Origin: Tumebacillus lacus
GTDB taxonomy: Bacteria > Bacillota > Bacilli > Tumebacillales > Tumebacillaceae
DNA: 64,000 nt
Reading direction: 5' to 3'
Assembly: GCF_026410385.1 (NCBI RefSeq)
Contig: NZ_JAPMLT010000015.1
Location: forward strand, 1-64,000
A model generated the notes under the pieces. It was not told the DNA's origin. It searched no databases and worked only from the letters and a program-made list of their open reading frames with translations. This document shows positions 1-64,000 of this stretch, piece after piece (positions within the stretch are counted from its first letter, which is position 1; each line of letters starts with the position of its first letter). Both the position numbers and the translations under genes were made by a program.

Positions 1-123
1 AGATAAGACTTCCCACACGGTCAACGTGGTAAGACCCCTTGTAGACGACAAGGTTGATAGGCTGGAGGTGTACGCGCCGTGAGGCGTTCAGCTGACCAGT
101 ACTAATAGGTCGAGGGCTTATCC
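1..123 (+). rRNA. 23S ribosomal RNA, 3' end (partial)
   Basis: The first ~120 bases match the conserved end of domain VI of bacterial 23S rRNA, finishing with the typical ACTAATAGGTCGAGG stretch. The 5' part lies outside the window. It is followed by an internal spacer (about 124-337) with a GGAACACC-type processing region and then 5S, the usual 23S-5S-tRNA order of Bacillota rRNA operons. The exact 3' end is uncertain by a few bases. Confidence 0.95.
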
Positions 124-337
124 TAAGCCAATGGGCGCAAGCCCGCCTCATATAACATTCGCATCCAGTTTTCAGGGAACACCAAACTCCCAAACCAACC
201 CGTCCTGCACCTGACGCCCGCCCGAGCGGTTGGGGTGTCCCTTGGAGGAGCGAGTTGTTTTGGTCGGTTTTGCCAAAACGTGTTTGAGCGGGGCAAGGGA
301 TACCCCGGCCGCTCGGACCACCCAGCAATCAAAAAAC

Positions 338-456
<119 letters not shown>

Positions 457-479
457 TGCAGTACCTGCACAAGCAGCAT

Positions 480-566
480 GCGGTCATGGCGGAATTGGCA
501 GACGCGCAAGATTCAGGTTCTTGTAGGGGCAACCCTGTGGAGGTTCAAGTCCTCTTGACCGCACCA
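480..566 (+). tRNA. tRNA-Leu, anticodon CAG
   Basis: A class II tRNA with a long variable arm. The acceptor stem GCGGTCA (480-486) pairs with TGACCGC (556-562); the discriminator A and CCA end (563-566) are encoded. The anticodon stem CAAGA/TCTTG encloses the loop TTCAGGT, giving anticodon CAG, which reads CUG leucine codons. It lies at the end of the rRNA operon and is followed by a strong terminator, so it is probably co-transcribed with the rRNAs. Confidence 0.97.
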
Positions 567-583
567 ACCAACCAAACAGCACA

Positions 584-632
584 AAGAAAACCGCCCACGT
601 GACCCAACCCGTCGCATGGGCGGTTTTCTTAT
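584..632 (+). terminator. Terminator of the rRNA-tRNA operon
   Basis: A 14-bp perfect stem (584-597 with 617-630) that starts with an A-run and ends in a T-rich arm, typical of an intrinsic terminator. It ends transcription of the rRNA/tRNA-Leu unit. Confidence 0.85.
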
Positions 633-722
633 CTCCACACCCACACAATTTTTTGTGATATACTTCATCATTAAGACCCCCCTGCACATACTAGTACCAG
701 ACAGCCCAGAAAAGGTGGAACC

Positions 723-1607
723 ATGACCCAGCATCAAAAACGCCTCATCCTCGACTATCTGTTCATCACGATCGGCTCCCTCCTCGTCGCCTTCGCCATC
801 ACTTGGGTCTTCGTCCCCAACAAAATGGTGACCGGCGGCGTATCAGGCATCGCCATCTTACTGTATCACCTGTTCCAATTCCCGATCTCGATCACCTCAC
901 TTGTGATCAACATCCCGCTCTTCTGGGCGGGCTACCGCTATCTCGGCGGCCACGAATTTGCGATCAAAACCCTGTACGGCATCATCGCCGTCACCTTGTT
1001 CCTCCAACTCACCGCTCCGCTGCAACTCCATCCCCTCACCGAGAACCCGTTGCTCGCCTGCATCTACGGCGGACTGCTGCTCGGCGCAGGGCTTGGCATC
1101 GTGTTCCGGGGCCGGGGAACCACCGGGGGAACCGATCTTGCCGCCCGACTCTTGCAGAGCGTCACCGGCGTCACGGCCGGACAAACGCTGCTCTTCATCG
1201 ACGGCGCGATCATCGCCGGAGCGGGTCTGATCTTTGGCATCGAGCGCGTCCTGTACGCCTTGATCTCGCTGTATATCACCGGCAAAACGATCGACCTCGT
1301 CCAACAGGGCGTCGGCACCAACAAAATCGCCTATATCATCACCGCCGACCGCACCGTCGTGCGCGACGCCATCCTGCACCATCTCAACCGGGGCTGCACC
1401 GAACTGCCTGCATTTGGCGGCTATACCGGCGCCGAACGCCCCATGTTGATGACCGTCGTCGCCCAGAGCGAAGTCTCGCGATTAAAAGAGCTCGTCCGCG
1501 CCCTTGACCCACGCGCTTTTGTCATCGTCTCCGATGTTCAAGAAGTGCTCGGCGAAGGATTTTCCCGTGCACAGGGAGAAATGACTCCTGAGCAAACCCA
1601 TACATAA
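723..1607 (+). CDS. YitT family membrane protein (DUF161/DUF2179)
   Basis: 294 aa, the usual size of Bacillus YitT-like proteins. The N-terminal ~200 residues hold about five to six hydrophobic segments, including the family-typical GGVSGIA and RGRGTTGGTDL stretches. The C-terminal ~85 residues form the soluble DUF2179 domain (ITADRTVVRDAILHHLNRGCTELP and a GGYTG loop). Members sit in the cytoplasmic membrane; the substrate of the family is not established. An AAGGTGG ribosome binding site lies just before the ATG. Monocistronic between the rRNA operon terminator and transketolase. Family assignment is firm, function is not. Confidence 0.88.
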   Translation: MTQHQKRLILDYLFITIGSLLVAFAITWVFVPNKMVTGGVSGIAILLYHLFQFPISITSLVINIPLFWAGYRYLGGHEFAIKTLYGIIAVTLFLQLTAPLQLHPLTENPLLACIYGGLLLGAGLGIVFRGRGTTGGTDLAARLLQSVTGVTAGQTLLFIDGAIIAGAGLIFGIERVLYALISLYITGKTIDLVQQGVGTNKIAYIITADRTVVRDAILHHLNRGCTELPAFGGYTGAERPMLMTVVAQSEVSRLKELVRALDPRAFVIVSDVQEVLGEGFSRAQGEMTPEQTHT

Positions 1608-1673
1608 TGAATGTGTCTCACTGAATCACACCTGTTCGCGACAATATCTTACATGGAAACGAGGTAGTTACGC

Positions 1674-3692
1674 ATGACCGCCAATCACCCGGTAGATCAA
1701 CTCGCCATTAACACCATCCGCACCCTGTCGATCGACATGATCGAACAGGCAAAATCCGGTCACCCCGGCCTGCCGATGGGCGCGGCTCCGATGGCCTACA
1801 CCCTGTGGACCAAACAGATGAACCACAACCCGGCCAACCCGAAATGGGTGGACCGCGACCGCTTTGTGCTCTCTGCGGGTCATGGATCGGCCCTGCTCTA
1901 CTCCATGCTTCACGTCTACGGCTACAACCTGCCGATCGACGAACTGAAGCGATTCCGCCAATGGGGCAGCAAAACCCCGGGCCACCCGGAATACGGTCAC
2001 ACCGAAGGCGTCGAAGCGACCACAGGTCCGCTCGGACAAGGCATTGCGATGGCAGTCGGCATGGCGATGGCAGAAGCTCATCTCGCGGCGACCTACAACC
2101 GCGATGGCCATAACATCGTCGACCACTACACGTACGCCCTCTGCGGCGACGGCGACCTGATGGAAGGCGTGGCAGCCGAGGCGGCTTCCATGGCCGGTCA
2201 CATGGGCCTTGGCAAACTGGTCGTCCTCTACGACAGCAACGACATCTCCCTCGACGGCCAACTCTCCTTCGCCTTCACCGAGAGCGTCCACAAGCGCTTT
2301 GAATCATACGGCTGGCACTACCTGCGCGTCGAGGACGGAAACGACGTCGAAGCGATCAACAACGCCATCGCCGAAGCCAAAGCGGAAACCTCCCGCCCGA
2401 CCCTGATCGAAGTACGCACGATCATCGGCTACGGCTCCCCGAACAAATCGGGCAAAAAAGACGCGCACGGCTCGCCGCTGGGTGCAGAGGAAACCACCCT
2501 GACCAAGCAAGCGTACGGCTGGGAGCACGAACCGTTCCACGTACCGGAAGAGGCGACCCGACACTTTGCCTCCGTTCAAGAAAAAGGCGCGCAAGCAGAA
2601 GCGCAGTGGAACGACCGCTTCGCTGTGTATCAAAACGAATATCCGGAACTGGCCGCTCAGTTCTCCCGCGCGATGAAAGGGGAATTGCCGGAGGGCTGGG
2701 ACAAAGACATCCCGACCTACACCACTGATTCCGCTGCTCAAGCCACCCGCGAAACGTCCGGCGCGGCTCTGAACGGCATCGCGAAAAACCTGCCGACCCT
2801 GTTTGGCGGCTCGGCTGACCTCGCGTCGTCGAACAACACCAACCTCAAAGGATTCGACGTGTTCCACAAAGAGGACTACAGCGGCCGCAACATCTGGTAC
2901 GGCGTCCGCGAACACGCGATGGCAGCTGCGATGAACGGCATCTCTCTGCACGGCGGTCTGATCCCGTTCGGCGGCACCTTCTTCGTCTTCTCCGACTACC
3001 TGCGCCCGTCCTTGCGACTTTCCGCGCTGATGAAGCAGCCGGTGATCTACGTGCTCACCCACGACTCGATCGCCGTCGGCGAAGACGGCCCGACTCACGA
3101 GCCGGTCGAGCATCTGGCCGCCTTGCGCGTCATGCCGGACGTTCACGTGATCCGCCCGGCCGACGGCAACGAAACGTCGGAAGCGTATCGCTTCGCCATC
3201 GAGCAAGGCCAGCTGCCGGTCGCAATGGTGTTGACCCGTCAAAAACTGCCGGTCCTGCCGGGCTCCGCTGAAAAAGCGCGTGACGGCGTCCGCAAAGGCG
3301 CGTACGTCCTGCTCGATCCGCAAAACGGCGCCAAACCGCAACTGATCCTCATCGCGACCGGCTCCGAGGTTTCCCTCGCAGTCAAGGCGTACCACGAGCT
3401 CAGCGACAAAGGCATCGCCGTCCGCGTCGTCTCGATGCCGAGCATGGACCTCTTCGAACGCCAATCGCAAGACTACAAAGACTCCGTGCTGCTGCCGGAC
3501 GTCAAAGCGCGTCTCGCCATCGAAATGGGCGTCCCGTTCGGCTGGGAACGCTACACCGGAGACAAAGGCGCGATCCTTGGCATCTCCACGTTCGGCGCCT
3601 CCGCACCGGGGGAGAAGGTCATGGCCGAGTACGGATTTACCACCGAAAATGTGGTCGCACTGGCGCACCAAACGCTCCACGCAAACGCATGA
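1674..3692 (+). CDS. tkt: Transketolase
   Basis: 672 aa, normal length. Transfers two-carbon ketol units between sugar phosphates in the non-oxidative pentose phosphate pathway, using thiamine diphosphate (TPP) and a divalent metal in the cytoplasm. Visible landmarks are the N-terminal [19 protein letters not shown] block, HGSALLY, the TPP/metal motif [13 protein letters not shown] followed by the conserved Asn, and the pyrimidine-domain segments [13 protein letters not shown] and [21 protein letters not shown] ribosome binding site precedes the ATG. It is followed directly by a terminator, so it is transcribed alone or as the last gene of its unit. Confidence 0.97.
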
Positions 3693-3713
3693 GTCAGACA
3701 GATCGATAAAAGA

Positions 3714-3742
3714 AAGGCCCCCATTTCCGGGGGCTTTTTTTA
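3714..3742 (+). terminator. Terminator after tkt
   Basis: GGCCCCC-loop-GGGGGCT stem followed by seven T residues, 22 bases after the tkt stop codon. Confidence 0.85.
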
Positions 3743-3859
3743 CGTTTTTACTGATATGTGATTTCCTTCACAAATCGTTCATTCTTGGTGCGATTTTCAC
3801 GTTTCGAAGCGGCGAAATCGGGTGTAAGATAGAAATATAAAGAAGGAGGCGGAAACAAG

Positions 3860-4342
3860 ATGAAAAAATCGTTTGCTCTTCTCACCGCGACTGCTGTCGC
3901 TGTAGGCATGATCGTCACCGGCTGTGGTTCCGACAAGGAAGCGACCACCGACAAGGCGACCGAAACCACGTCTTCCAACACCAACACCAACTCTGGTTCG
4001 ACTTCGACCAGCACCGATAAGGCTAAAACCGAAACCCCGGCTGCGACCGGCACCGAGCAAGTGGTCAAACTGACCGCGCTCAAAGACTTCAAATGGGAAC
4101 TGGACAAGACCGAAGTCAAAGTCGGCCAACCGGTTAAACTGGTCGTCTCCGCAGCGGAAGGCGCGGGCATGCACGGCGTCACCATCCCGGGTACCAGCGT
4201 GAAGAACGTCCACGCGATGGCTGGCAAAGAAGAAACCGTGACCTTCACCCCGGACAAAGCGGGCGACCTCACCCTCGAGTGCTCCCTGGCGTGCGGCACC
4301 GGTCACATGAAAATGAAGACCACGCTGAAAGTCGTCGAGTAA
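3860..4342 (+). CDS. Lipoprotein with a CuA-type cupredoxin domain
   Basis: 160 aa. Residues 1-21 form a signal peptide ending in the lipobox VTGC with lipidation Cys22. A Ser/Thr/Asn-rich linker (about 25-65) leads to a cupredoxin domain (66-160). The domain shows the full CuA ligand set known from cytochrome c oxidase subunit II: His105 in HGVTIP, then C141-x3-C145-x3-H149-x2-M152. It should therefore be a membrane-anchored binuclear copper protein outside the cell. No oxidase genes are nearby, so a role in copper delivery to an oxidase or in electron transfer is inference. GAAGGAGG ribosome binding site; followed by its own terminator. Confidence 0.88.
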   Translation: MKKSFALLTATAVAVGMIVTGCGSDKEATTDKATETTSSNTNTNSGSTSTSTDKAKTETPAATGTEQVVKLTALKDFKWELDKTEVKVGQPVKLVVSAAEGAGMHGVTIPGTSVKNVHAMAGKEETVTFTPDKAGDLTLECSLACGTGHMKMKTTLKVVE

Positions 4343-4391
4343 TCGACTTTCGCATCAACAGTACGACAGCACCACGACAGAAAACAACGCC

Positions 4392-4443
4392 AAACATGCG
4401 AATCGCCGATCCCGCGTCGGGTCCGATTCGCATGTTTTTTCTT
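4392..4443 (+). terminator. Terminator after the CuA lipoprotein gene
   Basis: A 14-bp perfect stem (4392-4405 with 4424-4437) followed by a T-rich stretch. Confidence 0.85.
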
Positions 4444-4547
4444 TTCCCGCCCTTTTTCTTCGACCCATGAAACATAGACAAGTTCTTCCACGTCTTTCCA
4501 TATGAATAAGATGTTGAAGATGTGGAATGGGGATGGAGGGGCAACAC

Positions 4548-5297
4548 ATGGGGAAAATGAGCAAAATTTTGATCGGACTCTTCAGCATGATCTGTTTGTT
4601 TGTCGCGGGTCTGGTCGTCGGGTATGCGCTGGTCCAGAGCGGGGTGCTGGATTCGTTGCCGGCGAAAGCGGCGAGCGCTCCGGCTCCAAGCGCGGTGCAA
4701 CCGCTCAAGGCAGACCCCAATCTGGAGCCTGCCAAACTGCGGGAACAGCGGCTGGCGCATCAAGAAGAGCTGCGGCTGGAGAGAATCAAGCGCTATCAGG
4801 AATACCTCGCCACCTTGCCGACCGCGCCGGGGACGGAGATCGGCTCGTTCCAAACGTCACTGGCCGGACACAGCGCAGAGGGGCGGGTGAAAAACATTCA
4901 GCTCGCCAACGAAAAACTGAACGGTCGCATCCTGATGCCAGGGGAGGAGATCTCCTTTAATGAAACGCTCGGGGACTCCAACCTGCCGAGCGGCGGCTGG
5001 CAATTGGCGACCGTCATCGTCGGCAAAGAATATCAACAAGGCTACGGCGGCGGGATCTGTCAGGTTTCTTCGACACTGTATAACAGCGTGTTGCGCGCCG
5101 GTCTGCAAGTGACCGAACGCTACACGCACTCCCTGCCGGTCGGCTATGTCGCGCCGGGGATGGATGCGACCGTGTCGTATCCGGAGCTTGACTTCCGCTT
5201 TGTCAATTCGCGCGAGGTGCCGGTGCGCATCCAGACCTATATCGACAAGGGTCTCGTTTTCGCCAAACTGCACGCGCTGCCGGCCCCGCCCCAGTAA
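4548..5297 (+). CDS. VanW family protein
   Basis: 249 aa from the ATG at 4548, chosen because GGAGGGG lies 7 bases upstream; an ATG at 4527 would sit before this site. Residues ~5-25 are one hydrophobic segment (signal anchor), followed by a charged, probably helical linker and then the VanW domain (about 115-245) with its hallmark blocks PGEEISFNETLG, GGGICQVSSTLYN and the closing VPVRIQTYID. VanW occurs in vancomycin-resistance clusters and widely in Bacillota cell envelopes; its biochemical role is unknown. No van genes are nearby. Confidence 0.88.
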   Translation: MGKMSKILIGLFSMICLFVAGLVVGYALVQSGVLDSLPAKAASAPAPSAVQPLKADPNLEPAKLREQRLAHQEELRLERIKRYQEYLATLPTAPGTEIGSFQTSLAGHSAEGRVKNIQLANEKLNGRILMPGEEISFNETLGDSNLPSGGWQLATVIVGKEYQQGYGGGICQVSSTLYNSVLRAGLQVTERYTHSLPVGYVAPGMDATVSYPELDFRFVNSREVPVRIQTYIDKGLVFAKLHALPAPPQ

Positions 5298-5597
5298 CAA
5301 CGCCTGTCTCGCATACGGTGCAAGCCGCCCGAATAGTCTCCTTCTTGCAACCCACAACAGCGGGAAGACGCGCCTGACAGCGCCGCTGTCGGCTGAGCGG
5401 TCTGTCGGTCGGCGGCGTGTCCGAGCGGGCGATTGCGCAAGACTCAGGATGGAGGCAACACATGTGGTTGTCACGGCCGTCAGCGGAGGCGGGGCTGACG
5501 GCGAGTCTTTCTCTTTTGCGAGTTGTTCCAAGGGAATCAAACAACTATGGCGAAATAGTCAAAGAGTGTTGAAACTCTAAAGAAACAGGAGGTCAAC
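5298..5597 (+). other. 300-bp intergenic leader with strong inverted repeats (candidate structured RNA)
   Basis: No convincing gene is seen between the VanW gene and the histidine kinase. The stretch folds well on paper: AAGACTC (5439-5445) pairs with GAGTCTT (5503-5509) and encloses a CCGTCAGC/GCTGACGG hairpin (about 5477-5501) plus a smaller CAAC/GTTG hairpin, giving a three-way junction. A GACAGCG/CGCTGTC repeat lies near 5376. It does not match a riboswitch class I can recognise by eye. It may be the leader of the kinase gene. Confidence 0.3.
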
Positions 5598-6695
5598 GTG
5601 GAACGTTTTGACATTTCGTCTTCTGACAAACAGGCGAACCGTCTCCGGTTGAAAGAGCATTTGGAGACCAGCTTTGATTTTTATAAATCATTATTCAAGA
5701 TGCATCCGGATGCGATCTATGCGATGGATCCGGAAGGGTTCTTTCTGTGCGCCAACGCCGGGTTTGAGCGGCTGACCGGCTGGAGCGAAGCGCAATACAC
5801 CCGGATGACGTACCGGATGCTGATTATGCCGGACGAACTGGAGCGCGTGGACGGATATTTTGCGGAAGGCTTGCAAGGGAAGTCGCAGGAGTTCGAGACG
5901 AGCATCCTCCGCCGCGACGGCCGCGTCGTGCATCTGCAGATGATCTGCCTGCCGATCTGGATCGACGGCGAGATCGTCGGGGCGCACGGCATCGCCAAGG
6001 ACATCACTGAGATCAAACAGGCGGAGCAACGGTTGCTCCGCTCGGAAAAGCTCTCCATCGCCGGTCAAGTGGCGGCCGGTCTCGCCCATGAGATCCGCAA
6101 CCCGCTCACCTCGCTGAAAGGGTTTCTGCAGCTGATGGCGGTCAACAAGCGGGAGAGCGAGGAGTACCTGTCGATCATGATGGCCGAACTGGGCCGGATC
6201 GAAGTGATCCTCGGCGAACTGCTCATGCTCGCCAAGCCGCAAGCGGACCGGTTTGCCACGTACGACCTGACGCTGCTTCTCGACGAAGCGGTTTCGTTGC
6301 TGAACACACAGGCGGTGCTCTACAACATCGAGATCGTCGTCACGACGGCGTCCGACTTGCCGTTGCTCTTCTGCGATCCGGCGCAGATCAAACAGGTGTT
6401 TCACAACTTCCTGAAAAACGCCATCGAAGCGATGCCAAAAGGCGGCCGGATCGCTGTCGACATCAGGCAAGACGGATCGGATGCGGTGCTCCTGCGCTTT
6501 GCCGACACCGGCTGCGGGATGTCGAAAGAGCGCGTCGCCGCATTTGGCGAACCGTTTTACACGACCAAGGAAAAAGGGACGGGGCTCGGATCGCTGGTCA
6601 GCAGAAAGATCATCGAAAACCACGGTGGCGAACTGCGCGTCCAAAGTGAACTGAACGTCGGCACGACGATTGAAGTCCGGTTGCCGGTGCGGTAG
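5598..6695 (+). CDS. PAS-domain sensor histidine kinase (sporulation-kinase type)
   Basis: 365 aa, GTG start 8 bases after AGGAGGTC. Residues ~27-142 form a PAS domain (HPDAIYAMDPEGFFLCANAGF, then a PAC segment). The dimerisation domain carries the H-box with His164 (GLAHEIRNPLTSLKG), followed by the N-box NFLKNAIEAMP, G1 DTGCGM, F-box and G2 GTGLG of the ATPase domain. There is no membrane segment, so it is a soluble sensor. The H-box region is of the type found in Bacillus KinA/KinE sporulation kinases. No response regulator is adjacent, as expected for an orphan phosphorelay kinase; that role is inference. Confidence 0.9.
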   Translation: MERFDISSSDKQANRLRLKEHLETSFDFYKSLFKMHPDAIYAMDPEGFFLCANAGFERLTGWSEAQYTRMTYRMLIMPDELERVDGYFAEGLQGKSQEFETSILRRDGRVVHLQMICLPIWIDGEIVGAHGIAKDITEIKQAEQRLLRSEKLSIAGQVAAGLAHEIRNPLTSLKGFLQLMAVNKRESEEYLSIMMAELGRIEVILGELLMLAKPQADRFATYDLTLLLDEAVSLLNTQAVLYNIEIVVTTASDLPLLFCDPAQIKQVFHNFLKNAIEAMPKGGRIAVDIRQDGSDAVLLRFADTGCGMSKERVAAFGEPFYTTKEKGTGLGSLVSRKIIENHGGELRVQSELNVGTTIEVRLPVR

Positions 6696-6696
6696 A

Positions 6697-7171
6697 TCAG
6701 CTCTGCGCACGCGGGGGCACCCGCATCTCCATCAAGGGCAGCAGGCGACCGGGGATCGCGCTCGAAGGAGCGGTTCCGATGCGGACAGCGCCCATTTTGG
6801 CGTAAAAGGCCTCCGCGTACGGATCGGCATCGAACGGAAACCGCGTGATGCCAAGCGAGCAGACCTCGTCGAGCAGATGGGCAAATAACCGTTTGCCATG
6901 TCCCTTCCCGATTCTTCGCCGGATCGAGAAAGAGCGCATCGAGGACGCTCTGCTCACCGTTTGGGGTCAGCAAATAATACCCGGCCAGCTCGCCGTCCGC
7001 CTCCAGCACAAACGTGAGCGAGTCCTCGATCCGTGCGGGCGTCGGCTTGAGGTCTTCCTCGCACATCGCCAGAAAGTCCGCATCGTAGCCCCAGTGCGCT
7101 TTCGAGCGCATGGCGAGCGCGTGCAACGCCAGCCATTCATCCGGCCTTGCGCGACGAATTTTCACATTCAT
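6697..7171 (-). pseudogene. GNAT-family acetyltransferase, frameshifted
   Basis: The first frame starts at ATG 7171 after GAAGGAGGGG and reads a GNAT N-terminal half (MNVKIRRARPDEW through LDALFLDPA). The conserved acetyl-CoA loop, read as RIGKGHGKRLF, and the C-terminal half with the FYAKMGAVRIG block continue in another frame to the stop at 6697. The two halves join if one base is removed near 6911-6918. It is therefore a frameshifted gene or a sequencing error. It converges on the histidine kinase with a single base between the stop codons. Substrate unknown. Confidence 0.75.
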
Positions 7172-7258
7172 CCGTATTCCCCTCCTTCTTCGTTTCCCTC
7201 TAAAGTACCATACTTTTGCCAGCCGATCGGCTACAATAGGGAGCAGGAGGTGTACCGC

Positions 7259-7999
7259 ATGAATCCAACCATCCAACAACTCACCCGGCACCGATCGATT
7301 CGCAAATACAAGCCCGATCCGATCCCGCAGGACGCTCTCGACGCGATCCTGCTCTCCGCTCAGATGGCGTCCACGTCCAGCAACGTGCAGGCGTACAGCG
7401 TGATCGGCGTGACCGACCCGGATCAGAAAAAACAGGCGGCCGCGCTGTCGGGACACCAAGTCTATATCGAGCAATGCCCGCTGTTTCTCGTCTGGTGCGC
7501 CGACCTGAACCGCAACAAACAAGCCTGCGAGATGCAGGGCGCGGACATGGTCTCCGGCACGATGGAAAACCTGCTCGTCGCCACCATCGACGTTGCCCTT
7601 GCCAGCCAAAACGCAGCGGTGGCCGCCGAGTCGCTGGGGCTTGGCATCGTCTACATCGGCGGCGTGCGCAATAACCCCCGGGAGATCCGCGATCTGCTCG
7701 GTCTGCCGGAACTGGTGTACCCGGTGTTTGGCATGTGCGTCGGCTACCCGGACCAAGAGCCGGACATCCGCCCGCGTCTCGCCACCAGCGCCGTGTATCA
7801 TGAACATACATATGACGCGGCCAAGACCCGTCAGGAGATCGAGGCATACGATGAGATCACCCGGCAGTATTATCGGGAGCGGACAGGCGGCAAAGTCGAT
7901 ACCAATTGGTCGAAAGGGATCGCAGACAAATTTAAACAGCCCCTTCGCGAGCATATGGCCGCCTTTTTACGGGAGCAAGGATTCGAATTTGACAAATAA
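7259..7999 (+). CDS. Flavin-dependent nitroreductase family oxidoreductase (NfsA/NfrA type)
   Basis: 246 aa. The start is ATG 7259, seven bases after GGAGG. The N-terminus HRSIRKYKPDPIPQDALDAI is the FMN-binding signature of the family; the middle has ASQNAAVAAESLGLGIVYIGG and the FGMCVGYP block typical of NfsA/NfrA-like NAD(P)H:flavin/nitro reductases. The C-terminal extension with a conserved W and basic residues also fits this subgroup. Expected to be a cytoplasmic FMN homodimer reducing nitro compounds, quinones or flavins; the natural substrate cannot be told. Transcribed alone, ending in a terminator before argC. Confidence 0.9.
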   Translation: MNPTIQQLTRHRSIRKYKPDPIPQDALDAILLSAQMASTSSNVQAYSVIGVTDPDQKKQAAALSGHQVYIEQCPLFLVWCADLNRNKQACEMQGADMVSGTMENLLVATIDVALASQNAAVAAESLGLGIVYIGGVRNNPREIRDLLGLPELVYPVFGMCVGYPDQEPDIRPRLATSAVYHEHTYDAAKTRQEIEAYDEITRQYYRERTGGKVDTNWSKGIADKFKQPLREHMAAFLREQGFEFDK

Positions 8000-8007
8000 A
8001 GCCGCAT

Positions 8008-8042
8008 GGAGAGTCATCGACGAGATGGCTCTCTTTTTTTTG
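8008..8042 (+). terminator. Terminator after the nitroreductase gene
   Basis: GAGAGTCATC (8009-8018) pairs with GATGGCTCTC (8024-8033) and is followed by eight T residues. Confidence 0.85.
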
Positions 8043-8043
8043 A

Positions 8044-8080
8044 TTGCAAGTTCATACATATGCATGTATAATCATTCATA
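8044..8080 (+). promoter_or_regulatory. argC operon promoter with overlapping ARG box
   Basis: A sigma-A promoter TTGCAA (8044-8049), 17-base spacer, perfect TATAAT (8067-8072). Overlapping the -10 is CATGTATAATCATTCATA (8063-8080), which agrees at 13 of 18 positions with the ArgR/AhrC operator consensus CATGAATAAAAATKCAAK quoted from memory. Binding of arginine-loaded repressor here would block RNA polymerase. Inference from position and sequence. Confidence 0.7.
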
Positions 8081-8116
8081 TCTTGTGGATATCGATACAC
8101 AGAGGTGAGCATAGAG

Positions 8117-9157
8117 ATGAAAATCGCTGTTTTGGGAGCGACCGGATATACAGGATTGGAACTGGTGCGGCTGTTGGCGCAGCACCCGGAGTTGGAATTG
8201 ACCGCTGTGACGTCAGACTCGCAGGCGGATGTGCAGATCGCGGATGTGTATCCGCATTTGACCGACATCGTGCCGCACGTTTTGGAGCGTGTGGAGGCGG
8301 AGCGAATCGCGGAGGTGGCCGACGTGGCGCTGACGGCGCTTCCGGCCGGGCTGTCGCGGGAGATCGTGCCGTCGCTGTTGCAGGCCGGGCTGCGCGTAAT
8401 CGATCTGGCGGGCGATCATCGTCTGCCGTCGGACCTATACGCAGAGTGGTATAAAAAAACACCGCCGGCAGACGATCTGCTGGCGAGCGCGGTCTACGGA
8501 CTGCCGGAACTGTACGCGGCCGAGATCGCAAACGCGCAACTGGTCGCCAATCCGGGCTGTTACCCGACAGCGACGCTGCTCTCGCTCGTGCCTTTGATGC
8601 AAAACGGATGGATCGACCCGGCGACCTTGATCGTCGACGGCAAATCGGGAGTGACCGGTGCGGGCAAGGCGATGCACCCGAGCATTCATTTCGCGGAAGT
8701 GAACGAAAATTTCAAAGCGTACAAAGTCGGTGCTCATCAGCACACCCCGGAGATCGAGCGCATTCTCACCCGTGAGAGCCGGACGGGGAAGGAGGTCACG
8801 ATGACGTTCACGACCCATCTGGTGCCGATGAACCGGGGCATCCTGACGACTTCCTACGCCAACTTGACAGTGGAGCAGACCACCGACGATCTGCTGGCCC
8901 TGTATGCAGATTTCTATCGGGATGCGCCGTTTGTGCGCGTGCATCCGGTGGGCCGCTATCCGCAGACGCGCGATGTGTCGGCGAGCAACTACTGCGACAT
9001 CGGCCTGCACGTCGACCCGCGCACCCGTCGCGTGACGGTGCTCGCCGCCATCGACAACCTCGTCAAAGGCGCGGCCGGGCAAGCGGTGCAAAATGTAAAC
9101 ATTCTCGCGGGCATCGACCAGACGACCGGACTGCGTTCCGTGCCCGTGTACCTATAG
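8117..9157 (+). CDS. argC: N-acetyl-gamma-glutamyl-phosphate reductase
   Basis: 346 aa. The start is ATG 8117 because GAGGTGA ends 8 bases upstream; a GTG at 8105 lies inside that site. Reduces N-acetylglutamyl phosphate to the semialdehyde with NADPH, third step of arginine synthesis. The Rossmann motif GATGYTG is at the N-terminus and the active-site Cys is in NPGCYPTA. First gene of argC-argJ-argB-argD, with 19 bases to argJ, under the ARG box promoter. Length and motifs are normal. Confidence 0.96.
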   Translation: MKIAVLGATGYTGLELVRLLAQHPELELTAVTSDSQADVQIADVYPHLTDIVPHVLERVEAERIAEVADVALTALPAGLSREIVPSLLQAGLRVIDLAGDHRLPSDLYAEWYKKTPPADDLLASAVYGLPELYAAEIANAQLVANPGCYPTATLLSLVPLMQNGWIDPATLIVDGKSGVTGAGKAMHPSIHFAEVNENFKAYKVGAHQHTPEIERILTRESRTGKEVTMTFTTHLVPMNRGILTTSYANLTVEQTTDDLLALYADFYRDAPFVRVHPVGRYPQTRDVSASNYCDIGLHVDPRTRRVTVLAAIDNLVKGAAGQAVQNVNILAGIDQTTGLRSVPVYL

Positions 9158-9176
9158 TGGAGGAGGAAAGCCCAGC

Positions 9177-10406
9177 ATGAGCCTGATCATTCAACAGACC
9201 TTCACCGTCCTGGAAAAAGGCACCGTCACCGCACCGCAAGGATACAAAGCGGCCGGTCTGCACGCCGGGATCAAGAAGAAACGCAAAGACATCGCCCTGA
9301 TCGTCTCGGAAGTGCCGGCCGCTGCGGCAGGCGTATTTACCACCAACCTCGTGCGGGCCGCGTGTGTTACGCAAAATGAGGCGCAACTGAAAGAGGTCCC
9401 GTACCTGCAGGCGATCGTCATCAACTCGGGCAACGCCAACGCCTGCACGGGCGCACAAGGAGAGGCGGACGCGCTGACGATGCGCAACCACACCGCCCAA
9501 GAACTCGGCCTGCCGGAGCATGGGGTCGCCATCGCGTCGACCGGCGTGATCGGGGTGCAGATGCCGATGGTGCCGCTGTTGGCGGGCATTTCCCAGGCAA
9601 CGGAGGAACTGAGCGTGGCGGGCGGCGAGGACTTTGCCCAAGCGATCCTCACCACCGACACCGGCTCCAAAGAGATCGCCGTCCAACTGACCGTCGACGG
9701 CCGCCTCGTCACGCTCGGCGGCGCGGCGAAAGGCTCGGGGATGATCCATCCGAACATGGCGACGATGCTGGCGTTTGTCACCACCGACGCGGCCGTCGAA
9801 CCGGCCGCGCTGCAAACGCTCCTGCGCCGCACGACCGACCAGACCTACAACCGCATCACCGTCGACGGCGACACGTCGACCAACGACATGGTGCTGGTGA
9901 TGGCGAACGGACTGGCGGGAAATGCGCCGCTTGGCGAACAACATCCGCAATGGGAGGAATTTGCCGCTGCGTTCCGCTATGTCTCGGAAAAGCTGGCGAA
10001 AGACATCGCCCGCGACGGCGAAGGCGCGACCAAGCTGATCGAAGTGATCGTGCAAGGCGCGGCCAGCGAACGGATCGCGTCGCAGATCGCCAAATCGATC
10101 ATCGGCTCTTCTCTGGTGAAAACGGCCGTCTACGGCGCCGATGCCAACTGGGGTCGCATCCTCGCGGCGGCCGGCTACTCCGGCGCGCCGTTCGACCCGG
10201 CACGCGTCGACATCTGGCTCGGCTCGATCCAAGTGGCGGAAGGCGGCATGGGCCTCCTCTTCGACGAAGAAGCGGCGAAAGAATATCTGCTCGGCGATCC
10301 GGTGACGATCACCGTCGATCTGCACCAAGGCGATCATGCGGCGACCGCATACGGCTGCGACCTGACGTATGATTATGTGCGGATCAACGCCAGCTACCGG
10401 ACGTGA
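9177..10406 (+). CDS. argJ: Bifunctional ornithine acetyltransferase / N-acetylglutamate synthase
   Basis: 409 aa. Moves the acetyl group from N-acetylornithine to glutamate, making the arginine pathway cyclic; bifunctional members also use acetyl-CoA. The autoproteolysis site is clear: KGSGMIHPNMATMLAF with Thr196 as the new N-terminal nucleophile of the beta chain. GGAGGAGG ribosome binding site. 11 bases separate it from argB. The presence of argJ explains why no argE/argA is needed here. Whether this copy is mono- or bifunctional cannot be read from the sequence. Confidence 0.96.
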   Translation: MSLIIQQTFTVLEKGTVTAPQGYKAAGLHAGIKKKRKDIALIVSEVPAAAAGVFTTNLVRAACVTQNEAQLKEVPYLQAIVINSGNANACTGAQGEADALTMRNHTAQELGLPEHGVAIASTGVIGVQMPMVPLLAGISQATEELSVAGGEDFAQAILTTDTGSKEIAVQLTVDGRLVTLGGAAKGSGMIHPNMATMLAFVTTDAAVEPAALQTLLRRTTDQTYNRITVDGDTSTNDMVLVMANGLAGNAPLGEQHPQWEEFAAAFRYVSEKLAKDIARDGEGATKLIEVIVQGAASERIASQIAKSIIGSSLVKTAVYGADANWGRILAAAGYSGAPFDPARVDIWLGSIQVAEGGMGLLFDEEAAKEYLLGDPVTITVDLHQGDHAATAYGCDLTYDYVRINASYRT

Positions 10407-10417
10407 GGTGAGAGAAC

Positions 10418-11221
10418 ATGCTCGTCATTAAATACGGCGGCTCGACGATCCGCACCGACGGATCACCCGATCCGGTGATCGGCGATATCATCGAGCTGCA
10501 CAAAAAAGGATTGCAGCCGGTCGTCGTCCACGGCGGCGGCAAGGCGATGTCCTCGCTGCTGGAACAGCTCGGGCACCGCTCACAGTTTCTCGACGGCTAC
10601 CGGGTCACGGACGACGTGACGCTGAAAGTGGCGGCGATGGTGCTGGGCGGCGACATGAACAAACGGCTCGTCGCGGCGTTTCAAGCGGCAGGCTCTGCGG
10701 CTGTCGGGATCACCGGCGTCGACGGCGGCCTGCTGACGGTGCAGAAAAAGCACCACTCAGGAGGTGACCTCGGCTTTGTCGGCGAGGTGGAAGCGGTCAA
10801 CGTCACGCTGATCCACGCGCTCGTCGCCGCCGGTTTCATTCCGGTGATCGCACCGCTTGGCGTCGATGCACAGGGCCAGATCTACAACATCAACGCCGAC
10901 AGCGCGGCAGGAGCCATCGCGGGGGCACTGGAAGCGGAAAAATTGTATCTGCTCACCGACGTGCCCGGCATCCTGCACGAGACGGAGGCAGGCAGGGAAC
11001 TGTTGCCGGGAGCGACTCCGGCGCTGATCGCCGACCTGATCGCCGACGGCACCATTTCCGGGGGAATGATCCCGAAGGTCGAGGCCTGCCTCGAAGCGCT
11101 CCGGCACGGGGCGGCGCACGTACACATCATCGACGGCAACGACCCGCACGCCTTGCTCCACGAAGCGTTGGATGGGCGGGGCGGCGGCACGATCATTCGA
11201 GGGGGAGAGTTGGCGAGATGA
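10418..11221 (+). CDS. argB: Acetylglutamate kinase
   Basis: 267 aa amino acid kinase family protein. Phosphorylates N-acetylglutamate with ATP. Visible are the N-terminal VIKYGGS, the glycine-rich VVVHGGGKAM nucleotide loop, GYRVTDD, and the C-terminal GGMIPKVEACLEAL with the conserved Lys. The length is that of the compact, B. subtilis-like form without the N-terminal helix of arginine-sensitive hexamers, so control is more likely transcriptional through the ARG box. The stop overlaps the argD start by four bases (ATGA). Confidence 0.96.
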   Translation: MLVIKYGGSTIRTDGSPDPVIGDIIELHKKGLQPVVVHGGGKAMSSLLEQLGHRSQFLDGYRVTDDVTLKVAAMVLGGDMNKRLVAAFQAAGSAAVGITGVDGGLLTVQKKHHSGGDLGFVGEVEAVNVTLIHALVAAGFIPVIAPLGVDAQGQIYNINADSAAGAIAGALEAEKLYLLTDVPGILHETEAGRELLPGATPALIADLIADGTISGGMIPKVEACLEALRHGAAHVHIIDGNDPHALLHEALDGRGGGTIIRGGELAR

Positions 11222-12372
11222 CACACTTGATGCAGACATACGGACGGTTTCCTGTTGCGTTTGTCAAAGGGGAGGGCATTCACCTCTACGACGCGGACGG
11301 CCGCGCCTATCTCGATTTCACCAGCGGCATCGCCGTCACGTCGCTCGGCCACGCGCATCCGAACGTGACCCGCGCCATCGCGGAGCAAGCGGCGACGCTT
11401 TTGCACACGTCCAACCTGTACGAGATCCCGCTGCAGGAGCAAGTCGCTGGTAAACTGACTGCGCTCTCCGGGCTCGACCGCGCCTTTTTCTGCAACTCCG
11501 GCGCGGAGGCCAACGAAGCGGCGATCAAACTGGCTCGCAAATACAGCACGGAGACATACGGCTCGCACAAATACGAGATCCTCACCCTCCACGAGAGCTT
11601 CCACGGTCGCACGATGGCGACGCTGACGGCGACGCCAAGACCAAAATTTCAAGAGGGATACGCCCCGCTGATGCCGGGTTTCCGCTATGTGGAGAAAGAC
11701 CTCGACGCCATCAAAGCGGCGCTGTCCGACCAGACCTGCGCGATCCTCGTCGAGACGGTGCAAGGCGAAGGCGGCGTCCTGCCGCTGGGTCGTGAATTCC
11801 TGCAAGGGCTGCGCGCGCTCTGCGATGAAAAGGGCATCCTGCTGCTCATCGACGAGGTGCAGACCGGCATCGGGCGGACCGGCACGCTGTTCGCTTTCGA
11901 GCAAGCGGGCATCCTGCCTGACATCGTCTCGCTGGCCAAAGCGCTCGGCAACGGCGTCCCGGTCGGCGCGATCCTCGCCAAAGAGCACGTCGCCGCCGCG
12001 TTCACGCCCGGGACGCACGGCTCCACATTTGGCGGCAACCCGCTGGCGATGGCGGCGGCCAACGCCGTGCTCGACACCATCGCCGAGGAGGGCCTGCTGG
12101 AGCACGTGCAGCAGATGGCCGCCTATTTGGAATCGCGCCTCGACGAGCTGGTCGCTGCCCACGACTTCATCCTGTCGCAACGCGGACACGGCCTGATCCG
12201 CGGCCTGCTCTTTGATCGTCCGGCGGGCCCTTTGGTGAGCAAGTGCCTCGAATACGGCCTGCTCGTCCTCACCGCCGGCGAAAAGACCCTGCGTTTCCTG
12301 CCGCCGCTGACGGTGACGGAGGCGGATATCGATCTGATGATGCAACTGTTGCAGGAAGCGCTTGCGGATTAA
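11218..12372 (+). CDS. argD: Acetylornithine aminotransferase
   Basis: 384 aa class III PLP aminotransferase converting N-acetylglutamate semialdehyde to N-acetylornithine. Seen: the SGAEANEAAIKLAR phosphate-binding block (93-107), the HESFHGRT segment, IDEVQTGIGRTG with the Asp that contacts the PLP ring nitrogen, and Lys241 in SLAKALGNG as the PLP-binding lysine. Last gene of the operon, translationally coupled to argB by ATGA overlap, and followed by a strong two-way terminator. No argF, argG or argH is in the window. Confidence 0.96.
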   Translation: MTHLMQTYGRFPVAFVKGEGIHLYDADGRAYLDFTSGIAVTSLGHAHPNVTRAIAEQAATLLHTSNLYEIPLQEQVAGKLTALSGLDRAFFCNSGAEANEAAIKLARKYSTETYGSHKYEILTLHESFHGRTMATLTATPRPKFQEGYAPLMPGFRYVEKDLDAIKAALSDQTCAILVETVQGEGGVLPLGREFLQGLRALCDEKGILLLIDEVQTGIGRTGTLFAFEQAGILPDIVSLAKALGNGVPVGAILAKEHVAAAFTPGTHGSTFGGNPLAMAAANAVLDTIAEEGLLEHVQQMAAYLESRLDELVAAHDFILSQRGHGLIRGLLFDRPAGPLVSKCLEYGLLVLTAGEKTLRFLPPLTVTEADIDLMMQLLQEALAD

Positions 12373-12386
12373 GGTAGTAGGATTTC

Positions 12387-12432
12387 AAAAAAGGTTCTCT
12401 CGAAAAATACTATCGAGAGAACCTTTTTTAGA
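12387..12432. terminator. Two-way terminator between argD and the AT-rich island
   Basis: A 17-bp perfect stem (A-run plus GGTTCTCTCGA paired with TCGAGAGAACC plus T-run) that can terminate transcription from either side. It marks the sharp change from GC-rich to AT-rich sequence. Confidence 0.85.
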
Positions 12433-12510
12433 AATTCTGTATAATAGAGTCTAAAGGGTGCGCCTGACCGAACAACTCAAGGAGTTTCTTGAAGAAACGA
12501 GGGAGAAAAA

Positions 12511-13416
12511 GTGCAACAATACCTTGCGGGTCGTCATAATTTTGATATTTTATCTGTAGAAAAAGATACTCCAATATCAGGAAAGTTGTTTGTTGACCAG
12601 AGACCGGATAAGGATTTAAAAGCAAAGCGTTTCGTAATTAACCATTCGACATTTGCAAACATGTCGTTTAAATCATCTAGTTTTATTGCAAGCAACCTAT
12701 CATTCTGTGTTTTTATTGGATGCTATTTCAGAAGAACTTACTTTGAGGCAACACTCTTTACTGGATGCAAATTTATTGATTGTGTTTTTGATGATATTAC
12801 CTTGGTTGGGTGCGATATGAGGTATTCAACGTTTGAGAATTGCTACATTGATTATGATGTACTTATTGGCTCTCTCCCGGTTCCGTCTAATATTAGGTGG
12901 AAAATGTGTACAAACCTTGCGCTTGAAAGTTTGCGTTCTGGCGATTCAGAACAATATAGGAAATATTTTTTTGAAGAAATGAAATCGAGCGAAGAGCATT
13001 ATTGGGACATGGTAATACAGAGGGGGAAGTGGTACAAGGACAAGTATGACACGGTAGATCGGTTCCTTGGCCTATTTAAGTTCACAAAAAGCAAAATGTC
13101 AAAGTATCTTTGGGGGTATGGTGAAAAAATTAGCCACCTTGTTATTGTGATACTTTCAGTTATACTTATTTTTTCGGTAATTTATTATGCTCAAGTGGAT
13201 GTTTTTAAAGAAGCTAATAGTTCAACCGCTGCTGCAAAATCTCTAGACTTCTCAGAAAGTTTATATCTAAGCTTCTGCAACTTCATAACGATTACTTCTG
13301 ACTTCACAACTAACAATGCATTTGTCCGATTAATCACCGCTATAGAAGGAGTCTTAGGAGTGGTTTTGATGGGGTTCTTTGTTGCTGCCTTGTTCAGATT
13401 TATCAATAGGAGGTAG
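12511..13416 (+). CDS. Pentapeptide-repeat protein with C-terminal ion-channel-like membrane domain
   Basis: 301 aa from GTG 12511, five bases after GAGGGAG. Residues ~40-115 are pentapeptide repeats (phenylalanine every fifth position, e.g. STFANMSFKSSSF and CKFIDCVFDD), which fold as a four-sided beta helix. A charged linker (130-205) leads to two membrane helices (about 209-229 and 270-297) flanking a pore-loop-like stretch SLYLSFCNFITITSD, as in two-helix K+ channel domains, but without the GYGD filter. AT-rich codon use is unlike the neighbours. First of three tightly packed genes. A channel-type effector is inference; the cargo is unknown. A TATAAT box lies at 12440-12445. Confidence 0.7.
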   Translation: MQQYLAGRHNFDILSVEKDTPISGKLFVDQRPDKDLKAKRFVINHSTFANMSFKSSSFIASNLSFCVFIGCYFRRTYFEATLFTGCKFIDCVFDDITLVGCDMRYSTFENCYIDYDVLIGSLPVPSNIRWKMCTNLALESLRSGDSEQYRKYFFEEMKSSEEHYWDMVIQRGKWYKDKYDTVDRFLGLFKFTKSKMSKYLWGYGEKISHLVIVILSVILIFSVIYYAQVDVFKEANSSTAAAKSLDFSESLYLSFCNFITITSDFTTNNAFVRLITAIEGVLGVVLMGFFVAALFRFINRR

Positions 13417-13424
13417 TGGTTAAA

Positions 13425-14183
13425 ATGATACAGTTTTCGGTGTTAGGTGAAACGTATCGTTTGGCAACTGATATTGAGGCGATTTGTTTGTTTGGCTCGG
13501 TTGCAAGAGGTGACAATGATGAAAATAGTGACATTGACTTGCTTATCGTTGTTGAAGATTGTGATGAGCAGAGCCTAATTGACTACAAAGCAAAAATAAT
13601 CGAGGAACTCAACGTACCGTATCATTGGGTTTCTTTGTATCGAAAGTCATCAATAATAGACATGCACCGATATGGCTCCTATTTTCTTTGGCATGTGAAA
13701 ACAGAGGGCAAGATTCTTTTTTCGAAAAATGGTTTCTTAGAGAAGGTCTTTACGGACCTCCCACCATATAATAAAACAAGAGAAAACCTTACTGATTATC
13801 TAGAGGTGTGTAGAGATATAGAAAGCTCCTTGGAAAGAGATTCGCTTACTTTGGGATATGATTTATCAATTCTTGCTTCAATAGCCCGAAACACATGTAT
13901 TGCGATTAGTTATTTGTTTGGCGAGTTGGATTTTGGAAGAATTACATGTGTGGAAAAATGTTTGAAATTCCTCGGAGCCCAATTTCCGTTTAGTTTGGGG
14001 GAGTATGAGGAACTTTATAAATATCGTATAATGGAAACAAGGGGATATGGAGTGGTGACCCATATTTCGGATATCGATAAAGAGCTTTATGTAAGAGAGT
14101 GGTTGTTGAAGATCGAATCACTGCTCAATGTTGCATTGAAAATCGAAAAAGAAAGGGGAGTTGGGAATGATGATCAAAGATAG
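13425..14183 (+). CDS. Nucleotidyltransferase-domain protein (pol-beta superfamily) with helical C-terminus
   Basis: 252 aa from ATG 13425, ten bases after AGGAGGT; a GTG at 13416 lies too close to that site. Residues 20-42 carry the nucleotidyltransferase signature: G24-S25 in LFGSVARGD, then S35-D36-I-D38-LLIV, two of the three catalytic Asp. The rest (about 110-250) is predicted helical and includes an IARNTCIAISYLF helix reminiscent of HEPN partners, but I cannot see a clear HEPN RX4-6H motif. It could transfer a nucleotide to a protein or small molecule, as in MNT toxin-antitoxin modules or aminoglycoside enzymes. Its start lies 8 bases after the channel gene and its end overlaps the next gene. 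Confidence 0.7.
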   Translation: MIQFSVLGETYRLATDIEAICLFGSVARGDNDENSDIDLLIVVEDCDEQSLIDYKAKIIEELNVPYHWVSLYRKSSIIDMHRYGSYFLWHVKTEGKILFSKNGFLEKVFTDLPPYNKTRENLTDYLEVCRDIESSLERDSLTLGYDLSILASIARNTCIAISYLFGELDFGRITCVEKCLKFLGAQFPFSLGEYEELYKYRIMETRGYGVVTHISDIDKELYVREWLLKIESLLNVALKIEKERGVGNDDQR

Positions 14184-14454
14184 AGAAGTTGTCCTGAATG
14201 AAATCGATACTGTTCTTGAGTCGGGTAATCTAAGACCATATGTTTTTAGAACAAGATTAGAAAGAGTCTTGGTTAGAATCACTGCATTATTGGAGGATAA
14301 CAATAAAAAGGCAGAGGTAGTAAGCAAATGCAATGATATCAGGAGAAAACTTAACTACATCTCTGATAAGAGCAACCAAACTCCCGATGGCACTCTGAAC
14401 AGTTACATTTTCCTAAAAGGTGAAATTGAGTCGCTCAAACAAATGGTGAAGTAG
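14167..14454 (+). CDS. Small protein of unknown function in the AT-rich island
   Basis: 95 aa from ATG 14167 (an adjacent ATG at 14170 is also possible); AAAGGGGAG lies six bases upstream. It overlaps the end of the nucleotidyltransferase gene by 17 bases, so the two are probably translationally coupled. The protein is highly charged and likely all-helical, with no membrane segment and no motif I recognise. It could be a partner or antitoxin-like subunit of the upstream enzyme; this is inference from coupling only. Confidence 0.55.
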   Translation: MMIKDREVVLNEIDTVLESGNLRPYVFRTRLERVLVRITALLEDNNKKAEVVSKCNDIRRKLNYISDKSNQTPDGTLNSYIFLKGEIESLKQMVK

Positions 14455-14512
14455 GTTCTCTACATTGCATAGATAATGAATGTTTCGTTTCTAAATAAAC
14501 ATTCCTGAAGGT

Positions 14513-14546
14513 AAAGTGTGTAGATTATTCCTACACGCTTTTTCCA
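14513..14546 (+). terminator. Terminator of the AT-rich island operon
   Basis: AAAGTGTGTAG (14513-14523) pairs with CTACACGCTTT (14531-14541, one G-T pair), followed by T residues. Confidence 0.75.
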
Positions 14547-14630
14547 TTAGGAATGATGAAGGTGGTTGCGTGATAATCGGGGTATACCTCAAACGGGATT
14601 GTGAAGATGTGTTATTCGATTGTTAAGTCT

Positions 14631-14664
14631 AATCCCTCAAGTCACTGCTTGAGGGATTTTTTTC
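14631..14664 (+). terminator. Terminator upstream of the ABC transporter operon
   Basis: AATCCCTCAAG (14631-14641) pairs perfectly with CTTGAGGGATT (14648-14658), then a T-run. It lies ~100 bases before the first ABC gene and may be an attenuator or the end of an unrecognised transcript. Confidence 0.7.
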
Positions 14665-14758
14665 TGTCCCTGAAACGGCTGTAACCATCGTGGCGACCAT
14701 AGTGTCAGAAACATTAGAAAATAACGAGAATAGAGACACAAAAAAGGTGGGGGACGAT

Positions 14759-15772
14759 GTGGGGCATCTGTTGGAAGTGCGCGATCTGAGCATCGCGTTT
14801 CGCAAACTAGAGAAAAAGAGCAAAGATCTCCCGCTCACTCCGGGGATCGACAACGTGTCGATCACGCTGCAAAAAGGGGAGACGCTCGGTCTCGTCGGTG
14901 AGTCGGGCTGCGGCAAAACGCTGTCGTCGCTGGCGGTGATGGGACTTTTGCCCGACAGCGCGGCGGTGACCGGGGGGCGGATCGGCTTTGACGGGGAGGA
15001 CCTGCTCGAACTGCCGGAGCGCGACCGCAACAAAGTGCGCGGGGCACGGATCGGCATGATCTTTCAAGACCCGATGACCTCGCTGTCGCCGTACTACACG
15101 GTCGGCAACCAGATCATGGAGGGCATGCGCTACCATCTCGCCCTCTCGAAAAAACAGGCTCGCAAGCGCGGCCTGGAACTGCTGCAAAAAGTCGGCATCC
15201 CGGCGCCCGAGCGCGTCTTTGATGAATATCCGAGCCAACTGTCCGGCGGCATGCGCCAACGGGTGATGATCGCCATCGCGATCTCCTGTGAGCCGGACCT
15301 GCTGATCGCCGACGAGCCGACCACCGCGCTCGACGTGACGACGCAGGCGCAGATCTTGGAACTGTTACACCATTTGCAAAAAGAAAACGGCATGGCGATG
15401 ATCCTGATCTCTCACGATCTCGGAGTGATCGCCGAGATGTGCCAGCGGGTCATCGTGATGTACGCGGGCCAAGTGATCGAAGAAGGCCGCACCCGCGAGC
15501 TGTTCCACGACCCGGCGCATCCGTACACGCAGGCTCTGCTCGCCGCCACGCCGCGCCTCGATACCAAGCAGGAGCGATTTTACCAGATCCCCGGCCAAGT
15601 GCCGCCGCCGTCCGAGTGGGGCGCGGCCTGCCGCTTCCTGGCCCGCTGCCCGAAGGCGACGCACGAGTGCCAACACGCGCCGAGCCTGCTCACCCTCGGC
15701 GGCGGACGTCAGGCTCGCTGCTGGTACGCAGGCGACACCTCCACCGGGCGAGAGGAGGCGCGACGCGCATGA
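14759..15772 (+). CDS. Peptide/nickel-type ABC transporter ATPase (DppD/OppD-like)
   Basis: 337 aa from GTG 14759, a few bases after AGGTGGGG; a GTG at 14690 lacks such a site. Walker [10 protein letters not shown]-loop [10 protein letters not shown], signature LSGGMRQRV, Walker [14 protein letters not shown]-loop SHDL. The C-terminal oligopeptide-type extension [14 protein letters not shown] leading to a Cys-containing segment ([14 protein letters not shown]) is typical of DppD/OppD, where it can bind an iron-sulfur cluster. First of four overlapping genes; energises uptake (or export) of peptides, metals or similar. Stop overlaps the next start (ATGA). Confidence 0.92.
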
Positions 15773-16746
15773 CCGAGCCGCTGTTGTCCGTTCGCGATCT
15801 GAAGATGCATTTTCCACTGAAAAAAGGGTTTCGCCGCACCGGCACGGTCTATGCGGTCGACGGCGTCTCCTTTGACCTCCGCAAAGGGGAGACGCTCGCC
15901 CTCGTCGGCGAGTCCGGCTGCGGCAAATCGACGACCGGCCGCACCGTGCTCCGCCTCGAAGAAGCGACGGCCGGTTCGATCCGCTTTGAAGGTCGCGACG
16001 TGCGTGCCCTGTCCAAAAAAGAGCTGTTCACTTTGCGCCGCGACATGCAGATCGTCTTTCAAGACGCGTATTCATTTCTCAACCCGCGCCTGACGATCGG
16101 AGAGGCGATCGCCGAGCCGATGGAAGTTCACGGCCTCTATGACCGCGCCGAACGCGCCCGCCGCGTCGAGGAGCTGCTCGACATCGTCGGGCTGAGCCCC
16201 GCCTATGCCAAACGCTACCCGCACGAGTGCTCCGGCGGCCAACGCCAGCGTCTCGGCATCGCCCGTGCGCTGACGTTGCAGCCCAAGCTGATCGTCGCCG
16301 ATGAGCCGGTGTCCGCGCTCGACGTGTCGGTGCAGTCGCAGGTGCTCAATCTGTTTCAAGACCTCAAGGAGCGATTTGGCCTGTCCTATCTCTTCATCTC
16401 CCACGACCTGTCTGTCGTCCGCCACGTCGCCGACCGAGTGGCCGTGATGTATCTCGGCAAAATCGTCGAACTGGGCACCGCCGAGCAGGTGTTTGGCGAG
16501 ACGGCGCATCCCTACACCAAGGCGCTGCTGTCCGCCGTGCCGCAGCATGAGGTGGCCGTCGCCCGCGAGCGGATCGTGCTGCAGGGCGAGGTCCCGAGCC
16601 CGATCCAACCGCCGAGCGGGTGTGCGTTCCATACCCGCTGCCCGGTTGCCACCGAGCTGTGCCGCGTGTCGGTGCCCGCTTTGGACGAGATCACGGAGGG
16701 GCATTTCACCGCCTGCCACTACGTCGAAAAGGGGGTGTCGGCATGA
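15769..16746 (+). CDS. Peptide/nickel-type ABC transporter ATPase (DppF/OppF-like)
   Basis: 325 aa, ATG 15769 overlapping the previous stop and preceded by AGAGGAGG. Walker [11 protein letters not shown]-loop [13 protein letters not shown], signature CSGGQRQRL, Walker [26 protein letters not shown]. The C-terminal oligo/dipeptide extension [15 protein letters not shown] carries the usual Cys residues. Pairs with the preceding ATPase to form the heterodimeric motor. Overlaps the next gene by ATGA. Confidence 0.92.
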
Positions 16747-17669
16747 GAACGCTGGCAAAGATCGGCTGGACCCTCGGCCGCAATCTGATCGGCTTTCTGG
16801 TGATCTCGCTGTTGATCTCCTTGATCGCCTTTGTGCCGATGGCGGTGGATATCAAGCCGGGCCTGCAGGACACCTGGAGCTTTAACGCGAGCCTCTACCA
16901 ACGCGAGGTCGCCTCCTTTGTCACCGGTCTTGTCAAAGGCGATCTCGGCGAGGTCCCGCAGCGGTTGCGCTGGATGGAGACGCAGCCGAACGGACTGCTC
17001 TCCGTCGTGCAAAATCTGGTCGAGCGCTCCGTGCGCACCTTGATCCCCGCCGTGATCTTTGGCGTCGGTGTCGGCGTGCTGCTGGCGGCTGCCACCGCCT
17101 TTTTGCCCGCGTGGGCCAAACGGGTGCTCGGCACGTCCAATCAGATCCTCTTCTCCGTGCCCGACCTGCTGATCATCTTCGTCCTCCAATACCTGGCGAT
17201 CCAACTGGACAAATGGGCCGGTTCGCCGATCATTCAGGTCGTCGAGATCGCCGGCCGACCCGCGCTGGTCCTGCCGATCGCCTGCGTGGCGACGCCGATC
17301 GCCGCTTACATCTACCGCTACACGGTGCAAGCCTGCGCGGAAGCCGCTTCTCAGGAATACGTGCGCACCGCCCGGGCCAAAGGATTGCCCAACTCGATCC
17401 TCTTTTTCAAGCACATTCTGCGTCCGGCCTGCGACTCGATCCTCGCCGTCACGCCGAAGATGGTCGCCGTGGCCGCCTCTTCGCTCCTGATCGTCGAGCG
17501 GCTGTTCAACATCGTCGGCATCACTAACCTGTTCACGCACAGCGTGCGCGTGCCCTTTATCGCCAAAATGCTGGCCACCGTGCTGATCGTGCTGGCAGCC
17601 GTCGTGTTTCTCACCAATATCACCACAGGGCTCCTGCGGCTGTGGATCAATCCGGCCTTGAGAAAGTGA
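16743..17669 (+). CDS. ABC transporter permease (DppB/OppB-like)
   Basis: 308 aa with about six hydrophobic segments. The permease coupling loop is visible as [29 protein letters not shown] (the EAA motif, AA---G---------P) around residues 200-230. First permease of the pair; starts by ATGA overlap with the ATPase gene. The extracytoplasmic loop after helix 1 (about 38-85) is short of the usual OppB length, and the protein is not a close textbook OppB. Substrate unknown. Confidence 0.88.
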
Positions 17670-17679
17670 GGGGAGACAA

Positions 17680-18597
17680 ATGACTCAGACTTGGAATCGT
17701 TCGCTGATCCTTGGCGTCGGCGGGACACTGGTCCTGCTGTTCGTCATCCTGTTCGGTCCGCTGCTGGCTCCCTACACGATGGAGCACTTCGGTTTGTTTC
17801 AAACGATCACCATGCCGGACGGCACGCCGAAGATGGCGTCGGCTCCCTTCCCGCCGTCCAAAGACTATCCCCTCGGCACCGATCTCACCGGCCGCGACAT
17901 CCTCTCGATCCTCTTGCTCGGCGCGAGAGTGACCGTCACGTTTGCTGTCGTCGTGGCTTTGGTGCGCATCGTGTTCGGGTTTCCGCTGGGGTATCTGTGC
18001 GCGATGTTCCCGCGCACCGTCGGCTGGGCAAACGAAAAGCTGTCCACGGCGTTTACCACCGTGCCGGCCGTGATGTTCGTCGCCTTGCTGGCCGGGATCT
18101 TCAACCTGTCGGACGCGCTGACCCCGATGCAAAACATCGTCATGCTCGCCCTGCTGACCGCGCTGGTCGGGCTGTTCCCGTCGGCCAACGTCCTGCACAA
18201 AAAGATGGAGACGCTGATGCAGTCTCCGTTTCTGGAAGGGCAGCGGGCCATCGGCAGCGGCAGATGGCGCATCTTGCGCAAACACCTCCTGCCGCATCTG
18301 TCTTCGTACACGCTGGTGCTGTTCGTCAGCGAGATCGCGCAGGTGTTATGGCTGGTGACGCAGCTCGGATTTCTCTACATCTTTATCGGCGGTGCGATCT
18401 TTAACGAGGCCGGTCCGCCGAGCATGAGATATGCGCAGGAATGGGCGGGCAACATGGCGACGCAGATCCGCGCCATCCGCACGAGCACGATGGTGGTGCT
18501 CTATCCGGTGCTGGCGATGTCGTTTGCGATCCTCTCCTTCAATCTGCTGGCAGAAGGCATCCGCCAGCGCAACGACGCTCGCTGGGGGATCCGGTAA
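17680..18597 (+). CDS. ABC transporter permease (DppC/OppC-like)
   Basis: 305 aa, ATG 17680 after GAGGGGAG, ten bases from the previous gene. An N-terminal helix, a periplasm-side loop ending in KDYPLGTDLTGRDILSILLLGARV (the DppC hallmark G-TD--GRD----L--G-R), then four to five more helices. The EAA loop is seen as EGQRAIGSGRWRILRKHLLPH. Last gene of the operon. No solute-binding protein gene accompanies it, so the transporter either borrows one or recognises substrate directly. Confidence 0.88.
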   Translation: MTQTWNRSLILGVGGTLVLLFVILFGPLLAPYTMEHFGLFQTITMPDGTPKMASAPFPPSKDYPLGTDLTGRDILSILLLGARVTVTFAVVVALVRIVFGFPLGYLCAMFPRTVGWANEKLSTAFTTVPAVMFVALLAGIFNLSDALTPMQNIVMLALLTALVGLFPSANVLHKKMETLMQSPFLEGQRAIGSGRWRILRKHLLPHLSSYTLVLFVSEIAQVLWLVTQLGFLYIFIGGAIFNEAGPPSMRYAQEWAGNMATQIRAIRTSTMVVLYPVLAMSFAILSFNLLAEGIRQRNDARWGIR

Positions 18598-18614
18598 ACG
18601 CAAACACAGTCATG

Positions 18615-18656
18615 AAAAAAAGACCAACTTCGCGAAAGGAAGTTGGTCTTTTTCTT
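18615..18656. terminator. Two-way terminator between the ABC operon and the RDD gene
   Basis: AGACCAACTT (18621-18630) pairs with AAGTTGGTCT (18640-18649), with A-run before and T-run after, serving both converging genes. Confidence 0.85.
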
Positions 18657-18663
18657 CTCTGCA

Positions 18664-19086
18664 CTACGCCTTGACGACGATGGTGCCGCCGATGTAGTCG
18701 TGCAGACCGCGCTTGTCTTCGCCGAGCGCGATCAGGTAGCCGATCAGGAAGGTGATGCTGTTGACCCAACGGCCGATGACTTCACGCAGCAGGAGACGTC
18801 CGAAGGAGACGCGTGCGCCGTCTTTGCGGACGATGCGGATGCCGAGGATTTTTTTGCCGAGCGTCTGCCCGTTCATGATCGCCGGCAGAACCACCGAGTA
18901 CAGAGCAGCCGCGACAAAGACGAACAGGTAGCCGATCAGGAACACGACCAGTTGTTCCTCTTCCGTGCCGTCGACCGACAGAGCGCCGACCATGAAGATG
19001 CCGATCAGGATGCTGGCGATGATCCCCACGAGGATCGAGTCGATCAGCAGGGCACCCAAACGGATGCCAAAAGATGCCTTAGTCAT
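18664..19086 (-). CDS. RDD family membrane protein
   Basis: 140 aa from ATG 19086, placed five bases after TTGGAGG. The RDD signature appears as R..A..ID at the N-terminus (FGIRLGALLIDS), with LGKKILGIRIVRKDG in the middle and three hydrophobic segments. Family members sit in the cytoplasmic membrane; some have been linked to Na+ or other ion transport in Bacillus relatives, but function is generally unassigned. Converges on the ABC operon and diverges from signal peptidase. Confidence 0.85.
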   Translation of the reverse strand: MTKASFGIRLGALLIDSILVGIIASILIGIFMVGALSVDGTEEEQLVVFLIGYLFVFVAAALYSVVLPAIMNGQTLGKKILGIRIVRKDGARVSFGRLLLREVIGRWVNSITFLIGYLIALGEDKRGLHDYIGGTIVVKA

Positions 19087-19277
19087 ATTTGCCTCCAAAT
19101 TAATAAAGATTTATTTCATGGATAAGTATAGCACAATACAGTACTATCCAGCAATTGGGAATTACAAGTTTTAACAAAAAGTGCGGAAAGTAACAGATAA
19201 TTCATAGTTTTGAAGAGGCGGTTTGTGTTACGATGGGGGTATAAGGGTGTGTTACGTGAGCAAAGGAGTGAAGAGCC

Positions 19278-19811
19278 TTGAAACGTCTGGGGACCTTTTT
19301 GAAAGAATGGATGTCTGTGATTTGCGTCATCGTCTTTGTGCTGCTGTTCAGCACATACGTTGGCAACGCCGCCTACATCCCGTCGGAGTCGATGGTGCCG
19401 ACCTTGCACGTCCACGATGTCGTCGGCGTCAACAAAGCGATCGATCCGCAAGAGGATTTGGCTGTGGGCGACGTGGTAGTCTTCTACCCGCCGCTGAACG
19501 AACGATCGGAGGAACTGTTCATCAAACGGTTGATCGGCAAAGGCGGCGACACCATCGAGATCCGCGACGGCGTGCTGATCCGCAACGGAGAGCCGGTCGT
19601 CGAGCCGTACCTGCGCGAGGAAAAGATGAACTACCAATACGGCCCGATCACCGTCCCGGAAGGCAAGTTCTTCTTCCTCGGTGACAACCGCAACGAAAGC
19701 CTCGACTCCCACCTCTGGCCGACCCCGTTCGTCGAAGAGGAAAAGATCGTCGGCAAGGCGCAGTTTAAAATGTACCCGTTTGACGAGATCGGATCGGGTT
19801 TTTCGGAGTAG
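19278..19811 (+). CDS. lepB: Signal peptidase I
   Basis: 177 aa, TTG start 8 bases after AAAGGAGTG. One N-terminal membrane anchor (11-32), then the S26 catalytic Ser38 in PSESMVPT and the general base Lys83 in FIKRLIGKGGD; the C-terminal box GDNRNESLDSHLW is present. Cleaves signal peptides of secreted proteins on the outer face of the membrane. Size is that of the short Bacillus SipS-type enzymes. Monocistronic; the antitoxin promoter of the next locus starts seven bases after its stop codon. Confidence 0.95.
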   Translation: MKRLGTFLKEWMSVICVIVFVLLFSTYVGNAAYIPSESMVPTLHVHDVVGVNKAIDPQEDLAVGDVVVFYPPLNERSEELFIKRLIGKGGDTIEIRDGVLIRNGEPVVEPYLREEKMNYQYGPITVPEGKFFFLGDNRNESLDSHLWPTPFVEEEKIVGKAQFKMYPFDEIGSGFSE

Positions 19812-19817
19812 GATCGC

Positions 19818-19847
19818 TTGCGTGGATAGACGGAGTTGTGATAGCAT
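19818..19847 (+). promoter_or_regulatory. Promoter of antitoxin RNA, copy 1
   Basis: TTGCGT (19818-19823), 18-base spacer, TAGCAT (19842-19847). The same boxes with the same spacing occur in copy 2 (61930-61959), which is the main support. Confidence 0.6.
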
Positions 19848-19853
19848 AAAAAT

Positions 19854-19990
19854 AACAAATGGAGCCGAGGGTGATACTCGGCTCCACATGTAACAACTGA
19901 CCTGGGGCATTCCTCCGCGTCTGTTGTACAATCGGGAGAAAGTAGCCACCAAGGGCCTAGGAAACCATTGGGTGGCTACTTTTTTATTTC
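19854..19990 (+). ncRNA. Candidate antisense antitoxin RNA, type I toxin-antitoxin copy 1
   Basis: Predicted to start about seven bases after the TAGCAT box and to end at a terminator whose stem pairs AGTAGCCACC (19941-19950) with GGTGGCTACT (19971-19980), followed by a T-run. Its 3' end reaches the stop codon of the toxin gene on the other strand, so it would be fully complementary to the toxin mRNA 3' region, the arrangement known from bsrG/SR4 and txpA/RatA. The hairpin GGAGCCGAG/CTCGGCTCC at 19861-19885, read on the minus strand, is the likely toxin mRNA terminator. No expression evidence is available. Confidence 0.6.
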
Positions 19991-20088
19991 AAGACGACGA
20001 AGACGAACGTGAGCAAGGCAATCAAAAACATGCCGAATTGCAGCATGAGAGCCAAGACGGTCAACACGGTGTTGTCAGTCTTCTTCAT
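19984..20088 (-). CDS. Holin-like type I toxin peptide, copy 1
   Basis: 34 aa: a short polar start (MKKTDNT) then one hydrophobic helix with the family core LMLQFGMFLIALLTFVF and a final Lys. This matches the small putative holin-like toxins of Bacillota (TxpA/BsrG-type membrane toxins). GGAGGTGAGG lies ten bases upstream but its GGAGG is complementary to an upstream CCTCC (plus strand 20099-20103 with 20110-20114), so the ribosome site can be hidden. The toxin would depolarise or disturb the cell membrane; the antisense RNA above would block it. Confidence 0.8.
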   Translation of the reverse strand: MKKTDNTVLTVLALMLQFGMFLIALLTFVFVVLK

Positions 20089-20160
20089 CTGTGCCTCACC
20101 TCCTTATGCGGAGGAAAGACGAGCACCCAATGTGTTCAGTTGTTGGTTGTTACAAGCATC

Positions 20161-20189
20161 AGTATAGCAATCGTGTTTATGCTTGCCCA
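20161..20189 (-). promoter_or_regulatory. Promoter of holin-like toxin, copy 1
   Basis: On the minus strand: TGGGCA (20189-20184), 17-base spacer, TATACT (20166-20161). The mRNA would begin near 20154 with TGTAACAAC, which is perfectly complementary to GTTGTTACA in its own 3' region (19889-19897). Boxes and spacing are repeated in copy 2. Confidence 0.65.
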
Positions 20190-20230
20190 GTAGTTTTATA
20201 GTTTTAAGTAAAGTGGAAATACATTCATAG

Positions 20231-20280
20231 AATAGAGCCCTCTTCTTAAGATGAAGAGGGCTCTCTTTGATTTTCCTTTT
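20231..20280. terminator. Stand-alone terminator between the toxin locus and the next gene
   Basis: AGAGCCCTCTTC (20234-20245) pairs with GAAGAGGGCTCT (20253-20264), followed by a T-rich stretch. No gene ends into it; it may insulate the toxin promoter from its surroundings. Confidence 0.6.
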
Positions 20281-20342
20281 GCGTGATTTTGTACATCACC
20301 TACATTGTCTATGTAAGTACAACTAATGTTGAAAGATTATAA

Positions 20343-20370
20343 TTGACAGACGCATATATTTCATTATAAA
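20343..20370 (+). promoter_or_regulatory. Sigma-A promoter of the beta-propeller gene
   Basis: Perfect TTGACA (20343-20348), 16-base spacer, TATAAA (20365-20370), 49 bases before the start codon of the next gene. Confidence 0.65.
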
Positions 20371-20418
20371 TTTACACCACAACAGAAAATATTAGATAAA
20401 ACAGGAGGTACATCCAAC

Positions 20419-21711
20419 ATGTCGCGCAAGAAAACTTGGGTTGTCTTGACGGGCTCTGTGCTGGCAGCCGGGGCATTGCTCGGGAGCTTGGGCCAGAGCG
20501 CTTCCACGTCGTCGTACGGGAACGTGCTCGCAATGGCGTCGGTGACGGTGGTGGAGGAGGGGCAAGAGATGGTCGTCCTCACGCAGCCGACGCAAAAGCA
20601 ACTGAACGAACTCAACCGCCTGCTCGCGGGAAATCCGACGCTCACCGAAGACCGCCATGCGTATCGCAAAGTGTTTGAGGTGAAAGCAAAGGGTCTCGAC
20701 CAGCAAAAAAACAAAGCGGACAAGGCGCTCAAACGCCACTCCGTCTCCTTCACGGAAGAGCTGTCCGGCGAAGAAGTCGTGCTCGACCTCATGTCCTACG
20801 ACACGCAAAACGGCAAGAAGTTCGCCGAAGAGCCGGGCTCGGCCACGCCGAAACTGCACAAAAACCCGCAGGTGGAGGGGCAGTTCCTCTTTGAGAAAAA
20901 CTCGGGCCTCTACCTGCTCGACACCAAGACGATGAAAGTCAAACCGGTCGGCGATCATCAAAAGCGCGTGCAACTGATGAAAGAACAGCACGCCGCCACC
21001 GACCACAACGATCACCAGCACGAGCGTCTGCTCTACTTCGCCGCCCAGCCGGTCTGGTCGGCTGACGGCAAACAGGTCGCGTTTGTCTCCAACCGCGACG
21101 CGTACGAGACGGACAAGCCGGGCCTGGAGTCGCTCTACGTCCTCGACGTTGCGACCGGCGTGGAAACCAAAGTCCTCGGCGGCGGCGATCTGGCAGCGGC
21201 CAGACCGTTTGGCTGGACGGCTGACGGAGAGATCCTGCTGACCGAGTACCGCTGGATCAACAACGCGCCCGACGCGACGCTGGTCCGCTACAACCCGCAG
21301 ACCAAACAGCGTCAGGAGACGGCAAAAGGCGAGTACGTCGCGCTGTCCGATGACAAAGCGACCCTGCTCTACACCACGGGCCAAGGCGAAAACGTGAAAC
21401 TCTACGCCCACTCCCTCCTCACCGGCAAATCGGAGCTGCTCTACAAAGCGTCGAACGGCGAAGTGCTGCGCTCCTACATGGCGGACTTCTCCGCAGACGG
21501 CACCCGCGTCGTGTTCGACGTGCAGCGCAACGACGATGCCGCGCAGTCGCTGGTCGTCTATGATCTCACCTCCAAATCGGAGCAACGTCTGACGATCCCG
21601 GCAGGCAAACAGCTCACCGGCCAAGTCGTGTTTGCTGGCGACCAACTGGTAGTTCCGGTGGAGAGCCTGAAAGATCTGACGGCGGAGACGCTGCTCATGT
21701 CGGTCAATTAA
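20419..21711 (+). CDS. Secreted TolB-like beta-propeller protein
   Basis: 430 aa, ATG after ACAGGAGG. An N-terminal signal peptide (about 1-28) is followed by a long region with WD40/PD40-type blades, clearest as AQPVWSADGKQVAFVSNRD and ADFSADGTRVVFDVQRND. A histidine-rich stretch (ATDHNDHQHERL) lies before the first clear blade. Such propellers bind proteins or ligands outside the cell; no catalytic motif is visible. 18 bases separate it from the M23 gene, with which it is probably co-transcribed. Confidence 0.7.
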   Translation: MSRKKTWVVLTGSVLAAGALLGSLGQSASTSSYGNVLAMASVTVVEEGQEMVVLTQPTQKQLNELNRLLAGNPTLTEDRHAYRKVFEVKAKGLDQQKNKADKALKRHSVSFTEELSGEEVVLDLMSYDTQNGKKFAEEPGSATPKLHKNPQVEGQFLFEKNSGLYLLDTKTMKVKPVGDHQKRVQLMKEQHAATDHNDHQHERLLYFAAQPVWSADGKQVAFVSNRDAYETDKPGLESLYVLDVATGVETKVLGGGDLAAARPFGWTADGEILLTEYRWINNAPDATLVRYNPQTKQRQETAKGEYVALSDDKATLLYTTGQGENVKLYAHSLLTGKSELLYKASNGEVLRSYMADFSADGTRVVFDVQRNDDAAQSLVVYDLTSKSEQRLTIPAGKQLTGQVVFAGDQLVVPVESLKDLTAETLLMSVN

Positions 21712-21729
21712 AAAGGGAGGATGGAAGAG

Positions 21730-22650
21730 ATGAAAAAGCTGATCGCCTCAGTACTGGCTCTGACTGTCATCGCGCCGACGACCGTTTTGGCGGCTGACTA
21801 CTCGATTGTCTTCACCGGCACGACCACGGGGGCCGGAACGATCAACCTCGGCAACCCGCACAGCACCTATTTCACCGTCACTTCGAAATTCAACCAGCCG
21901 CGCAACGTCAACGGCACCAACCCGCATCGCGGCACCGACCTCGGGGCTCCTTACGGCGAGTCGATCTATGCGAGTTGGAACGGCTGGGTGACCTATACGA
22001 ATATCGGCGCGTACGACCTGATCGTCTACCTCGACATCAACAACGACGGGCTGAAAAATGACAATGCCTACATCAAATACGACCACATCTCCGCCATTCA
22101 CGTCGCGAACGGAGCGGCGATCACCAAAGGGCAGCGCATCGCGTCGACCGGCAACGAAGGCGGGGTCTATGCAGCACATACGCACTTTGGCGTGATGAAG
22201 GACTCCGGCGCGGACGGCACGCCCGATTATTGGGTGCGCAATGAGCCGTATTACCGCACGGTGGCGGCGTGGGATTACGGGAAGGAGCTCGACTTTATCT
22301 CCTACTCGACGTACAACAGCAACACGGGCTCGGTCTATGCGTACGCGCATGACTCCGGCGGTGCGGAAACGTTGGCGGCGACCGACGTCACCTTCTTCCA
22401 TCGCAAAGCGGGCACGGCAACATGGACCGCTTCGACGCCGACCAAGAACGGCAACCAATTTACGCTGAACTTCACAGGCAAATACCCGGCCGGCACCTCG
22501 ATTCACTGGATGGTTCGTGCCAACCGCCCGTCTGTCATCAGCACCGGCAAGCCTTATTGGGCGTTTCACAATCCCAAATTTGCTCAGCCGGACTACGACC
22601 CGAACGCGACGGCGTACGCGTACGACTACTTCACCAACACGGTGCAGTAA
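21730..22650 (+). CDS. Secreted M23-family metallopeptidase
   Basis: 306 aa from ATG 21730, nine bases after GGGAGG; an ATG at 21721 abuts that site. Signal peptide 1-21 (cleavage after VLA). The M23 (lysostaphin-type) zinc site is visible: His66 and Asp70 in HRGTDLGAPYG, and His150/His152 in HTHFG. The C-terminal ~120 residues look like a beta-rich accessory domain. Predicted to cut peptide cross-links in peptidoglycan or another secreted target. Follows the beta-propeller gene and precedes a terminator. Confidence 0.85.
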   Translation: MKKLIASVLALTVIAPTTVLAADYSIVFTGTTTGAGTINLGNPHSTYFTVTSKFNQPRNVNGTNPHRGTDLGAPYGESIYASWNGWVTYTNIGAYDLIVYLDINNDGLKNDNAYIKYDHISAIHVANGAAITKGQRIASTGNEGGVYAAHTHFGVMKDSGADGTPDYWVRNEPYYRTVAAWDYGKELDFISYSTYNSNTGSVYAYAHDSGGAETLAATDVTFFHRKAGTATWTASTPTKNGNQFTLNFTGKYPAGTSIHWMVRANRPSVISTGKPYWAFHNPKFAQPDYDPNATAYAYDYFTNTVQ

Positions 22651-22668
22651 GATTCGGCAAAACGACGA

Positions 22669-22699
22669 CAAACCCCGATCTGATTCGGGGTTTTCTTAT
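22669..22699 (+). terminator. Terminator after the M23 gene
   Basis: AACCCCGA (22671-22678) pairs with TCGGGGTT (22685-22692), followed by a T-rich stretch. Confidence 0.8.
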
Positions 22700-22796
22700 T
22701 TTTTTGTCATGGGATCTTCATCTTGTCTCATAAATTTGTATGGTAAGATATAGGAAGGTTATAAATCTACTATTCTGAGATTGGGAGAGTTGCAGA

Positions 22797-24041
22797 GTGA
22801 AACGATCCTTTGCCAGCCTGACAACCGCCGTTGCCCTTCTGTTGGCGCTCATCGCCGAACCGGCATCTGCACTGGGCGTGACAGACACCACAACGCCCTC
22901 GCCCCGCGTGAAAATAGAATTGGACGGGTACCCGTTGCAGGTGAACCCGGAACCGTTGATTTATGAAGGACGCACCCTCGTACCGTTCCGAGCCCTCGCC
23001 GAGTCGCTCGGTCTGACGGTCGGATTTGACGCGGGGACAGACACCGTGCACGCGGCCAACGGACAGATGGACATCCGCATGCAGATCGGCCGACACACCG
23101 CCACCGTCAACGGTCAGCCGGTCGCACTGGATGTGCCGCCGATGATCCTGCAAGACCGCACCTTTGTCCCGGCCCGCTTTTTGAGCGAATCGGTCGGTGC
23201 CAAAGTCTCGTGGGACGCGGCCAACGCCACGGTGGAGATCGCCTCGCAGCCGCGAGATCTGAACACATTGGTCTTCTACGGCCTCGGCTCGTATGACAAG
23301 CGCGGCTACCTGCCGAAATTTGATGAAGCGTCCTTCACTTGGTCGCGCCTGAACGCAACGGGGGATCTGGTGTTCGACGAAAGCGAATACCAATGGCCGC
23401 AGGAAGGGGCCGCCGATCTTCTGCGCGAAGTCCGCGAAGCCAAAGTCGGCACCTCGCTGATGGTCTTTTCGGAAAATGCGTCGGGAGAATTGACGCGCTT
23501 GTTGGAAGATAAACAGTTGCAGGAGCAGTTTATCCATACTTTGACGGCCAAACTGTTGAGCGAGGGCATCGAGAGCGCGGTGCTCGACTTCGAAACGCTC
23601 GGCAGGTACGGCGATGACATCGAAGCGGTGCAGGTCCAATACGCCGCGTTCGTTGAGCGTGTCGCCGAGGCCCTGCACGAACACGACCGCAAACTGACCG
23701 TCGTCGTCTCGCCGCTGAACGGGGCCTACCGAGGCTACGACTACAGAGCGATCGCGGCCCACGCAGACCACCTGTTCGTGATGGCCTACTCCTACATCGA
23801 CGACAAACTCCCGCAACCGCTCGACCGCATCAACGAAGCGATCGAACTGGCGACCGCCGAAGTCGCTCCGCAAAAACTCCTTCTCGGCATCTCCGCCTTC
23901 AGCGAAACCCCGGAAACGGTGGGGCAGAAGATCGGACTGGCGAAGCGGCATAACTTGGACGGCGTCGGATTCTGGATCTTGAAACTGTTCGACGACCCGT
24001 TCATGCAAGGCGTGGAAAAGCAGTTGCTGATGGGGAAATAG
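22797..24041 (+). CDS. Copper amine oxidase N-like domain protein with glycoside hydrolase 18-type domain
   Basis: 414 aa, GTG start after GGGAGAG. Signal peptide 1-25. Residues ~35-150 hold the stalk domain called copper amine oxidase N-terminal domain (YEGRTLVPFRALAESLG and QDRTFVPARFLSESVGA), widely used as an envelope-binding module in Bacillota. Residues ~155-414 resemble GH18/YaaH-type (beta/alpha)8 hydrolases: the strand GIESAVLDFETLG keeps the D-x-E end of the DxxDxDxE motif, and HLFVMAYSYID matches a later active-site strand. Likely acts on cell wall or spore polysaccharide; that is inference. Confidence 0.75.
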   Translation: MKRSFASLTTAVALLLALIAEPASALGVTDTTTPSPRVKIELDGYPLQVNPEPLIYEGRTLVPFRALAESLGLTVGFDAGTDTVHAANGQMDIRMQIGRHTATVNGQPVALDVPPMILQDRTFVPARFLSESVGAKVSWDAANATVEIASQPRDLNTLVFYGLGSYDKRGYLPKFDEASFTWSRLNATGDLVFDESEYQWPQEGAADLLREVREAKVGTSLMVFSENASGELTRLLEDKQLQEQFIHTLTAKLLSEGIESAVLDFETLGRYGDDIEAVQVQYAAFVERVAEALHEHDRKLTVVVSPLNGAYRGYDYRAIAAHADHLFVMAYSYIDDKLPQPLDRINEAIELATAEVAPQKLLLGISAFSETPETVGQKIGLAKRHNLDGVGFWILKLFDDPFMQGVEKQLLMGK

Positions 24042-24053
24042 GAATCAAACACG

Positions 24054-24084
24054 AAACGCAGTCTCTGTGAGACTGCGTTTTGTT
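24054..24084 (+). terminator. Terminator after the GH18-like gene
   Basis: AACGCAGTCT pairs with AGACTGCGTT, followed by TTGTTGCATTT. Confidence 0.75.
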
Positions 24085-24116
24085 GCATTTGTCCTCGGAT
24101 GACGGCGGAATGATAA

Positions 24117-24156
24117 GAAAAAACGGCAGCCCCTCAACAGAGAGGCTGCCGTTTTT
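24117..24156. terminator. Terminator of the 109-aa gene (two-way)
   Basis: AAACGGCAGCC (24121-24131) pairs with GGCTGCCGTTT (24144-24154); A-run and T-run on either side. Confidence 0.8.
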
Positions 24157-24157
24157 C

Positions 24158-24487
24158 CTATTCCATCACTTCATAGCCAAGCGCTTCTAAGATGACGATC
24201 GTCGAGCGGCGAGCGAAGTAGAACAGTGTCTTCGAGACGATGCCGACGACTTGGTATTCGGAGCCGAGGTGGTCGACTAAGATCCATTCGGTGAATTTCT
24301 TTTCGCTGTAGGAGTAGAGCCCTTGGATGCTAAAGTCTTGGCCGTTGCTGGTCAGCAGGGCGGCGTGAAGGGAAATGCCGTTCATGGTGAAGGTCAGGTG
24401 TTCCAAGCGGAAGCGATGTTCGACTTGGTTGACAGGCAAGATCTTCGACTCGACCTGGCTTATCGTGTCGCGAAGTGATTTTATCAT
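24158..24487 (-). CDS. Hypothetical protein, 109 aa
   Basis: I do not recognise this family. The protein is soluble, with an amphipathic start and a beta-rich middle (FRLEHLTFTMNGISLHAALLTSN, then YSYSEKKFTEWILVDHLG), ending in a hydrophobic helix. The ATG at 24487 is preceded by a GGAGAGGCGAGAG-type ribosome site. It is divergent from the pyruvate oxidase-like gene and has its own terminator, which supports a real gene. Confidence 0.6.
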   Translation of the reverse strand: MIKSLRDTISQVESKILPVNQVEHRFRLEHLTFTMNGISLHAALLTSNGQDFSIQGLYSYSEKKFTEWILVDHLGSEYQVVGIVSKTLFYFARRSTIVILEALGYEVME

Positions 24488-24583
24488 GTCTCTCTCGCCT
24501 CTCCGGTTATAAATGGTATGGAAGACCTGGTTCGGGACACGCTAACCCTGATAAATTTCGAATGAAAGGGCGTGTGTACCTAA

Positions 24584-26257
24584 ATGGTACAGGACACAAA
24601 GAACCAAAGTCAAACCCATAAATTGCCTGTTAATCAAATTTCCACCGTCGCCGACACGATTGTCGAGCAACTGGCCGCCTACGGGGTGCAGCGGATCTAC
24701 GGGGTGCTCGGCGATACGTTTTTGGATCTGATGGACGCCATTGACCGCTCCAAACAAATCGAGTTCATCGCCGTCAAACACGAGTCCACCGCCGCCTTCA
24801 TGGCCTCCGCTGAAGCAAAGCTCACGCGCCGCCTCGGCGTCTGTCTCGCCCAGTCCGGCCCTGGCATCGCCAATCTGCTCAACGGCCTTGGCGACGCCTA
24901 TATGGACAAAGCTCCGGTGCTCGCCATCACCGGCCAAGTGCCGACAAACAAGATCGGCACAGACGCGAAACAATACATCGACCAGCAAGTGTTGATTCAG
25001 CCCCTCGCCGCCTACTCCGCCCAACTGTCGTCGCCGCAAGCGACGGTCGATCTGTTTGCGAAGGCGATTCAGACGGCGTTGCAGTGGAGCAAGGTGACGC
25101 ACATCTCGGTGCCCAAAGACCTGTTTGCCATGCAGCAGACGAAGCCGGTGCGCACGTCGCCGCAGTTGATCGCCGGCGAGATGCAGGTGGACCCGACGGA
25201 GATCGAGCAGGCGGTTGCGATCTTGAAACAGGCGCAGCGGCCGGTCGTCGTCGCAGGCGTCGGCAGCAAGCCTGCCGCCGCGCACCTCACCGCGCTGTGC
25301 GACGCGCTCGGGGCCGGGCTGATCCTCTCGATGGGCGCGCGGGGCACGGTCGACGAGAGCTACCCAAACCTCCTCGGCGGCCTTGGCAAAGCGGGCAGCC
25401 CGCAGGCGTCGCACGTATTGAAAAAAGCGGACGTCGTCCTCCTCGCCGGAGACATGTGGTGGCCGGAAGGGTATGTGCCGGAAAACACCCGCATCGTACA
25501 GATCGACGTGCAGGGGGCCAACATCGGCTCCGCATTCCAAGTGGAACTCGGCGTGATCGGCTCGACGGAAAAGGTACTCCCGGCGCTGGTGCAGAACCTG
25601 CAAGGTCACAAGCCCGACCCGCAATGGCTGCAAGAGGTCCGGCAAGCCCGCCAGCAATGGAACGCGACCGTTGAGAGCGAAGCGTCGACAGAAGGCTCTC
25701 CGGTGCATCCGGCCCGCCTCGTGCGCGGGTTGCAACGAGCGGCGGCACAGGATGCGGTGATCTGCGTGGACACGGGGGATCACACGGTCTGGTTCAACCG
25801 CATCTTCCAAGCGCAGCCGGAGCAGGACGTGCTGTTCTCCGGGCAATGGCGCTCGATGGGCTTTGCGCTGCCCGCCGCGATGGCCGCCCAACTGGCTCAG
25901 CCAAAGCGACAAGTGGTCGCGCTGATCGGCGACGGCTGCCTCGGCATGTCGCTGGCCGATCTCTCGACGGCGGCCAGATACGATCTGCCGGTGAAATTGG
26001 TCATCGTCAACAACGGCCAACTCCAGATGGAAACCGACCGCCAGATCGTCGGCCGTCACAGCCGGATCGGGTCGGAGTTGACCAACCCCGATTTTGTCAA
26101 GATCGCCGAAGCCTGCGGACTGGCCGGGTTTAAAGTCACCGACTCCTCGGAGCTCGACCAGATCCTCTCGCAAGCGTTCTCCCTGCCAGGTCCCGTGCTG
26201 GTCGATGTGTCGACCGACGCGGTGGTGTTCCCGGTCACGGAGCCGAAGGAAGCGTAA
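24584..26257 (+). CDS. Thiamine-diphosphate enzyme, pyruvate oxidase type
   Basis: 557 aa, full length for the acetohydroxyacid synthase / pyruvate oxidase family. The N-terminal pyrimidine domain has the activating Glu in VKHESTAAFMA; the central domain has the FAD/nucleotide-type VVVAGVGSKPAA strand; the C-terminal domain has the TPP/Mg motif GDGCLGMSLADL followed ~25 residues later by NN. Overall closest to PoxB/YdaP-like pyruvate oxidases that turn pyruvate into acetate or acetyl phosphate; a decarboxylase or acetolactate synthase-like role cannot be excluded. No partner small subunit is present. The ribosome site is weak (GAAAGGG, far from the ATG). Confidence 0.82.
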   Translation: MVQDTKNQSQTHKLPVNQISTVADTIVEQLAAYGVQRIYGVLGDTFLDLMDAIDRSKQIEFIAVKHESTAAFMASAEAKLTRRLGVCLAQSGPGIANLLNGLGDAYMDKAPVLAITGQVPTNKIGTDAKQYIDQQVLIQPLAAYSAQLSSPQATVDLFAKAIQTALQWSKVTHISVPKDLFAMQQTKPVRTSPQLIAGEMQVDPTEIEQAVAILKQAQRPVVVAGVGSKPAAAHLTALCDALGAGLILSMGARGTVDESYPNLLGGLGKAGSPQASHVLKKADVVLLAGDMWWPEGYVPENTRIVQIDVQGANIGSAFQVELGVIGSTEKVLPALVQNLQGHKPDPQWLQEVRQARQQWNATVESEASTEGSPVHPARLVRGLQRAAAQDAVICVDTGDHTVWFNRIFQAQPEQDVLFSGQWRSMGFALPAAMAAQLAQPKRQVVALIGDGCLGMSLADLSTAARYDLPVKLVIVNNGQLQMETDRQIVGRHSRIGSELTNPDFVKIAEACGLAGFKVTDSSELDQILSQAFSLPGPVLVDVSTDAVVFPVTEPKEA

Positions 26258-26263
26258 TTTTAG

Positions 26264-26298
26264 GAAACGCCGTCCATGTCATGGACGGCGTTTTTCTG
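26264..26298. terminator. Two-way terminator between the TPP enzyme and the chemotaxis receptor
   Basis: AAACGCCGTCCATG pairs with CATGGACGGCGTTT around a very small loop, with T-run after; serves both converging genes. Confidence 0.8.
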
Positions 26299-26304
26299 CT
26301 GGAA

Positions 26305-27780
26305 CTATTCATCTGCCAATTCTTTCAGGCGGTTCGTCAGGTCATCCAGTTCGGCAAAGGCGTCGACCATCTGCGCTACACGTTCGCCTTGGGCTTCCAC
26401 GTTGCCGAGCACTTGCTCGATGGCGGCGGTCGCTTGCTGGGAGATGGCGGAGACGGACGTCGTCTCTTCCACGATGTGGCGGGAGGCAGACTGGAGATGG
26501 TGGACGAGCGCGTCCAGATCGCCTGCGTGGCGGACGACCGAGTCGGTGTTGCGGGCGAAGCGGTCGAAGACGTCACGCACGCGGTCGACGACCGCCAACG
26601 ACTGTTGCATCGCCGTCTGGCCGCTGCCGATCTGGCGGGCGACCTGTTCGGATTTGACTTGGATGTCGCTCAGGATCGTCGCGACATGCTCGGCGGAGCG
26701 GCTGGAGTTCTCCGCCAGTTTCCGCACTTCGTCGGCGACCACCGCAAATCCGCGCCCATGCTCCCCGGCGCGGGCCGCTTCGATGGCGGCGTTGAGCGCG
26801 AGCAGGTTGGTCTGACCGGCGATGGCGGTGATCGAATCGAGGATCTCGCCGATCTGCCGGGTCTGTTCGTTCAGCTCCCGGATCAAGGCGGCCGTCTGGC
26901 CGATGCCGGTGTTCACGATGTCCATCGCATTTGTCATCGTCTCGATCTCGCGGGAGCCTTGCGCGGTGACTTGCGCGTTTTCGCCGGAGATCTCCCGCAC
27001 CTGCGAGGAGGAACGGGCGACCGACTGGATGCTGTCATCGACGACCTGCACCTGCTCGGAGATACCGGTGACGTTGTGCGTCTGGTGGGAGAGGCCGGAT
27101 GCCATCTCGGTAAAGGAGACGGTCAACTCGGTCGACAGTTCGCCGGTCATCGCCGCATTTTCCCGTTGTTCGCGGTTGAAGCGTTGCAGATTTTCCGTCG
27201 CCAGCAGGATCTGTTCGAGAACAGACTCTGCCTTCGATTGGGACGCCAATGCGTCGAGGCGCTGGCGTTCGAGTTCCAGCTGGCTCTTGCGCGACAGAGA
27301 GGCGCGTACGAGCAGCATGGCGACGATGTACAGGTAAAATTGCACCATCAAGACGAATTGGAAGACCGCTTCGTCCCCGACGAACATTTCTTCGCGATGC
27401 ATGAAGAACAGCCAAAAGAGATAGCCTGTCCCGATCAGGCCTTGCATCACGACCGGGCGGTAGTCGTCGTATAAGGAAGCTGCCACCAAGCACATGTACA
27501 ACAACATGCACACCACGACACTGGGAGCATGTTCGATCACGCTGATGTTCGAGATGCTCATCCCGATCAGGATCAGGTAGGAGTTAAACTTCGGCCAAGA
27601 GTTTCGCACATGCAAGATTTGAGCGATCAGCAGGGTCGTGCCGGCGGCCGCCACAAATTTGAGGATGGTGGAGAGATAAGAATCGAGCAGGAAGTAAGAG
27701 CCCAATCCCAAGAAAAAGAGGAACCAACAGATTGTGAGCAGAAGACGATTTCTTTGATGCAGGACTGTCAGGCGTTCCAT
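26305..27780 (-). CDS. Methyl-accepting chemotaxis protein with multi-pass membrane sensor
   Basis: 491 aa from ATG 27780, nine bases after TTTGGAGG. Residues ~12-170 contain about six hydrophobic segments with only short loops, so there is no classical extracellular ligand domain. A coiled coil follows, then the signalling domain with the highly conserved hairpin tip ([20 protein letters not shown] and [15 protein letters not shown]), which binds CheA/CheW. No HAMP domain is evident. It should relay a membrane-associated signal to the flagellar switch; no che genes are in the window. Confidence 0.88.
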
Positions 27781-27937
27781 AGGAGATTCCTCCAAAAGAT
27801 AGTGTTGGATCAAAGATAATGGATTATTTAAAACGTTTCAAATGGTGCAATAGGCGATTTGACGGCCACTGGCGGGCAAGAGGTCGCATTATCGCGGCAA
27901 AGCGCACCAGATCGAGTGTTGTCAATATTGTTAAAGT

Positions 27938-27972
27938 GCTAAAAGAAGCCCTCTGTCACGTGACAGAGGGCT
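27938..27972 (-). terminator. Terminator after the ABC-F gene
   Basis: A perfect 26-base palindrome (AGCCCTCTGTCAC and its complement), followed on the minus strand by TTCTTTT. Confidence 0.8.
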
Positions 27973-27999
27973 TACTCAGTTTGGCATTTAGTTAAGGGC

Positions 28000-29961
28000 T
28001 TACTCTTCCTCTCCAGCCGCTTCCAACTCGGCCCATTCTTCCATCAGGGCTTCGAGCTCCGTCTTGGCGGCGGCGACCTCGTCCGTTTTTTGAGCGGCGA
28101 GTTCGTGGTTGGAGAAGACGTCCGGCTCGCAGAGTTCCGCTTCGACGCGGGAGATGATCTCTTCGAGCTCGTTGATGCGCGTCTCGACTTTGTTCAGGCG
28201 GTCGAGGCGGCGGCGTTCGATGCGTTGGCGCTCTTTCTCTTGCTGGCGGCGCAGGCCCGCGTCGCCGGTCGGGGTGTCCGATTTGGCGGTCGCTTTTGCG
28301 GCGGAGGCGGGTGCGTTCGCTTCGGCGGCGCGTTTTTCCGCTTCGATCTCTTCCAATTTCTCGATGTAGTCGTCGTAGTTGCCCATGTAGGACGTGACGC
28401 CGTCTGCCGTCATCTCGATGATCCGCGTGGCGAGTCGGTTCAGGAAGTAGCGGTCATGGGAGATGAAGAACAGCGTGCCCGGATAATCTTCGAGTGCATT
28501 TTCCAATACTTCTTTGGAAAGCAGATCGAGATGGTTGGTCGGCTCGTCGAGGATGAGCAGGTTAGCGTTTTGCAGCATCAGTTTCGCCAGCGCGACGCGG
28601 GCTTTTTCACCGCCGGAGAGGGCGGAGACCGGCTTCATCACGTCGTCGCCGGAGAAGAGGAAGTTGCCGAGCACGGTGCGCACGCGGGTCTGCTCCAGAT
28701 GGCGATACTGATCCCAGACTTCGTCGAGCACGTTTTTCGCCAAGTTGAGGTCTTCCTGCTCCTGCGTGTAGTAACCGACGGAGACGTGCGTGCCGAGTTT
28801 GATCCGACCGTCCAGCGGCTGGTTGCGACCGGTGATCGCTTTGAGCAGCGTCGTTTTGCCGATGCCGTTCGGGCCGATCAAGGCGACGCGCTCGCCCCGG
28901 TAGAGGTTGAGGTCGACATGCTCGGCCAGCTTTTTGCCCGGATAGCCGAGCGAGACGTCCTGCACCTGCAACACTTCATGGCCGGACTGCTTTTCGATGT
29001 TGAAGGAGAAATGGGCCTGCTCCTGCGAGAGGATCGGGCGGTCGATGCGCTCGATCTTCTCCAGCATCTTGCGGCGGCTCTGAGCGCGCTTGGTAGTGGT
29101 GGCGCGCACGATGTTGCGGCGGATGAAGTCTTCCATTTTGGCGATCTCCGACTGCTGCTGTTCGTAGCGTTTGGTCTGCTGTTCGAGGTCGGCCGCCTTT
29201 TGCTCCAAAAATTCGGAGTAGTTGCCCCGCCAGCGCTTCGTTTTGCCACGATCCATCTCAAAGATCACGTTGATCAGCGAGTCAAGGAAATAGCGGTCAT
29301 GGGAGACGAGCAGAACGGCGCCCGGATAGGACTTTAAATAGCCTTCGAGCCAGGTCACAGTGCGGATGTCGAGGTAGTTGGTCGGCTCGTCGAGGATCAG
29401 GAGATCCGGCTGGGTGAGCAGCAGTTTACCAAGGCCGAGGCGGGTCTTTTGGCCGCCGGAGAGCGAGTTGACGGTGCGGCTGTGCATCGCTTCCGGGAAA
29501 TCAAGCCCGTGCAGCAGCGAGCGAACTTTCGCTTCGATGGCAAAGCCTTCGCGGTCGGTAAAGTCCTGCTGGTGTCGCGCGTACTCTTCGGAGAGCTGGG
29601 TGAAGAGGGCTTCATTTTCATAGACGGACGGCTCGGCCATGCGCGTTTCGAGGTCGCGCATCTTCTGCTCGATCCGGCGGACGTTTTCGTAGACGGAGAT
29701 CATCTCGTCCCAGATCGTGCGCTCGGAGTCGATCTTCGACGTCTGCGCGAGATAGCCGACGCTGGTCTCTTTGGAAATATGGACAGAGCCGGAGTCGGGC
29801 GTGATCTCCCCGGCGATGATTTTCAGCAGGGTCGATTTGCCTGCGCCGTTGATCCCGATCAGGCCGACCCGCTCGCGGTCTTGGACCACCAGCGTCGCGC
29901 CGTCGAGGATGACGTCGGTGCCGTATGCTTTTTTTATGTCGGTCGCGTTTACGAGGATCAT
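28000..29961 (-). CDS. ABC-F family ATPase
   Basis: 653 aa, ATG after TTAGGTGA. Two ATPase domains in one chain: Walker A GINGAGKST and GPNGIGKTT, signatures LSGGQKTRL and LSGGEKARV, Walker B LLILDEPTNYLD and LLILDEPTNHLD. The linker between them (about 240-300) is charged and helical, as in ribosome-binding ABC-F factors, and the C-terminus is a coiled coil rich in Glu/Arg (about 560-650), as in Uup/YdiF-type members. No membrane segment. Expected to act on translating ribosomes; whether it gives antibiotic resistance or is housekeeping cannot be told. Confidence 0.92.
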   Translation of the reverse strand: MILVNATDIKKAYGTDVILDGATLVVQDRERVGLIGINGAGKSTLLKIIAGEITPDSGSVHISKETSVGYLAQTSKIDSERTIWDEMISVYENVRRIEQKMRDLETRMAEPSVYENEALFTQLSEEYARHQQDFTDREGFAIEAKVRSLLHGLDFPEAMHSRTVNSLSGGQKTRLGLGKLLLTQPDLLILDEPTNYLDIRTVTWLEGYLKSYPGAVLLVSHDRYFLDSLINVIFEMDRGKTKRWRGNYSEFLEQKAADLEQQTKRYEQQQSEIAKMEDFIRRNIVRATTTKRAQSRRKMLEKIERIDRPILSQEQAHFSFNIEKQSGHEVLQVQDVSLGYPGKKLAEHVDLNLYRGERVALIGPNGIGKTTLLKAITGRNQPLDGRIKLGTHVSVGYYTQEQEDLNLAKNVLDEVWDQYRHLEQTRVRTVLGNFLFSGDDVMKPVSALSGGEKARVALAKLMLQNANLLILDEPTNHLDLLSKEVLENALEDYPGTLFFISHDRYFLNRLATRIIEMTADGVTSYMGNYDDYIEKLEEIEAEKRAAEANAPASAAKATAKSDTPTGDAGLRRQQEKERQRIERRRLDRLNKVETRINELEEIISRVEAELCEPDVFSNHELAAQKTDEVAAAKTELEALMEEWAELEAAGEEE

Positions 29962-30115
29962 GTTTTCGTGTCACCTAATTCCTGCAATTGTTTCCCCTAG
30001 TTTACATGAGGGGGAGGAGGTTCGGCAAACTTTTACATTCTTTGGTCGTCAACTTGTCCGTTCGTTCATATAGATGAAAGAGCGTAATGTTGAGCAACGA
30101 GGAGGAACAGACTCC

Positions 30116-30988
30116 ATGCAAATGGATCTCTTGCTGTTTATCCAGAGTTTTGCCAATGGTTTTTTGGACATGATGTTTATCGCCTTGTCGTTCATCGGGG
30201 ATGAGGAGTTTTACATGGCGGTCGTGCCGCTGATCTTCCTCGGCGTGCACAAGCAGGTCGGGGTGCGCCTTGGCATGGTGCTGGCGTTTTCGACGTTTGC
30301 CAATGAGGCGATGAAATGGTTTTTTGCCACGCCGCGGCCGATTGGGGTCGAGGGCATTCGCAATCTGTACGTGGAATCGGCTCCGGGGTATTCGTTCCCG
30401 AGCGGGCATTCGCAAGGATCGGCGACGTTTTGGTTTTATTTGGCGACGCAGGTCAAGCGCGGGTGGTTTACTGTGTGTGCGGCGGTGTTGGTGCTGCTGA
30501 TCATGTTGTCGCGGATGTACCTCGGGGTGCATTGGCCGATTGACGTGCTCGGCGGGCTGGTGTTCGGGCTCTTGGCGGTGTCTGCGTTTGTGTGGGTGGA
30601 TGCTTGGCAGAAAGCGCGCGGACTGCCGCTTTGGGTGATGGTGGCGGGAGCGGTGTTGGTGCCGCTCGGGCTGTTGCTGGTGTATCAAGAGCCGGACGGG
30701 CGCAAGATGGTCGGGTTTTTGATCGGGTTTGGCGTGGCCTATCTGATCGAGAAAGAGACGGTCGGGATGCGTCTGGCCAAGCGGTGGACGCGACGCATCC
30801 TGCCGGTGCTGGTCGGTGTGGGCGGGGTGTTTCTGCTGCGTGCGCTGCTGAAGTCTGTGCTGCCGGAGGAAGCGCCGTTTGACATGCTCCGCTATGTGAT
30901 CATCGGATTCTGGGGCGCGTGGGTGGCACCGTGGCTGTTTGTGAAAGTGGGCTGGTATCCGGGGAAAGGGACTCAGCATCCATCCTGA
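30116..30988 (+). CDS. PAP2-family membrane phosphatase
   Basis: 290 aa from ATG 30116 behind GAGGAGG; an ATG at 30074 lies upstream of that site. About eight hydrophobic segments. All three PAP2 phosphatase motifs are present: KWFFATPRP (K-x6-RP), FPSGHSQG (PSGH) and SRMYLGVHWPIDV (SR-x5-H-x3-D). Hydrolyses a lipid phosphate such as undecaprenyl pyrophosphate or phosphatidylglycerol phosphate on the outer leaflet. The C-terminal ~100 residues add extra helices beyond the minimal PAP2 core. Next gene follows 57 bases later. Confidence 0.88.
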   Translation: MQMDLLLFIQSFANGFLDMMFIALSFIGDEEFYMAVVPLIFLGVHKQVGVRLGMVLAFSTFANEAMKWFFATPRPIGVEGIRNLYVESAPGYSFPSGHSQGSATFWFYLATQVKRGWFTVCAAVLVLLIMLSRMYLGVHWPIDVLGGLVFGLLAVSAFVWVDAWQKARGLPLWVMVAGAVLVPLGLLLVYQEPDGRKMVGFLIGFGVAYLIEKETVGMRLAKRWTRRILPVLVGVGGVFLLRALLKSVLPEEAPFDMLRYVIIGFWGAWVAPWLFVKVGWYPGKGTQHPS

Positions 30989-31045
30989 CTTTGGTCGGGG
31001 TGGATTTTGTTTTATACTGGGAGCAACAGGAAGGGGAGTGTCGGA

Positions 31046-31615
31046 GTGGACAAGAAAGCGATGCGGCAGGAACTGTTGGCGAAGCGAAAGGCGTTGACGG
31101 AGGTGCAACGGCGGGAGTATGAGGAGGCGATCCTGCGGCAGTTGACGGCGATGCCGGAGGTGCAGGAGGCAAAGGTGCTGCTCTTGTATCTCGATTTTCG
31201 CGGGGAAGTGAGCAGCGAGGGAATGATCCGCTGGGGGATCGCGCAGGGCAAGACGGTGTGCGCCCCGGTGACGGTGGTCGACGAACGGCGGCTGATCCCG
31301 GTGCGAATCGAGGCGGCGGGAGAGTACGACGTCGGCGCATACGGCATCCGCGAGCCGAAGATGCGGGAGGATCGGGTGGTCGGCGTCGAGGCGATCGACG
31401 CGGTGATCTTGCCGGGTGTGGGATTTGACCGAAAAGGGGGGCGGCTCGGGTACGGCGGCGGCTACTATGACCGATTTCTGCCGCGCCTGCGCCCGGACGC
31501 GAACAAGATCGCGGTGGCGTATGAGGTGCAGGTGATCGAGGCGGTGCCGATGGAGGAGCATGATACGATCTTGGATGCATTGGTGACGGAGACGGGGGTT
31601 TGGAGGCGAGATTAA
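31046..31615 (+). CDS. 5-formyltetrahydrofolate cyclo-ligase
   Basis: 189 aa from GTG 31046, seven bases after GGAAGGGGAG; upstream in-frame codons lack a site. Converts 5-formyl-THF to 5,10-methenyl-THF with ATP. Seen: the N-terminal KKAMRQELLAKRKAL block, and the nucleotide/Mg loop DAVILPGVGFDRKGGRLGYGGGYYDRFL, the family signature. Soluble, cytoplasmic, normal length. Confidence 0.93.
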   Translation: MDKKAMRQELLAKRKALTEVQRREYEEAILRQLTAMPEVQEAKVLLLYLDFRGEVSSEGMIRWGIAQGKTVCAPVTVVDERRLIPVRIEAAGEYDVGAYGIREPKMREDRVVGVEAIDAVILPGVGFDRKGGRLGYGGGYYDRFLPRLRPDANKIAVAYEVQVIEAVPMEEHDTILDALVTETGVWRRD

Positions 31616-31700
31616 GAACAAGGCCCGACTTGAGAGACAGGAATCGAATCTTGCGGAGCCAGAGAGAATCGCATGAACGGTCTTTGGTTCGCATGATTTA

Positions 31701-31735
31701 CAAAGAAAAGCCTGCCCCTTCGTAACCGGGCAGGC
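31701..31735 (-). terminator. Terminator after the GGDEF gene
   Basis: GCCTGCCC (31710-31717) pairs with GGGCAGGC (31728-31735); the minus-strand read-out continues into TTTTCTTTG. Confidence 0.75.
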
Positions 31736-31740
31736 CAATA

Positions 31741-32868
31741 TCATCCGCAATGATCTTCTGTCAACGCCGCATTATATCGGCAGGTTCTGTTCTTGCCGGT
31801 GCTCTTGGCGATGTACATCGCTTGGTCGGCGCAGTCGATCAGCTGTTGGTGGTTGCCGCACTGCGACGGGAACGAGGCGACGCCGACAGAGACGGATACG
31901 CGCAGGTGGTCCTGATTTTGCAGCGGGACGGCGACTTTGGCGATCTCGCGGCGCAGGTAGTCGGCCAGTTCGTACGCTTCGTCGAGGTCGGTGTCCGGCA
32001 TCAAGATCGCCAGCTCCTCCCCCCCGGCTCGGCAGGGGACGTGGTAGGTGCCGCGCAACAGATCGGACAGGCGCTTGGAGATCGCCATCAACACCTCGTC
32101 GCCGATCAGATGGCCGTACGTGTCGTTGACCCGCTTGAAATTGTCGATGTCGAGCAGCATCAAGGACAGGTCTTTGCCGGTCTGCTTGGACTTTTCCACT
32201 TCGATGATGATCCGGCTGTGCAGGTACGTGTGGTTGTGCAGGCCGGTCAGTTGGTCGGTGACGGCGAGGGTGTGCAGGTCAAACGCATACTCCGCCACTT
32301 GGCGGTTGATCTGCTCCATCTCGGAGATCAGCTGCTCTTTTTCCTGCAAGAGCCGGCTCGACTCGTTCTGGCGCAGGTTTTCCATCAAGGAAAGCAAAGG
32401 AAACGCCAACGAGGTCAACGTAAAGACGCTCAGTCTCAACACCACATCGCGCAGTTCCGCCGCTCCCGGTGCCAAGAACAGGATCGCACCGTACAGGGCG
32501 TCAATCGACAACACAGTGAGCACGGAACGGCCAAATTTGAACAGATAGGCGCTCATCGTCATCGAGAGGAAGTAATAGAAGTACAGATCGCTCGCGACTC
32601 CGCTCTGCAACCAGAGCAGAGCGGAGATCACCGCCACGTCGAGCATCATGAACAGGTTCCAGACCTTCCATCGCCACTCGGAGCGTTGAAACAGCGCGAT
32701 CAGCACGAGGGACGTGGAGAGGTAGTACCAAAACGCGGACATCACATATGGGTCAAAGGCACGTGTATCCGGCTGCCACGCAAACAACGGCAGCAATGTC
32801 GCCAGGAAGAATCGCACAGTGATCAAGGACGCCTCATAATGCGTCAGAAAACGAAAGAGGAACGACAC
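31741..32868 (-). CDS. Membrane-anchored diguanylate cyclase (GGDEF domain)
   Basis: 375 aa from GTG 32868, eight bases after GGAAGGAG; an upstream ATG at 32952 would place that site inside the gene. Residues ~1-165 hold about five to six membrane helices (MASE-like sensor), then a coiled-coil linker, then the GGDEF domain (about 200-365) with active-site loop RAGGEEL, the metal-binding LDIDNFKRVND segment and the DxLTGLxN start. Makes cyclic di-GMP in response to an unknown membrane signal. The RxxD inhibitory site is not evident. Has its own terminator. Confidence 0.88.
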   Translation of the reverse strand: MSFLFRFLTHYEASLITVRFFLATLLPLFAWQPDTRAFDPYVMSAFWYYLSTSLVLIALFQRSEWRWKVWNLFMMLDVAVISALLWLQSGVASDLYFYYFLSMTMSAYLFKFGRSVLTVLSIDALYGAILFLAPGAAELRDVVLRLSVFTLTSLAFPLLSLMENLRQNESSRLLQEKEQLISEMEQINRQVAEYAFDLHTLAVTDQLTGLHNHTYLHSRIIIEVEKSKQTGKDLSLMLLDIDNFKRVNDTYGHLIGDEVLMAISKRLSDLLRGTYHVPCRAGGEELAILMPDTDLDEAYELADYLRREIAKVAVPLQNQDHLRVSVSVGVASFPSQCGNHQQLIDCADQAMYIAKSTGKNRTCRYNAALTEDHCG

Positions 32869-33027
32869 AGCAACCGCTCCTTCCAGACGGGTTTGCAATT
32901 TCAAAGAAATCGAGTGATGATAGTAGTGTATCACATCTCCAGCGCCGAACAACAGTCCTGTCTTGGAGTATTATTTCAAAATTGAAAAAGTGTAAGCCCG
33001 ATGATAAGATGTGAGGACTTGATACAT

Positions 33028-33645
33028 ATGAAAGGAATTTTAACTGCCGGTGGTCTGTCCCGTCGCATGGGACAAAAAAAGGCGTGGCTGGAATGGGGCG
33101 GTCAACCGATGATCCTCCATCTCCACCGGCTGCTCACTGCGGTCTGCGAGGATGTGGTGGTGGTCGCAAACGACCCCGACGACGAGCGGCGGCTCCGGGA
33201 GAGCGGGCTGCGCACCGTGCGGGACGTCTATGCCGGACAAGGTCCGTTGGCGGGGCTGCACGCGGGTTTGAGCGCGGGGTTTCCCGCTCTGCGTGAGGAA
33301 GAGGCGGTCTGTCTGGTCGGCTGCGACCTGCCGTTTTTGCGCGGTGAGGTGTTGCAGGATCTGGAGCGGGAACTGATGCTCGACGCAAAGGTGCAGGCAG
33401 CGGTGCCGCGTCTCTCGGACAAGATCCACCCGGTCTGCGCGGTGTACCGGGCGGACGTACGGGAGATCGCAGCGGCGCTTTTGCAAAACGAAGAAAACCG
33501 CATGCGCCGTTTTTTAGAGGCCGTGCGGACGAAGTATGTGGAGGCGACCGAGTGGGAACGACATGCCCCGTCGCCCTTTGCAAATGTGAACACGCCGGAT
33601 GACTATCGCGAGGCGTGCATTCTATGGAAGAAAGAAGGTTTTTGA
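33028..33645 (+). CDS. mobA: Molybdenum cofactor guanylyltransferase
   Basis: 205 aa from ATG 33028, chosen because the GTP-binding signature (GILTAGGLSRRMGQKK) then begins at residue 3 as is usual; ATG 33001 is an alternative. Attaches GMP to molybdopterin to make the dinucleotide cofactor. Other landmarks: YAGQGPLAGLHAGL, CDLPFL (metal-binding Asp) and the C-terminal FANVNTPDDY. First gene of a molybdenum cofactor cluster that continues to mobB. Confidence 0.9.
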   Translation: MKGILTAGGLSRRMGQKKAWLEWGGQPMILHLHRLLTAVCEDVVVVANDPDDERRLRESGLRTVRDVYAGQGPLAGLHAGLSAGFPALREEEAVCLVGCDLPFLRGEVLQDLERELMLDAKVQAAVPRLSDKIHPVCAVYRADVREIAAALLQNEENRMRRFLEAVRTKYVEATEWERHAPSPFANVNTPDDYREACILWKKEGF

Positions 33646-33648
33646 TAG

Positions 33649-34149
33649 ATGGAACCCTATCTGTTGGCACTGGGTTATGGCGGCGACCGCAAAGCGGCGG
33701 CTGCGTTTGAATGGGAGTTTCGCGTGCGAATCGGCGCGGAGCGGGCGGATGACGCGGCAGGTCGCGAGGCGTTTATCGAGCAATTCGCGGCGGTGACCGA
33801 AAACGGGCAGGAGTACGCGATCCCGGTGGAAGACCCGAGCGCGGACTATGTCCGCACGTTTGGCGAGTATGCCAAGCACGCGCTGGAGGAGCACGCGGAC
33901 CTCTTTGTCTTTTACATCCTCGAAGACGCGATGACCGAAAAGCAGTTCAAGATCTATTTGAAAAAAGACGACCCGGAGTCGATCCTCGACGACCACCAGA
34001 TCTACTGCGACGGCTTTGACGTGCCGCGTGACGGTCTGGTCTGGATGCAGGAGAAGGTCGGTTGCCGGTTTTACATCACGGAAGACCGCGAAGAGATGAT
34101 GGTCGAATTTCCGGCAAAAGGGCCGGAAGAACTGCCGATGATCCAGTAA
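33649..34149 (+). CDS. Hypothetical protein within the molybdenum cofactor cluster
   Basis: 166 aa starting three bases after the mobA stop, so almost certainly co-translated. No family recognised. It is acidic, soluble and without membrane segments; the start is YLLALGYGGDRKAAAAFEWE and the middle contains HADLFVFYILEDAMTEKQFK. Its position between mobA and a molybdopterin-binding protein suggests a part in cofactor handling, which is inference from context only. Confidence 0.65.
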   Translation: MEPYLLALGYGGDRKAAAAFEWEFRVRIGAERADDAAGREAFIEQFAAVTENGQEYAIPVEDPSADYVRTFGEYAKHALEEHADLFVFYILEDAMTEKQFKIYLKKDDPESILDDHQIYCDGFDVPRDGLVWMQEKVGCRFYITEDREEMMVEFPAKGPEELPMIQ

Positions 34150-34192
34150 GAGGCAGTAAGAGGCAATCACCAGACAGAGGAGGCCAGAGAAG

Positions 34193-35167
34193 ATGAAAAA
34201 GGAAGTCCGGGTGGAAGAAGCGATTGGCATGCGGCTCGCGCATGATCTGACGAGGATCGTGCCGGGGGAATTTAAAGGTCGCGCGTTTACGAAAGGTCAT
34301 GTGATCACCGAGGCAGACATTCCAGGCCTGCTCAACATCGGCAAAGAGCACATCTACGTGCTGGAGTTGGAAGAGGGCGAACTGCACGAAAACGACGCGG
34401 CTCTGCGCATGGCGGGCGTGCTCGCGGGCGAACACATGACGTACGACGAGCCGCACGAAGGCAAAGTGGTGCTGAAGTCGTCGGTGCAAGGGCTGTTAAA
34501 AATCGACAAAGAGCGACTGCTGCGCATCAACATGATCGACGAGATCGCCGTCGTGGCGAAGGAAAACAACACCGTCCTGGAGCCGGGTGACAAGATCGCG
34601 GGACTGCGTGCCATCCCGCTGACGATCGCCGAAGAAAAAGTCGCGGATGTCGAAAAAATTTCCCGGGAAAGTAACGTGTTTACCGTGAAACCGTTTCGCA
34701 AGCTCCGCGTCGGCATCGTCACCACCGGCTCGGAAGTGCTGAAAGGGCGGATCGAGGATAAATTTGGCCCGGTCGTGCGGGCGAAACTGGCTCATTTCGG
34801 CTCGGAGGTGATCGAGCAGAAGATCGTCGGCGATCTGATGGAAGACATTCAAAACGCGGTGCTCGATTTTCAAGCGCAGGGGGCGGACATGGTGATCTGC
34901 ACCGGCGGCATGTCGGTCGACCCGGATGACCGCACGCCGGGGGCGATCCGCCGCGTGGCGGATGAGGTGGTGTCGTACGGCATCCCGATGTTGCCAGGCT
35001 CGATGATGATGCTGGCCTATCGCGAGGGCATGCCGATCTTCGGGCTGCCGGGCTGCGTGATCTTTGATCCGTTCACGTCGTTTGACGTGCTCCTGCCGCG
35101 CGTGTTGGCCGGGGAAAAAGTGACTCGGATCGAGATCGCGGAGCTCGGTCATGGAGGTCTGATCTAG
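34193..35167 (+). CDS. Molybdopterin-binding (MoCF-domain) protein
   Basis: 324 aa, ATG after GAGGAGGCCAGAGAAG. The C-terminal half is the MoaB/Mog-type molybdopterin-binding domain: VGIVTTGSEVLKGRIEDKF (about 178-196) and CTGGMSVDPDDRTP. The N-terminal half is unlike MoeA domains I-II and resembles the stand-alone MoeA-like proteins found next to moeA in Bacillota and clostridia. Probably binds molybdopterin or adenylylated molybdopterin. Ends immediately before moeA. Confidence 0.82.
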   Translation: MKKEVRVEEAIGMRLAHDLTRIVPGEFKGRAFTKGHVITEADIPGLLNIGKEHIYVLELEEGELHENDAALRMAGVLAGEHMTYDEPHEGKVVLKSSVQGLLKIDKERLLRINMIDEIAVVAKENNTVLEPGDKIAGLRAIPLTIAEEKVADVEKISRESNVFTVKPFRKLRVGIVTTGSEVLKGRIEDKFGPVVRAKLAHFGSEVIEQKIVGDLMEDIQNAVLDFQAQGADMVICTGGMSVDPDDRTPGAIRRVADEVVSYGIPMLPGSMMMLAYREGMPIFGLPGCVIFDPFTSFDVLLPRVLAGEKVTRIEIAELGHGGLI

Positions 35168-36406
35168 ATGAGGCTGTTTCTCTCGCTGGAAGAAGCGTGG
35201 GAGGAGATCGGGGCACGGACGACAACGCTTGGCACGGAGCTGGTGGCGTTGCACGACGCGTACGGTCGGCGGCTCGCGTCGCCCGTGCAAAGCAAGATGG
35301 CATTTCCGCCGTTCGACCGTTCTGCGTTGGACGGGTATGCGGTGCTGGCAGACGATGTGGCGGGAGCGGCCCCCGATGCGCCGGTCTGGCTGGATGTGAT
35401 CGAGGAGGTCGGCGCGGGACGCGTCCCGGAGCGGGTCGTCGGTCCCGGACAGGCCGTTCGGATCATGACGGGAGCACCGATCCCGGTCGGTGCCGATGCG
35501 GTTGTGCGATTGGAAGGCACGGAGCGCGATGCGGACGGCGGGCGGGTCAAAGTGATGCTCGCCGTCCCGCGCGGCGAAGCGATCTCCGTCCAAGGCGAGG
35601 ACGCGCCTGCGGGCACGTTGCTGCTCACGCCGGGAGTGCGCATCGGCGCAGCGGAGACAGCGGTGCTGGCGACAAACGGCGAAGGCACCGTCTCCGTCTA
35701 CCGCCGTCCCCGCGTGGGGATCCTCGTGTCCGGCGAAGAGGTGCGGCCGCTCGGATCGACGCTCGATCCCGGCCAGATCTACGACAGCAACGGACCGATG
35801 CTGGCCGCGCTCGTGCGGGACAGCGGCTGTGAGCCGGTGCTGTACGGGCAGGTCGGCGACGATCTCGCCGGCACGGCGGATACCGTGCGGCGGGCGGCCG
35901 AGGAGTGCGACCTCGTGCTCACCACCGGCGGGGTGTCGGTCGGCGACTATGACTTGATGCGCGAGGCGTATGTGCAGGCGGGCGGGGAACTGTATTTCTG
36001 GAAAGTGAAGATCCGCCCGGGCACGCCGGTCACGTTTGCCGGGATCGGCGGGACGCCGATGGTCGGGCTGTCGGGCAATCCGGCTGCGGCATTTGTCAAT
36101 TACGTGCTGCTCGTCGTCCCGCTCTTGAATAAGCTGGCGGGCGATCCCGAGCCTTTGCATCGGCCGCTTCGGGCGGTGCTCGACTCGCAGATCGAAGCAC
36201 GTCCGATCGGCCTCGACCGATTCTTGCGGGCGTATGTAGGGGTCAAAGACGGGGTCGTCACCGTATCGGTGCCAGGCAAAGGGCAAAAGGCGGGCATCCT
36301 CACCTCGCTGCTCGGCGTGCAGGGACTGGTGCGCATCCCGGCCCATCAGGAACCGGGACAGGGGCAGTTGGTCGACGTGTATCTGTTGCCGGAGTTCTCG
36401 CGATGA
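35168..36406 (+). CDS. moeA: Molybdopterin molybdotransferase
   Basis: 412 aa, ATG directly after the previous stop codon, so translation is coupled. Inserts molybdate into molybdopterin. Seen: the MoeA signature PPFDRSALDGYAV (about 41-53), MTGAPIPVGADAVVR, the MoCF domain VLTTGGVSVGDYDLM and the loop GLSGNPAAAFVNY, then the C-terminal beta domain. Full length. Overlaps mobB by ATGA. Confidence 0.94.
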   Translation: MRLFLSLEEAWEEIGARTTTLGTELVALHDAYGRRLASPVQSKMAFPPFDRSALDGYAVLADDVAGAAPDAPVWLDVIEEVGAGRVPERVVGPGQAVRIMTGAPIPVGADAVVRLEGTERDADGGRVKVMLAVPRGEAISVQGEDAPAGTLLLTPGVRIGAAETAVLATNGEGTVSVYRRPRVGILVSGEEVRPLGSTLDPGQIYDSNGPMLAALVRDSGCEPVLYGQVGDDLAGTADTVRRAAEECDLVLTTGGVSVGDYDLMREAYVQAGGELYFWKVKIRPGTPVTFAGIGGTPMVGLSGNPAAAFVNYVLLVVPLLNKLAGDPEPLHRPLRAVLDSQIEARPIGLDRFLRAYVGVKDGVVTVSVPGKGQKAGILTSLLGVQGLVRIPAHQEPGQGQLVDVYLLPEFSR

Positions 36407-36927
36407 GCCGCGTGCCCGCCGTGGCGGTGGTCGGCTATAAAAATACGGGCAAGACCACGCTGGTCGCCCGCCTCGTCGCCGCTTTCCAGCAGGAGGGCTG
36501 CCGCGTCGGCACGTGCAAGCACGACGGCGGCCACGACTTCGAATACGACCGACCCGGCACCGACTCGCAGCAACATCGCGAGGCCGGAGCGGCTGTGACG
36601 TTGCTCGCCTCCCGTACGAAGGCGGTGCTGGGAATGTTCTACGGCGAGCAAGGACAGCCGGAGCCGGAGTTGGAGACGTGGCTCGATCTGCTGTCCGCTC
36701 CCGAGCACGGGCTGGACCTGATCCTCGTCGAAGGCTGGAAAAGGTCCGATCTGCCCAAGATCGTCCTGCTCGGTCCCGAGAAAATTGAACGAATCACGAA
36801 CGTTCTCGCGTACGCCGCCGATTGTAAAGGCTCTTCAATTGCAGACGATGGGCGGCAGGTGTATGATAGAGAAGACATCGATTCATTCGTTCAATTGATC
36901 AAGGAGCAGGTGCTCGGCAAGCGTTGA
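36403..36927 (+). CDS. mobB: Molybdopterin-guanine dinucleotide biosynthesis adapter protein
   Basis: 174 aa, overlapping moeA by four bases. P-loop [10 protein letters not shown] (residues 11-20), then the conserved [17 protein letters not shown] and [12 protein letters not shown] motifs. A GTP-binding partner of MobA that helps hand over the finished cofactor. Last of the five Mo-cofactor genes; tatA follows 44 bases later. Confidence 0.92.
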
Positions 36928-36971
36928 GCGGTTCCTTGTATATCGACTATCGACTATCGGGAGGAATACAC

Positions 36972-37172
36972 ATGCTGTCCAATATCGGTTTTCCGGGCTT
37001 GATCCTCATCTTGATCATCGCTCTGATCGTATTTGGTCCGAACAAACTGCCGGAGGTCGGCCGCGCGTTTGGCCGCACGTTGAAAGAATTCAAATCGGCG
37101 ACCAAAGGTCTGGCTGACGACGACGAAGACAAGAAGGAAAAGCCCGCTCTGGCATCCGCTGACAAACAGTAA
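36972..37172 (+). CDS. tatA: Twin-arginine translocase subunit TatA
   Basis: 66 aa from ATG 36972 behind GGGAGGA; a GTG at 36924 has no site. Short N-terminal membrane helix ([21 protein letters not shown]), the FGP hinge, the amphipathic helix [17 protein letters not shown] and an acidic/basic tail, all typical of TatA. Forms the pore with TatC to export folded proteins with RR signal peptides. Next to the Mo-cofactor genes, fitting export of molybdoenzymes. Confidence 0.95.
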
Positions 37173-37208
37173 TCGAGATTTGCACGGAGCCAGAGAGGAG
37201 TGCAGCCT

Positions 37209-37991
37209 TTGAGCGAGCAGACCCAAGATCAACATTTAGTCTCACATCTCGCCGAACTGCGCAAGCGGATCATCTGGACGCTGGTCGTCTTTATCGTGTT
37301 CTTGGCTGTCACCTTCATCTGGGTGCAGCCGATCTACGAGTTTCTCGTGAGCGACGCCACCCGGCTGTTCCCGGATATGAAGATGGACCGATTGGTCGCG
37401 CTGGGGCCGGGCGAAGTGTTGCGCGTGTATTTCACCGTCGCGGGGCTGACAGCGCTCGGATTTACCCTGCCGGTGCTTCTGTTCCAGATCTGGGCGTTCA
37501 TCCGTCCGGCGCTGGAGGAGCGCGAGGCGCAGATGGCGTTGCGCTTTTTGCCGCTTGTGCTCGGGATGTTCGTGTTTGGTATCCTGTTCGGGTACTATTT
37601 CGTCTTCCCGCTCTTGTACAAGTTTTTGTACCAACTCGGGAGCCAGACGTTCACGTTGCAATACACGGCGGCGAACTACTTTGGTTTTATGTCGAACATC
37701 GTCATCCCGTTCGGCTTTATCTTTGAAATGCCGGTCGCGGTGATGTTCTTGACCCGCATCGGCATCCTCACGCCGCAGACGCTGATCAAGGTGCGCAAAT
37801 ACGCGTACTTTGGCATCATCGTCATCGCGTCGATGATTTCGCCGCCCGACTTTATCTCGCATCTCTCCGTCGCGGCTCCGATGTTCGTGCTCTATGAGGT
37901 GTCGATCCTGATCGCCAAATGGAGCTGGAAGAAACGTCAACAATCCCTCGCCGAAGCGGAAGCCCGCTATGCGGCGGAGGAGCAGGAATAA
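37209..37991 (+). CDS. tatC: Twin-arginine translocase subunit TatC
   Basis: 260 aa from TTG 37209, eight bases after GAGAGGAG; a GTG at 37200 abuts the site. Six membrane helices. The N-terminal signal-binding motif HLAELRKRIIW, the first periplasmic cap and the FIRPALEERE loop with the conserved Glu are present; also AASMISPPD near helix 5/6 in the usual form. Receptor for twin-arginine signal peptides. Followed by a terminator. Confidence 0.95.
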   Translation: MSEQTQDQHLVSHLAELRKRIIWTLVVFIVFLAVTFIWVQPIYEFLVSDATRLFPDMKMDRLVALGPGEVLRVYFTVAGLTALGFTLPVLLFQIWAFIRPALEEREAQMALRFLPLVLGMFVFGILFGYYFVFPLLYKFLYQLGSQTFTLQYTAANYFGFMSNIVIPFGFIFEMPVAVMFLTRIGILTPQTLIKVRKYAYFGIIVIASMISPPDFISHLSVAAPMFVLYEVSILIAKWSWKKRQQSLAEAEARYAAEEQE

Positions 37992-38002
37992 TACGCAACA
38001 TA

Positions 38003-38037
38003 AAAAAGGACGAGCCCCTCGGGACTCGTCTTTTTTT
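38003..38037. terminator. Two-way terminator between tatC and the DUF4003 gene
   Basis: GACGAG-CC-loop-GG-CTCGTC stem flanked by an A-run and a T-run; serves both converging genes. Confidence 0.8.
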
Positions 38038-38041
38038 GCGT

Positions 38042-39067
38042 TTATTCTCCGCCGCCCCCGTCACTGCCGTCGCTGCTGTCAAAGCCGGAGGAGGAGATGC
38101 CGGCGAGCGCGCCTTCGAGCAGGATCAGGTCGAACGTTTCGAGGCCTTGGTACTGGGAGGCTTCGGCGTAGAGCGTCAGTTGCAACTCGCTGTGTTGCTG
38201 CTCGTTGCGGTAGTCGCGCAGGAAGGACTGCACCGCCGGATGGAGCAACGCATACCGTGAGTGCCAGCGAAACTGCGAGTCGCGGTTGAGCAGGTGGAAG
38301 CGGTAGAGGATCACGTCGAGGGCGTGGTCCGGCTCGATGCCGAGCAAGCTCAAGGTCTGGGCTTGTTTGATCACGCCGCTTTTCAGGAATTTGTTTTCTT
38401 TAAATGATTGAAGCCACAATCCATGCAGCCGCTGCACCTCGACCGGTTCGCGGCGGCTCCACAGCAGGGCCCAGGCAAAGCGGACGGTGTCTTCCGTTTT
38501 CGGCATGCCGAGCCCGACGAGCTGCCGGTAGCCGTTTTCGACATCGTCGACCAGATCGGCGGGACGCTTGTTCGGATGGAGGCCGACGGCGATCGTCATC
38601 AACGGCAGCAGGCGGCCGGAGGTGAGGAAGCGATGCCGTTTGCGCCACTCGCGGTAGACAGCGAGCAGCCTGGTCACGCGGTCGTCGGGATCGATCCCGG
38701 TGTCGGACGACATCTGTTGCAAGGTGAGGAGCACGGTGATCACCACCTGCGTCGAGGACAGGAAGCGGGAGAGGCGGTGTTCCTTGACCGTCTGCTCCAC
38801 TTCCTGATAGATGCCGATCGTTTGGTTCGGAGAGTAGCGGCCGCGCGTCAAAAACGCAGCGGCGATGTGACGCATCCGCTTCAGCTCCGAATCGGAGGAG
38901 GCGGTGCGGTCGATCTCGGCCGCCGTCTCCCAATATCTCTTCTCCTGTTCCGGGCTCATGCCGGCGATCATCGTCGCCAGGAACAGGCGCTTGTTGTCGG
39001 TGAGTTTGTTCATGGTGTCGGGATGTGTTTTTAATTCTTGGTATTTACGAATTACACTCTCGATCAT
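38042..39067 (-). CDS. DUF4003 family protein
   Basis: 341 aa from ATG 39067 after GGGGTGGTG; an ATG at 39154 would add 29 residues without a site. All-helical, soluble; typical DUF4003 features are the start ESVIRKYQELKTHPD, KRLFLATMIAGM, and MTIAVGLHPNKRP in the middle. The C-terminus is a Ser/Asp/Gly-rich tail, as often in this family. Function unknown; found mainly in Bacillota. Divergent from the DUF4230 gene. Confidence 0.75.
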   Translation of the reverse strand: MIESVIRKYQELKTHPDTMNKLTDNKRLFLATMIAGMSPEQEKRYWETAAEIDRTASSDSELKRMRHIAAAFLTRGRYSPNQTIGIYQEVEQTVKEHRLSRFLSSTQVVITVLLTLQQMSSDTGIDPDDRVTRLLAVYREWRKRHRFLTSGRLLPLMTIAVGLHPNKRPADLVDDVENGYRQLVGLGMPKTEDTVRFAWALLWSRREPVEVQRLHGLWLQSFKENKFLKSGVIKQAQTLSLLGIEPDHALDVILYRFHLLNRDSQFRWHSRYALLHPAVQSFLRDYRNEQQHSELQLTLYAEASQYQGLETFDLILLEGALAGISSSGFDSSDGSDGGGGE

Positions 39068-39235
39068 TGCTTTCACCACCCCATACGGTATACCCCACCT
39101 ATATTTTACTGGAAACGAAGGAAACCGTCGATGACTGACGATTTTTCTGTACAAGTGTCGGGATCGTGATAGAATTATGGTAACTAGACATGAAAATTCG
39201 TTTCACAAGATATGGATGTAAGGAAGGGATGCCGC

Positions 39236-40102
39236 ATGAAGACGGAACGGGAAGAAGTGATCCGACAAATGCGAGAGGCACAAGAGGAAACGTCGGCGAC
39301 GATGGCGTTGGACTCGCGGACGCTGCCGATGTTCGAAGGCGGGCAAGGAACGCGAGGGGCGCAAGGCCTGCAAGGAGAGCAAGGTCGTCAAGGCGAGCAA
39401 GGTCTGCAAGGTCTGCAAGGTCTGCAAGGCCAGAATGCTTTGCAAGGCGAGGGCATGGCCAAGGAGAAGTTGACCAAAAGTTCGGCCCTTGACACACGTT
39501 GGCGCACGTTTCGCACGCGGCTGTTCGTGACGGTGCTGGTGGCGGCTTCGCTCTCATTTGGGGGCTGGTCGACGTATCAGGCCTACTTTGCGCGACCGAC
39601 TGCGGCGACGTTTATCACCGGCGTCAAGGACATCGCGCAGCTCGCGACGGCCGAAGCGTATGTGACGACGACGGTGGAGGGACAGGACAACAAACTGCTC
39701 GGGATGGAGATTCCGATTGATCTGCCAGGCACGAAGCGGCACTATCTGATGCTGATCCCGGCGAAAATGCTGGCCGGCGTCGATCTGCAACAGGTCGGCG
39801 AGGACGATCTGCTCATCGACCACGGGACCAAGACGATCCAGATCACCCTGCCGCACGCGGCGTTTCTGCAGGAATCGATCCAGATGGAGCAGGTCAAATT
39901 GTTCACCAGCGACGGGCTGTTGCGCTCCTCGTTGAACGCGCAGGAGAGCATCGACATCCTCGCGCAGCACGGCGTCATCGAACGGCTTCGCAAGGAAGCG
40001 TCCGCCTCCGGGCTGCTCGAAACGGCGGAGCGAAACGCGGAGAATGTGCTGCGGAGTCTGTATCGGGAGTTTGGATATCAGGTGAAAGTGAACTTCAGAT
40101 AG
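39236..40102 (+). CDS. Membrane protein with collagen-like GXQ repeats and a DUF4230-like domain
   Basis: 288 aa from ATG 39236 behind GGAAGGGA; an upstream ATG at 39212 precedes the site. Residues ~35-73 hold a collagen-like tract with Gly every third position and Gln mostly in the Y place (GAQ GLQ GEQ GRQ GEQ GLQ GLQ GLQ). A membrane helix follows (about 96-112), then an outside domain (113-288) resembling DUF4230, a family of unknown function. By the positive-inside rule the collagen-like tract would be cytoplasmic, which is unusual. The DNA of the tract is a 9-base repeat. Confidence 0.75.
   Translation: MKTEREEVIRQMREAQEETSATMALDSRTLPMFEGGQGTRGAQGLQGEQGRQGEQGLQGLQGLQGQNALQGEGMAKEKLTKSSALDTRWRTFRTRLFVTVLVAASLSFGGWSTYQAYFARPTAATFITGVKDIAQLATAEAYVTTTVEGQDNKLLGMEIPIDLPGTKRHYLMLIPAKMLAGVDLQQVGEDDLLIDHGTKTIQITLPHAAFLQESIQMEQVKLFTSDGLLRSSLNAQESIDILAQHGVIERLRKEASASGLLETAERNAENVLRSLYREFGYQVKVNFR
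39352..39433 (+). repeat. Coding 9-base tandem repeat (GXQ tract)
   Basis: Degenerate and perfect copies of CAAGGTCTG and related CAAGGCGAG units encoding the Gln-Gly-X tract. The last three copies are nearly identical, so copy number may vary between strains. Confidence 0.75.
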
Positions 40103-40147
40103 AAAAAGTCCTGTTCGAAAAGAAACAGGGCTTTTTTCTATCACCCC
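40103..40147 (+). terminator. Terminator after the DUF4230 gene
   Basis: AAAAAGTCCTGTT pairs with AACAGGGCTTTTTT (one G-T pair), ending in a T-run. Confidence 0.8.
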
Positions 40148-40304
40148 CGCGTATAGTAGGGAAGAGTGTTGGACAACCTGATTCCTTGGGTGGAATCACG
40201 GGAAATCCTTTGAAAACCGCTGAAAATGTGAGACTGCAGGAGATGATCGTGATTTTAGGGCGAGAATTTTTACAAAATCGCCAAAGAAAATGGCACCACC
40301 GCTC

Positions 40305-40371
40305 TTGAAAAGGGGTTTTCAAACGATTATCATAAGAATTGGAATTAGCACTCGGGGTTGCTGAGTGCTAA
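40305..40371 (+). promoter_or_regulatory. groESL promoter and CIRCE operator
   Basis: Promoter TTGAAA (40305-40310), 17 bases, TATCAT (40328-40333). The CIRCE operator is perfect: TTAGCACTC (40345-40353), nine bases, GAGTGCTAA (40363-40371). HrcA repressor binds CIRCE and releases it on heat shock. The ~160 bases upstream (40148-40304) show nothing else I can name. Confidence 0.95.
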
Positions 40372-40401
40372 CAAAAACCGACATTCAAGGAGGGTTTTTG
40401 C

Positions 40402-40686
40402 ATGATCAAGCCGATTGGTGACCGTGTGGTCCTCAAAGTTGTGGAACGTGAAGAAAAAACAGCGTCTGGTCTGTTCCTGCCGGATACTGCGAAAGAAAAG
40501 CCGCAAGAGGGCGAAATCGTAGCAGTAGGCACCGGCAAGCTGGTTGGCGACAAGATCGTCGCTCTGGACGTAGCAGCGGGCGACCGCGTGATCTACTCCA
40601 AATACGCAGGCACCGAAGTGAAATACGAAGGTGTGGAATACCTGATCCTGCGTGAGTCCGACATTCTCGCAATCGTCGAGAAGTAA
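40402..40686 (+). CDS. groES: Co-chaperonin GroES
   Basis: 94 aa, normal length. N-terminal [34 protein letters not shown] with the mobile loop that docks on GroEL, then [31 protein letters not shown]. Forms the heptameric lid of the chaperonin chamber. First gene of the CIRCE-controlled operon; AAGGAGGG ribosome site; groEL starts 79 bases later. Confidence 0.98.
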
Positions 40687-40726
40687 GATCCCTCACACAT
40701 AGAAGACTTGTTTTGAAGAGTTGTAA

Positions 40727-42400
<1,674 letters not shown>

Positions 42401-42418
42401 GAAAAGCCTTGCAAAAGG

Positions 42419-42456
42419 CGAAAACCACTCCCGAGTTTGGGGAGTGGTTTTTTTGT
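42419..42456 (+). terminator. Terminator of groESL
   Basis: AAAACCACTCCC pairs with GGGAGTGGTTTT, followed by seven T residues. Confidence 0.9.
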
Positions 42457-42480
42457 GCGGTTAGAAGACGGCCCTTGAAG

Positions 42481-42634
42481 TGGTATAATAAACCAACAGG
42501 ATCGCTCAGACACGGGCTGAATGAAAATCGCAGAAAAGCAAGTGACGAGGCTCGTAAGTTACTCGTTGATATCGAACGCAGCCGATGCGATCTATATAAG
42601 ACCACCTGTTCTTTTGCAGGTGGTTTTTCGTTTG
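42481..42634 (+). ncRNA. Candidate leader/attenuator or small RNA upstream of the sigma-factor fusion
   Basis: An extended -10 promoter TGGTATAAT (42481-42489) is followed by ~110 bases with several short inverted repeats and then a terminator hairpin ACCACCTG/CAGGTGGT plus T-run (42601-42629). No ORF with a ribosome site fits inside. It could be a free small RNA of ~135 bases or a leader that controls read-through into the downstream gene, whose ribosome site is at 42690. Not matched to a known RNA family. Confidence 0.4.
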
Positions 42635-42705
42635 GCAATGTAAGATTCAGCTCTCCCCCGGCATCTGGAGAGTAGACCCGAAAAAATAAGGAGGTGAGAG
42701 GTGGC

Positions 42706-44415
42706 ATGGAAGATCACGAATTAGTCGAAGCCGCCCGCACTGGCGAACCATCCGCTTTTAGCGAACTGGTGCGGCGGCATCGGGCGCGTGCAGTTGGTAT
42801 GGCGCAGGCGATGGTGCGCGATCCGCATCTGGCAGACGACATTGTGCAGGAGGCGTTAATTCGGGCATTTATGCACCTTGGCACCCTTGTCGACGGCAAA
42901 CGCTTTATCCCCTGGCTTCAGCAGATCGTGCGGCGGCAGGCATTGATGAAGTTGCGGCGCGGGGGTGTATATGGGAAAGAGCGGCCGTTCTCCAGCTTTG
43001 AGGAGACGGCGGCGGAGTGGGATGCGCGGGATCTCGACAGTATTCTGTTCCACCTGCGTCGGTCTGTTGCCAAGCGCGAAGGGGAGGAAGACCCCGGGGA
43101 GCGGGTGGAGCGGCGTGAGGTGTTCGATGTGTTGCAGCATCTGATCGGGTGCCTGTCCAAGCGGGAGCGGGAGATTTTTATCGCGTACTTTTTCCGGCAG
43201 CTCACCCCGCAGGAGATCGCCGACCTCTATGCCACCTCCACCGGGAATGTCTACACCGCACTGCACCGGGCGAAACAAAAGGTTCAGAAGGAGCGGTATC
43301 GGGTGTATTTGAAATTCCAGATCGAGAAGCGGAAGGGGATGGGCTGTTTGAGTCGCAAGGTGTTGGAGGAACCGTCGTTTTTATATCAGAAGGAAGGCAG
43401 TTACGCGGCCATGCCGTTGATGATGCACGCGGCGTTGCGATATACGGAAAAAGATGACCTGTCGCTCACCGAAGTGATGGGCCTCACTTCTCACGCGTTC
43501 CGGTTCCAAGCCGGGCCGGAGATGAGTCCGGCCGGGCCGACGGCATTTGATTGGAAGAGCGTGGCCGTGCAGGGGCTGAAGGCGCTCGGGTTCAGCGGCA
43601 AGGCGGTGAGTACCGGGACGAGGATGACCGAGCCGACGCCCGAAGATCTCGCTGAAGGTCTCGCGCTCGTGCAGGATTCGATTGACGACGGAGTGCCGGT
43701 GATCGCGTGGAATCTTGACAGTGCAGGGTTTGGTCTGATTTACGGATATGACGATGAGCGGCAGGTGTTTCATGGCTGGGATGTGTCCGCGCCGGGGAAG
43801 GAGTTGGCGTACGACCAACTCGGCCGGGGGCAGTATCCGGAGCTGTTCGTGCTCGCTCTTGGCAAACGCACGGAAGAGGCGCATCGCACGGTGGACCTCG
43901 TGCCGATCTCTCCGCAGACGGAGCTGAAACTGCGCAACTACCGCGAGACGTTGCGGCTCGCGCTGGAGATGGCGATCCGGCATGCGCGCGGCGAGGAGAG
44001 AGCGGCGTTGCCAGGCTATGCCGTCGGGCTGGCGGCGTATGACGTGTTTGCCGATGCGCTGCTGCAAGGGGCGGCGCATCCGTTCGGGAGCGCATACACG
44101 GCGGCGGTGGTCGGGGAGGCGCGCAAATCTGCGGCGGAGTTTTTGACGCGGCTCAGCCGACCCTATCGCCATTTCCGCACGCTGCAGCCGCATCACTACC
44201 AGTTCCAGCAGCTCGCGGCTCTCGCGGCGGCGCATTATGCGCGGGTGTCGGCGGCGTGGCTCGGGATCGAGGCGCTGTTCCCCTTCCCGGCGGCGCAAGA
44301 TGAGATCACGGTGGATGTGCGGGAGAAGGCGATCACCCTGCTCGCGGAGGCGAAGGCGGCGGAGGAGCAAGGGGTGGCCGTGTTGGAGTCCATGTATGAG
44401 TGTGTGAAGTCGTGA
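42706..44415 (+). CDS. ECF-type sigma factor fused to a large C-terminal BtrH-like domain
   Basis: 569 aa from ATG 42706, ten bases after AGGAGG. Residues ~13-85 form sigma region 2 (AFSELVRRH, LADDIVQEALIRAF, RFIPWLQQIVRRQAL) and ~143-195 region 4 (CLSKREREIFIAYFFRQLTPQEIADLYATS). The remaining ~370 residues are not part of a normal ECF factor: they resemble the butirosin BtrH N-terminal / C39-like fold (GVPVIAWNLDSAGFGLIYGYDDERQVFHGWD), but I see no candidate catalytic Cys there (Cys only at ~149, ~214 and near the end). No anti-sigma gene is adjacent, so the C-terminal domain may be a built-in regulator or sensor. This is inference. Confidence 0.75.
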   Translation: MEDHELVEAARTGEPSAFSELVRRHRARAVGMAQAMVRDPHLADDIVQEALIRAFMHLGTLVDGKRFIPWLQQIVRRQALMKLRRGGVYGKERPFSSFEETAAEWDARDLDSILFHLRRSVAKREGEEDPGERVERREVFDVLQHLIGCLSKREREIFIAYFFRQLTPQEIADLYATSTGNVYTALHRAKQKVQKERYRVYLKFQIEKRKGMGCLSRKVLEEPSFLYQKEGSYAAMPLMMHAALRYTEKDDLSLTEVMGLTSHAFRFQAGPEMSPAGPTAFDWKSVAVQGLKALGFSGKAVSTGTRMTEPTPEDLAEGLALVQDSIDDGVPVIAWNLDSAGFGLIYGYDDERQVFHGWDVSAPGKELAYDQLGRGQYPELFVLALGKRTEEAHRTVDLVPISPQTELKLRNYRETLRLALEMAIRHARGEERAALPGYAVGLAAYDVFADALLQGAAHPFGSAYTAAVVGEARKSAAEFLTRLSRPYRHFRTLQPHHYQFQQLAALAAAHYARVSAAWLGIEALFPFPAAQDEITVDVREKAITLLAEAKAAEEQGVAVLESMYECVKS

Positions 44416-44420
44416 ATACA

Positions 44421-44462
44421 AATAGGCTCGGTTCCTTTTGGGGATGCCGGGCTCTTTTTTTC
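44421..44462 (+). terminator. Weak terminator after the sigma-factor fusion gene
   Basis: An imperfect GC-rich hairpin (GGCTCGG...CCGGGCTC) followed by seven T residues. Confidence 0.55.
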
Positions 44463-44637
44463 GTCAAATTCCCTAAAAATTCTTCCTAGACCCGCCAATT
44501 TCTTGTCGATTTGGTTACAAGCTTGTCTGATTGGCAGGAACCTCCCTCTTGTTCGCGAACCTATTGGACGGTAGAATTTTAAATCGACAATGTTCGACAG
44601 ATGGGGTATGGGAATTTACGGAGAGGTGTGAAAGGCC

Positions 44638-45708
44638 TTGTTATCGGGGAAACAGAAATTGTACTCGGGCATCTTGGCGGGCTTGCTCTTCACGACCGTG
44701 GTTCCTTCGGATGCACTGGCGAACGGTGCCGATCGTTTGGACCAAGATCGCCAAGAGGCGGCCGATCTGCGCGGTCAGATCGCCGATTTGGACAAAGAGC
44801 ATCAAGAGATGCTGAATCAGATCCAAGCATTGGAATCACAAATCAACGAGGCGATGCAAAAGAGTACCGCCCTCGAAAAAGAGATAGCCGATACGGAGAT
44901 CAAGATCGCGGAACAAAAAGAGAAACTAAAAGACCGCGTGAAAGTGATGTACGAAGGCGGCGATGTGTCGCTGTGGGAAGTGCTGTTTGACGCGACGTCG
45001 TTCAGCGACTTTGTGGAGCGGTTCTCGCTGCTGACGATGATCGTCGACCAAGACAAAAAGCTCGTCGACGAGTTGAAAGCCAACCAAGAGAAGCTCAAGC
45101 GCGACCAAGAGCAGTTGAAAGCGGAGCAGGCAGGCCGCCAAGCCAAACAAGAGCAACTGCTCGCTCTGGAAAAAGAGATGGCGGGCGAGTATGAGGTGCT
45201 CGCTCAAAAGTTGCAGACCAAGGAAGCGGACATCGCGGCGGCGGAGCAAGAGGCGCAGCAACTGTTTGCAAGTTTCCAAGCGGCACAGTCCTCCAGCGAG
45301 CCGCAAATCATCCAGTCGTCGGGTGGCGGCGTGTTTGCCTGGCCGGTGCCGGCGTCGCACAACGTCTCCTCGCCGTTCGGCCCACGCTGGGGCGAGTTCC
45401 ACAAGGGCATCGACATCACGGCGCCGGTCGGCACGCCGATCGTCGCCATCGAGAGCGGCACGGTCGTGGCGGCGGGACCTGCGTCCGGGTACGGGCACTG
45501 GATCATCATCGCGCACGGCAACTCGATGAGTTCGATCTACGGCCACATGTACGCCAACGGGGTCAACGTCTCCGTCGGCCAGCAGGTCCAGCGCGGACAG
45601 GTGATCGGCGCGGTCGGCAACGACGGCCGTTCGACGGGTCCGCACCTGCATTTGTCGATCACAAACAGCGCAGGAGCGTATGTGAACCCGATGGGGTACC
45701 TTCAATAA
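44638..45708 (+). CDS. M23-family peptidoglycan peptidase with N-terminal coiled coil (PcsB/EnvC-like)
   Basis: 356 aa, TTG start about nine bases after GAGAGGTG. Signal peptide 1-28, then a long coiled coil (about 30-215) containing the family block VKVMYEGGDVSLWEVLFDATSFSDFVERF, then an M23 domain (about 235-356) with zinc motifs HKGIDITAP and HLHLS. This layout is that of cell-wall hydrolases controlled through the coiled coil, often by FtsEX. No ftsEX is in the window. Cuts peptide bridges in the wall at division or growth sites; followed by a terminator. Confidence 0.9.
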   Translation: MLSGKQKLYSGILAGLLFTTVVPSDALANGADRLDQDRQEAADLRGQIADLDKEHQEMLNQIQALESQINEAMQKSTALEKEIADTEIKIAEQKEKLKDRVKVMYEGGDVSLWEVLFDATSFSDFVERFSLLTMIVDQDKKLVDELKANQEKLKRDQEQLKAEQAGRQAKQEQLLALEKEMAGEYEVLAQKLQTKEADIAAAEQEAQQLFASFQAAQSSSEPQIIQSSGGGVFAWPVPASHNVSSPFGPRWGEFHKGIDITAPVGTPIVAIESGTVVAAGPASGYGHWIIIAHGNSMSSIYGHMYANGVNVSVGQQVQRGQVIGAVGNDGRSTGPHLHLSITNSAGAYVNPMGYLQ

Positions 45709-45725
45709 ATATCGTGTGACGCGTC

Positions 45726-45763
45726 AAACCGATTCCCGGAAAACGGGGGTCGGTTTTTTCTTT
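45726..45763 (+). terminator. Terminator after the coiled-coil M23 gene
   Basis: AAACCGATTCCC pairs with GGGGGTCGGTTT (two G-T pairs), followed by a T-run. Confidence 0.8.
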
Positions 45764-45857
45764 TGGGGAAAGGGGAAAGCGGACGAGAGCGTCTGAATAC
45801 AGTCTGTGCATGAGCCTGCATGATCCTGCACCCAGCCTGAAAGTGGGAGGTGATCGG

Positions 45858-46307
45858 ATGGACCTAAAACGCGTGCGCGCCGATCAGGTCGGCGGCGTGC
45901 TGGCGATCTTGGTCGGGATCACGGCGATCCGCGAGGCGGTGCGGCTCTATCCGTACCGACTGGGCACAGTGGTCGGCGATCATCTGCTGTTTGCCGTGCT
46001 CGGCGGCCTTTTGATCGTCTTTGGCGTGCTGCTGATCTTCGTTCGCCAGCCGGGCGGCGGTGAGGTCGATTGGCCGGAGCGGCAAACGCTGCGGGCGCTG
46101 GTGCTCACGCTCGGATCGTTGCTCGCGTACCGACTGCTGTTGCCAGTGCTCGGGTATCCCGTCAGCACATTTTTGATCTCGGTGCTGTTGTACCGCTGGT
46201 TTGGCTCTTATCGTATTCTTATCTGTTTGGCTGCCGGTGCGCTGACGACGGCGGTGTTGTATGTGGTGTTTCTGCTGTGGCTCGGCCTGTCGTTGCCTGG
46301 AGGTTGA
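45858..46307 (+). CDS. tctB: Tripartite tricarboxylate transporter, small membrane subunit (TctB)
   Basis: 149 aa from ATG 45858 behind GGGAGGTG. Four membrane helices with a polar loop between helices 2 and 3 (RQPGGGEVDWPERQTLRAL), the classic TctB layout. Partner of TctA and the binding protein TctC in a sodium- or proton-driven uptake system for citrate-like acids. 28 bases to tctA. No tctDE two-component pair is nearby, so control is unclear. Confidence 0.88.
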   Translation: MDLKRVRADQVGGVLAILVGITAIREAVRLYPYRLGTVVGDHLLFAVLGGLLIVFGVLLIFVRQPGGGEVDWPERQTLRALVLTLGSLLAYRLLLPVLGYPVSTFLISVLLYRWFGSYRILICLAAGALTTAVLYVVFLLWLGLSLPGG

Positions 46308-46335
46308 AGGGGAGATCGAGGAGGAGGGGAGAGCG

Positions 46336-47859
46336 GTGGAAACGTTGGGATTGCTCCTCTCGGGATTTGCGGAAGCGTTGACGTGGCCCAATCTGCTCGT
46401 CGTCGCTCTCGGGGCGTTGGTCGGGACGCTGGTCGGCGTCCTGCCCGGCCTCGGGCCGACGTCGGCGATTGCGATCCTGTTGCCGCTGACGACCGTCCTG
46501 CCGCCGACGCAGGGGATCATCATGCTGGCCGGGATCTACTATGGTGCGATGTACGGCGGGTCGACGACGGCGATTTTGCTGAACATACCGGGCGAGGTGT
46601 CGTCGGTGCCGACCTGTCTGGACGGCTACCCGCTGGCCCGGCAAGGACGCGGCGGAGCGGCGCTCGGGGTGGCGGCGGTCGGCTCGTTTGTCGCCGGGTC
46701 GCTGGCGGTCGTCGGGCTGGTGCTGTTTGCGCCGTTTCTGGCAGATCAGGCGATCAAGTTTGGTCCGCCTGAGTATTTTGCCCTGATGGTGATGGCGTTG
46801 ACGGTGATCGTCAATCTGGCGGGGAGTTCGTTGCTCAAAGCGTTGACGATGGGCGTGTTCGGCTATCTGCTGTCGCTCGTCGGGATCGGACCGTCGTCGG
46901 GGATGCCCCGAATGAATGTTGACAACTCGGCGTGGACGGGCGGATTTGAGCTGGTGTCGCTGATCATCGGTCTGTTTGCGATCACGGAAGTATTGAAAGG
47001 TCTGGAGGAGAAAAAAACGGCGATCGTCTCGGCGAAGATCAAGAGCGTCTACCCGTCGCGTGCCGATCTCAAGCAAAGTTTCAAACCGATGCTGCGCGGC
47101 GGGGTGCTGGGATTTTTCATGGGCCTGTTGCCCGGCTGTTCTCCTGCGGTGAGCACGTTTCTGTCGTATGACTTGGAAAAAAGGGTCTCCAAGCATCCGG
47201 AGAAATTTGGTCAAGGCGCCATCGAAGGGGTGGCCGCCCCGGAGTCGGCCAACAACGCCACGTCTTCGGCCGGATTTATCCCGCTGCTCGCCCTTGGCAT
47301 CCCGGCCTCGCCGCCGCTGGCGATCTTGCTCGGGGGCTTGATGATCTACGGACTCGCACCGGGGCCGACGCTGTTTGCCCAGCACGGGGAGTTTGTGTGG
47401 ACGGTGATCGCGTCGATGTTCATCGGTAATGCGATGCTGCTCGTGCTCAATCTGCCCTTGGTGCGGATGTGGGCGAAACTGACGCAGGTGCCCTACGGCA
47501 TTCTGGCTCCGATCATCTTGTTGCTCAGCGTGATCGGGGCGTATTCGGTGCGGGCCTCGCTGTTCGATGTGACGGTGGCGGTGGTGTTTGGCGGGCTGGG
47601 CTGGCTGTTTCACAAATTTCGCTGGCCGGTCATCCCGTTTGTGCTGTGCTTCATCCTCGGCCCCTTGCTGGAGCAATCGCTGATCCAATCGATGGCGATG
47701 TCGGCAGGTAGTCCGTGGATTTTCTTCCAGCGGCCGATCTCGCTGACGTTGATGATTCTGTCGGTCCTGTTGCTGTTCTTTGCATGGCGTCTGAAACGGC
47801 GCACGGAGCGGCGCGTGGTGCAGGAGGTCGGGGAAGACGTTGATCTGCACGAACACTAG
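46336..47859 (+). CDS. tctA: Tripartite tricarboxylate transporter, large permease (TctA)
   Basis: 507 aa from GTG 46336 after GAGGGGAG; upstream in-frame codons overlap tctB and lack a site. About 11-12 membrane helices. TctA signatures: VGVLPGLGPTSAIAILLPLT near the start, YYGAMYGGSTTAILLNIPGE, the symmetric second motif FFMGLLPGCSPAVSTFLSYD and EGVAAPESANNA. Forms the transport channel. Co-transcribed with tctB and tctC. Confidence 0.95.
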   Translation: METLGLLLSGFAEALTWPNLLVVALGALVGTLVGVLPGLGPTSAIAILLPLTTVLPPTQGIIMLAGIYYGAMYGGSTTAILLNIPGEVSSVPTCLDGYPLARQGRGGAALGVAAVGSFVAGSLAVVGLVLFAPFLADQAIKFGPPEYFALMVMALTVIVNLAGSSLLKALTMGVFGYLLSLVGIGPSSGMPRMNVDNSAWTGGFELVSLIIGLFAITEVLKGLEEKKTAIVSAKIKSVYPSRADLKQSFKPMLRGGVLGFFMGLLPGCSPAVSTFLSYDLEKRVSKHPEKFGQGAIEGVAAPESANNATSSAGFIPLLALGIPASPPLAILLGGLMIYGLAPGPTLFAQHGEFVWTVIASMFIGNAMLLVLNLPLVRMWAKLTQVPYGILAPIILLLSVIGAYSVRASLFDVTVAVVFGGLGWLFHKFRWPVIPFVLCFILGPLLEQSLIQSMAMSAGSPWIFFQRPISLTLMILSVLLLFFAWRLKRRTERRVVQEVGEDVDLHEH

Positions 47860-47878
47860 GAAAGGCAGGGGATGCGCG

Positions 47879-48889
47879 ATGAAGAGAGATGCGGTTCGTG
47901 CCGGGCTCGCAGCGCTGTTGCTCGTCCCGTTGATCGCGGCAGGCTGTTCGTTTGACGGAGGTGCCGGGGGCGGGAACGGGGACGGATACCCGACGAAGGG
48001 GATCGAATACGTCGTCCCGTTTGCCCCGGGCGGAGGTGTGGACCTTGTGGCGCGGGCGGTGAGCGAGTACGCGAGCAAGGAGTGGGGCGTCCCCGTCAAC
48101 GTCGTGAACAAGACGGGCGGCGGCGGGGCTGTCGGGGCGGAGTATGCGCTGAAGCAGGCGAAGAAGGACGGTTATACGGTGCTGGCAGACAATGTGTCGA
48201 GCACTTCGATGCTGGTCAGCGGCATGAAACAACCGCCGGTCACGCTGGAGGACCGGCAGTTGACGTCGCGGATCGTGCTCGATCCGATCGCGTTTGCGGT
48301 GAAGGCGGATGCACCGTGGAAGGACATGAAGGAGTTCACCGAGTGGGTGAAGGCGCATCCGGATCAGTTGACGTGGACCAGCGTGGGACCGGCAGGCACG
48401 TCGGCGTTTGGCGTGGCCGACTGGCTGAGTGCGGTCGGCGTCGATTTCAGCAAGACCCGGATGGTCGCCACCACCGGCGCGGCCGACTCGCTGCCGAAAG
48501 TGGCAGGCGGCCACGCGACGCTTGCCGTGCACACGGTGGCGGAGGTGTACCCGCTGGCTTCGGCGGGTAAAGTGAAGATCCTCGGTGTGCAAGCGGAGGA
48601 GCGCAGCCCGTATCTGCCGAACGTGCCGACACTGAAAGAGCTCGGGATCGAAGGCGTCAACGTAAAATGGTGGACGGGGCTGACCGTCCCCAAAGGTGCG
48701 CCGGATGCAGTGGTGAAGAAGTGGGAGAGCACCTTGCAAAAAATGGTCAAGGACCCGGCGTTTTTGGAAAAAATGAAGACCCTGCACATGGAAGTCAGCT
48801 ATCAGGACGCGCAGACGTTCACCGGCTTCGTACTGGATGAAGCAAAGTACTACACCGAGCTGGCGGAAGCGAGAGGGATGAGGAAGTAA
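47879..48889 (+). CDS. tctC: Tripartite tricarboxylate transporter, substrate-binding lipoprotein (TctC)
   Basis: 336 aa from ATG 47879 behind AGGGGA. Signal peptide with lipobox IAAGC (Cys23). The Bug/TctC fold is clear from IEYVVPFAPGGGVDLVARAVSEYA and VVNKTGGGGAVGAEYA, and from the loop VGPAGTSAFGVADWL. Lipid-anchored outside the membrane, it captures the substrate for TctA/TctB. Usually encoded first in such operons; here it is last. The substrate (citrate or another carboxylate) cannot be told. Confidence 0.93.
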   Translation: MKRDAVRAGLAALLLVPLIAAGCSFDGGAGGGNGDGYPTKGIEYVVPFAPGGGVDLVARAVSEYASKEWGVPVNVVNKTGGGGAVGAEYALKQAKKDGYTVLADNVSSTSMLVSGMKQPPVTLEDRQLTSRIVLDPIAFAVKADAPWKDMKEFTEWVKAHPDQLTWTSVGPAGTSAFGVADWLSAVGVDFSKTRMVATTGAADSLPKVAGGHATLAVHTVAEVYPLASAGKVKILGVQAEERSPYLPNVPTLKELGIEGVNVKWWTGLTVPKGAPDAVVKKWESTLQKMVKDPAFLEKMKTLHMEVSYQDAQTFTGFVLDEAKYYTELAEARGMRK

Positions 48890-48916
48890 ACGGGAATGCA
48901 AATAAATAAGTTAAGT

Positions 48917-48947
48917 AAAGGTTCGCATGGATGCGAGCCTTTTTTAC
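48917..48947 (+). terminator. Terminator of the tct operon
   Basis: AAAGGTTCGCAT pairs with ATGCGAGCCTTT, then a T-run. Confidence 0.8.
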
Positions 48948-49007
48948 GTATCGTGCACCTGTTATGGTATGATTTGAAAGGTTGTGACTTCAGGGAGGAG
49001 AAGGATC

Positions 49008-49913
49008 ATGTCGGTACGGTACAAGGGCTATGTGATGGCGATTACAGGCGCTTCGCTGTGGGGGATCTCCGGGGTGGTGGCGCAGACGATGTTTCATCAG
49101 TATGGATTTGCCACGGAGTGGTTGGTGTCTGCTCGGATGTTTGTCTCAGGTTTGCTATTTTTGTTGATCGCACAGTTCAGAGCGGGACAGAGTGTTTTAC
49201 ATATCTGGAAACAAAACGAGAGCCGGCAGTCCCTGTTGCTGTTTTCAGCCGTTGGTATGCTGGGCGCGCAATATACTTTCTTCGCCAGCATTTATGCCGG
49301 CAATGCTGCGACGGCCACCCTGCTGCAGTCGCTCGGTCCGATGGTGGTCATGATCTACCTTGCGTTTCGAGTTCGAAAGATTCCTTCGGGGCGTGAAATC
49401 ATCGCGTTGCTGTTTGCTTGCTTGGGTGTCTATCTGCTGGTGACAAACGGATCGATGAATCGGCTGTCGATCTCAGCAGCTGCTGTGTTCTGGGGATTGT
49501 TGACGGCTGTTTGCATTGCCTTTAACAGCATTCAACCGAAGCGGATGTTGGAAACGTGGGGCTCCAGTGCGGTGATCGGGTGGGGGATGCTGATCGGCAG
49601 TCTGCTGCTTGCGGTCATCACCCGGCCTTGGACGATGACCGAGCAGATCATATGGACCTTGCCTTCTGTATTCTCCCTGTGCTTCGTGATCCTGCTGGGA
49701 ACGCTGGTACCGTTCTTCTTATATATCGACAGCCTGCGGTTTATCAGCGCGACAGAAGCGAGTTTGCTGTCCAGCATCGAGCCGCTGGTCGCTGTTTGTG
49801 CCTCGGTCATGTGGTTGCAAAGCCCGATGGGGCTGTTTGAAATGGGAGGGGCCGGTTTTATTCTCCTGACGGTTGTGTTGCTTTCGTTGCAGAGGCCGCA
49901 ACCTGCAAAGTGA
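49008..49913 (+). CDS. EamA/DMT family transporter
   Basis: 301 aa from ATG 49008 behind GGGAGGAG; an ATG at 48984 is upstream of the site. Ten predicted membrane helices in two EamA repeats, the first beginning GYVMAITGASLWGISGVVAQ and the second ISAAAVFWGLLTAVCIAFNS. Drug/metabolite exporters of this family move amino acids or other small metabolites; the substrate is unknown. Monocistronic. Confidence 0.88.
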   Translation: MSVRYKGYVMAITGASLWGISGVVAQTMFHQYGFATEWLVSARMFVSGLLFLLIAQFRAGQSVLHIWKQNESRQSLLLFSAVGMLGAQYTFFASIYAGNAATATLLQSLGPMVVMIYLAFRVRKIPSGREIIALLFACLGVYLLVTNGSMNRLSISAAAVFWGLLTAVCIAFNSIQPKRMLETWGSSAVIGWGMLIGSLLLAVITRPWTMTEQIIWTLPSVFSLCFVILLGTLVPFFLYIDSLRFISATEASLLSSIEPLVAVCASVMWLQSPMGLFEMGGAGFILLTVVLLSLQRPQPAK

Positions 49914-49920
49914 AGCATAG

Positions 49921-49951
49921 ACCTGAGTCCGGTGTTCCACCGGCTCAGGTC
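49921..49951 (+). terminator. Probable terminator after the EamA gene
   Basis: ACCTGAGTCCGGTG pairs with CACCGGCTCAGGT (one mismatch); the following T stretch is poor (CCTTTC). Confidence 0.6.
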
Positions 49952-50370
49952 CTTTCATTTCCCACCATGCGAAGGAGTTTTTTTATTTTGGAGGCAGTGG
50001 CAGTCAAACACTTTCTCTCCCTCCATCGTCTACTTTTACGAGGTGATACAAAATGGACGTGGCATTGAATGCCGCGATAGATAAGCGTGCGTTGTTGCGT
50101 GAGTTGACAGACCAGACGATGTGGCCGAAACATTCGTCTAAATATTCAGCTTTCTCATGTAATCAATTTCCCATTGGCGGGTTCCAATACTTGTAGAGGG
50201 AAAGTGGGCATAGGATTTGGTATGCTGAAAAGAGAATTCGCAGTGTTATGTCTACTTCAATCACCACAAAATGGGATTCTTTCCCTGATAAGGCAGGTCT
50301 TCTTCTCTAGGCTGGAGAAGTATAGAATGTTTGGAATACTTATGAGGACGACCGAATTGGAGGCTGGATG
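49952..50370 (+). other. Intergenic region with a possible remnant ORF
   Basis: About 420 bases between the EamA terminator and moxR, more AT-rich than the flanks. One short ORF (next entry) has a good ribosome site. The remainder up to the moxR start shows no gene I can support; an open frame at 50174-50371 lacks a site and has no recognisable features. The moxR promoter should lie here, but no strong -35/-10 pair stands out. Confidence 0.5.
50053..50196 (+). CDS. Possible 47-aa peptide or gene fragment
   Basis: ATG 50053 is preceded by a good site (GAGGTGATACAAA) and reads 47 codons to TAG at 50194. The first ~25 residues (MDVALNAAIDKRALLRELTD) look like a normal protein start; the tail is low in structure and may be out of the original frame. 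It may be a decayed 5' fragment of a larger gene. No family recognised. Confidence 0.3.
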   Translation: MDVALNAAIDKRALLRELTDQTMWPKHSSKYSAFSCNQFPIGGFQYL

Positions 50371-51360
50371 ATGTTGACTCAAGATCGTGATCTTGTGAAT
50401 CGTGAATTTGATAATCCCCGCGATGTGTTGGTGGAAGTTGTAAATAATGTAGAACGCGTGATCGTCGGCAAATCGAAAGCGGTGCAACTGTGCCTGGTCG
50501 CGTTGCTCTGCGGCGGCCATGTGTTGCTGGAGGACGTGCCGGGCGTCGGCAAAACGATGCTGGTGCGCGCGATCTCCAAGTCGCTCGGCTGCTCGTTCAA
50601 GCGCATTCAGTTCACTCCCGACCTGCTCCCGTCCGACGTAACCGGCGTGTCGATCTACAATCAAAAGACGACCGAGTTTGAATTCCGCCCGGGTCCGATC
50701 CTCGCCAACGTGGTGCTGGCCGACGAGATCAACCGCACGTCGCCCAAAACGCAGTCGGCGCTGCTCGAAGCGATGGAGGAGGGCAACATCACCGTCGACG
50801 GCACGACCTACAAACTGCCGTCCCCGTTCCTCGTCATGGCGACGCAAAACCCGATTGAGTACGAAGGCACGTTCCCGCTGCCGGAAGCTCAACTCGACCG
50901 CTTCCTGCTGAAAATGAACCTGGGCTATCCGAATCAGGAAGATGAGATCGCGATGCTCGCCCGTCAGCAACTCCAGCATCCGATTGAGACGATCGATCAA
51001 GTGACCGACCTTGAAATGCTTCAGACGATGCAGAAACAGGCGCGCGAAGTCTATGTGGAAGAGAGCATCCGCGAGTACATCGTCAAGATCGCCACGGAGA
51101 CCCGCAACCATCAAGCGGTCTATCTCGGTGCATCGCCGCGCGGCTCGCTGGCTCTCTTCCGGGCGGCACAGGCGCTGGCCTACATCCTCGGCCGCGATTA
51201 TGTGGTACCGGATGATGTGAAGGAACTGGTGCCGACGACGCTGACGCACCGCATCATTTTGAAAAGCGAAGCCCGCCTGAACGGTCAGACGACGGAGCAG
51301 ATCCTTCAGGACATCCTCAAGGCGATCCCGGTTCCGGTCATCCGCGAACGGGCGAAGTAA
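50371..51360 (+). CDS. MoxR-family AAA+ ATPase
   Basis: 329 aa from ATG 50371 (50368 also possible) behind TTGGAGG. Walker A EDVPGVGKTML, Walker B VVLADEINRTSPKTQSALLEAMEE, sensor 1 MATQNP, sensor 2 GASPRGSLALFRAAQALA. MoxR ATPases act as chaperone-like activators of proteins, usually together with a DUF58 protein as here. First gene of the three-gene operon moxR-DUF58-transglutaminase. Confidence 0.95.
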   Translation: MLTQDRDLVNREFDNPRDVLVEVVNNVERVIVGKSKAVQLCLVALLCGGHVLLEDVPGVGKTMLVRAISKSLGCSFKRIQFTPDLLPSDVTGVSIYNQKTTEFEFRPGPILANVVLADEINRTSPKTQSALLEAMEEGNITVDGTTYKLPSPFLVMATQNPIEYEGTFPLPEAQLDRFLLKMNLGYPNQEDEIAMLARQQLQHPIETIDQVTDLEMLQTMQKQAREVYVEESIREYIVKIATETRNHQAVYLGASPRGSLALFRAAQALAYILGRDYVVPDDVKELVPTTLTHRIILKSEARLNGQTTEQILQDILKAIPVPVIRERAK

Positions 51361-51374
51361 GGGGTGGGGTCCCG

Positions 51375-52598
51375 ATGAAACGCTTTGGACGGATCATGCT
51401 CTGGGCGGCGCTCGTGCTCGTCGCTTTCTCGTACGGGAACTTTCAGGGCGGGTTCGCCGCGTGGTTTCTTTTTTACGCCACGTTCTTGATCGCCCTGTAC
51501 GAATGGCTGACCGAGCGGTACGCGCTGCGCAGTTCGACCTCCACCCGCCGACTCTCCTCGCACCGGCTGACGGCCGGGCAGACGCTGGAGGTCGATGTGC
51601 TGGTGGAGGTGCAGGGAAAATTTCCTCTGCCGTGGGTGGTGGTGGAAGACTCGCTGCCGACCCGCCTCTTGCTGCAGAGCGGCTCGAACCGCGAACTGCA
51701 TTTCCCCGGCTTTGACCGCAAACTGCGGGTGACGTATCACCTGCAAAACATGCCGCGCGGCAAATACACCATCGGCGACACACACCTGGTCACCGGGGAT
51801 GTGTTCGGCCTGTACCGCAAAGAGGCGGTGCACCGCCGAAGCGATGAGGTGACGGTGTATCCGCGCGTGATGCCGATCAAATACTGGCATTCGGTGCACA
51901 AATTCAACACGGGCAACTCCTATGCACAAAACCGGATGACCGAAGACTCGGCCAACGTCATCGGCGTGCGCGACTATGCACCGGGAGATCGTCTGTCGCG
52001 CATTCACTGGCGGGCGTCTGCCCGCACCGGTTCGCTGAAGACGAAAGAGTTCGAGTTGCACGTCACCAACGACATGATGTTTTTCCTGAACCGCACCGCC
52101 CGCGACTATATGGGGGCGAGCCAGCAATTGTTTGAGCTGGCGGTGACGACGTGCGCGTCCCTGTCCAAATACGCGCTGCAACGGAAATTTTCTGCCGGGC
52201 TCGTCTCCTACGGCCGCGACCGGATGACGATCCCGCAGAGTCGCAACGAAGAACATTATTTCCGCATCATCGAGCATCTGGCGGTGGTGCAGCCGGACGG
52301 CGACTCGGAGTTTCGCGACGCGATCCTGCGCGAGGTCAACTACTTGCAGCGAGGAAGCACGGTGGTGCTGGTCACGCCGGTGCTCGATGACGAGATCGTC
52401 AAACTGATCGGCTTCCTCGAATATCGCAAGGTCAAGGCGGAGTTGTTTTACGTCGTCGGTGGCCGTACGGTGGACGAGACCGATCATGCGCGCATCGGCA
52501 AACTGTCGACGCTCGGGGTGCACACGTATCTCCTCCATGAGGAAAATGATCTGGAAGACGCAGTAAGGGGGCCGGCTGCTTATGCTTCGAACAGCTAG
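51375..52598 (+). CDS. DUF58 family protein
   Basis: 407 aa, ATG 14 bases after moxR. Two N-terminal hydrophobic helices (about 5-45), a beta-rich middle, then the DUF58 signature VIGVRDYAPGDRLSRIHWRASART (about 195-218) and a vWA-like C-terminal fold. Works with the MoxR ATPase at the membrane; precise function unknown. Its end overlaps the transglutaminase gene by 17 bases. Confidence 0.92.
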   Translation: MKRFGRIMLWAALVLVAFSYGNFQGGFAAWFLFYATFLIALYEWLTERYALRSSTSTRRLSSHRLTAGQTLEVDVLVEVQGKFPLPWVVVEDSLPTRLLLQSGSNRELHFPGFDRKLRVTYHLQNMPRGKYTIGDTHLVTGDVFGLYRKEAVHRRSDEVTVYPRVMPIKYWHSVHKFNTGNSYAQNRMTEDSANVIGVRDYAPGDRLSRIHWRASARTGSLKTKEFELHVTNDMMFFLNRTARDYMGASQQLFELAVTTCASLSKYALQRKFSAGLVSYGRDRMTIPQSRNEEHYFRIIEHLAVVQPDGDSEFRDAILREVNYLQRGSTVVLVTPVLDDEIVKLIGFLEYRKVKAELFYVVGGRTVDETDHARIGKLSTLGVHTYLLHEENDLEDAVRGPAAYASNS

Positions 52599-54753
52599 AT
52601 GGATCACGGGCAGTTTCTTGCGCGACGCGGTGCTGTTTGCGCTGGTCACGCTGTGGCTCCACCAGTTGCTGGTGCCGTTCGGGGAAGCGACGAACATTCC
52701 GAGCGTGACGTTGTTCACGACGTTTATCGGGCTGCTGTTCGTCAGCGACCTGATCGTCGGCGGATGGATTCCCCGCTTGCTCCTGAAGGCGCTGGTGCTG
52801 ATCCTCTTTATGTACAGCGGGTATTACAAACACTATGCCTTTATTGAGATGACCTGGATGACGCACTGGTTGAGCGATCTGTATTACACGGTCCGAGCGG
52901 CGTTCTCCTCTGATCTCGATCTGTTGCCTGAGTCGGGGCGGACGACCGTGTTCTTCCTGACGTTGTGGATGTTCCAGACGTTTTTCCGCCAGAGCTTGAA
53001 CTCCCGGATGTGGATGTTTGTGTTTCTGTTGATCGGTTCGATCGGGCTTGGCGTGCTGGATTCGTTTTTTGTCAAAGATGCCAAGTGGAACATCGTGCTG
53101 TTCCTGTTCCTCGGCCTGTTGATCCTCTCGTTCATGCAGTTGCCGGCCATCGAGCGCATCGCCCGCATGCCGCGCCGGATGAGTGGCTGGCCGACCGAGT
53201 GGCTGGTCTGGACGCTGGTGCTGTCTGTGATCGTCGTCGGGACGTCCTCGGCCGCGCCGAAGATCAAAGAGCCCAACTGGCCGGACCCGGTCGCGTTCCT
53301 TCAGTCGAAAAAGGGATCGGGCGCGACGGTGCAAAAAATCGGCTACGGCAACGACGACACGAGGCTCGGCGGGCCGTTCCAGATGGATGAACAAGTCGTG
53401 TTCACCGTCAAGACCAGCGTCGAGCAGTACTACCGCGGCGAGGCCAAAACCACGTACACCGGCAAAGGCTGGCTGTCTTCTTCCGTCGGCGAGGTCGTGA
53501 GCGACCTGCGAGACATGCGGCACCTGCAACGCATGGAGCCGGTCGTGATGGAAGGCGAGCAAGTCGTGCAGGAGTATCAGTTCAAGTCCGATATGGTGCC
53601 GGTCGTATTTAACCAGTATCGGATGACCGGGGTCGAGCTGATCAATCCGGCGCAGACGACGCTGTTGTACAGCGATCTCGACAGCCGGCTGTCGCTCAAC
53701 TCCTTGAACGAAGGGGACAGCTACCGCGTGTCCTCGCTGATTCCGTATTTTGATGAAAAGAAATACAACGGCGCGAACGTGCCGTCGCCAAACCCGATGA
53801 CCCGTCCGTATCTGTCGCTGCCGGTGACGTTGCCGCAGCGGGTCAAAGATCTGGCGCGGGAGATCACCGCCGATGCCAAGACGCCGTATCAACGGGCGGA
53901 GGCGATCGAAACGTACCTGCGCAACACCTACTCCTATGAGACCAAGGACGTGCCGGTGCCGGACGAAGAGCAAGACTTTGTCGATCAGTTCCTGTTTGAT
54001 TCGTTGCGCGGCTACTGCGACCACTTCTCGTCGTCGATGGTCGTGATGGCGCGCTCGGTCGGGCTGCCGGCCCGTTGGGTGAAAGGCTTCACCAAAGGCG
54101 ACGTCGATCTGACGTACCGCGGTGAGAAGGAAGGCGAGTATCTCTACGTCGTGAAAAATCGCAACGCGCACTCCTGGCCGGAGATTTACTTTGAAGAGAT
54201 CGGCTGGGTGGCGTTCGAACCGACGTCGACGTTCTCGATGCCGCATTTGTTCAAGCCGGATGAAGAGACGTCTGTGCCGCTGCCCGTCCCGACAGAGGAG
54301 GCGCCGAAGCAGGAGAAAGATCTGGAAAACGAAACGGCGACCACAACCGCGTCCTCGTTTGAGATCGATTGGAAAGCGCTCGGCAAAGGGTCGCTGTGGA
54401 TCGCCGGGATCGCGCTCTTGTTGGCGTTCTTCTTCCGCCGTCAACTGGTCACCGCGTGGTATCTGCGACGGGCCTACCGCTCCGACGGCGAAGTGGCCGA
54501 CCACGCGCTGCGCCGCCTGCTCTATGTGCTCGGCAAGCTCGGGTACAAGCGGCAGGCCGACATGACGTTGCGCGAGTACGCGGTCAGCCTCTCGGCAGAC
54601 CCGTCGCTGCGGGGCCGGGAGATGGTCTCGCTGGCGAAGATCTTCGAGCGGGTGTTCTACGGCAAAGAACGCTCCGTATCGGACAAAGAGAAGGGGCAAA
54701 TCCGCGACCTTTGGACGCGGATCATTCGCAAAGCAGGTCGTCAAAAACGTTAA
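52582..54753 (+). CDS. Membrane transglutaminase-like protein (TgpA type)
   Basis: 723 aa. About six membrane helices in the first 220 residues, an outside domain with the transglutaminase core (about 415-545): Cys479 in RGYCDHFSSSMVVMARSVGLPARWVKG, His530 in NRNAHSWPEIYF and the acidic third residue just after it. A second membrane segment near 615-635 and a cytoplasmic C-terminal domain (DUF4129-like, ERVFYGKE) follow. Probably a cysteine protease or transglutaminase acting outside the cell, controlled by the MoxR/DUF58 pair; this is inferred from the conserved gene trio. Confidence 0.92.
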   Translation: MLRTARWITGSFLRDAVLFALVTLWLHQLLVPFGEATNIPSVTLFTTFIGLLFVSDLIVGGWIPRLLLKALVLILFMYSGYYKHYAFIEMTWMTHWLSDLYYTVRAAFSSDLDLLPESGRTTVFFLTLWMFQTFFRQSLNSRMWMFVFLLIGSIGLGVLDSFFVKDAKWNIVLFLFLGLLILSFMQLPAIERIARMPRRMSGWPTEWLVWTLVLSVIVVGTSSAAPKIKEPNWPDPVAFLQSKKGSGATVQKIGYGNDDTRLGGPFQMDEQVVFTVKTSVEQYYRGEAKTTYTGKGWLSSSVGEVVSDLRDMRHLQRMEPVVMEGEQVVQEYQFKSDMVPVVFNQYRMTGVELINPAQTTLLYSDLDSRLSLNSLNEGDSYRVSSLIPYFDEKKYNGANVPSPNPMTRPYLSLPVTLPQRVKDLAREITADAKTPYQRAEAIETYLRNTYSYETKDVPVPDEEQDFVDQFLFDSLRGYCDHFSSSMVVMARSVGLPARWVKGFTKGDVDLTYRGEKEGEYLYVVKNRNAHSWPEIYFEEIGWVAFEPTSTFSMPHLFKPDEETSVPLPVPTEEAPKQEKDLENETATTTASSFEIDWKALGKGSLWIAGIALLLAFFFRRQLVTAWYLRRAYRSDGEVADHALRRLLYVLGKLGYKRQADMTLREYAVSLSADPSLRGREMVSLAKIFERVFYGKERSVSDKEKGQIRDLWTRIIRKAGRQKR

Positions 54754-54777
54754 CGACGAACGATGCCAGATTTATCG

Positions 54778-54807
54778 TTGACGAATGTTCGTGTTTTACA
54801 GTAGAAT
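54778..54807 (+). promoter_or_regulatory. Promoter of the guaA riboswitch transcript
   Basis: TTGACG (54778-54783), 18-base spacer, TAGAAT (54802-54807); transcription would start near 54814, just before the aptamer. Confidence 0.7.
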
Positions 54808-54821
54808 GGTGTCGAAGCAAG

Positions 54822-54986
54822 CGCTCGTATATTGTCGGGGATAGGGCCCGGCAGTTTCTACCGGCCGCCGTAAAGGGCCGACTACGAGGTCGACACTGTG
54901 CGGAATCGGTGCACCCTGTTTTCCTCGTATGTCCTTGGTAGGGATTTCCCATACTAAGGCATGCATGGAAGACGGGGTGTTTTTTG
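54822..54986 (+). promoter_or_regulatory. Guanine riboswitch with terminator, upstream of guaA
   Basis: The aptamer (about 54822-54890) has P1 CTCGTA/TACGAG, the purine-box loop sequences (TATATTGTCGGG, GTTTCTACCGG, GTAAAGGGCCGACTA) and a C at the ligand-specifying position in GACTACGAG, so guanine or hypoxanthine rather than adenine. The terminator pairs 54912-54924 with 54967-54979, followed by TTTTTT. The 3' half of P1, TACGAGG (54883-54889), is exactly complementary to CCTCGTA (54923-54929), which overlaps the terminator stem: this is the antiterminator. Guanine therefore stops transcription of guaA and the permease. Confidence 0.93.
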
Positions 54987-55027
54987 TTTGACTCCGTTTT
55001 TACTCCAGTTTGGAAGGAATGAAGAGA

Positions 55028-56569
55028 ATGGAAAACCGTGAAATTGTCATCGTTCTCGATTTTGGCGGTCAATACAACCAATTGATCACCCGCCGCATCC
55101 GGGAATTAAACGTATATGCTGAACTGTTGTCGCCGAAGACCACGGCAGCGGAATTGAAAGAGAAGTATCCTAATTTGAAAGGCATCATCTTCTCCGGCGG
55201 CCCGAACAGCGTCTATGGCGAAGGGGCGCCGAAGGTCGACCCGGCCGTGTTTGAGATGGGGCTGCCGATCTTTGGGATCTGCTACGGGATGCAATTGATG
55301 GCCGATCATTTTGAAGCAAAAGTCGAGCGGGCCGACATCCGTGAGTACGGCAAAGCGATGATCGATGTGACCGGCGATTCGCCGATGTTCCGCGAGCAAC
55401 CGGTTTCCCAGCAGGTGTGGATGAGCCACACCGACAAAGTGGTGGCGGTGCCGGCCGGATTTACGGTCAACGCTTCGACGGAGACCTGCCCGGTGGCGGC
55501 GATGAGCGATGCGAGCCGCAAGTTTTACGCGGTGCAGTACCACCCGGAAGTCAATCACTCCCTCTACGGCCAGGAGCAACTGCGCCGCTTCCTGTACGAC
55601 GTGTGCGAGTGCGAAGGCACCTGGACGTCTGCCAACTTTGTGGAAGACGCGATTGCGAAGATCAAAGAGCAGGTCGGCGACAAGAAAGTGCTCTGCGCGC
55701 TATCCGGCGGCGTGGATTCGTCCGTTGCGGCGGTGCTGGTGCACCGGGCGATCGGGGACAACCTGACCTGCATGTTCGTCGACCACGGGCTGCTGCGCAA
55801 AAACGAAGCGGAGCAAGTCATGGAGATGTTTGCCGGCGAGTTTAAAATGAACGTGGTCAAAGTCGACGTGCGCGACCGCTTCCTCGGCCGTCTCGAAGGC
55901 GTGACCGATCCGGAGCGCAAACGCAAGATCATCGGCGAAGAGTTTATCCGCGTGTTCGAAGAAGAGTCGAAGTCGCTGGGTCACTTTGATTTCCTCGCGC
56001 AAGGCACGCTGTACACCGACATCATCGAGTCCGGCACGGCGACGGCGGCGACGATCAAGTCCCACCACAACGTCGGCGGGCTGCCGGAGGACATGCAGTT
56101 CCAACTGGTCGAGCCGCTGAACACGCTGTTCAAGGACGAAGTGCGCGCGGCCGGCACGGAGCTCGGCATCAAAGACGAGATCGTGTGGCGTCAACCGTTC
56201 CCGGGTCCGGGTCTTGCGATCCGCATCATCGGTGACATCACGAAAGAAAAGCTGGAGATCCTCCAAGACGCAGACTTCGTGGTGCGCGACGAGATCCGCC
56301 GCTCGGGCCTCGACAAAGAGATCTGGCAATACTTCGCGGTGCTGCCGGACATTCGCTCCGTCGGCGTCATGGGCGACGAGCGCACGTATGCGTACACCAT
56401 CGCGATCCGCGCGGTGACGTCGAGCGACGGGATGACGGCCGACTGGGCACGGATTCCGTACGATGCGCTGGAACGGCTGTCGACCCGTCTGGTCAACGAA
56501 GTGAAAGACGTCAACCGCGTGGTGTACGACATCACGTCCAAACCGCCGGCGACGATTGAGTGGGAATAA
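55028..56569 (+). CDS. guaA: GMP synthase (glutamine-hydrolysing)
   Basis: 513 aa from ATG 55028, nine bases after GGAAGGA; an ATG at 55019 abuts the site. Turns XMP into GMP using ATP and glutamine. Class I amidotransferase domain with Cys in GICYGMQLM and His-Glu in YHPEVNH; ATP pyrophosphatase loop [12 protein letters not shown]-terminal dimerisation domain ending TIEWE. Controlled by the guanine riboswitch upstream, which makes product-feedback sense. 51 bases to the permease gene. Confidence 0.98.
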
Positions 56570-56620
56570 GGCAGTCACCTCGACTTAGAACAGTCGAAGC
56601 AACTAGGGGGAGAGCTTACC

Positions 56621-58015
56621 ATGTTGGAACGCTATTTTAAACTCGGTGAATTTGGGACCAACCCCCGTACCGAGATCATCGCGGGGATCACGACGTTCGT
56701 CACGATGGCCTACATTCTGTTCTTGAACCCGGTCATCCTCAAGGGGACCGGGATGCCGGAAAACGCCGTCTTTATCGCGACGGCGCTTGGGGCGGGCATC
56801 GTCACGCTGATGATGGGCCTGTTCGTCAACTTCCCGGTCGGTCTCGCACCGGGCATGGGCCTCAATGCGTACTTTGCAGTCGTTGCCGCTTCGCAAGGCG
56901 GTGCGCTGACGTGGCAACAAGCGTTGGCGGCGGTGTTTGTTTCCGGTCTGATCTTCATCTTGCTCACCGTCACCGGCTTCCGTCAGTTGCTCGTCCGTGC
57001 GTTGCCTGATTCGCTGAAATTTGCGATCACCGTCGGGATCGGTCTCTTTATCACCTTGATCGGTCTCAAACTCGGTCAGGTGATGGGCATGACCTTCCTC
57101 AGCGGCCCGTCGACCGAAGCGATCAAAGGCGGCGCACCTGCCGTCAACCTGCTCTTCTTCGAATGGAACATCGGCATCGCAAACTTCGTGGACAATAAAG
57201 TGGCTGCGTTGACCATGATCGGCCTGCTGATCGCCGGCGTACTGACCACCCTGCGCATTCGCGGCGCTCTGCTGATCGGCATCGTGCTCACCACCTTGAT
57301 CGGCATTCCGATGGGTGTCACCGACGTGTCCAAGTTTGGCTCGATGTCGTTCGTGCCGGACTTCTCCAACCTGACGCTCGGCCAGCTCGACTTCGGCCAG
57401 ATCGCGTCCGGCGTGTTCTGGGAAATCGTCATCATCTTCGTCTTCGTCACGCTGTTTGACTCCTTCGGCACGTTGGTCGGCACGGCTAACCGCGCGGGCC
57501 TGCTCAACCGCCCGGACGGCGAAAAGCGCCTCGGACGCGCGATGTTCGTCGACGGTTCAGGCGTCTCCATCGGCGCATTGATCGGCGTCACGCCGATGAC
57601 CGCCTACATCGAGTCGGCTGCCGGCATCGAGTCCGGCGGCCGCACCGGTCTGACGGCTGTCACAACCGGCGTGCTGTTCCTGCTCTCGATCTTCCTGCTC
57701 GCTCCGTTCGTCGCGATCATCCCGGATGCGGCGACGTCTCCGGCGCTGATCATCGTCGGCGTGCTGATGATGGGTTCGGTTCGCAACATCGACTGGGATG
57801 ACTTCGGCATCGCGATGCCGGCCTTCCTGACGATTGCGCTGATGCCGTTCACCTATTCCATCGCCAACGGCGTCTCGGCGGGGATCATCTCCTTCGTAAT
57901 CCTGAACGGCGTCCGCAACCTCGTGGACAAAAACGCGAAGGTAAAAGTGCACTGGCTGATGTACGTGATCGCCGTGCTGGCTCTCGCACGTTACATCTTC
58001 CTGGCTGGGGAGTAA
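56621..58015 (+). CDS. pbuG: NCS2-family guanine/hypoxanthine permease
   Basis: 464 aa, ATG after AGGGGGAG. Twelve or more membrane segments of the AzgA/PbuG subgroup: RTEIIAGITTFVTMAYILFLNP, GLAPGMGLNAYFA, and LFDSFGTLVGTANRAGL plus IGVTPMTAYIESAAGIESGGRTGL in the second half. Imports guanine and hypoxanthine. Sitting behind guaA under the guanine riboswitch supports the substrate call. Ends at a strong terminator shared with the MFS gene. Confidence 0.92.
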   Translation: MLERYFKLGEFGTNPRTEIIAGITTFVTMAYILFLNPVILKGTGMPENAVFIATALGAGIVTLMMGLFVNFPVGLAPGMGLNAYFAVVAASQGGALTWQQALAAVFVSGLIFILLTVTGFRQLLVRALPDSLKFAITVGIGLFITLIGLKLGQVMGMTFLSGPSTEAIKGGAPAVNLLFFEWNIGIANFVDNKVAALTMIGLLIAGVLTTLRIRGALLIGIVLTTLIGIPMGVTDVSKFGSMSFVPDFSNLTLGQLDFGQIASGVFWEIVIIFVFVTLFDSFGTLVGTANRAGLLNRPDGEKRLGRAMFVDGSGVSIGALIGVTPMTAYIESAAGIESGGRTGLTAVTTGVLFLLSIFLLAPFVAIIPDAATSPALIIVGVLMMGSVRNIDWDDFGIAMPAFLTIALMPFTYSIANGVSAGIISFVILNGVRNLVDKNAKVKVHWLMYVIAVLALARYIFLAGE

Positions 58016-58031
58016 TCATAGGTAAAAAGAA

Positions 58032-58077
58032 CAAAGCCCGTTTCCAAGAGATTCAACTCTGGGAAACGGGCTTTGTT
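58032..58077. terminator. Two-way terminator between the purine permease and MFS genes
   Basis: A 14-bp perfect stem CAAAGCCCGTTTCC (58032-58045) with GGAAACGGGCTTTG (58062-58075). On the minus strand the read-out continues into TTCTTTTTACC. The last codons and stop of the MFS gene lie inside the hairpin. Confidence 0.85.
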
Positions 58078-59321
58078 TCGTTGTGGATGTGATAGTGCCG
58101 CAAACGGGAGAAGCACAGCCCGACCAGCACGCAAGCAAACAATAGGGTGGCTCCGAGTCCGTATGTGTTTCGCGAGCCGAGCCATTCGCCGATGATGCCG
58201 ATCCCGCCGTAGGTCACCGGGATCGCGAGGTTCAGCCCCATCGTCATGACGCTGTTGACGCGGCCGCGCATGTCGGACGGGGTCAACAGTTGGAGCAGAG
58301 TGGACATCGGCAGCGAGGCGAGCATGACGGCGAGGCCGAGGAGGAGATTGCCCAGACAGGCGATGTAAAGGTGGTCGGCGACGGCGACGAACAGCATGCC
58401 GATGCCTTGCAGTCCCAGCCCGGTCAAGAACCAGAGTCCGATGCGCTTTGGAGCCAGCAAGGAGACGAGCAGACCGCCCGCGATCAGTCCGAGTGCGATG
58501 GCTCCGTCAAACAGACCGAGTGCGTGGGAGTCGGCTCCCAGTTCGTCTTGGATGTACATCGAAGGCAGGACGTTGGTCGGGCCGAGGGCGATGTTGGAGA
58601 TCATGCCGATCAAGATAAGCACGACCAGGATCTGCTGCGTTTTCAACCAAGCGATCCCGGCTTTGGCTTCCGACCAGAGGGGCGGTTTGGCCGGCCGTTC
58701 GGACGAGGGTCGCTCTTGTTCCGAGTGCGGCAGAATCAACCGGTACAGGAAAAAGAGCGAGACGAGGAACGTCAGCGAGTTGATGCCGATCGCCCAGACG
58801 GCGCCGAACGTTGCGACGAGCAGCCCGCCCGCCGTCGCGCCGATCAAGCGGTTCAGTTGGCGCGAGGTCGCCATCAGTGAATTGGCACGCAGCAGGTGTT
58901 CTTTGGCGACCAAATCCGGGAGCATGGCGTTTTGCGAGGTGGAAAACAGCAGATCGGACAGAGACAGACAGATCGTGACGAGATAGATCTGCCACAGCGC
59001 AAACCAATCGAGAGCAAACGACAGAGCCAACGCCGCTGTGGCGAGAGCGCGCACCCAGTCGGACAGCATCATCAGGAGTTTGCGGTTCCACCGGTCGGCC
59101 GCCGCGCCGAGAAACAGACCGAGCAGCATTTGCGGCAGGAAGGCGGAGATCAGCAACAGCGCGACTTGGACGGACGATCCGGTCAGGGTGTAGACTTGCC
59201 ACGAGATCGCGAGCGAGTAGACCGAATTTCCAAAATAGGAGACGGTCTGCCCGAGCCAGAGATTACGGTATGGTTGTGAGGCAAAAAGCAGTTGCCAGTC
59301 ACGAGTGCCGTTCTGTTTCAT
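58053..59321 (-). CDS. MFS transporter, likely exporter of the adjacent RiPP
   Basis: 422 aa, twelve membrane helices. The start FASQPYRNLWLGQTVSYFGNSVYSL and the loop LGAAADRWNRKLLMMLSDW (motif A: G-x3-DR-x-R) are typical of the MFS subgroup of macrolide/enterobactin-type exporters. The ATG overlaps the stop of the radical SAM gene by ATGA, so the two proteins are made together; export of the modified peptide is the natural inference. The stop codon lies in the loop of its own terminator. Confidence 0.85.
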   Translation of the reverse strand: MKQNGTRDWQLLFASQPYRNLWLGQTVSYFGNSVYSLAISWQVYTLTGSSVQVALLLISAFLPQMLLGLFLGAAADRWNRKLLMMLSDWVRALATAALALSFALDWFALWQIYLVTICLSLSDLLFSTSQNAMLPDLVAKEHLLRANSLMATSRQLNRLIGATAGGLLVATFGAVWAIGINSLTFLVSLFFLYRLILPHSEQERPSSERPAKPPLWSEAKAGIAWLKTQQILVVLILIGMISNIALGPTNVLPSMYIQDELGADSHALGLFDGAIALGLIAGGLLVSLLAPKRIGLWFLTGLGLQGIGMLFVAVADHLYIACLGNLLLGLAVMLASLPMSTLLQLLTPSDMRGRVNSVMTMGLNLAIPVTYGGIGIIGEWLGSRNTYGLGATLLFACVLVGLCFSRLRHYHIHNETKPVSQS

Positions 59322-61537
59322 TCGGCCTGCAACTGCGGGACGCGCGCATCGGCTGCCACCGACACGGGACGGAGGAAATGGTGTTTGACGCTGTGATCAA
59401 ACAGCCCCTTGCACGCTTTGCGCTGATCGGCGGCCACGCTGTCCAGCACGTCTTGCAGGGAACGGCCGTCGGCGAAACTCAGCAGGAACTCCAGCATCGT
59501 CTCGGGGAACGGATAGAGCGTGCCGTCCGAGCGCAGAAAGAAGCGTTTGAGCGAAGGCGCATCGGCGCGGGCGATCTTTTGTTGGGCGAGACGGGTGTGG
59601 ATCTCGCGACCCGGAACGCCCCTGCCTTGCTTGTTGTCGGCGTTGTGCAGATTTGCCAGATCCGATTTGTTGTACAGGCGGTCGATCGGGTACAAGGCGA
59701 TGTCCGATTGGACGGTGCCGTTCAGCTTCCAAACCGTTTGCGGATCTGAAAATTTCCGAGAAGCGTCCAACTCGTCGATGATGCCGACTCCAAACCGGTC
59801 GTGATAGAACATGGTGTGCCCGGTATCGATGCCCCCCACCCAAGGCCGGTCGAAGTGGCTTTTGGACAGCTTGCCTTTCGCCTTTTTCAGTTTTTCGCGA
59901 TCCTCATCACGGGAGACACCTGTCGGGTCCTCGAAGTACAGGGAGCGGGCGATGTCTTCATTTTCATACGCTTTCACGTTTTGCAGACCGAACGACTCCG
60001 GTTGTTTGGCGACAATGGCACCGGGGGTGAGCACGAAGGTGCCGAGGCCGCCGAACGTCCACCGGTCTTTGGTTTCGTACAGGAACTCGATGGAGTCAAG
60101 ACCGTCTTGCAGGCTCTCGGTCGGGAATCCGGTGAAGCCCATCACCTGCACACCGATGTTGGCATCATGGAAGTTTTGGATCGTTTCCCGAATCTTGCCG
60201 ACCTGTGTGCCTTTGTTGATCAGGTTGAGAATGCGCTGGTTGCCCGATTCAAAGCCGACGGAGATGTCCGTGCAGCCGCTCGCTTTTAAAAGCATGCACC
60301 GCTCGGGTGACCAGTATTTCTCCAAGCGGATCTCAGCCCCCCAACGGATGTCGATCTGTTCCTCGATCAGCCGCTCGGCCAGACTCAGCAGCAGGGCCGG
60401 GGAGAGGACGTCGACGGAGAAATAGACGTATTTGTGCTTTTGCGAGATGACACGCAGGTCTTCGATGATCTTTTCGACAGGATTTTGCCGCCACGGGGAG
60501 GTCGGGGATTCAAAGTTGAGTCCGTAATCGCAGAACGTGCATTTGTTCCAGTAGCAACCGCGTGAGGGGGAGTAGTAGACGTAGTTGTGCGGCGAGAGGT
60601 AGAGGTCCCAGTTCAATTTGTCGTAGTTGGGTGTGGGCAGTTCGGCGATGCCGCCGTATTCGATGATCGGTTCGAGCAGGGTGTGGCCGTATTTGGGATG
60701 GAACAGGGTGTTGGCGATCGGCGTGAAAGAGCCGCCGTCGCGGATCGTCTCAAGCAGGGAGGTGAACGCGATCTCGCCTTCTCCGACGACACAAGCGTCC
60801 GCCATGTCAAAGATCTCGAAATAGCGGGATTTGCGTTGCAAATACTTCCAGACGTCCGCCACTTCCGTGCCCCCGTAGAGCAGGATGATGTCGGGAAATG
60901 CGGCTCGGATCATCCGGCCGATCGTCAAGGCGAACGGGAGTTGGGCGCAGTAGGTGACATTGATGCCGACGGTGCGATACCCTTTTTCGGCGATCTGAGG
61001 CAGCAGGACGTCACGCATGTACGGCTCAAACGGTGCGGCGATTTTGGCGCAGATGTCCGGGTCGCTCATATCTTGGGAGCTCATCAGGTTAAACTGGCCG
61101 TGCACCGGCAGTGAAAATCCGCTGAACTGGCCGGGGTAGCCGAAGAGGGAGAGCACACCGAGCCAACTGAGGATCAGTTCGGTGGCCGGGCGGTAGGTGG
61201 AGTAGTCGTAAAACGTCTCTTCCACACGCATAGCCTGTACAGCGGCGGGCAGTCGGTCAAAGTCGAAGCTTTGTGCTTTCCACAGGTGGAACAGCTCAAG
61301 TTGGTCTGCGGCGTTGAGTTCCGGTTGTGCGGTCAATTCCTGGAATCGGTTCTCGATGTGGGAGCGGATGCGCTCGATCTGGTCGGGACGAATGGTATAC
61401 AGAAACGATTCAATGTTGGTGTCGAGGATATCGATATCGTCAAATCCATGCTGTCTGGCGTACGTCTCCAGATAGCACAGACTGTGATAGCCGGATGTCG
61501 GGTCGGTGATCGGCGGGTACAGCAAGAGCGTGGTCAA
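59318..61537 (-). CDS. Radical SAM RiPP maturase with N-terminal cobalamin-binding-like domain and C-terminal PqqD/RRE-like region
   Basis: 739 aa from TTG 61537, eight bases after GAGGAGG; an in-frame ATG at 61636 would translate through a long stem-loop and lacks a site. Residues ~160-270 resemble a B12-binding domain (YRTVGINVTYCAQLPFAL, LLYGGTEVADV, VVGEGEIAFTSLL). The 4Fe-4S motif is C328-x4-C333-x2-C336 (RGCYWNKCTFCDYG), one residue longer than the usual CX3CX2C. The last ~70 residues (LRSDGTLYPFPETMLEFLL, FADGRSLQDVLDSVA) look like a PqqD-type peptide-recognition domain. Predicted to modify the poly-Asn precursor encoded upstream, possibly by C-methylation; chemistry unknown. Confidence 0.8.
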   Translation of the reverse strand: MTTLLLYPPITDPTSGYHSLCYLETYARQHGFDDIDILDTNIESFLYTIRPDQIERIRSHIENRFQELTAQPELNAADQLELFHLWKAQSFDFDRLPAAVQAMRVEETFYDYSTYRPATELILSWLGVLSLFGYPGQFSGFSLPVHGQFNLMSSQDMSDPDICAKIAAPFEPYMRDVLLPQIAEKGYRTVGINVTYCAQLPFALTIGRMIRAAFPDIILLYGGTEVADVWKYLQRKSRYFEIFDMADACVVGEGEIAFTSLLETIRDGGSFTPIANTLFHPKYGHTLLEPIIEYGGIAELPTPNYDKLNWDLYLSPHNYVYYSPSRGCYWNKCTFCDYGLNFESPTSPWRQNPVEKIIEDLRVISQKHKYVYFSVDVLSPALLLSLAERLIEEQIDIRWGAEIRLEKYWSPERCMLLKASGCTDISVGFESGNQRILNLINKGTQVGKIRETIQNFHDANIGVQVMGFTGFPTESLQDGLDSIEFLYETKDRWTFGGLGTFVLTPGAIVAKQPESFGLQNVKAYENEDIARSLYFEDPTGVSRDEDREKLKKAKGKLSKSHFDRPWVGGIDTGHTMFYHDRFGVGIIDELDASRKFSDPQTVWKLNGTVQSDIALYPIDRLYNKSDLANLHNADNKQGRGVPGREIHTRLAQQKIARADAPSLKRFFLRSDGTLYPFPETMLEFLLSFADGRSLQDVLDSVAADQRKACKGLFDHSVKHHFLRPVSVAADARVPQLQAE

Positions 61538-61577
61538 TGAACAAACCTCCTCTACGGGGTCAAGAGAGAATAGGGAG

Positions 61578-61643
61578 ACGCCTGTTGTCTCCTCCCTCTG
61601 TGTATGTACGCGTGTGGCGCACGAGGAAGGAAACAACAGGCGT
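61578..61643 (-). promoter_or_regulatory. Long stem-loop between RiPP precursor and maturase genes
   Basis: 21-bp stem (61578-61598 with 61623-61643) around a 24-base loop. The two non-Watson-Crick positions are G-U pairs only when read on the minus strand, the direction of the operon. No T-run follows, so it is not a plain terminator; it may stop RNase decay or partly terminate, giving more precursor mRNA than enzyme mRNA. Function is inference. Confidence 0.65.
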
Positions 61644-61653
61644 TGTGACGGGA

Positions 61654-61755
61654 TCAGTTGTTATTGTTGTTGTTGTTCGTGTCGTCGATCAATTGTACTT
61701 GCTCGATCTCGGATGTGATGCCCTCAACTTCGCTGAGCAGGTTGTTCAGATCCAT
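61654..61755 (-). CDS. RiPP precursor peptide with C-terminal poly-asparagine core
   Basis: 33 aa, ATG 61755 seven bases after a perfect AGGAGGT, stop TGA at 61656-61654. The first ~25 residues are an acidic, helical-looking leader (MDLNNLLSEVEGITSEIEQV then QLIDD), and the last eight are Thr followed by seven Asn. Position directly upstream of, and same strand as, the radical SAM gene with its recognition-type domain makes it the likely substrate. Too short for most gene finders. A minus-strand TATAGT (61831-61826) could be its -10 box, but no clear -35 is seen. I know of no precursor with this core. Confidence 0.75.
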   Translation of the reverse strand: MDLNNLLSEVEGITSEIEQVQLIDDTNNNNNNN

Positions 61756-61929
61756 GTGACAGACCTCCTTTTGTAATGGATACGGAAAACATTTCTTGTG
61801 AAACCGAGTTGGATTTCACAGATTCACTATACGGATGGAAGTATGGGGATATAACTAAAAGGTGAAGAAGTAAAAAGTTTTATTTGGTTGAACTGTAACA
61901 GAACAGATGGTAGGACGAGCGGAGCGGAG

Positions 61930-61959
61930 TTGCATGTATGAGGCGGAGTGTGTTAGCAT
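61930..61959 (+). promoter_or_regulatory. Promoter of antitoxin RNA, copy 2
   Basis: TTGCAT (61930-61935), 18-base spacer, TAGCAT (61954-61959), the same as in copy 1. Confidence 0.6.
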
Positions 61960-61965
61960 ATACAT

Positions 61966-62105
61966 AACAAAAGGAGCCGAGTGGCTGCTCGGCTCCAACA
62001 GTAACAACTGACTTGGGTGTCGATTCCGCCGCCTGAGTTATCGAAAAGCGGGGGAAGTAGCCACCACCAAGGTCGCCAAACCGTGGGTGGCTATTTCTTT
62101 ATTTC
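61966..62105 (+). ncRNA. Candidate antisense antitoxin RNA, type I toxin-antitoxin copy 2
   Basis: Predicted from about seven bases after the TAGCAT box to a terminator pairing TAGCCACC (62058-62065) with GGTGGCTA (62086-62093) plus T-rich tail. It covers the toxin mRNA 3' region and the toxin stop codon. The GGAGCCGAG/CTCGGCTCC hairpin (61973-61996), read on the minus strand, is followed by TTTTGTT and is the likely toxin mRNA terminator. Confidence 0.6.
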
Positions 62106-62197
62106 GTGATTAAAAACACGAACGTCAGCAAGGCGATGAGAAACATGCCGAATTGGAAAAGCAACGACAGGATACTCAAGAGATCCTTACCTTTCAT
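62099..62197 (-). CDS. Holin-like type I toxin peptide, copy 2
   Basis: 32 aa: MKGKDLLS then a single hydrophobic helix with the core LLFQFGMFLIALLTFVF, ending ITK. The core is nearly identical to copy 1, while the N-terminus and the tail differ. GGAGGTGAGG lies ~10 bases upstream; its GGAGG can pair with CCTCC (plus strand 62208-62212 with 62219-62223) and be masked. Small membrane toxin of the TxpA/BsrG/holin-like class. Lies between the RiPP precursor and gamma-glutamyltransferase. Confidence 0.8.
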   Translation of the reverse strand: MKGKDLLSILSLLFQFGMFLIALLTFVFLITK

Positions 62198-62267
62198 CTA
62201 CGCCTCACCTCCTTTTGCGGAGGAAAGACGGCACCCAAGGTTTCGCTATTCAGTTGTCACTGATCCC

Positions 62268-62296
62268 AGTATAGCAATCTCGTAAATGGTTGCCTA
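62268..62296 (-). promoter_or_regulatory. Promoter of holin-like toxin, copy 2
   Basis: Minus strand TAGGCA (62296-62291), 17-base spacer, TATACT (62273-62268). The mRNA would start near 62261. Its first bases (62261-62250) and a second block (62239-62232) are complementary to 62000-62011 and 62012-62019 near its 3' end, in the right order for a long-distance 5'-3' pairing. Confidence 0.65.
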
Positions 62297-62332
62297 GGGA
62301 CATGAGTGTTTTAAAATCGATGAAATATGACT

Positions 62333-62373
62333 AATAAAAAGCCCCGCTCTTCTGTATCCGGAAGAGCGGGGCT
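62333..62373 (-). terminator. Terminator after gamma-glutamyltransferase
   Basis: AGCCCCGCTCTTC (62340-62352) pairs with GAAGAGCGGGGCT (62361-62373); on the minus strand followed by TTTTTATTAG. Confidence 0.85.
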
Positions 62374-62380
62374 GTTCGTT

Positions 62381-63985
62381 TTACCAAGCGGCCACCGAGC
62401 CATCCGTTCTCGGCTCCGTGCCGCCTGCCAGCACGCCTTGCTCACCGCGCCAGATGATCTGGCCGCGACCGAACGATCCCGAGCCGAGGGCCCAGCGGAT
62501 GTCGTGGCCGCGGGCGGCGAGGGTGGCTGCGATGAGGGCGGGGACGGTGTGTTCGAGCTCGACCGTCTTGCCTTTCAGCCACTGCCAGCGGGGAGCATCG
62601 AGCGCCGCTTGCGGGTTGAGGTGAAAATCGACGGTGTTCATCACGACCTGCACATGCCCCTGCGGCTGCATGAAGCCGCCCATCACGCCAAACGGGCCGA
62701 CCGCTTCACCGCCCCGGGTGAGGAAGCCGGGGATGATCGTGTGGTACGTTTTTTTGCCGCCGGCGAGCGCGTTGTCGTGCGTCGGATCGAGCGAGAAGTT
62801 GTGCCCGCGATTTTGCAGGGCGATGCCGGTGCCGGGCACGACGAGACCGGAGCCGAAGCCCATGTAGTTGCTTTGGATGAACGAGACCATGTTGCCTTCG
62901 CCGTCTGCCGTCGCCAGATAGACGGTGCCGCCCTTTGGCGGTTCACCCGGCGTCGGGAGCAGTGCTTCGGTGCCGATCAACCGGCGACGCTCCGCCGCGT
63001 ACGCCTCGGAGAGCAGGTCGCGCACGGCGACTTTCATCTGCCCGGCGTCTGTGATAAACCGCTGGCCGTCGGCAAATGCCAGTTTGATCGCCTCGATGGA
63101 CTTGTGGTAGGTGTCGAACGTGTCCTTTTCCGTGAAATCAAACCCTTTGAGCAGGTTCAACGCGATCAGGGCGACCAGACCTTGCCCGTTCGGCGGGATC
63201 TCCCACACGTCGTAGCCCCGGTAATTGACCGAGATCGGGTCCACCCATTCCGGGCGGAATGCGGCGAGGTCCTCGACAGACAGATAGCCGCCATTTGCCT
63301 GCACAAACGCCGCGATCTTCTCCGCCAGCTCGCCCTGGTAAAACGCCTTGCCGTTCGTCTCCGCGATCAACTGCAACGTGCGGGCAGGATCCTCCGACCG
63401 CCACATCTCGCCGATGCGCGGCACTCGTCCGTCCGTCGTGAAAGTGTTGAACCAAGGGTGGAACTCCTCGCCTTGGAGCCCGGCATACGTTTTCGACGCC
63501 CGCTCCCAGTAATAGCCGAGCGTTGGTGACACGGGGTAGCCTTGCTCCGCGTATTCAATCGCCGGACGCAGCACTTCGGTCAGCGGCAGACGGCCAAATC
63601 GTGCCGACAACTCCGCCCATGCACCGGGTGCACCGGGGACGGTGACGGGGATCGCGCCGAATTTGGGCATCTCGGTGAGGCCGCGCTTTTGCAACGCTTC
63701 GATGGAGATCGACTGAGGGGCCGGGCCGGAGGAGTTCAGCCCGTGCAGCTTGCCCTCCGTCCAGACGAGGGCAAACGCGTCGCCGCCGATGCCGTTCGAC
63801 GTCGGCTCGACCACCGTCAGAGCAGCGGCGGTGGCGATGGCTGCGTCGATCGCATTGCCGCCCCGTTTCAATAGATCGAGCCCGGCTTGAGCGGCGAGCG
63901 GCTGCGAGGTGGCGACCATGCCGTTTTTGGCATAGGCGGTCATCCGCTGGGAGGGATACGGGTGGTGCAAGGGGTTAAAGTTCAT
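62381..63985 (-). CDS. ggt: Gamma-glutamyltransferase
   Basis: 534 aa, ATG 63985 with AGGAG at the window edge, so the gene appears complete. Ntn hydrolase that cleaves itself; the new N-terminal nucleophile is Thr354 in KGGTVYLATADGEGNMV. Other family blocks: GGNAIDAAIATAAALTVVEP, GIGGDAFALVW, and GFMQPQGHVQV at the end. Transfers or hydrolyses gamma-glutamyl groups of glutathione-like compounds. I see no signal peptide, so this is the cytoplasmic YwrD-like branch rather than the secreted Ggt. Confidence 0.92.
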   Translation of the reverse strand: MNFNPLHHPYPSQRMTAYAKNGMVATSQPLAAQAGLDLLKRGGNAIDAAIATAAALTVVEPTSNGIGGDAFALVWTEGKLHGLNSSGPAPQSISIEALQKRGLTEMPKFGAIPVTVPGAPGAWAELSARFGRLPLTEVLRPAIEYAEQGYPVSPTLGYYWERASKTYAGLQGEEFHPWFNTFTTDGRVPRIGEMWRSEDPARTLQLIAETNGKAFYQGELAEKIAAFVQANGGYLSVEDLAAFRPEWVDPISVNYRGYDVWEIPPNGQGLVALIALNLLKGFDFTEKDTFDTYHKSIEAIKLAFADGQRFITDAGQMKVAVRDLLSEAYAAERRRLIGTEALLPTPGEPPKGGTVYLATADGEGNMVSFIQSNYMGFGSGLVVPGTGIALQNRGHNFSLDPTHDNALAGGKKTYHTIIPGFLTRGGEAVGPFGVMGGFMQPQGHVQVVMNTVDFHLNPQAALDAPRWQWLKGKTVELEHTVPALIAATLAARGHDIRWALGSGSFGRGQIIWRGEQGVLAGGTEPRTDGSVAAW

Positions 63986-64000
63986 GAAAGGAGCACTCCT

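Follow-up and report, generated by a model that had tools for sequence, protein, structure and literature searches.

An asparagine-tailed peptide and its putative cobalamin-type radical SAM maturase in Tumebacillus lacus suggest a family of modified peptides

Does a 33-residue peptide of Tumebacillus lacus that ends in seven consecutive asparagines serve as the substrate of the radical SAM enzyme encoded next to it and, if so, what might the enzyme do to the asparagine tract? We analyzed the window, i.e. the 64,000-nucleotide stretch of contig NZ_JAPMLT010000015.1 that holds both genes, together with relatives of the enzyme in other genomes. An earlier note, made from the sequence alone, had described on the minus strand a 33-residue open reading frame (ORF) with a ribosome site, a 739-residue radical SAM protein and an MFS transporter gene joined to the latter by an ATGA overlap, and this arrangement and its coordinates were confirmed (Table 1). 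The precursor, MDLNNLLSEVEGITSEIEQVQLIDDTNNNNNNN, is preceded by the ribosome site AAAAGGAGGT, and its tail, TNNNNNNN, i.e. the seven asparagines, is encoded by AAC/AAT repeats. The TTG start codon of the maturase, at position 61537, is preceded by GAGGAGG and matches the N-terminus of the relative at locus L079 (MSTLLLYPPITDPTSGYHSL); the stop codon, which ends at 59318, shares ATGA with the start of the MFS gene. An MFS gene is present in all 16 distinct Bacillota loci, and the encoded protein is presumed to export the product. Intergenic pieces of relatives, like that of the window, gave negative folding z-scores (−4.36 in L079, −4.02 in L006, −2.70 in L077 and −2.08 in L095), and the hairpin is possibly an attenuator or a stabiliser. 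Elsewhere in the same genome there are three weak matches to the maturase (25–27% identity) and three PF02441 flavoprotein places, all of the latter on another contig.

Table 1 Features of the cassette, in window coordinates.
Feature	Position	Strand	Basis
Precursor peptide gene, 33 aa, ATG start; acidic leader and C-terminal TNNNNNNN core	61654..61755	(-)	ORF reading; same-position ORFs in relatives
RNA hairpin, precursor-maturase intergenic	61578..61643	(-)	MFE -53.8 kcal/mol, z -7.34
Cobalamin-type radical SAM maturase (by modelled fold), 739 aa, TTG start, CYWNKCTFC	59318..61537	(-)	Domains, alignment, model
MFS transporter, 422 aa	58053..59321	(-)	PF07690 114.1 bits, PF05977 106.4 bits

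The maturase belongs to the radical SAM superfamily (PF04055, 54.8 bits against a cut-off of 29.5) and has an Fe-S motif of the form CX4CX2C, the cysteines of which (C328, C333 and C336) are invariant across 51 aligned sequences, part of this conservation being ascertainment because CYWNKCTF had served as a search pattern; CYWNRCTFC also occurs in genomes retrieved by protein search. In the tree of the 51 sequences, from which near-copies and broken genes were dropped, several distant rows lie on long branches and their placement is unsure. The B12-binding domain PF02310 scores 25.6 bits, under the curated cut-off of 32.1. When the AlphaFold model (pLDDT 92.1) was compared with known structures, the matches included OxsB (Z = 20.8, model residues 1–546), AprD4 (Z = 20.2; also the top Foldseek match, a diol dehydratase by its title), TsrM (Z = 20.0, residues 1–595) and MgmA (Z = 18.5). 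Judged by its modelled fold, the maturase is of the cobalamin-dependent radical SAM type, with an N-terminal cobalamin-binding-type half and a radical SAM domain. The N-terminal half is an addition to the description in the earlier note. The PqqD/RRE-like domain proposed there has some backing from structure comparisons, although their scores are weak: for residues 595–739, the top Foldseek matches were PbtF RRE, lasso B1 proteins and TigE, at E-values of 0.57 or worse, and a second structure comparison gave Z = 6.5–8.9 for these and similar RiPP enzymes, with the putative regulator 3dee above them (Z = 10.0). In the model, an RRE-like domain within this region is probable.

C-methylation is the most frequent reaction of cobalamin radical SAM enzymes, and OxsB is not known to be a methylase. 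The reading in full, namely a minimal RiPP cassette in which the asparagine tract is modified, methylation included, has in our estimate about an even chance. Methylation is not settled by the class of the enzyme because cobalamin radical SAM enzymes also form cross-links, as passages of PMC12257519 describe for PbsB, or react otherwise, as do OxsB and AprD4. The same pairing might place on the tract a bond other than C-CH3, i.e. a C-C or C-N cross-link, a dehydrogenation or another rearrangement. This alternative, which is unlikely but has to be reckoned with, gains from PbsB, which cross-links ortho-tyrosines within a RiPP pathway according to the same passages, from the presence of the non-methylases OxsB and AprD4 among the top structural matches, and from the distance to PoyC-type methylases indicated by CX4CX2C and by the profile scores, which are low for all curated methylase families (83.9 for TIGR03975, the PoyB/C type, where the cut-off is 281.85, and 34.6 bits for TIGR04014, the MgmA family, where it is 360). 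However, MgmA, a C-methylase of a residue with an amide side chain, is among the best fold matches, the methylase TsrM is tied near the top, and with seven identical residues in a row, one simple modification made many times over would seem more natural than a specific cross-link.

A second alternative, which we consider improbable, is that the asparagine tract is only recognized or tolerated, having arisen in the window perhaps by slippage at AAC codons, and that the modification falls on another part of the peptide; AAC/AAT repeats such as those of the window can indeed expand by slippage. The seven-asparagine homopolymer is specific to the window genome; in the relatives, asparagine is mostly mixed with valine or isoleucine, or the tail ends in cysteine. 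Among the 57 best loci (L005–L061, on genome contigs; the own-genome loci L001–L004 were excluded from the counts), which are not independent cases because many are near relatives (Micromonospora, Streptomyces), a small ORF with an asparagine-rich end was found at 49 and one with a single asparagine at 1 (L048, SNIVIIQ). No asparagine tail was found at the other 7, of which 2 are cut by contig ends and 5 are not (loci lacking a recognized precursor include L015, L047, L053, L054 and L061), nor at any of the 11 remoter loci (L062–L072), so the small-ORF rule is not universal: the search for small ORFs upstream of related enzymes suggested in the earlier note returned asparagine-rich tails at most loci but none at these 18. 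Within the family of the window organism, the enzyme (E ≤ 1e-60) was found in 5 of 7 genomes and the ORF in all 5, although in one genome the enzyme gene is split in two; a relative in the genus of the window organism has one precursor with six tandem TVPTQNTNNNVC units. On plasmids, there was one enzyme relative (L101, Sinorhizobium; 34% identity), adjoined by flavoprotein and 2OG oxygenase genes, where no asparagine tail was found, and among 45 pattern matches in viral contigs there was no enzyme relative.

Of 100 Paenibacillus genomes, 10 encode the enzyme, in each case with a 33-residue ORF directly upstream that ends in NNVNNIH, NNINNIH, NNNININ or SNIVIIQ. The pooled pN/pS of these ORFs (8 of the 10 compared) is 0.15, indicative of purifying selection; the free variation that would have counted against the proposal is, in these 8 genomes, not seen. 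A control for chance covered 322,401 bases, i.e. the window and 15 Bacillota loci holding such cassettes, and admitted ATG-initiated ORFs of 22–45 residues with a Shine-Dalgarno match of at least 5 bases, a filter that leaves out L008 (TTG start), L096 (one asparagine) and L078 (96 residues). Of the 52 ORFs that passed, 13 carried 3 or more asparagines among their last 8 residues. Each of these is a cassette ORF, and none of the 39 others was asparagine-rich by this measure.

The first precursors of several groups had been picked with an asparagine filter, and queries with the leader only served as the counter-check. These recovered 96 leader-homologous ORFs (duplicate loci included, given that L080–L090 overlap L091–L100), of which 61 had at least 2 asparagines in the last 16 residues; the remaining 35 comprised companion peptides, whose ends are LKLL-like or CCCPCCCT, and one peptide each from L022 and L047, that of L047 being a leader-type peptide with one asparagine (DINLVRIG). 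The same asparagine core was found on four kinds of leader. The aroma-sacti leader domain is found in many actinobacterial relatives; of 81 Streptomyces genomes sampled, 19 passed the aroma_sacti cut-off. The enzyme was found in 2 of these 19, with at most 13 first-round candidates per genome scored, at a limit of E ≤ 1e-60, so that remote relatives could escape, and Asn-NxxC tails only in the same 2; peptides of the other 17 end in AGGALF (14) or AGGVVW (1), or comprise LKLL and CACGLWSGSG-type peptides (2). Among Cys-terminated cores, asparagine occupies position −3 in all 14 distinct tails. Genes for a SPASM radical SAM protein and a flavoprotein decarboxylase are present at 26 of 26 Cys-terminated loci and both absent from 13 of 13 Cys-less Bacillota cassettes, as judged with HMMs built from seeds out of the same loci. 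Relatives of the Micromonospora/Actinoplanes type have YcaO and TfuA, and an asparagine core on an NHLP-like leader occurs in relatives with this pair.

The single asparagines of L048 and L047 fit a merely tolerated tract. Against it stand the recurrence of asparagine at the C-terminal end of peptides whose leaders are unrelated, its interspersion with valine or isoleucine in most Cys-less relatives together with the mainly synonymous changes in Paenibacillus, its retention at −3 in Cys-terminated tails, and the occurrence of the asparagine core in the Streptomyces sample only alongside the enzyme. That the enzyme instead serves a small molecule (phosphonate, lipid or cofactor) next to an unrelated ORF, as its sub-threshold similarity to PhpK, HpnJ, BchE and others could suggest, is very improbable given the co-occurrence of ORF and enzyme in Paenibacillus, Streptomyces, the control and the leader-only queries, the RRE-like domain, and the companion genes of relatives, which are of RiPP kinds.

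Pairing of precursor and enzyme is highly likely. By the genetic criterion, which asks for a conserved precursor gene that is linked to the enzyme gene and comprises a leader and a core, the cassette is, as far as sequence goes, a RiPP locus. The asparagine tract as the substrate, which had been the central proposal of the earlier note, is well supported by genetics, namely ORF conservation, purifying selection and the specificity seen in Streptomyces. Because most of the close relatives examined keep the pairing with other asparagine-rich tails, the window cassette and its relatives seem to form a family, so far undescribed, of peptides modified by an enzyme, with the asparagine tail as the putative modified part.

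Under the modified-tract reading, the leader of the 33-residue peptide would be held by the RRE-like C-terminal domain, and the cobalamin/radical SAM part would then act on the C-terminal tract, with roughly even chances that it places methyl groups on carbon atoms of asparagine; a protease from outside the cassette would cut the product and the MFS protein would export it. In Cys-terminated relatives, the SPASM enzyme would be added, perhaps forming an Asn-Cys thioether, and also a flavoprotein of the Cys-decarboxylase kind; in others, the asparagine core would be combined with an NHLP-like leader and the YcaO/TfuA pair. More tentatively, and with somewhat less than an even chance, these systems may form a RiPP superclass that is widespread but undescribed, its hallmarks being an asparagine-tract core and a CX4CX2C cobalamin radical SAM enzyme dedicated to it. 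The product would be carbon-modified (e.g. beta- or alpha-methylated) poly-asparagine; in the Cys branch, an Asn(−3)-Cys thioether would be made first and the terminal cysteine would then be decarboxylated by a flavin enzyme, giving an aminovinyl-thioether ring without Ser/Thr dehydration. To our knowledge, asparagine is seldom used as a RiPP core residue, and the cassette, if read correctly, would represent a new RiPP family with an asparagine tract as substrate. The minimal system consists of two genes, precursor and enzyme, and the reaction is therefore directly testable. The natural series (asparagine only; asparagine and cysteine with SPASM and flavoprotein; asparagine on an NHLP-like leader with YcaO/TfuA) might show how one core motif passes between leaders and enzyme sets.

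In the literature searched, most subscription papers being outside its scope so that absence is unproven, nothing was found on an asparagine-tract or poly-asparagine RiPP, or on 'aroma-sacti'; another Bacillota RiPP family, described in PMC13381572, was judged unrelated. In profile comparison, the precursor matched no known family, and neither an NHLP nor an aroma-sacti (NF045560) leader was found in it, which places it outside the proteusin/NHLP and aroma-sacti classes as defined by their leaders. SPASM, YcaO and TfuA had no match in window positions 50001–64000; the sactipeptide/ranthipeptide reading was dropped for this lack of SPASM and the absence of cysteine from the core, and the lack of YcaO/TfuA likewise sets the cassette apart from thioamitides. 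The PbsB pathway likewise joins a cobalamin radical SAM enzyme to RiPP biosynthesis and, as passages of PMC12257519 describe it, is biphenomycin-like, has a TldD-type protease, and differs in being MNIO-dependent and cross-linking an aromatic motif. Clusters for YcaO/TfuA thioamidated RiPPs, some of which, in Bradyrhizobium and Desulforegula, include genes for B12-binding radical SAM proteins, share YcaO and TfuA with the Micromonospora/Actinoplanes-type relatives and differ in their CCRG-2- and Nif11-like precursors, compared here by description (passages of PMC8120280). Aroma-sacti peptides (NF045560, NF045559) share the leader of many actinobacterial relatives, whereas it was not found in the window precursor, and in 17 of the 19 Streptomyces genomes it accompanies different cores, with the enzyme not found. 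The ranthipeptide NxxcA, in which NxxcB forms an Asn-Cys C-beta thioether (passages of PMC8326336), resembles the Cys-terminated relatives, which keep N-x-x-C in all 14 of their distinct tails and likewise have a gene for a SPASM radical SAM enzyme; these relatives add a cobalamin radical SAM enzyme and a flavoprotein gene, whereas the window core has no cysteine and its cassette no SPASM gene. PoyB and PoyC (TIGR03975) are likewise cobalamin-type radical SAM enzymes adjoining RiPP precursors. The polytheonamide core is also rich in asparagine. The leader in the window is of another kind, and the motif of PoyB/C is CX7CX2C (passages of PMC5682303) rather than CX4CX2C. MgmA, the glutamine methylase of methyl-coenzyme M reductase (TIGR04014), shares the cobalamin radical SAM fold over 359 residues. 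Its substrate is a large folded enzyme, unlike the small peptide considered here, and its target residue, as would be the case for asparagine, carries a side-chain amide.

The radical SAM enzyme and a small Asn-rich peptide gene are paired in most of its best-matching relatives. A scan of genome contigs returned 68 loci with relatives of the enzyme. Among the 57 best (E 4e-78 or better; many are from close species and are not independent cases), 49 encode a small ORF whose C-terminal region is rich in Asn, and at a further locus (L048) the small ORF ends SNIVIIQ. No Asn-tail ORF was found in the other seven (L015, L022, L031, L047, L053, L054 and L061), L022 and L031 among them being truncated by a contig end, and none was identified at the 11 remoter loci. 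Within the window's own family, the enzyme is present in 5 of 7 genomes, all five with a precursor ORF; the tails are TNNNNNNN in the window, TNNININ, TNNINIKG, TNNNVIC and tandem TVPTQNTNNNVC units, one member encoding a 96-aa precursor with TVPTQNTNNNVC repeated six times in tandem (L074, 1053-1343, minus strand; L078). Two TldD/PmbA-family metallopeptidase ORFs also lie in the cluster of this six-unit precursor. In Paenibacillus, the enzyme occurs in 10 of 100 genomes; all ten encode a 33-aa ORF immediately upstream, and their loci include an MFS gene. The precursor ORF is intact in two loci with a broken enzyme gene, namely Tumebacillus avium (L008, about 2998-6100; tail TNNINIKG), where transposase-like ORFs, as judged by eye, separate two maturase pieces, and one of the ten Paenibacillus loci (L099, 7066-9281), where the gene is split into two frames.

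Features of the cassette and its surroundings in the window
Feature	Position	Strand	Remark
Precursor ORF, 33 codons, MDLNNLLSEVEGITSEIEQVQLIDDTNNNNNNN	61755-61654	minus	preceded by full Shine-Dalgarno sequence
Radical SAM enzyme ORF, 739 codons, TTG start	61537-59318	minus	second in gene order
MFS ORF, 422 codons	59321-58053	minus	ATGA overlap with 739-codon ORF
Convergent ORF	56621-58015		end 37 bases from MFS ORF end
Terminator-like hairpin	61996-61973		upstream of precursor gene, downstream of 32-aa holin-like toxin-family ORF

The region scanned for terminator-like sites had six, compared with an expectation of 4.0. The 32-aa membrane peptide upstream of the cassette (62099-62197, minus strand) scores 27.5 bits against PF16935 (holin-like toxins; cut-off 23.3) and may be a type I toxin. 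In the window, the precursor gene is separated from the enzyme gene by a very stable hairpin of −53.8 kcal/mol (z −7.34 relative to shuffles); the same gap differs in sequence in the four relatives tested and also folds better than shuffles (z −2.08 to −4.36), as would be expected if the precursor is thereby kept in excess over the enzyme.

The precursor is under selection: in eight Paenibacillus sequences, pooled, pN was 0.074 and pS 0.494 (ratio 0.15). As a chance control, we collected ATG ORFs of 22-45 aa with a Shine-Dalgarno match of at least 5 bases from 322,401 bases of Bacillota DNA around cassettes; of the 52 such ORFs, 13 carry three or more Asn among their final eight residues, and all 13 belong to cassettes. 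Leader-only queries, which left the tails free to differ, recovered Asn tails on four leader kinds (short acidic, aroma-sacti, NHLP-like and Os-type).

Leader and enzyme can be separated in Streptomyces (81 genomes, from the genus of Streptomyces sp. 130; enzyme limit E <= 1e-60), where the aroma-sacti leader domain NF045560 is above cut-off in 19 genomes and the B12 radical SAM enzyme is present in two. Two more genomes have a weak NF045560 match under the cut-off, in peptides unlike the aroma-sacti type. Only the two enzyme-bearing genomes among the 19 have an Asn-NxxC tail (NQVNVLC, SNTNVVC); the ends are AGGALF in 14 of the 17 others and AGGVVW in one, and the remaining two hold an LKLL peptide and a CACGLWSGSG-type peptide. 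Both enzyme-bearing genomes also hold an LKLL companion peptide, so the tail is not forced by the leader alone. At Streptomyces loci in L034-L060 (e.g. L049, 846-1562, minus strand), the LKLL-ending aroma-sacti companion shares its reading frame with a LuxR-type regulator domain, either by fusion or through an internal start. At L115 and L117, in a genome that carries the Asn type as well, the aroma-sacti peptides show an LCACGLWSGxG stretch close to their ends.

The enzyme has a Pfam radical SAM domain (54.8 bits, above cut-off), a sub-threshold B12-binding domain (25.6 vs 32.1) and a CX4CX2C Cys motif; no NCBIfam model reached its cut-off, the nearest being TIGR03975 (83.9 of 281.85) and PhpK (83.5 of 600). 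Its AlphaFold model (51 aligned sequences, pLDDT 92.1) resembles cobalamin radical SAM enzymes and their kin: OxsB (Z 20.8 over 396 residues), AprD4 (20.2), TsrM (20.0 over 433 residues) and MgmA (18.5). For the C-terminal 145 residues, modelled separately (pLDDT 75.3), the top Foldseek matches are leader-binding domains, the PbtF RRE and lasso-peptide B1 proteins followed by TigE, all with E of at least 0.57. A second structure comparison gave TigE (Z 8.9), NisB (8.1), MccB (7.8), TbiB1 (7.6) and TruD (7.5), outranked by a putative regulatory protein (Z 10.0). The matched regions of TigE, NisB, MccB and TruD are RREs, and the modelled C-terminus is probably a leader-binding domain.

Companion genes follow the core. 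A SPASM radical SAM gene and an HFCD-type flavoprotein gene occur together in 26 of 26 loci whose Asn core ends in Cys, as well as in L031, where the precursor region is truncated, and neither is present in 13 distinct Cys-less Bacillota cassettes; on the tree, this pair requires four changes, at least three forced by well-supported branches. Among 11 aligned flavoproteins, all have the conserved His and 10 show the P-x-M-N signature (PNME in L007), features which we take to mark peptidyl-Cys decarboxylases. YcaO and TfuA are present in all 18 loci where an NHLP-like leader carries an Asn tail, and also in L015 and L054, where the Asn peptide was not found. In L009-L029 (e.g. L013, 2510-2815, plus strand), a second NHLP-like peptide, ending ACCCPCCCT, adjoins the Asn peptide. 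At L052 and L055, Asn-tail peptides (DNNF, DNNI) occur alongside an MFS gene and a gene of the haem-oxygenase-like kind (PF14518); other companion enzymes were looked for there and none was found.

The B12 enzyme is the sole modifying enzyme, and the Asn run the sole core feature, common to the branches. The data show the genes, their pairing, selection on the precursor and the predicted domain folds. We infer the cofactor, reaction, protease and export, along with the function of the cassette: the RRE-like domain would bind the leader, SAM would be cleaved reductively, an Asn carbon would then be methylated via methylcobalamin, and the product would finally be exported. Possibly the enzyme cross-links instead, as another RiPP-pathway cobalamin radical SAM enzyme does with aromatic side chains (PMC12257519). 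In Bradyrhizobium and Desulforegula clusters, B12-binding radical SAM genes have already been noted next to YcaO/TfuA, and methylation has been suggested for them (PMC8120280).

We regard the cassette as a radical SAM RiPP system with a core type for which no description was found, in a literature search for Asn-tract cores that covered few subscription papers. The aroma-sacti leader is already a named NCBIfam entry. All 14 distinct Cys-terminated tails have Asn at −3 from the terminal Cys, the same Asn-Cys spacing as in NxxcA, whose thioether joins Asn20 and Cys23 (PMC8326336). Given this spacing and the SPASM and HFCD companions, a thioether plus terminal decarboxylation would be a natural reading of the Cys-branch sequences.
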